Origin: a virus
Reading direction: 5' to 3' (one strand)
Virus record (IMG/VR): IMGVR_UViG_3300006868_002106
Coordinates: 1 to 20,687 of that record
DNA length: 20,687 bases
Made by a program: the position numbers and the translations under genes. Below the pieces are notes generated by a model. That model had not been told where the DNA came from. It worked only from the letters and a program-made list of their open reading frames with translations, and searched no databases. This document shows, in pieces, positions 1 through 20,687 of this stretch. Position 1 is the stretch's first letter, and the number at the start of each line of letters is the position of its first letter.

Positions 1-1044
1 TTTACTGTTCAGGCCAACGCAATCCTGAATGACGACGGCTCTACTCTTGTGCCAGCCGGCGTCTACATGGATACCGCGTTTATTAGGCATGGTTCGATAA
101 CAAACGCATTCATTGAAGATGCGACCATCGATTACGCGAAGATCGCCAGTGTTGATGCTGGCACGATTTCTACCGGAACCTTGAATACGTCTAGATTGAA
201 CCTAGATGGGACAACGCTGACATCGGTCAACGGTGTCTTGCAGGTAGGTAGCTTGAACGCTAACAAGATTACCGCCGGCACTATCTCAGCCAGCATCATG
301 GAAGGCACAACCGTTTACGCCAACAAGCTTACTGGCGACGTTAGTGTCATGACCAACTTTAGAGACACTACTACCCAGTATTTTAGAGGCGGCGCTTATA
401 CCGGCACGTATGGAGGCACTCTTAAATTCTTAGAAGAGAGCCTTGATGCTAGTAGTCACACTACTGTGGGCCACATTCCTTACGCGCAAGCTTCGGGCTG
501 GTTCAGCTCCACATCCAGCAAGACGTACTCCATCAAGATGTACATGAAAACGGCATCTAGCGGCGGGTCAAGCACCACGGTTGGAACTGCATTCAGCGCC
601 GCTACATTTACAAGCGGCGGAACTACCTACTACTACATTCAAATCAGCGGAAACAAAACAAGTCTTGTTGGAACTGGTAGCACCATAACGTCCGGTAACA
701 AGTCTCATACCGTAACCAGCGCCACGTACAACGCAACGTCGGGTGCCACAACAATTTACTACACGTTAGTCACTGGCAGTGCTTTCACCACCGGCAACTC
801 GATTTCGACAACCGGATCAACCGGAGGAAGCTGGACCCTTGTTGGTGAAACGCGAGTGAAGGCAACAACCAACCTGTATATGCCCTTCTCTCTTTCGGGA
901 ACCTTGGGTAACAGAACTACTGCCGCCGCAGACATGAAGTTAGAAATGACTAGATACGGCAGTTCGGGTGTAACTTCCCCTGATACTGGAAGTTCTTTGG
1001 ACAGTATTGGTGAAGTTACAGGAATGATAATTGGTATGCGCTAG
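1..1044 (+). CDS. Tail-tip / host-specificity (J-like) protein, C-terminal part, 5'-truncated by window edge
   Basis: The reading frame is open from base 1 to the TAG at 1042-1044, so the GTG at 49 is internal and not a start. The first ~50 residues (FTVQANAILNDDG, then a short segment ending in ITNAFIEDATIDYAKIAS) resemble the region near the C-terminus of lambda J-type central tail proteins (DUF1983-like), where a beta segment is followed by repeated 'I.NA.I..A.I' steps. From about residue 50 the protein is Ser/Thr/Gly-rich with repeated beta-strand-like stretches (ISTGTLNTSRLNLDG, TSGGTTYYYIQISG), as expected for a trimeric fibre or receptor-contact tip. It lies 41 bases upstream of the next gene in the same late operon. 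The J-like assignment rests on pattern only; a tail fibre of another family is the alternative. Confidence 0.7.
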   Translation, partial: FTVQANAILNDDGSTLVPAGVYMDTAFIRHGSITNAFIEDATIDYAKIASVDAGTISTGTLNTSRLNLDGTTLTSVNGVLQVGSLNANKITAGTISASIMEGTTVYANKLTGDVSVMTNFRDTTTQYFRGGAYTGTYGGTLKFLEESLDASSHTTVGHIPYAQASGWFSSTSSKTYSIKMYMKTASSGGSSTTVGTAFSAATFTSGGTTYYYIQISGNKTSLVGTGSTITSGNKSHTVTSATYNATSGATTIYYTLVTGSAFTTGNSISTTGSTGGSWTLVGETRVKATTNLYMPFSLSGTLGNRTTAAADMKLEMTRYGSSGVTSPDTGSSLDSIGEVTGMIIGMR

Positions 1045-1085
1045 TGTATTGATTTCTTTGGAATTTTGTGTATTGGTGATATAAA

Positions 1086-1490
1086 ATGGCATTAGAGTTT
1101 GCTGACATTCGGGATTACTGGGATGTCATCAAAAACGGTCTCATGGAAATCCACGAGCAAGTGGACCCAGACTGGAGACCGGAAGACGTTTACGCATCAT
1201 GCGTGAACGGTGATTGCCACCTTATGGTGGACCCCGCACGGACAAGCACTGGGTTTTGCGTACTTCAAAGTATTCCGATTCCTTTTCGGAAAACTAGTAA
1301 GTTGCTGATATGGATAGCCTACGACCCTATCCCAGAAAGTGCGGTCACTTACGCTGAAGAACTTGAAACCTTAGCCCGAAACACTGGGCATGAATCGATT
1401 GAAATATGGACGCCTCACAGTGGGTTGTCCGAATTAGCACAAAGCTTTGGTTACGACTTCAAATACGTCGTAGTCAACAAACGATTATAG
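1086..1490 (+). CDS. GNAT-like small protein of the virion block (T7 gp13-position analogue)
   Basis: A 134-residue soluble protein. The second half reads as an acetyltransferase-type fold: a strand (KLLIWIAYDP), a helix (YAEELETLARNTG), a strand (SIEIWTP), a helix (GLSELAQSFG) and the closing strand YDFKYVVVNKRL, which is typical of the GNAT C-terminus. The central acetyl-CoA P-loop (Q/RxxGxG/A) is not visible, so catalysis is doubtful. GNAT-like proteins of this size occur at the head of the internal virion protein block in podoviruses (T7 gp13 occupies that place), and here it precedes ejection-type genes. No strong Shine-Dalgarno is seen before ATG 1086. Role in the particle is inferred from position. 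Confidence 0.65.
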   Translation: MALEFADIRDYWDVIKNGLMEIHEQVDPDWRPEDVYASCVNGDCHLMVDPARTSTGFCVLQSIPIPFRKTSKLLIWIAYDPIPESAVTYAEELETLARNTGHESIEIWTPHSGLSELAQSFGYDFKYVVVNKRL

Positions 1491-1497
1491 GTGACAT

Positions 1498-2082
1498 ATG
1501 AGCGGTGGTGGCGGCGGCGGAAAACCCGAAGAGTTAGAGAGCAAGAAAGCCCTAGCTGAACAGGCGGCTATATCTTTACAGCGTTACGGTCAAATCTTTG
1601 TTCCGCTAGAAAACTCCTACATTCAAAGCACTCTTAACCAGTTTAGCGAGCAGGCTTATCAGAACCCTATGGGTCAGGCGGCTACTCAAGCGGCAGGTGT
1701 TTATGAAACAGGAATGGCTGACTTCCAAAACGCGGCAATGATGCAACGCGGACTAGATCCCTCTATGGGCGCCTATCAAAACGAGTCAGCGGCTCTTCGA
1801 GCGGCTCAGGCTCGAGGCGTAGGTCAGGCCATGTCAGACGCAGGTCTGAGCAACACAGATCAGGCTTATCAAGGTCTAGCAAATATCGTGAAGATGGGCC
1901 AAGGGCTTGCTACCGACACTATGCAGGGCCAGATGGAGCTTGCTCAGAATCAGATGGATCGAGTGACAGCTCAAGCACAGCGTGATTTTGGCGCTTCCAG
2001 CAGTTTAAGAAATCTTGCCGGAACTGTGACTGGAACTGGCGCAGGTGCCGCTTTCGGTTTGAATAAGAATTACGGGGGCTAG
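1498..2082 (+). CDS. Helical virion protein, probable internal/ejection protein
   Basis: 194 residues beginning MSGGGGGG, followed by almost entirely helical, Ala/Gln-rich sequence (ALAEQAAISLQRYGQ; QNAAMMQRGLDPS; TQAAGVYETG). Composition and length fit the small internal proteins of podoviruses that leave the head with the DNA (T7 gp14-like or P22 gp7/gp20-like), but no catalytic motif is visible. An AGGTGA ribosome site lies just before the ATG. A motif YGQIFVPLENSYIQS near residues 29-43 recurs in altered form in the next gene (YLTRFAPIENFLASE), suggesting that the two are relatives. Ends 2 bases before the next ATG. Function inferred from context. Confidence 0.6.
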   Translation: MSGGGGGGKPEELESKKALAEQAAISLQRYGQIFVPLENSYIQSTLNQFSEQAYQNPMGQAATQAAGVYETGMADFQNAAMMQRGLDPSMGAYQNESAALRAAQARGVGQAMSDAGLSNTDQAYQGLANIVKMGQGLATDTMQGQMELAQNQMDRVTAQAQRDFGASSSLRNLAGTVTGTGAGAAFGLNKNYGG

Positions 2083-2084
2083 AA

Positions 2085-2630
2085 ATGTTTCGGAACTTTT
2101 TAGATCGATTACAACAATCTGGCAATCCTAACTTTTCGCAAGTACAGGACTTTTTCTTTCCTAATCCCGATGCAACATACAGGGGAACGCCAACCTATGC
2201 CGGAGGCATGGGTAACCCTTACGCAGGCATCAATCCTTATAGATATTCAGGCATGAATCCGAAAGAAAATCCGGGCGATAAGCTGTTCGCTGACCTGATT
2301 AGAGCGCAGACACAAGACTATTTGACGCGGTTTGCGCCCATCGAAAATTTCTTGGCAAGCGAGATCACGGCGACTGGAACTAAAGCGCTTGCAGGCGACC
2401 TTCAAAGAACTCGCGATGCGATAGACACGTCGTCCGCCAATGTTCAGGGAACTATGAACCGTGACGCGGCACGTTATGGCGTAGACGCTCAGCAACTGGA
2501 TCAAAACACGATGACCTCTGCTTTGGTAGGTGGTCTTAACGCTACAAGAATGCGTGATGCAGATCGCCGATTAGCACTGCTTGGTGGTATGGGTGGCATC
2601 ACCTCGAAAGCGCAACAGGTGGGTAGATAA
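2085..2630 (+). CDS. Virion-block protein related to the preceding gene
   Basis: 181 residues. The first ~65 residues are Pro/Gly/Tyr/Asn-rich (MGNPYAGINPYRYSGMNP) and probably extended. From about residue 68 the chain is helical (DLIRAQTQDYLTRFAPIENF; then an Ala-rich stretch with RYGVDAQQLDQ). The pattern F.P(I/L)EN and a later 'R.G(V/L)D' turn followed by an Ala/Arg helix match the order seen in the upstream 194-residue protein, so a duplication is plausible. The ribosome site GGGGG overlaps the upstream stop. The stop TAA abuts the next ATG (TAAATG), indicating coupled translation. No known enzymatic motif; likely structural or ejected. Confidence 0.6.
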   Translation: MFRNFLDRLQQSGNPNFSQVQDFFFPNPDATYRGTPTYAGGMGNPYAGINPYRYSGMNPKENPGDKLFADLIRAQTQDYLTRFAPIENFLASEITATGTKALAGDLQRTRDAIDTSSANVQGTMNRDAARYGVDAQQLDQNTMTSALVGGLNATRMRDADRRLALLGGMGGITSKAQQVGR

Positions 2631-3344
2631 ATGGCGATTATTGGCACTGGATTTGGCTTGCGTCAGAGGGCGCAGGAAGGCATGTCGGCAGTTGCAAAAC
2701 TGGAGGCTCAAGAAAACCAGCAACGCATGGCTTTAGAACAGGCCAGACAAGCTCAGCAAATGCAGATGTACGGAACCTTTGGTGGTATCGGCGCCTCTGT
2801 TGGTACGCCAAAAGCTATAGCGGCTTACAAGGCGGCAACAGCAGGTAGCGCGATCCCAGCGGCTCCTACAGGATTTGTTTCGCCAACAGGCGGGATGGCC
2901 GGAATGGCTAAAGCATCAAACGCAACTGCCGCATTGAGAGACGTGCCTGCCGTTACAGGTAACGCGGCTCAAGGATTCTTATCTCCGCAGGGTGGTGGAG
3001 GAGCATTGGCTCAATCAGCAAATGCAGTCAAAGACGCAAAGGTTATTACTGACGCAGGTACCGCAGTTAAGGCGGCGGCTGATGCCAAGGTTGCTGGAGA
3101 TGCAGTTGTTGCGGCTAACGCGGCTGGTGCAGGTGCAGGTGCCGCAGGTGCAGGTGCCGCAGGTGCAGGTGCCGCAGGTGCAGGTGCCGCAGGTGCAGGT
3201 GCCGCTGGCGCTGGTGCCGCTGGTGCTGGTGCCGCCGCAGGCGGATCAGCCGCATCTGGAATACTTGCCGGTGTAGGTGCTTTAGCGGCACCAGTAGCCA
3301 TAGGGCTTGGTGTGGCGTTCTTGCTCAACAAGCTATTCGATTAA
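2631..3344 (+). CDS. Ala/Gly-repeat protein with C-terminal membrane segment, probable ejection/channel protein
   Basis: 237 residues. Residues ~8-50 form a Gln/Ala-rich helix (VAKLEAQENQQRMALEQARQ). The middle is low-complexity. Residues ~165-202 are a tandem GAGAA array. The end (ASGILAGVGALAAPVAIGLG and VAFLLNKLFD) is a hydrophobic stretch long enough to cross a membrane, with Lys-Leu-Phe-Asp at the tip. A helical start, flexible glycine-alanine linker and C-terminal membrane anchor in the internal-protein block suggest a part of the trans-envelope DNA channel, but this is inferred. Its ATG directly follows the upstream TAA, with GGTGGG as ribosome site. A membrane-anchored structural protein of another kind cannot be excluded. 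Confidence 0.6.
   Translation: MAIIGTGFGLRQRAQEGMSAVAKLEAQENQQRMALEQARQAQQMQMYGTFGGIGASVGTPKAIAAYKAATAGSAIPAAPTGFVSPTGGMAGMAKASNATAALRDVPAVTGNAAQGFLSPQGGGGALAQSANAVKDAKVITDAGTAVKAAADAKVAGDAVVAANAAGAGAGAAGAGAAGAGAAGAGAAGAGAAGAGAAGAGAAAGGSAASGILAGVGALAAPVAIGLGVAFLLNKLFD
3129..3233 (+). repeat. 15-bp tandem repeat encoding (AGAGA)n, 7 units
   Basis: Unit GCAGGTGCAGGTGCC occurs five times without change (3129-3203), followed by two diverged units with GCT/GGC codons (3204-3233). The unit is a multiple of 3, so copy number can change without breaking the frame. It encodes an Ala-Gly linker in the 237-residue protein and explains the stop-free shadow frames on both strands here. Confidence 0.95.
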
Positions 3345-3353
3345 GGGGGAAGC

Positions 3354-4910
3354 ATGGCGACTAATTACTCTGGATTTGCTGAAGGCTTCCAAGGCGGTTT
3401 CGGGCTTATGTCCGATGCAATGGACAGGGCAAGACTAAGAGATATCCAAGAGCAAGAGCGCGAGGATATGGCTAACTATCGCCTTGATCAAACCAATCTT
3501 GAAAAAGAGAAGTTTGCCGAAACAAAAAGAGCAAATCAGCTTGCAGAAACAAGAGCTGAAGAGCAACGCATTGCGGACAACGAAGCCAGAACGGCTGATC
3601 AAGAAATAAGACGCATGCAAGCTGAAAATTTAAAGCTTCAGCGAGAACGAGAAAAAGCCGCAACTGACGAAAATATTGCACGGGCAGAAAGAGAGAGAAA
3701 AGACAAAGAGAAAGAAGAGCGTCTAGAGCTTCATGCAGAGTACACGAATGAGCTTATAGGCTTAGCTGACCTTCCTGCTGAGCAAAGAAACTCCGCGCAA
3801 AATCTTGAGCGTATTGATTTTATTATTAAGGAGCTTACCGGCTCTCAGTTTTTTGATCCGTCAAGCGCACTCAGTGGTGACGTTGAGTCTTATAACGCTG
3901 AAATTACTGCACTTCTAAATCGCATCCAGTCTGGCGAAGAAATTAATGCGGGAGATATTTCTGCCGGAGCTAGAGCCGCCATGACTGAGGGCTTGACGGT
4001 AAACAATGCTCGTTTTGTGGGTAGCAAAATAAGTGCGGAAGCATTCCCTCAGGCGCCAGCCAGCGCCGCAGGCGGGACCATCATGGACGTTACTATTCAT
4101 GACGTGTCGATTACCTCAGGAACGCCAGCAAATCCAGAAACAGGACAAGCGGCTGTTGCTGGTCAGCTTCAGGCCAAGGTTGCCGTCAAGTACAAAACCA
4201 AAGATGGGAAAATAGGTTACTACTATCCCGATCTCACAGATAACAGGGATGGTACGGGCAGTCCGTTTAGCATCAGTCTAAATGAAGCGGCTCAAGCATA
4301 TGCTGGCAGGGCCAGAATGATCGGAGATTTGAAGGCAAACCCCAAGTTCAAAGAGCTTGTGGATGAGCGCCTGATCGAACGTGATCATGGCGGCATTGAC
4401 AAGTTTAACTCTACCGTCAAAACAATGACCGACACTATTATCACGCAACTGGAGAAAGCCGAAACAGTTGGAACCGACATAGATAGTGTTCTTAGTAAAC
4501 AGGGACCAAACTACGGCGGAATTCTTCAGGAAGGCGAGGACGCTCAAGATCTTATAAACAATGTTCAAGCTTTACGAGAGCGCGTTAGAGAGCGTCTTCT
4601 CTATGGGCGGACAACAACTAGCAAAATCGAAAGATCTGATGCGTTTTTAAATCAAACAAGAAGCGCCCTCAAAACAGTTTCGGTAGGGTCTGGTGAGCGC
4701 GTAGCCACCACTAATCGTCGTGGGCGAAAAGTTACTGCTGGCGAAGCCATGCAAGGCCTTGAAGAGTTTCTTGGAACATCTATAGACAACCTATCAGCAC
4801 AGCAGGTTGTTCAAATCAACGAGTTCTTCAGTAGTGATGGAAGCATCACGCCAGAAAACATGGCAAGGCTTAGAGAGTTTAGAGATACACAGATAGTTAA
4901 ACAGCCGTAA
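3354..4910 (+). CDS. Coiled-coil virion-block protein, unknown function
   Basis: 518 residues, start at ATG 3354 behind a strong AGGGGGA ribosome site. The N-terminus (MATNYSGFAEGFQGGFGLMS) is Gly/Phe-rich. Residues ~22-130 are a long charged coiled coil (RDIQEQEREDMANYRLDQTN; LQREREKAATDENIARAERE). The rest is mixed alpha/beta, with a strand-rich segment near residues 245-300 (VTIHDVSITSG; GQLQAKVAVKYKTKDGKIGY) and a helical C-terminus. No signal peptide, membrane segment or catalytic motif is visible. It lies between the membrane-anchored protein and the giant protein, the place held by large internal core proteins in podoviruses (T7 gp15 position); homology to gp15 is not claimed. Confidence 0.6.
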   Translation: MATNYSGFAEGFQGGFGLMSDAMDRARLRDIQEQEREDMANYRLDQTNLEKEKFAETKRANQLAETRAEEQRIADNEARTADQEIRRMQAENLKLQREREKAATDENIARAERERKDKEKEERLELHAEYTNELIGLADLPAEQRNSAQNLERIDFIIKELTGSQFFDPSSALSGDVESYNAEITALLNRIQSGEEINAGDISAGARAAMTEGLTVNNARFVGSKISAEAFPQAPASAAGGTIMDVTIHDVSITSGTPANPETGQAAVAGQLQAKVAVKYKTKDGKIGYYYPDLTDNRDGTGSPFSISLNEAAQAYAGRARMIGDLKANPKFKELVDERLIERDHGGIDKFNSTVKTMTDTIITQLEKAETVGTDIDSVLSKQGPNYGGILQEGEDAQDLINNVQALRERVRERLLYGRTTTSKIERSDAFLNQTRSALKTVSVGSGERVATTNRRGRKVTAGEAMQGLEEFLGTSIDNLSAQQVVQINEFFSSDGSITPENMARLREFRDTQIVKQP

Positions 4911-4926
4911 CTCATAGGAGTTTTTG

Positions 4927-7900
4927 ATGCCACTAGTATCCTATGATGATGACGAATCATTGGACCTGTTTCTCGAGAGACAGAGACGAGAGCAACGCCG
5001 GCTAGAGCGTGAAGAAAGAGCTTCTGCGTCTCAAGAAATTGAGCAGTTAGATGAGCCTGAAGAGGAAGACTACAGCCAATTTGGCCGTGGCATTCGGGCG
5101 GGTATCGATCAGACCCAAGGTCTTGGCGGCGGTCTAAAGGCTCTCGCCGGCTCTGTTCTGGGAAAGGAGGACTGGGTACGTGATGGTCTTGCATACTACA
5201 ACGAGAAGATGGCCGAAGCTGACGAGATCGGCGGTGACTTCCAGCGCGTTGAAGATATTGAAAGCTTTGGCGACGCTCTTGATTATGGCTTGTTTACCCT
5301 TGGTACTCTTGTTCCTGACCTTATTGGCGGCGGTGGAGCTGGCCTTCTCGTCAAGGCTGGCGTAAAGAAAGCTGTCAAGAATCAAGTTCAAGACGCTGTA
5401 GAAGCGAGGGTCCAGCAAGCCGTAGCAGACGGAGCAGTCGCAACATCAAACAAGATCGCTCTTAAAAAGATTCGAAAAGAGTACGAAGATCAAGCCCTTG
5501 GAAAGATCCCCCAAAGAGCGGCAATAGCTGGCGCTGGAGCATACAGCGTTGCTCTTAACTCCGCAGAAAACTTCACTGAAATTGAGGCAGAAACGGGCAA
5601 GTTAGATCCTGTTGCGGCGCTCACTGTGGGTGTTGCTCAGGGCGCTCTGGATTCCATTGGCATACCAATGAGAGCCTTCAAAAAACTGTACCCAGACAAG
5701 TCTCCAGAGGGAATCAGAACCGGTATTGCGGAACAGATCAACGACAACAGAAGCGCAGTAAGAAGAATCATCACAGAGGCAACGAAAACCGCAGGTGTTG
5801 AAGGCGGTGTTGAGGCCATGCAAGAAGTGATGGGTCGAGCCGCTGTTGCTTGGGCAAATGAAAGTTTGCCTGAGTCTGAGCAACAGGAATTCTTTGAGAT
5901 AATGGCGGGCGAAAATGCTCGCTCTTTGTACCTCAACAGCTTTGTAGCCGGAGGCATCGGTGGCGGAGTGATTGGTGGCTCTTTAGGCGCACTACCACCC
6001 TTCGATCCAGCCGAATACGACAACACTCTTGGCAAGATGGTTGATGCTAAGCGAGCCGCAAAAAATGCGGCGGCGGAAACAGATAACACCCCCCAAGAAC
6101 AGACTGTTGATCTTGGTGAAATGCCAATGGATCAAGAGTCCACGTCTGTTTATATGGGAGACATGCCTATAGCACTGCAAGAGCAGGTAATGGCAGATGG
6201 ATTCGAGGATGACATCGCGCCGATTGAGGCTGTCAGAGAGGCGGTTACTAAGCTTGATGGTATCGAACAGCAACGAGCTAAAAATGCCCTGAACAGACTA
6301 GGTCTAAATCAGCAGAAGAGAATTAAAGTCCAGCCTGAAAAGGAGGTTGCAGAGCAGGTCCGATACGAAGGTCCAATCTTCGCCACATCGACGCCAATGT
6401 CTATGAACGAAAAGGCTGATGAGCTACGAGGGCAAGAGACTGCTGGTGCTAAAAAGAAACAGATCGAAGGGGATGATGACTTTACCCCTGAAAGCTTGAG
6501 CATAGGCAGGATTCTTCAAACACAAGGCAAGTCACGTCTTGGCGATCCTTCAATGGACAGCAAGTCTGGAGATGAAAAGGTTATTCTGCGTCCAATCGCT
6601 GACGCAATTTCAGAAAGCCAGACCAGCGCTGATTCAGATGCACCAGTTGCGCCAATGCAAGAGGAGCTTGCTTCGGTTGTTCTAGATCTTTTGGATAGAG
6701 GTATGCCTCGCCAGCACGTTGAGGCGCTTCGCGGCACATATGCGCTTGATGGTGACATCGACATCTTTGATGACGCAGTGGCCGCATACTTCCCAGAAAA
6801 TGAGTCGATAGCAGTAAAGCCTGAGATCCTCGAGGAGGCGCTTCAGGACGAAGAAACAGCTAGACAGCTTCGCTACTACATGTCACATGAAATGTGGCAT
6901 ATCGCTGACGACAAGAACGGCTACACCCTAAATCTGCCAGATCTAGAGATGACGTTCGAGGACACTGATGGAGACGGCATACCTGACCTGCGGGTTGGCG
7001 ACGCTGTTGCGGAATTGTACGAGCAGTGGGATCAGGAGACTCAACTAGGTAAGGGGTTCGGTTATCCGTTTAACTATCTAGAGCAAGACCTGCTGGCCGC
7101 CACACCAGAAGATAGACCCAACATTTTACGAGCGGCACAGCGAGAAGTGTTCGCTCAGCTAGGTGCTGTATACCTAGCAAATCCAAGGCTGTTAAAGCAA
7201 AATGCTCCTAACGCATACAGATTGATCAAGGCGCTACGTGACAATGCGTCACAGACCGCAGAGGATATCGTCCGTGAAGACAATCAAACTCAAGACGAAG
7301 CAGTTTCCACCCAACCTTCAGGCATATCTGGAGAAGTTCGGGCACCCCCCATCGAAGGAAGCCCAGAAGTTCAAGACACTGACGGAGCTGGACAAGATGG
7401 CGGAGTTAGCCCTGAGGCGGGGCAAGCCGATCCGCAACTGGGAGAACAGACCGAAGATCAAGACGGGGACGAGGCTGGACGACTTCTACGGCAACAGGTA
7501 GTTGACTTCGTATCCTCGCAGGGCGAGGTTCAGGGTGTTTCCCCGATACAGCTAGAGCTTCGTCAGGGTTACAACCCAACCGTTGAGCTTATAGACGAGA
7601 TGCTTTCAATGGGCATGCTCGAAGAAAATATAGGCAGTGACGGGTCGCCTTCTTACACCGTACCGCAAACTCAACAGCCTGCTCCTGAACCTCGGCAAGA
7701 TGCTGAGACTGCGTCAGGGGAACCTCGAGTACCCGTTACGTTACGTGCAACAAGTAAAAAGCCTACATTCAATAAGGCTGTTAACTGGGATCAGACCGGC
7801 GAATACATCGTAACCTTCGAGGACGGAGATCGTTACACGCTCTACTTCGATGATGATGCATCTGAAGCTGGGGGTGATGTTAACTTTGAGTCGATTGACG

Positions 7901-10900
7901 GGAAGGTTACTGATCTTGGAGACATGCTTGGAACGACCAAGCAAGAAGCCATTAACTCTTTGATCGATCATCGACAGAAGTTAATTGACGCCGGACAGGA
8001 CTCCTATAACGTGCCTCTGAATCCTGAGGTAGGTAGTGAGATTGTTTTCAAGGCGTTCGATTTTATCGATCAAAAATCTCCAGTGACAGAGAAACAGCTT
8101 CGCGCAAAATTTAAGTCACTAGAAGACAATCAGTTTGAAAATCTCAAGAAGCAACTTACCGACGAGCAACAAGACGAAGAAAGCCAGATTCTTGTAGAGG
8201 ACGGCAAGTACGTGTCTTATGGCTACCTTCAGGAACGGGATGCACCTGAAGATCCAGCCTTTGCTCGCAAGCAGGTGCCAATCTCTAACGCTGTAGAGCG
8301 GTCAAAGACCAAATACGCTGAGTACTCTAGCGCTTTAGAAGAGGAGTTCTTTGGTAACTTCTGGCCTCGAATGATGGAAGAGGTTGGAGGGACGGTAACC
8401 CCTGACAAAATTAGAACTGCCGCGAAACGCGCAGTCAAAGACATCGACGGGTGGGTCAAAGAGAATCCGAAGTACAACAACTACTACAATGAGGACATGG
8501 CCGCTGTTCGAGGAGCTTTAGAAGATCACTTTGGCTCAGTGACAGATGACGATCTATTGTTCTTCCAAGTGGCTAACGGATTGACGTCACCTGCAACACA
8601 GTTACGCTCGAACGTAGGCGATGCTGTCCGCGTACTTGACCTGTTCAAGAGAGAGGGAAACCTCGACTCTATTGTTATGGGCAAGAGTCAGAAAGGTAAC
8701 GCGATCATATCGTCTAGCCCTATCTCGATATCCGGCACAACCGGCCCAACCAAAGCCAGAAGCCTCAAGGTATTTGATCGCTTGATCAAAGAGAAAGGCG
8801 GTGTACGACAGGCCGTCGATTTCTTGAAGGAAGGCGTCACAGCAAAAGAGTTGCAAGCCTTCAACAGAGAGATGGGCTACGTCAGTAACGTCCCCAACAT
8901 CCCGTCGATCAGGTCACTGGTCGAGCAGGCAACCGGACAAGACGAGTTGATACCAAGGTTCTTTATCTTCAACAAGAAGATTGGCGCCTACACTATGAAC
9001 CTGTCAGGTGACCCACGCTACACGACTATTGACGTGTGGGAGTCGCGATTTATTCGAAGCTACTTCGACGGTCTGTTCCAAGAGAACACTGGCTTGCCCA
9101 TGAATGTTGCGGAAGACCAGCTATTCCAAGAATTCTCTACGCTGTTCAAGGAGGAGTTCGACAAGACAACTGGACTATCTGCTGACCCATCAACTTTACA
9201 AGCTATGCGTTGGTTCTATATGATCAATGCGGCTAGGGAAGCAGGCTACAGAGGAGCCTCTACCAATGAAACAATCTCAGAAATCACAGTTGACCAACTC
9301 CAAAGACTTGGAGGCGGCGGCAATGAAAGCCGGCGAAGCGGCAATGAAGCGGCTCCTTCTCAAGATGAAAGCCAACCGCAGTTCGCAAGGAACCCTTCCT
9401 ACAAAAGCGAAGACGCCAGAACAATAGCTCTTAGGGATACGGCTCGTGAAAACGAAAACATCCCTTACCACGATTCAGTCAGTGAGCTTGAAGAAGAAAG
9501 CCGTTTCTGGATAGACGAGCTTGAGGTCAGTCCAAGATTTAAGAGGCTACTTAAGGCGCTAGAGCGTGAAGACTACTTAGGTTTTGACACAGTAGATCAA
9601 GCACTAGGATCGCTGTTCAAGGATGTAGATCCTGTCGAAAACTTCGATGTATCTCCCGCCTTCAAGACAGCGCTTGGCAGATACGTTAACGAAGTTACCG
9701 GATTTATTGACGATAGTCCTCAGTTTATCCGTGTACCTCAGCCTGATAACAGCGACGTTAGCTTCAACCTGAATGACGACTTCTCTGTCGATAAGAGCGT
9801 AGAGTCGCGCCTCAAGAAGGTGATGCCCAAGACGGTCACTAGAAAGTTAAGTGACCGACTGGAGCGATTGAAGGATCTCGAGAACAGGTTTGCAGAGTTC
9901 CTTGGCTTGGATAGATTGCCTTCGGTCTTCTCTGCTTATGACAACGAAAACCTGATGCACTCAAAAGTCCAGAAGCAGTTGGAAGATTTTGAGAAAGCGC
10001 ATGTTGTTCCTATCGCTGAGCTAATCAGGGATTCTGATCTTGAGTTGGATCAGGTTGGCTTGTACTTGCTGGCTAAACACGCGCCAGAACGTAATGCCAA
10101 GATAGCTCAGCAGGAGCGAGAGCTTCGAGATCTTCAGATCGAGATTGTTAGGGATGAGATAGATAGCTTTAGTGGCGACAACGACGCAGAGCTTGCACGT
10201 CTCCAAAGAAAGCTTGAGATCCTAGAAACCGCTCCTCTCAAGTATCAAGAGAAAGGTTCCGGTATGACCGATGAGGAGGCGCAAGCCACCATCGAGCTTG
10301 CCGAAAACGAGGGTCGATCTCAGGAACTCGAACAGGTTGCTGAGCGAGTCTATGCCATGCTGTCAGAGATGAGGCAGAACATGGTTGAACAGGGCTTGCT
10401 GGACAACAAGACCAAGGAGGACTGGCAGGACACCTATCAGTTCTACGTTCCCCTCAAGGGCTTTGCGGCGTTCCCAGAAGGTCTTGAGATGAAGGGCGGT
10501 AGTGGCACTCAGGGCTTCAGCATCAAGGGATCAGAAAGCTTCAAGGCCAAGGGTCGTGTAACACTACCGGTCAATCCGTTGACTGTGTCGTTCAAGGACG
10601 CAGAGGAAAAAATTGTTCGGGCGGAAAAAAATAGAACCGCCCAAAAACTCCTCAAGATGTTTGAAAAGTTCCAGTCACCTGATAACTGGAGGGTGTACAA
10701 CCAGAAGGTACGACCACCTCGTGACGACAACCCTGCTGAGATGAAGAGTAATCAGGAGATGCGTTCTGAGCGCAGGGCTGACGACGGTCTACCTAGATAC
10801 ATAGAGGTCAAGCGTCGAGGCAAGTCGTTCTTCATCGAGGTTAGAGATCAGGAGTTGAATCGTCAGTTGCAGAGTGGCGGCGTAGGCATGTTCAACAATC

Positions 10901-12648
10901 AAGTTGACTTCATGAACCGAGCGCTGACCGTCATGCAGGAGTTCCAGAACTTCAGGCGCAACATGCTTATTAACTACAACCCAAGCTGGGGTTTGGTTAA
11001 CCCACTGCGTGACGTGCAGACGGGCTTGGCGTTTGCTATTTCTGAGCTTGATGCAAAAGGCGGTCGATTAGAGGGCAAGTTTGGAAGCGCCACTGATCTT
11101 GTATACAAGGTTAGTAAGTCTTATGTGCCTTCTTTGAGGGCATACTGGCGACAAGCTAGAGACACTGAAGGTAAGACAGAAGAGGCTAGAGAATACGATA
11201 AGTTTGCTCGTGAATATGTAGAGGATGGAGCGCCTACCGGATTGTCCATCGCTAAGTCTCTTGAAGAGCAACAGAAGCGATTCGAAAACATCATGGGCCA
11301 GACAGCTAAGGCTAGAGGCATCAACAAGATGCGGCCCTTCTTTGACTTTGTAGAAGACTTAAATCAAACAACAGAGAATGCGGCCCGCCTAGCTACCTAC
11401 ATCGAAGCCAGAAGAGCTGGCGTTGATCGAGCTGATGCGGCAACCCTAGCGAAAGACTTGACCGTTAACTTCAACAGAAAGGGCGAGTACAGTTCGGCAA
11501 TTGATAGCCTGTATCTGTTCTTCAATGCGGCTATTCAGGGCAACGTCAACATCATCAAAGCCCTTACTCGCGGTAAGAAAGAGGGTGGCGTTAGCAAAGC
11601 TCAAACTCTGGCGGCAAGCATGGTTATGTTCGGGTTTGCTCGAACACTGGCTAACATACAGATGGCCGGCGAAGACGATGACGGTGAGTCTAACTACGTT
11701 GACTACAACGAGTACGTGATGAAGACGTCTATGGTCTTTACTGACGGTCGGCAAGGCTACGCAATGCCAATGCCATATGGCTACGGACTGCTAGACAACA
11801 TAGGCCGTTTCGGTGCTGAAATGGTCATGGGTATCAAGACGCCAGAGCAGGTGGCTGTTGATCTCGCGACATCTGTTGATCATCACTTCAACCCCATGAG
11901 CTTGCATGCCACAGGGAACGATAGAGAGCTAATCGAAAGCGCGATGCTGAAAGGGATGTTCTTCTTGAGTCCAGACCTCGGTGACCTTGGCATTGAATTG
12001 GTTTCGAACATTAACTTCTTCGGCTCCGATATTGCGATCAGGCAAAACCCATTGTTTGTGCAGAAGCCTGACGCTTACGCAAGCAAGCGTGGAACCAACG
12101 AAGTGATGAAGTCGATAGCTGAATTCATGAATGATTTGACTGGCGGCAGTGAATACCGAAGTGGATGGGGGGACTTTAGCCCAGAAAGGGCGATGCACAT
12201 CTACGAGTTCTTGATGGGTGGTGTTGGCCGATTCTTAGATGATTCCTCTGACACTATTATGAAGTTGAAATCAGAGGAACCAGATTTACTGCCAAAAGAC
12301 GTTCCCATCCTGCGTACCTTTATGCCTATGGCGAGCGAGTACTCAGACAGAATTTCGTTCTACGAAAGCCGTGCTGAGTTCTTGCAGTACAGGAGAGAGT
12401 TCAAAGAAAGCAACAGAGCGGATCAGATTGCCTTACAGAGACGTTTCGGACCTAAGCTGTATCAGTTTGAGCTAACCCATAAAGCCGTAGAGAAGAAGCT
12501 GAGAGAGCTTAGGAAGCAAAAGAAAGCCCTTTACGATGACAAGGTGATCGACTCGATGATTCGATGGAAGCGACTGCAAGCAATCGCAGAAGCTGAAGAG
12601 AAGCTGTTCGACGAGTACAACAAAAGATTTGACGCGGTGAAACCGTAA
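4927..12648 (+). CDS. Giant 2573-residue polyvalent/internal virion protein with HExxH protease-like domain
   Basis: Start taken as ATG 4927 (TAGGAG six bases upstream); the TTG at 4924 is not needed. The N-terminus is charged (RQRREQRRLEREERASASQE). Residues ~190-360 are Ala/Gly-rich and hydrophobic (AAIAGAGAYSVALNSAENF; VAGGIGGGVIGGSLGAL), typical of proteins that enter membranes. H654-E-M-W-H658 is a zincin-type HExxH motif in an MSHEMWHIAD context, followed by the Asp-rich loop DTDGDGIPDL (679-688) and a helix REVFAQLGAVYLANPRLL. Residues ~1319-1437 form a compact domain (KKIGAYTMNLSG; TTIDVWESRFIRSY). Asp/Gln/Gly-rich linkers lie near 775-860 and 1458-1485. Residues ~2015-2573 (NPLRDVQTGLAFAISELD; DLTVNFNRKGEYSSAID; KDVPILRTFMPMASEYSDR) resemble the large polyvalent protein associated domains of phages and conjugative elements. 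Probably ejected with the DNA. Third zinc ligand not identified. Confidence 0.85.
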   Translation: MPLVSYDDDESLDLFLERQRREQRRLEREERASASQEIEQLDEPEEEDYSQFGRGIRAGIDQTQGLGGGLKALAGSVLGKEDWVRDGLAYYNEKMAEADEIGGDFQRVEDIESFGDALDYGLFTLGTLVPDLIGGGGAGLLVKAGVKKAVKNQVQDAVEARVQQAVADGAVATSNKIALKKIRKEYEDQALGKIPQRAAIAGAGAYSVALNSAENFTEIEAETGKLDPVAALTVGVAQGALDSIGIPMRAFKKLYPDKSPEGIRTGIAEQINDNRSAVRRIITEATKTAGVEGGVEAMQEVMGRAAVAWANESLPESEQQEFFEIMAGENARSLYLNSFVAGGIGGGVIGGSLGALPPFDPAEYDNTLGKMVDAKRAAKNAAAETDNTPQEQTVDLGEMPMDQESTSVYMGDMPIALQEQVMADGFEDDIAPIEAVREAVTKLDGIEQQRAKNALNRLGLNQQKRIKVQPEKEVAEQVRYEGPIFATSTPMSMNEKADELRGQETAGAKKKQIEGDDDFTPESLSIGRILQTQGKSRLGDPSMDSKSGDEKVILRPIADAISESQTSADSDAPVAPMQEELASVVLDLLDRGMPRQHVEALRGTYALDGDIDIFDDAVAAYFPENESIAVKPEILEEALQDEETARQLRYYMSHEMWHIADDKNGYTLNLPDLEMTFEDTDGDGIPDLRVGDAVAELYEQWDQETQLGKGFGYPFNYLEQDLLAATPEDRPNILRAAQREVFAQLGAVYLANPRLLKQNAPNAYRLIKALRDNASQTAEDIVREDNQTQDEAVSTQPSGISGEVRAPPIEGSPEVQDTDGAGQDGGVSPEAGQADPQLGEQTEDQDGDEAGRLLRQQVVDFVSSQGEVQGVSPIQLELRQGYNPTVELIDEMLSMGMLEENIGSDGSPSYTVPQTQQPAPEPRQDAETASGEPRVPVTLRATSKKPTFNKAVNWDQTGEYIVTFEDGDRYTLYFDDDASEAGGDVNFESIDGKVTDLGDMLGTTKQEAINSLIDHRQKLIDAGQDSYNVPLNPEVGSEIVFKAFDFIDQKSPVTEKQLRAKFKSLEDNQFENLKKQLTDEQQDEESQILVEDGKYVSYGYLQERDAPEDPAFARKQVPISNAVERSKTKYAEYSSALEEEFFGNFWPRMMEEVGGTVTPDKIRTAAKRAVKDIDGWVKENPKYNNYYNEDMAAVRGALEDHFGSVTDDDLLFFQVANGLTSPATQLRSNVGDAVRVLDLFKREGNLDSIVMGKSQKGNAIISSSPISISGTTGPTKARSLKVFDRLIKEKGGVRQAVDFLKEGVTAKELQAFNREMGYVSNVPNIPSIRSLVEQATGQDELIPRFFIFNKKIGAYTMNLSGDPRYTTIDVWESRFIRSYFDGLFQENTGLPMNVAEDQLFQEFSTLFKEEFDKTTGLSADPSTLQAMRWFYMINAAREAGYRGASTNETISEITVDQLQRLGGGGNESRRSGNEAAPSQDESQPQFARNPSYKSEDARTIALRDTARENENIPYHDSVSELEEESRFWIDELEVSPRFKRLLKALEREDYLGFDTVDQALGSLFKDVDPVENFDVSPAFKTALGRYVNEVTGFIDDSPQFIRVPQPDNSDVSFNLNDDFSVDKSVESRLKKVMPKTVTRKLSDRLERLKDLENRFAEFLGLDRLPSVFSAYDNENLMHSKVQKQLEDFEKAHVVPIAELIRDSDLELDQVGLYLLAKHAPERNAKIAQQERELRDLQIEIVRDEIDSFSGDNDAELARLQRKLEILETAPLKYQEKGSGMTDEEAQATIELAENEGRSQELEQVAERVYAMLSEMRQNMVEQGLLDNKTKEDWQDTYQFYVPLKGFAAFPEGLEMKGGSGTQGFSIKGSESFKAKGRVTLPVNPLTVSFKDAEEKIVRAEKNRTAQKLLKMFEKFQSPDNWRVYNQKVRPPRDDNPAEMKSNQEMRSERRADDGLPRYIEVKRRGKSFFIEVRDQELNRQLQSGGVGMFNNQVDFMNRALTVMQEFQNFRRNMLINYNPSWGLVNPLRDVQTGLAFAISELDAKGGRLEGKFGSATDLVYKVSKSYVPSLRAYWRQARDTEGKTEEAREYDKFAREYVEDGAPTGLSIAKSLEEQQKRFENIMGQTAKARGINKMRPFFDFVEDLNQTTENAARLATYIEARRAGVDRADAATLAKDLTVNFNRKGEYSSAIDSLYLFFNAAIQGNVNIIKALTRGKKEGGVSKAQTLAASMVMFGFARTLANIQMAGEDDDGESNYVDYNEYVMKTSMVFTDGRQGYAMPMPYGYGLLDNIGRFGAEMVMGIKTPEQVAVDLATSVDHHFNPMSLHATGNDRELIESAMLKGMFFLSPDLGDLGIELVSNINFFGSDIAIRQNPLFVQKPDAYASKRGTNEVMKSIAEFMNDLTGGSEYRSGWGDFSPERAMHIYEFLMGGVGRFLDDSSDTIMKLKSEEPDLLPKDVPILRTFMPMASEYSDRISFYESRAEFLQYRREFKESNRADQIALQRRFGPKLYQFELTHKAVEKKLRELRKQKKALYDDKVIDSMIRWKRLQAIAEAEEKLFDEYNKRFDAVKP

Positions 12649-12656
12649 GTGATGCC

Positions 12657-13004
12657 ATGCCAGAGCTAGACGACAACACAAGACTGTCTGTTCCCTTACG
12701 GAATCTGATTGCGCTTGGTGCTGGTCTAGTTATGGCTACGTCAGCCTACGTCACGCTGGATACTCGCATCATCGCCATTGAGCATCAGCAAACAATTCAG
12801 GACATGACCATCAGAGACAACGCTGACTTTGTTCGGGAGTGGCCGTTAGGACTTCGAGGCGCCCTACCCGACGATCTTAGACAGGACAGCAAGATCCTGT
12901 ACCTCGAACAACGTAGTGAGGAAATCGCTGATCTGCGAGAGACGGTGAACGACATGCAAGTGCAGTTGGGCGTCCTTACTTCAGAGGTCAAAGACCAGAA
13001 ATAA
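12657..13004 (+). CDS. Small membrane-anchored coiled-coil protein
   Basis: 115 residues. Residues ~16-35 (NLIALGAGLVMATSAYV) form one membrane-spanning helix after a short charged N-terminus (MPELDDNTRLSVPLR). The remainder is soluble, ending in a heptad-like helix (SEEIADLRETVNDMQVQLGV). This gives a cytoplasmic or virion tail tethered by a single anchor. It starts 8 bases after the giant protein and is the last gene before the rightward terminator. The ribosome site is weak, so coupling to the upstream gene is likely. Candidates are a lysis accessory (holin- or spanin-like) or an envelope-channel protein; no family is recognised. Confidence 0.6.
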   Translation: MPELDDNTRLSVPLRNLIALGAGLVMATSAYVTLDTRIIAIEHQQTIQDMTIRDNADFVREWPLGLRGALPDDLRQDSKILYLEQRSEEIADLRETVNDMQVQLGVLTSEVKDQK

Positions 13005-13021
13005 GCGCTCAAGGTTCAGTT

Positions 13022-13059
13022 ACTTACGGAGTTGATTGCTGTGAGAAGGCTTCGTAAGT
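13022..13059. repeat. Inverted repeat in attP arm, candidate integrase arm sites
   Basis: ACTTACGGAG at 13022-13031 is repeated in inverted orientation as CTTCGTAAGT at 13050-13059, matching at 9 of 10 positions. It sits 30-70 bases from the tRNA core, where arm-type integrase or excisionase sites are expected. It could instead be a weak hairpin after the last late gene. Confidence 0.45.
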
Positions 13060-13067
13060 TATTGATT
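13055..13067 (-). promoter_or_regulatory. IHF binding site in attP
   Basis: TAAGTTATTGATT matches YAANNNNTTGATW, the reverse complement of the IHF consensus WATCAANNNNTTR, at every fixed position. A second copy with one mismatch lies at 13025-13037 (TACGGAGTTGATT). IHF bends att DNA for tyrosine integrases, and the place beside the core fits. Confidence 0.6.
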
Positions 13068-13088
13068 TTTATACAAATGGGTGCAGTA

Positions 13089-13136
13089 ACCTTGCCAAGG
13101 TACAGGTCGCCAGTTCGAATCTGGTTTCCCGCTCCA
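13089..13136 (+). other. attP core: 3' half of tRNA-Gly(GCC), from anticodon arm to CCA
   Basis: The anticodon loop TTGCCAA (13092-13098, anticodon GCC at 13094-13096), T arm GCCAG/TTCGAAT/CTGGT (13109-13125), acceptor 3' strand TTCCCGC (13126-13132), discriminator T and encoded CCA (13134-13136) are all present. The 5' half is missing: no GCGGGAA acceptor strand or D arm lies upstream, and the 5' side of the anticodon stem (TAACC) mismatches at its two outer bases. Identity with the host gene therefore probably starts near 13089. It matches E. coli-type tRNA-Gly(GCC) closely. With the integrase adjacent, this is the attachment core; insertion would rebuild a complete host tRNA. Confidence 0.9.
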
Positions 13137-13147
13137 CACTCCTAAAT

Positions 13148-13170
13148 GCCTGTTTTTACAGGCTTTTTTT
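13148..13170 (+). terminator. Rho-independent terminator after attP/tRNA 3' end
   Basis: Six-base stem GCCTGT (13148-13153) and ACAGGC (13158-13163), loop TTTT, then seven T (13164-13170). It ends the late operon in the phage form. After integration it would end the rebuilt tRNA-Gly gene, since it lies 12 bases after CCA. It also faces the convergent integrase gene. Confidence 0.9.
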
Positions 13171-13183
13171 CGTTTTGCAGGGA

Positions 13184-13250
13184 CAGAACCCTTTGGTGTT
13201 CCGCTCCGGCCATTTTTTTGAAATGACGTGAACCCAAATCCAAGGTTCTG
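13184..13250. repeat. Inverted repeat between terminator and integrase stop
   Basis: CAGAACC (13184-13190) and GGTTCTG (13244-13250) are perfect inverse copies, extending with mismatches to TTTGG and CCAA. The right copy touches the integrase stop codon at 13251. It may be a pair of arm sites on the second side of attP or a long hairpin at the 3' end of the integrase mRNA. Confidence 0.4.
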
Positions 13251-14135
13251 CTACCCCCTTAACATGCCTACAATCCGGTTTGCCGCCTGCTTCTTGTGAG
13301 CATTGTTCATGTGGGTGTAGCGCAGAAGCGAGTTCATCGACTTCCATCCCCCAATATCCATCAGCTCACGAGCATCAGTGCCAGCCTGTAGATGCCACGT
13401 TGCGAACGAGTGTCGCAATGTGTGGAAGGTTGTGCCGGCTGGTAGTCCAGCTAAGTCCACCGCCTTCCGCCAAGTCTTATTACCGACCGCATCTCTACTG
13501 AACGGCTTGCCGTTTTCCTGAACAAACACGCAGTCAATCTTCCCTCGAAGGAATGGTCTTCGCTTGATTAACTCCTCTTGATAGCGCTCCCTCTTTCGGA
13601 GGATTGCTTTGGCATCATCGTTAAGGGGAACAATCAACCGCTCACCGTTCTTTGTTTCGGAAGACGCGAACGTCATCAGTTCTCCGCACCTGCTTATCTG
13701 TGACCAGCGCAGGGTTCGCACATTATTGTTGCGTTGACCGCAAGCCAATGCGAACTCCACCATGTCAGCCCGAAGCGGGTCGAGCCATCTGATTAACGAT
13801 CTGACTTGATCAGGCTCTAAGTAAAGCTCCTTCATTTCTTCTGGCAACGTCTTGATCGTTGGCACCGTCTCGACGATCTCTAACTCATCTCTGGCGTAAT
13901 TCAGAATCAGCCTAAGGTACTTGAGGTACGTGTTGACAGAGGCGTTACTAAGTCCCTTTCCATAAAGTAACTCTTCCTTCAGGTCATTGATGTCAACTCG
14001 ACGAATGGACTTAACACTACGGTTACCCCATCTATCGATCAAGCTCCTGATCGCCGCCTGTGCGCTTCGACTTTTGTTGTTGCCTCGTTTTGTTTTTAAT
14101 TTTAGGTAACGCTCTGCTACATCTCTGAACTTCAT
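13251..14135 (-). CDS. int: Tyrosine site-specific integrase
   Basis: 294 residues using ATG 14135, chosen because ACGGAGAG lies 8 bases upstream; the longer frame starting at 14174 has no such site. The N-terminal SAM-like core-binding region (residues ~1-95, MKFRDVAERYLKLKTKRGNN) is followed by the catalytic domain. Visible active-site residues are R135 (GQRNNNVRTLRW), K162 (ETKNGER), H238-R241-H242 (FHTLRHSFATW), W264 (IGGWKS) and nucleophile Y273 (LLRYTHM), the complete set for the family. It recombines the adjacent attP with the host tRNA-Gly gene and also takes part in excision. No recognisable excisionase is nearby. A leftward terminator and a start-codon hairpin precede it, so expression is likely restrained. 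Confidence 0.97.
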   Translation of the reverse strand: MKFRDVAERYLKLKTKRGNNKSRSAQAAIRSLIDRWGNRSVKSIRRVDINDLKEELLYGKGLSNASVNTYLKYLRLILNYARDELEIVETVPTIKTLPEEMKELYLEPDQVRSLIRWLDPLRADMVEFALACGQRNNNVRTLRWSQISRCGELMTFASSETKNGERLIVPLNDDAKAILRKRERYQEELIKRRPFLRGKIDCVFVQENGKPFSRDAVGNKTWRKAVDLAGLPAGTTFHTLRHSFATWHLQAGTDARELMDIGGWKSMNSLLRYTHMNNAHKKQAANRIVGMLRG

Positions 14136-14156
14136 AAATACTCTCCGTGTATGAAG
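14130..14156 (-). promoter_or_regulatory. Integrase leader: GGA-containing hairpin that pairs the start codon
   Basis: On the minus strand CTTCAT (14156-14151) is the exact inverse of ATGAAG (14135-14130), which holds the start codon. Between them lies ACACGGA (14150-14144), the ribosome site. An alternative inner stem ATAC/GTAT puts ACGGAGA in a 7-base loop. Either fold could hide the start. GGA in a loop over the ribosome site is the usual form of a CsrA target. Confidence 0.5.
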
Positions 14157-14182
14157 CCCCTCACAGCAGTCCAAGTCTAACT

Positions 14183-14225
14183 AAAAAAGGGGGAGTTTTC
14201 GACGATCTATGTCTACTCGTCCCCC
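14183..14225 (-). terminator. Leftward rho-independent terminator between recombination operon and integrase
   Basis: On the minus strand GGGGGA (14225-14220) pairs with TCCCCC (14194-14189) and is followed by six T (14188-14183). An inner GACGA/TCGTC pair can stabilise it. It would stop most leftward transcription before the integrase, which starts 48 bases further on. Confidence 0.75.
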
Positions 14226-14233
14226 AAGCAAGG

Positions 14234-14309
14234 AACCTCTCACTGGGAGGGTGGCGCGTCGTGCCAACCGGTGCGCCAAGCCGGTAAGGAAACCCAAACG
14301 GGCCTTGGC
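14234..14309. other. GC-rich, multi-hairpin non-coding segment
   Basis: Three successive stems are visible: CCTC/GAGG (14236-14239, 14247-14250), GGCGC/GCGCC (14253-14257, 14273-14277) and GCCAAG/CTTGGC (14275-14280, 14304-14309) enclosing CCC/GGG. The second and third overlap at three bases and so are alternatives. The last arm touches the stop codon of the 86-residue gene. No reading frame of note. It could be a structured 3' end or a small RNA. Confidence 0.4.
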
Positions 14310-14569
14310 TAATTAATGGTACCAGAATCTTCGCTAATGACTTCTGCCTCTTCTACTTCATCAGTAGCGGGAAGGGGTTCCGGCAGTAGTTTTTTAGCGT
14401 CTGATAAGATTGCATCAGCACCTGCTCTCGCCGACTCGATCAGCGGTGCAAGCACTGAAATGCTTTGGTTAGTTTGCTGAACGAGTACCAGCATGTTCCG
14501 GCATCGCTCAGATATGTCTTCGGCGTTATAAGATTTGCCGTCGATGATGATGGTTTGTACTTCGCTCAT
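14309..14569 (-). CDS. Small phage protein, DUF6447-like
   Basis: 86 residues. The opening TIIIDGKSYNAEDISERCRN resembles the short phage family DUF6447 (pattern 'TI.IDGK.Y...DLS'), followed by a helix with Gln-Gln (VLVQQTNQSISVLAPLIES) and an acidic, probably disordered tail (EVEEAEVISEDSG). The function of that family is unknown to me. Its ATG overlaps the stop of the CsrA-like gene as ATGA (14566-14569), so translation is coupled. It is the last gene before the leftward terminator. Family assignment is by recollection of the motif and should be treated as tentative. Confidence 0.6.
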   Translation of the reverse strand: MSEVQTIIIDGKSYNAEDISERCRNMLVLVQQTNQSISVLAPLIESARAGADAILSDAKKLLPEPLPATDEVEEAEVISEDSGTIN

Positions 14570-14964
14570 TGTTTACGTTTCCTCGTGTTTTCGCGAATGA
14601 CTTGATATCTCCTTGGTGCTTTGACCAAGATTTGAGCTTGAGGGACGCTCTTTCTTTGAGCGGGATCTCCCCGTCCGCACACCTCACAGTGGTCATCGTT
14701 CCCATAAAAATAGGTCTGTATGCCCACCATTTGGATAGATACTGATGAAGACAAACGAGAAGGTTTGTCCCCAACAGTGAGAACAAGGTCTGTCATGCCC
14801 TCCTTGTTCGTGATTGTTACGAAGCAATCTTGCGCTCCATCGTGATCTCGGACTCTTCGTACCCACATCTTGTGATCGTAAGTCTCTTCAGGGTTCTCTG
14901 GATCGAGCTTCTCCCCTCCGTAGAGGAGAGAACCGACTGCTCGTGTAAGTCTTAAACCGCCCAT
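14566..14964 (-). CDS. CsrA/RsmA-like RNA-binding protein with two insertions
   Basis: 132 residues, about twice the usual ~60 of CsrA. Residues 4-17 (LRLTRAVGSLLYGG) match the CsrA start LILTRRVGETLMIG. Residues 75-83 (VSIQMVGIQ) match its VTVTVLGVK strand. Residues 109-126 (QAQILVKAPRRYQVIREN) match QVRIGVNAPKEVAVHREE without gaps. The counterparts of the RNA-contact residues L4, R6, V42 and R44 are L6, R8, V122 and R124. Two extra segments separate these blocks: ~57 residues (18-74) and ~25 residues (84-108), the latter with a CEVC pair that could bind metal only with outside ligands. CsrA dimers bind ANGGA motifs over ribosome sites. Start ATG 14964 has TAAGG 8 bases upstream. Fourth gene of the recombination operon (annealing protein, exonuclease, SSB-like, this). 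The fold is likely; RNA binding is inferred. Confidence 0.75.
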   Translation of the reverse strand: MGGLRLTRAVGSLLYGGEKLDPENPEETYDHKMWVRRVRDHDGAQDCFVTITNKEGMTDLVLTVGDKPSRLSSSVSIQMVGIQTYFYGNDDHCEVCGRGDPAQRKSVPQAQILVKAPRRYQVIRENTRKRKQ

Positions 14965-14972
14965 AAATAACC

Positions 14973-15368
14973 TTAGAAGGGGATGTCATCCTCTGGCAGG
15001 TCGTCCTGCACAGGAGCCGGCGCAGGTGAAGGCGCAGGCCTTGCAGGCTTGTTAGGGAGCCAGAACTCGACATTGAGTTGAGTGACTTCGCCGTCTCGCT
15101 TTTGCTCAGCCACTTCGAGGTTGTAACGGAAGGCTTGACCTCCGTTCATGTCGAGAGTGCTTTGCAACTTGTCGATCATTTCTTGATCGATCTTGAGCCA
15201 GCCGTCGAAACTTGGAATCTTTAGAGCTTGCTGTTCTTTCCCAAGCTCTTGGAACCAGCCGTACTGCTTGAGTTTGTTGTACTTCTCAAGCTTCTTCTCT
15301 CGATCTAGCGGGTAAAGGCGCCCCTTACCAGCATTGATTGCCTCAAAGGCGGTAGGTTTGTTCTGCAT
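14973..15368 (-). CDS. Putative ssDNA-binding protein with SSB-type acidic C-terminal tip
   Basis: 131 residues ending in DDLPEDDIPF; the last five residues equal the C-terminal tip of bacterial SSB, which recruits replication and repair proteins. A Pro/Ala linker (NKPARPAPSPAPAPVQ) precedes it, as in SSB. The N-terminal ~100 residues do not show a classic SSB OB-fold signature but have strand-rich segments (ALKIPSFDGWLKID; AFRYNLEVAEQKRDG; TQLNVEFWLP). Its ATG overlaps the exonuclease stop by one base (TAATG), with CGGAG as ribosome site. Standing next to an annealing protein and an exonuclease, an ssDNA-binding role fits. An SSB-tip mimic that recruits host proteins is the alternative. Confidence 0.7.
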   Translation of the reverse strand: MQNKPTAFEAINAGKGRLYPLDREKKLEKYNKLKQYGWFQELGKEQQALKIPSFDGWLKIDQEMIDKLQSTLDMNGGQAFRYNLEVAEQKRDGEVTQLNVEFWLPNKPARPAPSPAPAPVQDDLPEDDIPF

Positions 15369-16402
15369 TAGTTGTCTCCGATTGTCTTGATTGATGATTG
15401 CAGTGAATTGTTCGTGCGACGGAAAGTGTCGAGCGAACTGTCTTTCTCAAGCAGGGCTTGTTCCCCGCCCAGAAATTCAAAAGCCCTTCGATAATCAACC
15501 GGAGGTGTTTTTTGAATCACTTGTATGGACACCCATCCATTGGTGATGGACCGCTCATACTTTTTAACTAGCTCTTTCTTGAGGGAATCACGGTGTGACT
15601 TCAGCTCCTCAAGCTCAGCAAGCGCCGTGTGGTTCAGCACTTCGATCTCATTGATCTTTCCCTGTACATCCGCCAGCTCTGTGAGCTGAGCGTCTTCGAT
15701 CTCCTCGTAGTCAGGCACGAGAGGATCAAGATGCTTTTGCGCCCGCACTGGATCTGCGGCCTCTTCTTGGATGAAGTCGTACCAAGCCTTGTAAAGATCC
15801 AGTCGAGTGACCTTACCCTTGCTTGGCTCTGGCAGTAGGCGACCGTCTAGCTCCTCATCAAGCCAGTCCCAGTTGCGCTGTACTCTGTCGATATGCCACT
15901 GACCTTCGGCCTGAGGATCTTTTGCGAGATAGCACATGAAGTCGCACCAATCGAGATCGCAGACCTCCATGACCATGTAGCACTGCCACAAGTACATGAT
16001 TCGCTTTTCATCAAAGACTGAGTAAGGCGCCTTGGTCCACTTAGGATAGGGACACTTGAACTCACAACCACCCTCGATGCCCACAAGCCCGTCGGGTGAC
16101 GCGGCTAGGAACGTATGCTCTTGATGGGTCACCATGCCAGTTTCTTCGACGCGATAGCGCTTGATCTCTTCCAGCTTGACGCGGGCGTACTCTTCCATCA
16201 TCGAGCCATGCTCAACGGCGGCATTGGTTTGAAACTCAGACTCGGCACCTAGAATCGCTCTCACCTCTTGGCGAACAAGATCCTGAACACTCATGTAGGG
16301 GTGGATGCCTTCGTATGCGGCGCACACACTAGCTTTGATTTTTCCTGCCCGTGCTTTGAGCCACCCCTCAGATCCCTGAGGATGCATTTCGAGGAACGTC
16401 AT
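15368..16402 (-). CDS. YqaJ-type (lambda-exonuclease-like) viral recombination exonuclease
   Basis: 344 residues from ATG 16402, preferred because it forms an ATGA overlap with the upstream stop; a GTG at 16411 would add three residues. Family motifs in order: QGSEGWLKARAGKIKAS near residue 10, EHGSMMEEYA (E64, E70/E71), SPDGLVG (D104), GCEFKCP (E114, K116) and YLWQCYMVMEV (Q140). The D-(10)-E-x-K spacing is that of the lambda exonuclease/YqaJ nuclease core, so it should degrade 5' strands of double-stranded ends using Mg2+. The C-terminal ~130 residues add a helical coiled region (KINEIEVLNHTALAELEELK). It works with the annealing protein encoded just upstream in phage recombination. Confidence 0.93.
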   Translation of the reverse strand: MTFLEMHPQGSEGWLKARAGKIKASVCAAYEGIHPYMSVQDLVRQEVRAILGAESEFQTNAAVEHGSMMEEYARVKLEEIKRYRVEETGMVTHQEHTFLAASPDGLVGIEGGCEFKCPYPKWTKAPYSVFDEKRIMYLWQCYMVMEVCDLDWCDFMCYLAKDPQAEGQWHIDRVQRNWDWLDEELDGRLLPEPSKGKVTRLDLYKAWYDFIQEEAADPVRAQKHLDPLVPDYEEIEDAQLTELADVQGKINEIEVLNHTALAELEELKSHRDSLKKELVKKYERSITNGWVSIQVIQKTPPVDYRRAFEFLGGEQALLEKDSSLDTFRRTNNSLQSSIKTIGDN

Positions 16403-17061
16403 ACCTTCCACCCTTTCTTATCGCAGATCTCAGCCCATCGGTTCTGGTTGTAATCCTCCAGACCCAACTGGGTTAGCTTGCGATTGAAGCGGTCAAAGAT
16501 TTTTTGAGCGGCGCTCTTGTTGCGGGACTGCTGTATCTTTTCCCACGTATCTTCACGCCATAGCCGCTCTACCCGATCTCGTGTTGCTTCCTCCACAACA
16601 ATCTGCTCGTCAGGAAGTAGCTCTTCCTGAACTGCTTCAGCGGCAACCTCCTCTTGGGCTTTCGACTTAATCCAGAGCTGATGGCCCAGACCAAACTCAG
16701 CCATCGCCTTTACACGACAGCGTTGCTTTGTAGTGTTGATCTGTCCACTGTTTGGGTTGCGGATGGGGCCGGAGAAATCTCTAACAAAGAGAGAGGTAAT
16801 TTGCGTATGAGGCCCGATGGTCATGCGGCATCTAACTTCAGCCGTGCCGTCGTTGAAGTAGTGTACTTCCCTGCCCTCAGGATCTTCGGTGAACTCCCAA
16901 GTGTATTCAGGAAATGATTCCATCATGAGAGCGTGAGCGTTCATCCACGGCAAGATGCTTAGAGACGTTCCGTCTTCTAGAACTTCTTTTTCCGTGAGCT
17001 GATCGGAAATATCTATTGCAGAAAGCCGAGTCCAGATAGACTCTTTGGTGAGCTGATCCAT
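16399..17061 (-). CDS. Single-strand annealing protein, DUF1071/Sak3-like
   Basis: 220 residues. INTTKQRCRVKAMAEFGLGH (residues 108-127) is the hallmark core of the DUF1071 annealing proteins (usual form 'IN.A.QRC..KA.A..GLG'), preceded by SILPWMNAHALMMESFPEY, the family's start motif, and by strands VRCRMTIGPHT and ITSLFVRDF. The C-terminal third is acidic then basic and helical (RDRVERLWREDTWEKIQQSR), perhaps a partner-binding tail. It should coat 3' strands produced by the neighbouring exonuclease and pair complementary strands. Start ATG 17061 has ACACGGAAG 8 bases upstream. First gene of the coupled recombination set, 63 bases after the 51-residue gene. Confidence 0.88.
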   Translation of the reverse strand: MDQLTKESIWTRLSAIDISDQLTEKEVLEDGTSLSILPWMNAHALMMESFPEYTWEFTEDPEGREVHYFNDGTAEVRCRMTIGPHTQITSLFVRDFSGPIRNPNSGQINTTKQRCRVKAMAEFGLGHQLWIKSKAQEEVAAEAVQEELLPDEQIVVEEATRDRVERLWREDTWEKIQQSRNKSAAQKIFDRFNRKLTQLGLEDYNQNRWAEICDKKGWKV

Positions 17062-17069
17062 GTGTATCT

Positions 17070-17107
17070 TCCGTGTAATTCATCCCTGTAATTACACTAA
17101 AATTACA
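17070..17107 (-). promoter_or_regulatory. Leader of the annealing protein: hairpin with CsrA-consensus loop plus ACACGGA at the ribosome site; also a palindromic operator candidate
   Basis: On the minus strand GTGTAATT (17097-17090) pairs with AATTACAC (17080-17073) around the 9-base loop ACAGGGATG. The loop with its closing U reads UACAGGGAUG, identical to the middle ten bases of the CsrA SELEX consensus RUACARGGAUGU. ACACGGA (17076-17070) follows, over the ribosome site. At the DNA level TGTAATTACA (17087-17096) is a perfect palindrome, with more TGTAATT half sites at 17074-17080 and (inverted) 17101-17107, so a protein operator is also possible. A weak promoter (TTGAAA at 17128-17123) would start inside the hairpin. 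Confidence 0.6.
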
Positions 17108-17124
17108 TCAGCTAAATGATAATT

Positions 17125-17280
17125 TCAACACTCAGATTTGTTTTTAGACGCTAATACTTCTAGAGTTTTCGCAAATTCTTCATCGGTCGGCTCGCAATCG
17201 CCATCAGTTTTCACTTTTTTGTAGAGTGCGGCTCTAAGCACGGCGATAAACTCGGCGTTACTCAGTCGGTGTTTTCTCAT
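17125..17280 (-). CDS. 51-residue basic protein, unknown function
   Basis: MRKHRLSNAEFIAVLRAALY followed by a Lys/Asp/Glu-rich helical end (PTDEEFAKTLEVLASKNKSEC). ATG 17280 has AAGGGAAG just upstream, and the gene overlaps the 3' end of the repressor-like gene by 23 bases in another frame, so translation is probably coupled. It is short, basic at its start and probably all-helical. Small proteins in this place can be excisionases, antirepressors or regulators, but nothing in the sequence decides. It fills what would otherwise be a gap between the repressor and the recombination genes. Confidence 0.65.
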   Translation of the reverse strand: MRKHRLSNAEFIAVLRAALYKKVKTDGDCEPTDEEFAKTLEVLASKNKSEC

Positions 17281-17692
17281 TTGCGCTTCCCTTAAAGAAT
17301 CTTCGGAGATTTTTCATGAAAGCTTCCATGTTTTTATCATCCTCGAAACCAATTAAAACCAATACTGAAAGTTGCTCTGCTGACAAATCAATTCCGTATT
17401 CGTCTTCAAAATTTTTACATCTAACCAATAAAGTTGTGAGCTGTTTTTCCGTTATGTTTAGCCCACGGCTTTCTCCGTTTACCCACTGATATAAGTCTAT
17501 ATCGAAGATATCGCAGAATTTTATAGCCATATCTAAATTCTTTGGCAGTGACCCCTCCAGCCAAGCGGCGGCACTTGCATTAGAGCATTTGATTCTGTTT
17601 TTTATATATGACGCTCTGCCCCATCTAGCGATTCCCTTTTTATCAAACTCTTTATTGAGGAAATCGGCGCGGGTTTCTTTGTCCCAAGCCAT
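17258..17692 (-). CDS. HTH transcription regulator, probable lysogeny repressor
   Basis: 144 residues. Residues ~24-62 form a helix-turn-helix region of the lambda-repressor-like type (GRASYIKNRIKCSNASAAAW, then LEGSLPKNLDMAIKFCDIF), followed by DLYQWVNGE, common in phage and Vibrio-type regulators. The C-terminal half (LTTLLVRCKNFEDEYGIDLS; AEQLSVLVLIG) is helical and probably dimerising. There is no S24/LexA-type Ala-Gly cleavage site or Ser-Lys pair, so RecA-triggered self-cleavage is not expected. It is divergent from the replication genes with a shared control region. Start ATG 17692 has ACACGGA 9 bases upstream. A Cro-type or CII-type regulator is the alternative. Confidence 0.75.
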   Translation of the reverse strand: MAWDKETRADFLNKEFDKKGIARWGRASYIKNRIKCSNASAAAWLEGSLPKNLDMAIKFCDIFDIDLYQWVNGESRGLNITEKQLTTLLVRCKNFEDEYGIDLSAEQLSVLVLIGFEDDKNMEAFMKNLRRFFKGSANEKTPTE

Positions 17693-17708
17693 AAATACTA
17701 ATCCGTGT
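17693..17708 (-). promoter_or_regulatory. Repressor leader with ACACGGA over the ribosome site
   Basis: On the minus strand ACACGGA (17708-17702) lies 9 bases before ATG 17692. The segment AGTATTTATG leading into the start is identical to that of the integrase leader, so the two leaders look related. It provides the ribosome site and is a candidate target of the phage CsrA-like protein. Confidence 0.55.
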
Positions 17709-17719
17709 GATAGAGGATC

Positions 17720-17748
17720 TTTTTAACCGACTAAAGATATTTTGTCCA
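17720..17748 (-). promoter_or_regulatory. Leftward promoter for repressor and downstream genes
   Basis: On the minus strand TGGACA (17748-17743) is followed after exactly 17 bases by TAAAAA (17725-17720), giving 5/6 and 4/6 matches to sigma-70 boxes. Start of transcription would fall near 17713, leaving a ~20-base leader that contains the ACACGGA site. Confidence 0.5.
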
Positions 17749-17759
17749 TAGGTTGACAA
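17742..17759. promoter_or_regulatory. Candidate repressor operator at the divergent switch
   Basis: TTGTC (17742-17746) and GACAA (17755-17759) are an inverted pair with 8 bases between. The site covers the -35 boxes of both predicted divergent promoters, the position expected for the operator of the adjacent HTH protein. Only one such site is evident. Confidence 0.45.
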
Positions 17760-17781
17760 CGCCTTAAATGTAGCTTTCAAT
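17753..17781 (+). promoter_or_regulatory. Rightward promoter for replication genes
   Basis: TTGACA (17753-17758) is a perfect -35 box; 17 bases later TTCAAT (17776-17781) is a 4/6 -10 box. Transcription would begin near 17788, about 40 bases before the replication protein start. Its -35 overlaps the candidate operator. Confidence 0.5.
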
Positions 17782-17828
17782 TTTCGTCCTTGGGTGTAAA
17801 TTCTCATCTGCTTAATACATGGACTAGT

Positions 17829-18518
17829 ATGATCTTTAAGCCTGCGTCACAGACCTGTCGTCACTATACAAAACTGCCCAACAATCTCCTCCGTGACCGA
17901 GACCTAACGCCAGAGGCTATCGGCCTACTCTGCTATCTGCTCTCTCATATAGACAACTGGCGGGTCACTCAGTCTCAACTGTCGAAGCACTTTTCCTGTA
18001 CTCCAGCTCGCATCCGAAACATTGCCGACTGTTTAGAGCAGAGCGGGTATATCCGTCGGGTCCGATACGTTGAAGAGGGCAAAACTGTCTTTGACTGGGA
18101 AGTGTACGACGAAAAACAGTTGCCAGTTTGCAAAAAAGCAGATGTCGAAAATCGACAAGTGGATATTCCACATGTGGAAAATCAAGAGCAAAGAATAACT
18201 ATAGAGAAAGAAGAAACATCTAATAAGAATAACCATTGGAAAGAAGACCTCCTCAACTCATGTCCTGAAGGTATTCCTAAACAGGCATGGCAGTTGTGGT
18301 GGGATCACAAGGCTGGCAGTCGCAAGCCATCTAAGAACACCGTCACTCGCCAAACACACGACTTCAAGGAAATGGCTAAGCATGGCTATGACCTGAGGGA
18401 ACTCATCCCCTTCTCTATCTCACGGGGATGGCAACGGATAGGGAGTCCTGACTGGGACTCTCTGGATCGCTTCAAGAACATAAGTCGAAACGACGATCTA
18501 CTAGCTGAGGTTAAGTAA
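17829..18518 (+). CDS. Replication initiation protein (winged HTH, DnaT/O-like)
   Basis: Start taken as ATG 17829 (229 residues, GGA six bases upstream); a TTG at 17790 would extend it by 13 residues but lies next to the predicted transcription start. The N-terminal ~90 residues are a winged helix of the phage replication type (LPNNLLRDRDLTPEAIGLLC; LSKHFSCTPARIRNIADCLE; GYIRRVRY). A polar linker follows. The C-terminal ~70 residues resemble DnaT-like or lambda O-like ends (AWQLWWDHKAGSRKPS; LIPFSISRGWQRIGSPDW). It should bind the phage origin and help load the helicase encoded next; genes overlap as TAATG. The origin may lie within this gene, as in lambda O, but no clear iterons were found. 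Confidence 0.8.
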   Translation: MIFKPASQTCRHYTKLPNNLLRDRDLTPEAIGLLCYLLSHIDNWRVTQSQLSKHFSCTPARIRNIADCLEQSGYIRRVRYVEEGKTVFDWEVYDEKQLPVCKKADVENRQVDIPHVENQEQRITIEKEETSNKNNHWKEDLLNSCPEGIPKQAWQLWWDHKAGSRKPSKNTVTRQTHDFKEMAKHGYDLRELIPFSISRGWQRIGSPDWDSLDRFKNISRNDDLLAEVK

Positions 18519-20359
18519 TGGATATACGCGCTTTGTCGCAAGAACTAGGGAGACATGCACATCAAATATGTCTAGAGATTTTTCCTGACGGGGTCGTTGA
18601 GTCAGGTTGTTACAAGGTAGGAAGTGTTGACGGCGACAGGGGACGCAGTCTTTCCGTTTATTTACATGGTGATAAGTGTGGCAAGTGGATCGACTTTGCC
18701 ACGGGTGACTCTGGCGACATGCTGGACCTCATCCAACAAAGCAGGAACGTGTCTCTGACTGAGGCAATGGACTGGGGGGCAAAGCGATACAGCATCAGGG
18801 AGTTTGCGGCCAAGCCAAAAATTTCTCCGGCGGCAAAAAAGAAATACATCCTCCCCACCCCACCACCACAGAGCAACAACGCTTACATACATGAGTACAT
18901 GGAGAGTCGTGGGTTCAGGGATGTGGGGGAGGTGTACTTCCGGCACAAGATTTATGAGACGCAGTCACGGGGTGGTCTGGATGTGGTGTTTCAGTACTTC
19001 GATCCCGACGGCAAGCTCGTGTTCATCAAGAACAAGCCCATCAATTACGACGGGCATCCCATGCCACAGAAAGATACCCGCCCGATCCTGTACGGGTGGC
19101 ACACCATGCCCAAGGACAGTCGCAAGCTTTGGATTGTTGAGGGTGAGTGGGACCAGATAGCGGCGAGCGAGCTTGGCTTCCCTGCTCTGTCGGTTCCCTT
19201 CGGTGGTGGCAAGGGACGCAAGCAACTCAACTGGATCGAGCAGGAGTTCGAGAACCTCAAGCGGTTCGAAGAGATCATCATCGCCACTGACATGGATGAA
19301 GAGGGTGAGCTTGCGGCTGAGGAAATTAAGAAGCGATTCGGTGACCGGTGCTACCGCATCACTCTGCCCACCAAAGACATCAACGAGCTACTGCAAAAGC
19401 AGGGTTATGACGGCGCCAGAACTGTCCTCGAGGCGGCGTATGAAGACGCCCGATGGCAAGACCCAGACACCCTGCATTCTGTTATGGAATTCAAGGAGCG
19501 AGTTGATGCCATCTTCGAGAACTCCAACTCCGACACGATGGGCTTTCGTTCCGGCTGGGAAAAGCTGGATGAGGAGGACATCAGGTTCCGGCCATCGGAA
19601 CTATGGGGACTTACCGGCATTAACGGACACGGCAAGTCAATGTGGTTGGGCCAGCTTTGCTTGAACGCCATCGAGCAGGGTAACAAGGTTCTGATCTGTT
19701 CGCCGGAGATGACGCCCGAAAGATTACTGCACAGGATGCTACGTCAGGCCGGCGGGTCAGAGCATCCGCCGGAGGCATACCGCGACAAGCTACTGGGCTG
19801 GCTCGAGGGCAACCTCTGGCTGTACGAAGACAGGATTACACCCAGCGCCAAAAAGCTGTTGGCTTGCTTTGAGTACGCCTACGCCCGCTACGGCATCAAC
19901 GTATTTGTTGTGGACTCACTGACCAACATGGTTGATCAGCAGGACTACTCAGCCCAGCAGAAGTTTGTCGAGACACTCGTTCACTTTAAGCAGACCACCG
20001 CATCCACAATTTTTCTGGTCACTCACTCTCGAAAGGGTGACGACGAGAACACCGCCCCCAACAAGTTCGACGTCAAGGGTTCCGGCTCTGTTACGGACCT
20101 TGCCGACGGCTTCATGTCGTTGTGGAAAAACAAACGGAAGGCAGACCACCTCGAGCAGGCGGCGATCCTCAACGAGGAACCTGACGAGAAGTTTGTGAAG
20201 CAGTGGGACGTGTACCTCGAGATCCTGAAGAACCGGAACGGGGGTTATGAGGGTCGGGTCGGGTTTCAGTTTGATCCACGTTGCTTGCAGTACCAAGAGC
20301 GCCGGAGTCAAACAGCCAAGTATTACATCAACTATTCGAAGGAGAAGACCAATGGATAA
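18518..20359 (+). CDS. Primase-helicase (T7 gp4/Twinkle-like)
   Basis: 613 residues. Residues 1-90 correspond to a degenerate CHC2 zinc-binding region (LSVYLHGDKCGKWIDFATGD, then SGDMLDLI) with only three cysteines (18, 31, 54) and no CxxC pairs. TOPRIM motifs: VEGEWD (E208) and IIIATDMDEEG (D258, D260). RecA-like helicase: Walker A GINGHGKS (367-374), SPEMTPERLLHRML, Walker B NVFVVDSLTN (D466) and FLVTHSRKGD (H503). It should unwind phage DNA 5'-3' as a hexamer and make primers if the TOPRIM half is active. The ribosome site GAGG precedes ATG 18518, which overlaps the upstream stop. The next gene overlaps by 8 bases. Confidence 0.95.
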   Translation: MDIRALSQELGRHAHQICLEIFPDGVVESGCYKVGSVDGDRGRSLSVYLHGDKCGKWIDFATGDSGDMLDLIQQSRNVSLTEAMDWGAKRYSIREFAAKPKISPAAKKKYILPTPPPQSNNAYIHEYMESRGFRDVGEVYFRHKIYETQSRGGLDVVFQYFDPDGKLVFIKNKPINYDGHPMPQKDTRPILYGWHTMPKDSRKLWIVEGEWDQIAASELGFPALSVPFGGGKGRKQLNWIEQEFENLKRFEEIIIATDMDEEGELAAEEIKKRFGDRCYRITLPTKDINELLQKQGYDGARTVLEAAYEDARWQDPDTLHSVMEFKERVDAIFENSNSDTMGFRSGWEKLDEEDIRFRPSELWGLTGINGHGKSMWLGQLCLNAIEQGNKVLICSPEMTPERLLHRMLRQAGGSEHPPEAYRDKLLGWLEGNLWLYEDRITPSAKKLLACFEYAYARYGINVFVVDSLTNMVDQQDYSAQQKFVETLVHFKQTTASTIFLVTHSRKGDDENTAPNKFDVKGSGSVTDLADGFMSLWKNKRKADHLEQAAILNEEPDEKFVKQWDVYLEILKNRNGGYEGRVGFQFDPRCLQYQERRSQTAKYYINYSKEKTNG

Positions 20360-20687
20360 CGAGCGCTTTGCTAGGGACATTCGCGAAGCTGGTGCTGAAG
20401 TACAGACAGCGGAGGTAAATCTAGCTACGGCTGAAGCCACAGAGAAACGGACAGCCGCGAAGTTGATGTTCATCGCTGAGAACCAGCACGGACACAAGAC
20501 TGTTGCGGCCCAGACCAAGTGGGCAGATGACCAGCAGGAAATGTTTGATGCGCGTGTTGCTAGAGGCACTGCCAAAGGCGCTCTCGCGGCGGCTAAGCAG
20601 AACGCACTGGCGGCAGAGGTGGCATTCAAAACGTGGCAGACAGAGATGGCTACCACACGGGCAGAGATGAGGACATTGATGGGATGA
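20352..20687 (+). CDS. Small helical protein of the replication operon, unknown function
   Basis: 111 residues from ATG 20352, which overlaps the helicase stop (ATGGATAA); the frame runs further back but without need of an earlier start. It is Ala/Glu/Lys-rich and almost wholly helical (ERFARDIREAGAEVQTAEVN; AKGALAAAKQNALAAEVAFK), ending TEMATTRAEMRTLMG. Heptad-like spacing suggests a helical hairpin or coiled-coil dimer. There is no catalytic motif. Ends at the last base of the window. Its place after the primase-helicase suggests a replication accessory, but that is only context. Confidence 0.75.
   Translation: MDNERFARDIREAGAEVQTAEVNLATAEATEKRTAAKLMFIAENQHGHKTVAAQTKWADDQQEMFDARVARGTAKGALAAAKQNALAAEVAFKTWQTEMATTRAEMRTLMG

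What the first reader, a model, noticed from the sequence alone, without database searches (positions are those of the whole stretch)
4927..12648. A giant 2573-residue protein with an HEMWH zincin motif inside a probable ejected polyvalent protein
One gene fills over a third of the window. It combines a Gly/Ala-rich membrane-active-looking N-terminus, an HExxH motif with a nearby Asp-rich loop, an unassigned central domain (TTIDVWESRF) and C-terminal regions like polyvalent-protein domains. Such proteins are thought to enter the cell with the DNA and act against host defences. The protease-like domain and the central domain have no known target.
Basis: partly seen in the sequence, partly recalled or inferred. 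Interest (0 to 1): 0.55.

Follow-up and report, generated by a model that had tools for sequence, protein, structure and literature searches.

The report
Giant phage protein with DNA-enzyme cargo
This phage gene makes one very large protein that is probably carried in the virus particle and injected; it joins a likely self-cutting protease-type part to a swappable part that has the fold of DNA-repair enzymes, a cargo that we found assigned nowhere.

Summary
In detail: ATG 4927 to 12648 encodes 2573 aa with one HExxH (H654/E655/H658; chance expectation 0.007). It is a phage polyvalent protein: LPD38 passes its Pfam cut-off, and the last ~920 aa are homologous to giant proteins of Vibrio, Stx-type and Bcep22-like phages; one of the last (JC1 gp69) was found in purified virions. 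The HEMWH part is best read as a zincin of the lethal-factor/Pro-Pro-endopeptidase type, E740 being the likely third metal ligand: the known polyvalent 'MPTase', proposed to process the protein itself. The model behind this is weak (pLDDT 48), though its structural matches are uniform. The Asp-rich loop is not in the conserved site and the N-terminus has no strongly hydrophobic segment.

The new result is the unassigned central domain (aa ~1106-1465). It models well (pLDDT 87); its 45 best VIA-align rows are all DNA-glycosylase-fold enzymes; it is a distant relative of Pfam DUF7178. Lys1351 and Asp1369 are invariant, spaced as in endonuclease III types. It is swappable cargo: near-homolog L006 has a different domain there, and the two domains are fused or neighbours in other phages. 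It had no tblastn match in 50,697 phage records. Its activity is inferred, not shown.

The parts
4927..12648 (+). giant polyvalent protein gene, 2573 aa, ATG start with AGGAG at 4916-4920
5227..6126 (+). aa 101-400, Gly/Ala-rich N-terminal region (27% G+A); aa 1-400 are 70-73% identical in L004/L006; no strongly hydrophobic segment
6649..7251 (+). aa ~575-775, zincin domain of lethal-factor/PPEP type (polyvalent MPTase)
6886..6900 (+). HEMWH, H654 E655 H658
6961..6987 (+). Asp-rich loop D679-D687 (DTDGDGIPD), not kept in L059
7144..7146 (+). E740 in EVFAQLGA, inferred third metal ligand, on a separate predicted helix
7339..7374 (+). aa 805-816 RAPPIEGSPEVQ in the linker after the zincin; speculative self-cleavage site
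7492..7638 (+). aa 856-904, FtsK-gamma-like winged helix (below Pfam cut-off)
7702..8226 (+). aa 926-1100, insertion absent from L004 and L006, present in L003, no match in phage records
8242..9321 (+). aa 1106-1465, central domain, HhH-GPD (DNA glycosylase) fold, DUF7178-related; swappable cargo
8977..8979 (+). K1351, invariant in 23 of 23, candidate catalytic Lys
9031..9033 (+). D1369, invariant in 23 of 23, candidate catalytic Asp
9841..12606 (+). aa ~1639-2560, conserved C-terminal region shared with giant proteins of Vibrio, Stx-type, Ruegeria and Burkholderia phages
11692..12309 (+). LPD38, aa 2256-2461
1498..2082 (+). virion-type neighbour (PHROG 611 / 8003; 27% identical over 128 columns to a DC1 virion structural protein)

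Best explanation
It is a phage polyvalent protein built as chassis plus cargo. The ~920-aa C-terminal region with LPD38 is the constant part and probably places the protein in the virion for ejection (inferred from homology to a virion-detected protein). A lethal-factor/PPEP-type zincin (H654, E655, H658, E740) probably cuts the polypeptide itself, in the particle or after entry, to free its parts (inferred). An FtsK-gamma-like winged helix is followed by a swappable slot for DNA-acting cargo. In this phage the slot holds a DUF7178-related domain of the HhH-GPD fold with an invariant Lys/Asp pair, most likely a DNA glycosylase or glycosylase/AP-lyase-like enzyme that works on a modified or damaged base in phage or host DNA at the start of infection. 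Shown here: the gene, domain borders, fold assignments, conservation and the swap. Inferred: ejection, self-cleavage, base excision and its target.
For: LPD38 over its cut-off. aa 1641-2561 homologous to the end of DC1 giant gp67, E 5e-45; the related JC1 gp69 was found in CsCl-purified virions with 51 unique peptides (PMC9144972, passages). Zincin: 4 of 4 aligned sequences keep HExWH and EVFAQLGA, one of them at 28% identity; rows 1-46 of VIA-align on its model are zincin or lethal-factor-type domains (1pwv Z 9.1, rmsd 3.8, 151 aligned; PPEP-1 6r52 Z 7.0, rmsd 3.7, 116 aligned), unrelated rows from Z 3.0. Central domain: pLDDT 87.2, pTM 0.84; VIA-align rows 1-45 are glycosylase-fold enzymes (3knt Z 10.1, rmsd 4.2, 192 aligned), unrelated from Z 4.8. 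DUF7178 is hit by 17 of 23 members, no other family by more than 2. Profile score against DUF7178 26.9, above 60 of 60 column shuffles (max 22.7). The Lys-Asp spacing of 18 equals that in fetched endonuclease III-type sequences such as L093. Central domain 82% identical in aa to L004 with third positions of conserved codons only 47% identical. L006 has another domain in the slot.
Against: The zincin AF2 model is poor (pLDDT 48.3, 4 sequences) and Foldseek alone gave nothing significant for it. Foldseek against PDB gave no significant match for the central domain either (best glycosylase row prob 0.47, E 0.51). The window domain misses the DUF7178 cut-off (15.9 of 27 bits); hhalign probability to DUF7178 is only 5.2%, and to endonuclease III/MutY-type sequences under 1%. 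Among the matched folds phage PUGT is a base-modifying transferase and DUF2419 a queuosine enzyme, so the fold does not fix the reaction. Two of three neighbours compared show no BLASTP similarity to their positional counterparts in DC1. I had no virion proteomics of this virus.
Confidence: 0.58

Rival explanations
1. The central domain has the HhH-GPD fold but is a DNA base-modifying transferase (like phage PUGT) or a nucleoside-type hydrolase (like DUF2419), not a glycosylase acting on damaged or modified DNA.
For: PUGT 8z2m Z 7.8 (rmsd 5.0, 215 aligned) and DUF2419 7ugk Z 9.7 (rmsd 4.2, 225 aligned) are among the best fold matches; rows that differ by under 1 Z are tied.
Against: Such work is done during replication or salvage and would not need a virion-type protein (inference); the Lys-Asp spacing of 18 is that of endonuclease III-type sequences.
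Confidence: 0.2
2. The central domain is a catalytically dead HhH-type DNA-binding module that holds the incoming DNA.
For: Enzymes of this fold bind DNA (established knowledge); the domain follows a winged-helix-like module.
Against: K1351, D1369, W1371, E1372, R1374 and R1377 are invariant in 23 of 23 relatives down to 27% identity, more than binding alone would be expected to need.
Confidence: 0.15
3. The zincin is an effector that cleaves a host protein rather than the polyvalent protein itself.
For: PMC5512222 (passages) leaves this open for polyvalent MPTases.
Against: The same paper argues for self-processing, with P1 DdrB as a cleaved example; a Pro-Pro pair kept in the linker after the zincin in 3 of 3 close homologs fits self-cutting, though this is speculative.
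Confidence: 0.3
4. The protein is a purely structural internal virion protein or acts late in the cell, and its enzyme-like domains are relics.
For: Position among late genes and a conserved C-terminal region.
Against: The central domain is as constrained as the C-terminus (82% and 83% aa identity to L004) and keeps active-site-type residues.
Confidence: 0.1

Closest known systems
Phage polyvalent proteins (Iyer et al. 2017, PMC5512222; passages read)
   Same: Giant multidomain protein near virion genes, LPD38, zincin MPTase, DNA-binding module
   Different: Carries a HhH-GPD/DUF7178-type domain; 'glycosylase' and 'base excision' do not occur in that paper's main text
Bcep22-like (Lessievirus) 'DarB-like antirestriction' giant protein, e.g. 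DC1 gp67 and JC1 gp69
   Same: C-terminal ~900 aa homologous (24% identity, E 5e-45); same place after tail-fibre and virion genes
   Different: No convincing match outside the C-terminal region; no helicase or methylase model in the window protein in Pfam at E up to 1 except a chance-level DExH14 plug hit (E 0.43)
Giant protein of Sepvirinae/Stx-type podoviruses (PHROG 616; phage phi367)
   Same: C-terminal homology (28.8% identity), and an integrase, exonuclease and annealing protein downstream on the other strand
   Different: No match to the zincin or central domain in phage records
Pfam DUF7178 (PF23802), e.g. Streptomyces phage Dagobah, mycobacteriophage Pio gp109
   Same: Motifs SP..N, KxGxF/Y, IDxW or VDxH, QAxxW in the same order by eye; 17 of 23 members hit it weakly
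   Different: Below the family cut-off; larger, and fused into a giant protein
8-oxoguanine DNA glycosylases of the HhH-GPD fold (MjaOgg 3knt, SsOgg, AGOG, OGG1)
   Same: Fold (Z 10.1, rmsd 4.2, 192 aligned for 3knt)
   Different: About 9% sequence identity; additional N-terminal helices outside the aligned range; activity unknown
Lethal factor / Pro-Pro endopeptidase zincins
   Same: Predicted fold and HExxH plus a downstream Glu
   Different: 82 residues between H658 and E740, with the Asp-rich loop and YPFN motif in between; part of a phage polyvalent protein

Membership tests
Phage polyvalent protein | Several unrelated domains in one polypeptide, including a polyvalent-type domain | tested here: met
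   LPD38 over cut-off; zincin-type and HhH-GPD-type domains by fold
Phage polyvalent protein | Coded among virion/late genes | tested here: met
   PHROG 610, 611/8003, 596 and a weak tail-protein match upstream; same place as in DC1
Phage polyvalent protein | Packaged and injected | not testable with these tools
   Only by homology: JC1 gp69 in virions (PMC9144972)
Zincin MPTase (lethal-factor/PPEP type) | HExxH on one helix and a Glu on a following helix | tested here: met
   H654/E655/H658 on predicted helix 642-664, E740 on predicted helix 730-751, all kept in 4 of 4
Zincin MPTase (lethal-factor/PPEP type) | Fold with a three-stranded sheet before the active helix | tested here: inconclusive
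   Uniform fold matches but model pLDDT 48.3 with few strands resolved
Zincin MPTase (lethal-factor/PPEP type) | Pfam ATLF family score | tested here: not met
   11.4 bits against 27.4
Zincin MPTase (lethal-factor/PPEP type) | Proteolytic activity | not testable with these tools
   needs an assay
HhH-GPD fold superfamily | Fold | tested here: met
   VIA-align rows 1-45, Z 10.1 to 5.8, unrelated from 4.8
HhH-GPD fold superfamily | Pfam HhH-GPD model or sequence similarity | tested here: not met
   PF00730 not among the families listed for members of A4 (25 of 26 families shown); hhalign to endonuclease III/MutY types under 1% probability
HhH-GPD fold superfamily | Catalytic Lys and Asp | tested here: inconclusive
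   K1351 and D1369 invariant in 23 of 23; that they are the catalytic pair is inferred from spacing and motif, not from a superposition
HhH-GPD fold superfamily | Base excision | not testable with these tools
   needs an assay
DUF7178 (PF23802) | Gathering score 27 bits | tested here: not met
   15.9 bits in the window domain; 0 of 2 genomes holding the domain over cut-off
DarB-like antirestriction protein | Helicase/methylase domains | tested here: not met
   No such Pfam domain (only a chance-level DExH14 plug hit at E 0.43); significant homology is limited to the C-terminal region

The most novel reading that the evidence does not exclude
Phages deliver, inside the particle, a DNA glycosylase-type enzyme as one of several interchangeable cargoes of a giant injected protein; a Pro-Pro-cutting zincin in the same chain frees it after entry (perhaps in RAPPIEG, aa 805-811), and it removes a modified or damaged base from host or incoming DNA together with the recurrent HDxFGH partner domain. 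That would be a new class of injected phage effector acting on DNA bases.
Probability: 0.2. Interest if true: 0.78.

Novelty: new variant of a known kind. Interest (0 to 1): 0.52.

Why it matters
It gives a fold and a testable active site to a conserved cargo domain that was unassigned, in viruses known mainly from metagenomes; it shows that the cargo slot of these proteins is swapped as a unit; and it links two phage families of unknown function (DUF7178 and the HDxFGH domain) that occur near each other in phages of laboratory hosts, where the function can be tested directly.

Tried and rejected
Sequence searches of solved structures with the central and zincin profiles gave nothing significant apart from the FtsK-gamma winged helix (2j5p, E 0.0033). 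hhalign of the central domain against 21 endonuclease III/MutY-type sequences was not significant; these were 21 of 30 loci fetched, 9 being dropped because my motif filter did not find them. I looked for Ogg-HhH (PF22175) members for a closer profile and found none in 96 genomes; DUF7178 members in 288 genomes of the same group gave one sub-cut-off match. Scans for more zincin relatives gave only L059 beyond the close group. A regular-expression test of the ordered motif was poor: the strict form hit 14 of 23 central domains and 4 of 11 DUF7178 sequences, the loose form 0 of 23 and 5 of 11, so I do not use it as evidence. The Asp-rich loop as a metal site and a membrane-active N-terminus were rejected. 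Positional counterparts in DC1: one of three neighbours tested was similar (E 2e-6). In the DUF7178 alignment some rows are near-duplicates (L118, L120), and L115, L119 and L122 were left out as short or duplicate. The central profile against Pio-type sequences alone was at the level of shuffles (14.5; shuffle mean 14.0, max 20.5 of 40). Central-domain relatives for the model were 23 chosen out of 35 loci listed, leaving out near-duplicates.

Literature: 'DUF7178' 0 papers; 'polyvalent protein' with 'glycosylase' and 'phage' 2 papers (of PMC7824862 I saw passages, of PMC7159879 the listing only), nothing seen on such a fusion; HhH-GPD with phage, glycosylase and hypermodif 0; two wider searches gave listings with nothing on the point; PaMx11 with glycinyltransferase 0. 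Only the open PMC library was searched.

Full report
1. Observation. The window is a 20,687-base virus record. The gene runs from ATG 4927 (AGGAG at 4916-4920) to 12648 on the + strand and codes for 2573 aa without interruption. HEMWH is H654-H658, the only HExxH, against 0.007 expected. Pfam gives one family over its cut-off, LPD38 at aa 2256-2461 (85.7 bits, cut-off 27). PHROGs 14770, 616 and 10691, all giant proteins of unknown function, match about aa 1620-2568.

2. Relatives. IMG/VR gave 21 loci encoding relatives. L004 and L005 are full-length homologs (79% over aa 1108-2573, 57% over 1-952); L006 is 78% identical at the C-terminus and 71% over aa 1-393; L003 is a fragment at 91%. In the phage collection 127 of 50,697 records match, all below 60% identity and, in the rows listed, only in the C-terminal region: Vibrio 101, Burkholderia 8, Escherichia 7, Stx 6, and 5 others. 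The zincin domain, the central domain and the region aa 921-1107 have no tblastn match there.

3. C-terminal chassis and ejection. aa 1641-2561 align with the last ~880 residues of the 4650-aa DC1 gp67 (24% identity, E 5e-45), annotated 'DarB-like antirestriction' and placed after tail-fibre and virion genes. In phage JC1 the DarB-like gp69 (4515 aa) was found by proteomics in CsCl-purified virions with 51 unique peptides (PMC9144972, passages read); JC1 itself was not in my comparisons. Of three neighbours compared with DC1, only the gene at 1498 was similar (E 2e-6); the 518-aa gene and the gene at 1086 were not. Phage phi367 (Sepvirinae) has a similar order downstream: giant gene, then integrase, exonuclease and annealing protein on the other strand (for the window). 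Packaging and ejection are thus well founded by homology but not shown for this virus.

4. Zincin. Beyond the close group only L059 (28-29% identity) was found. It keeps H654, E655, W657, H658, the YPFN motif and EVFAQLGA, hence E740; the Asp-rich loop is not kept. The AF2 model from 4 sequences is weak (pLDDT 48.3, pTM 0.47); the HExxH helix (aa 642-664) and the E740 helix (730-751) are its best parts, at about 70-75. Foldseek alone found nothing significant. VIA-align on Foldseek's highest 813 chains gave zincin or lethal-factor-type domains in rows 1-46: lethal factor (1pwv Z 9.1, rmsd 3.8, 151 aligned), edema factor's related domain (6uzb), PPEP-1 (6r52 Z 7.0, rmsd 3.7, 116 aligned), PPEP-2 and -3, a metal-dependent hydrolase 3khi (5.4) and leukotriene A4 hydrolase (4.0); unrelated rows start at 3.0. 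Many of these rows are repeats of one protein, and the top rows match the N-terminal domain of lethal factor rather than its catalytic one (4dv8, Z 6.9, rmsd 6.9, 144 aligned). Pfam ATLF is hit below cut-off in 2 of 4 members (best E 0.26). Iyer et al. describe the same layout for polyvalent MPTases, linked them to lethal factor, and propose self-processing, with other possibilities left open (PMC5512222, passages). The window protein has three Pro-Pro pairs; that at 807-808 lies in the linker just after the zincin in RAPPIEGSPEVQ and is kept in L004 and L006; 1930 is kept too, 357 is not. A cut at 807-808 is my speculation, based on the recalled Pro-Pro specificity of PPEPs.

5. Winged helix. 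aa 856-904 resemble FtsK-gamma: Pfam E 0.00081, but 19.5 bits against a cut-off of 30.6, and PDB 2j5p E 0.0033 by profile.

6. Central domain. It was found in 33 viral loci, the window virus's own included, and in two Verrucomicrobia single-cell contigs. In most of these proteins little else aligns to the window protein by BLASTP, so it is a module. Across 23 members down to 27% identity, K1351, D1369, W1371, E1372, R1374, F1375 and R1377 are invariant. AF2 from 23 sequences gives pLDDT 87.2, pTM 0.84. Foldseek against PDB is not significant. VIA-align on Foldseek's top 1000 chains: 3knt MjaOgg Z 10.1 (rmsd 4.2, 192 aligned), DUF2419 queuine enzyme 9.7 (4.2, 225), SsOgg 9.0 (4.5, 195), PUGT 7.8 (5.0, 215), AGOG 7.7 (4.0, 194), then 3-methyladenine glycosylase, MutY and OGG1 down to 5.8 at row 45; chaperonins from 4.8. 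The tool warns that helical models often reach middling Z, so the weight lies on the uniformity and the gap, not on Z alone. In the viral structure library 11 entries match at E 0.001 or less, several annotated as polyvalent proteins, and an Endonuclease III of Halogranum tailed virus 1 appears at probability 0.94.

7. Link to DUF7178. It is hit weakly by 17 of 23 members (best E 0.0056), the next families by 2 each. Members over the cut-off lie in Streptomyces phage Dagobah (243.6 bits) and in mycobacteriophage Pio gp109 (40.3 bits). hhalign of the central profile with 11 DUF7178 sequences scores 26.9 (probability 5.2%, E 0.0075), above 60 of 60 column shuffles (max 22.7); DUF7178 with 21 endonuclease III/MutY-type sequences scores 23.7, aligning the Lys and the VDxH Asp, above 100 of 100 shuffles (max 22.3). 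The direct comparison of the central domain with the endonuclease III types is not significant (19.7 and 16.0 in the two orders). The Lys-Asp spacing is 18 in the window domain and in fetched sequences such as L093. Sequence evidence is thus suggestive in steps, and the fold carries the claim.

8. Cargo swap and partner. L006, close to the window protein on both sides, lacks the central domain (no profile match in its record) and has there a ~300-aa domain with HDAFGH. That domain occurs in 200 phage records, 187 of Mycobacterium. In L035, L036 and L037 it follows the central domain in the same protein; in Pio the DUF7178 gene gp109 and the HDxFGH gene gp110 are neighbours; in Dagobah they are 2.3 kb apart. 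The two domains therefore look like functional partners (inference). Other central-domain proteins carry a zeta-toxin domain (L008) or a sub-cut-off ART-PolyVal match (L017).

9. Selection. Window against L004: central domain 82.4% aa identity with third positions of conserved codons 47% identical, the C-terminal region (aa 1621-2250) 83.0%, the zincin 58.2%. The central domain is under strong constraint.

10. Verdict. A phage polyvalent protein of known kind, with a known protease type and a newly assigned DNA-glycosylase-fold cargo. The function of the cargo is inferred. Interest 0.52.

Noticed in passing
L096:879-4077 (phage Pio gp109, gp110) and Dagobah record 42195-45568: A DUF7178 gene and an HDxFGH gene are neighbours in mycobacteriophage Pio and 2.3 kb apart in Streptomyces phage Dagobah; in L035-L037 the related domains are in one protein.
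   Followed up: partly
L008:4668-12962: Giant protein with the central domain plus a Zeta_toxin domain (aa 1582-1732, E 1e-15) and a sub-cut-off ASCH domain.
   Followed up: no
window 7702-8226: aa 926-1100 is an insertion of unknown kind, absent in L004/L006, 94% identical in L003, no match in phage records.
   Followed up: partly
L003 against window 11692-12309: LPD38 region only 80% identical in DNA while the regions on either side are 89-92%: perhaps a recombination patch.
   Followed up: no
window 2631-3344: Protein with a long Gly-Ala-Gly-Ala-Ala repeat tract.
   Followed up: no
window 13251-20359: Integrase, RecE-like exonuclease, Sak-like annealing protein, O-like initiator and primase/helicase: probably a temperate phage with Sepvirinae-like gene order.
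   Followed up: partly
L060, L061: Phage-like regions with the central domain in Verrucomicrobia single-cell genomes, a possible host lead for some of these viruses.
   Followed up: no
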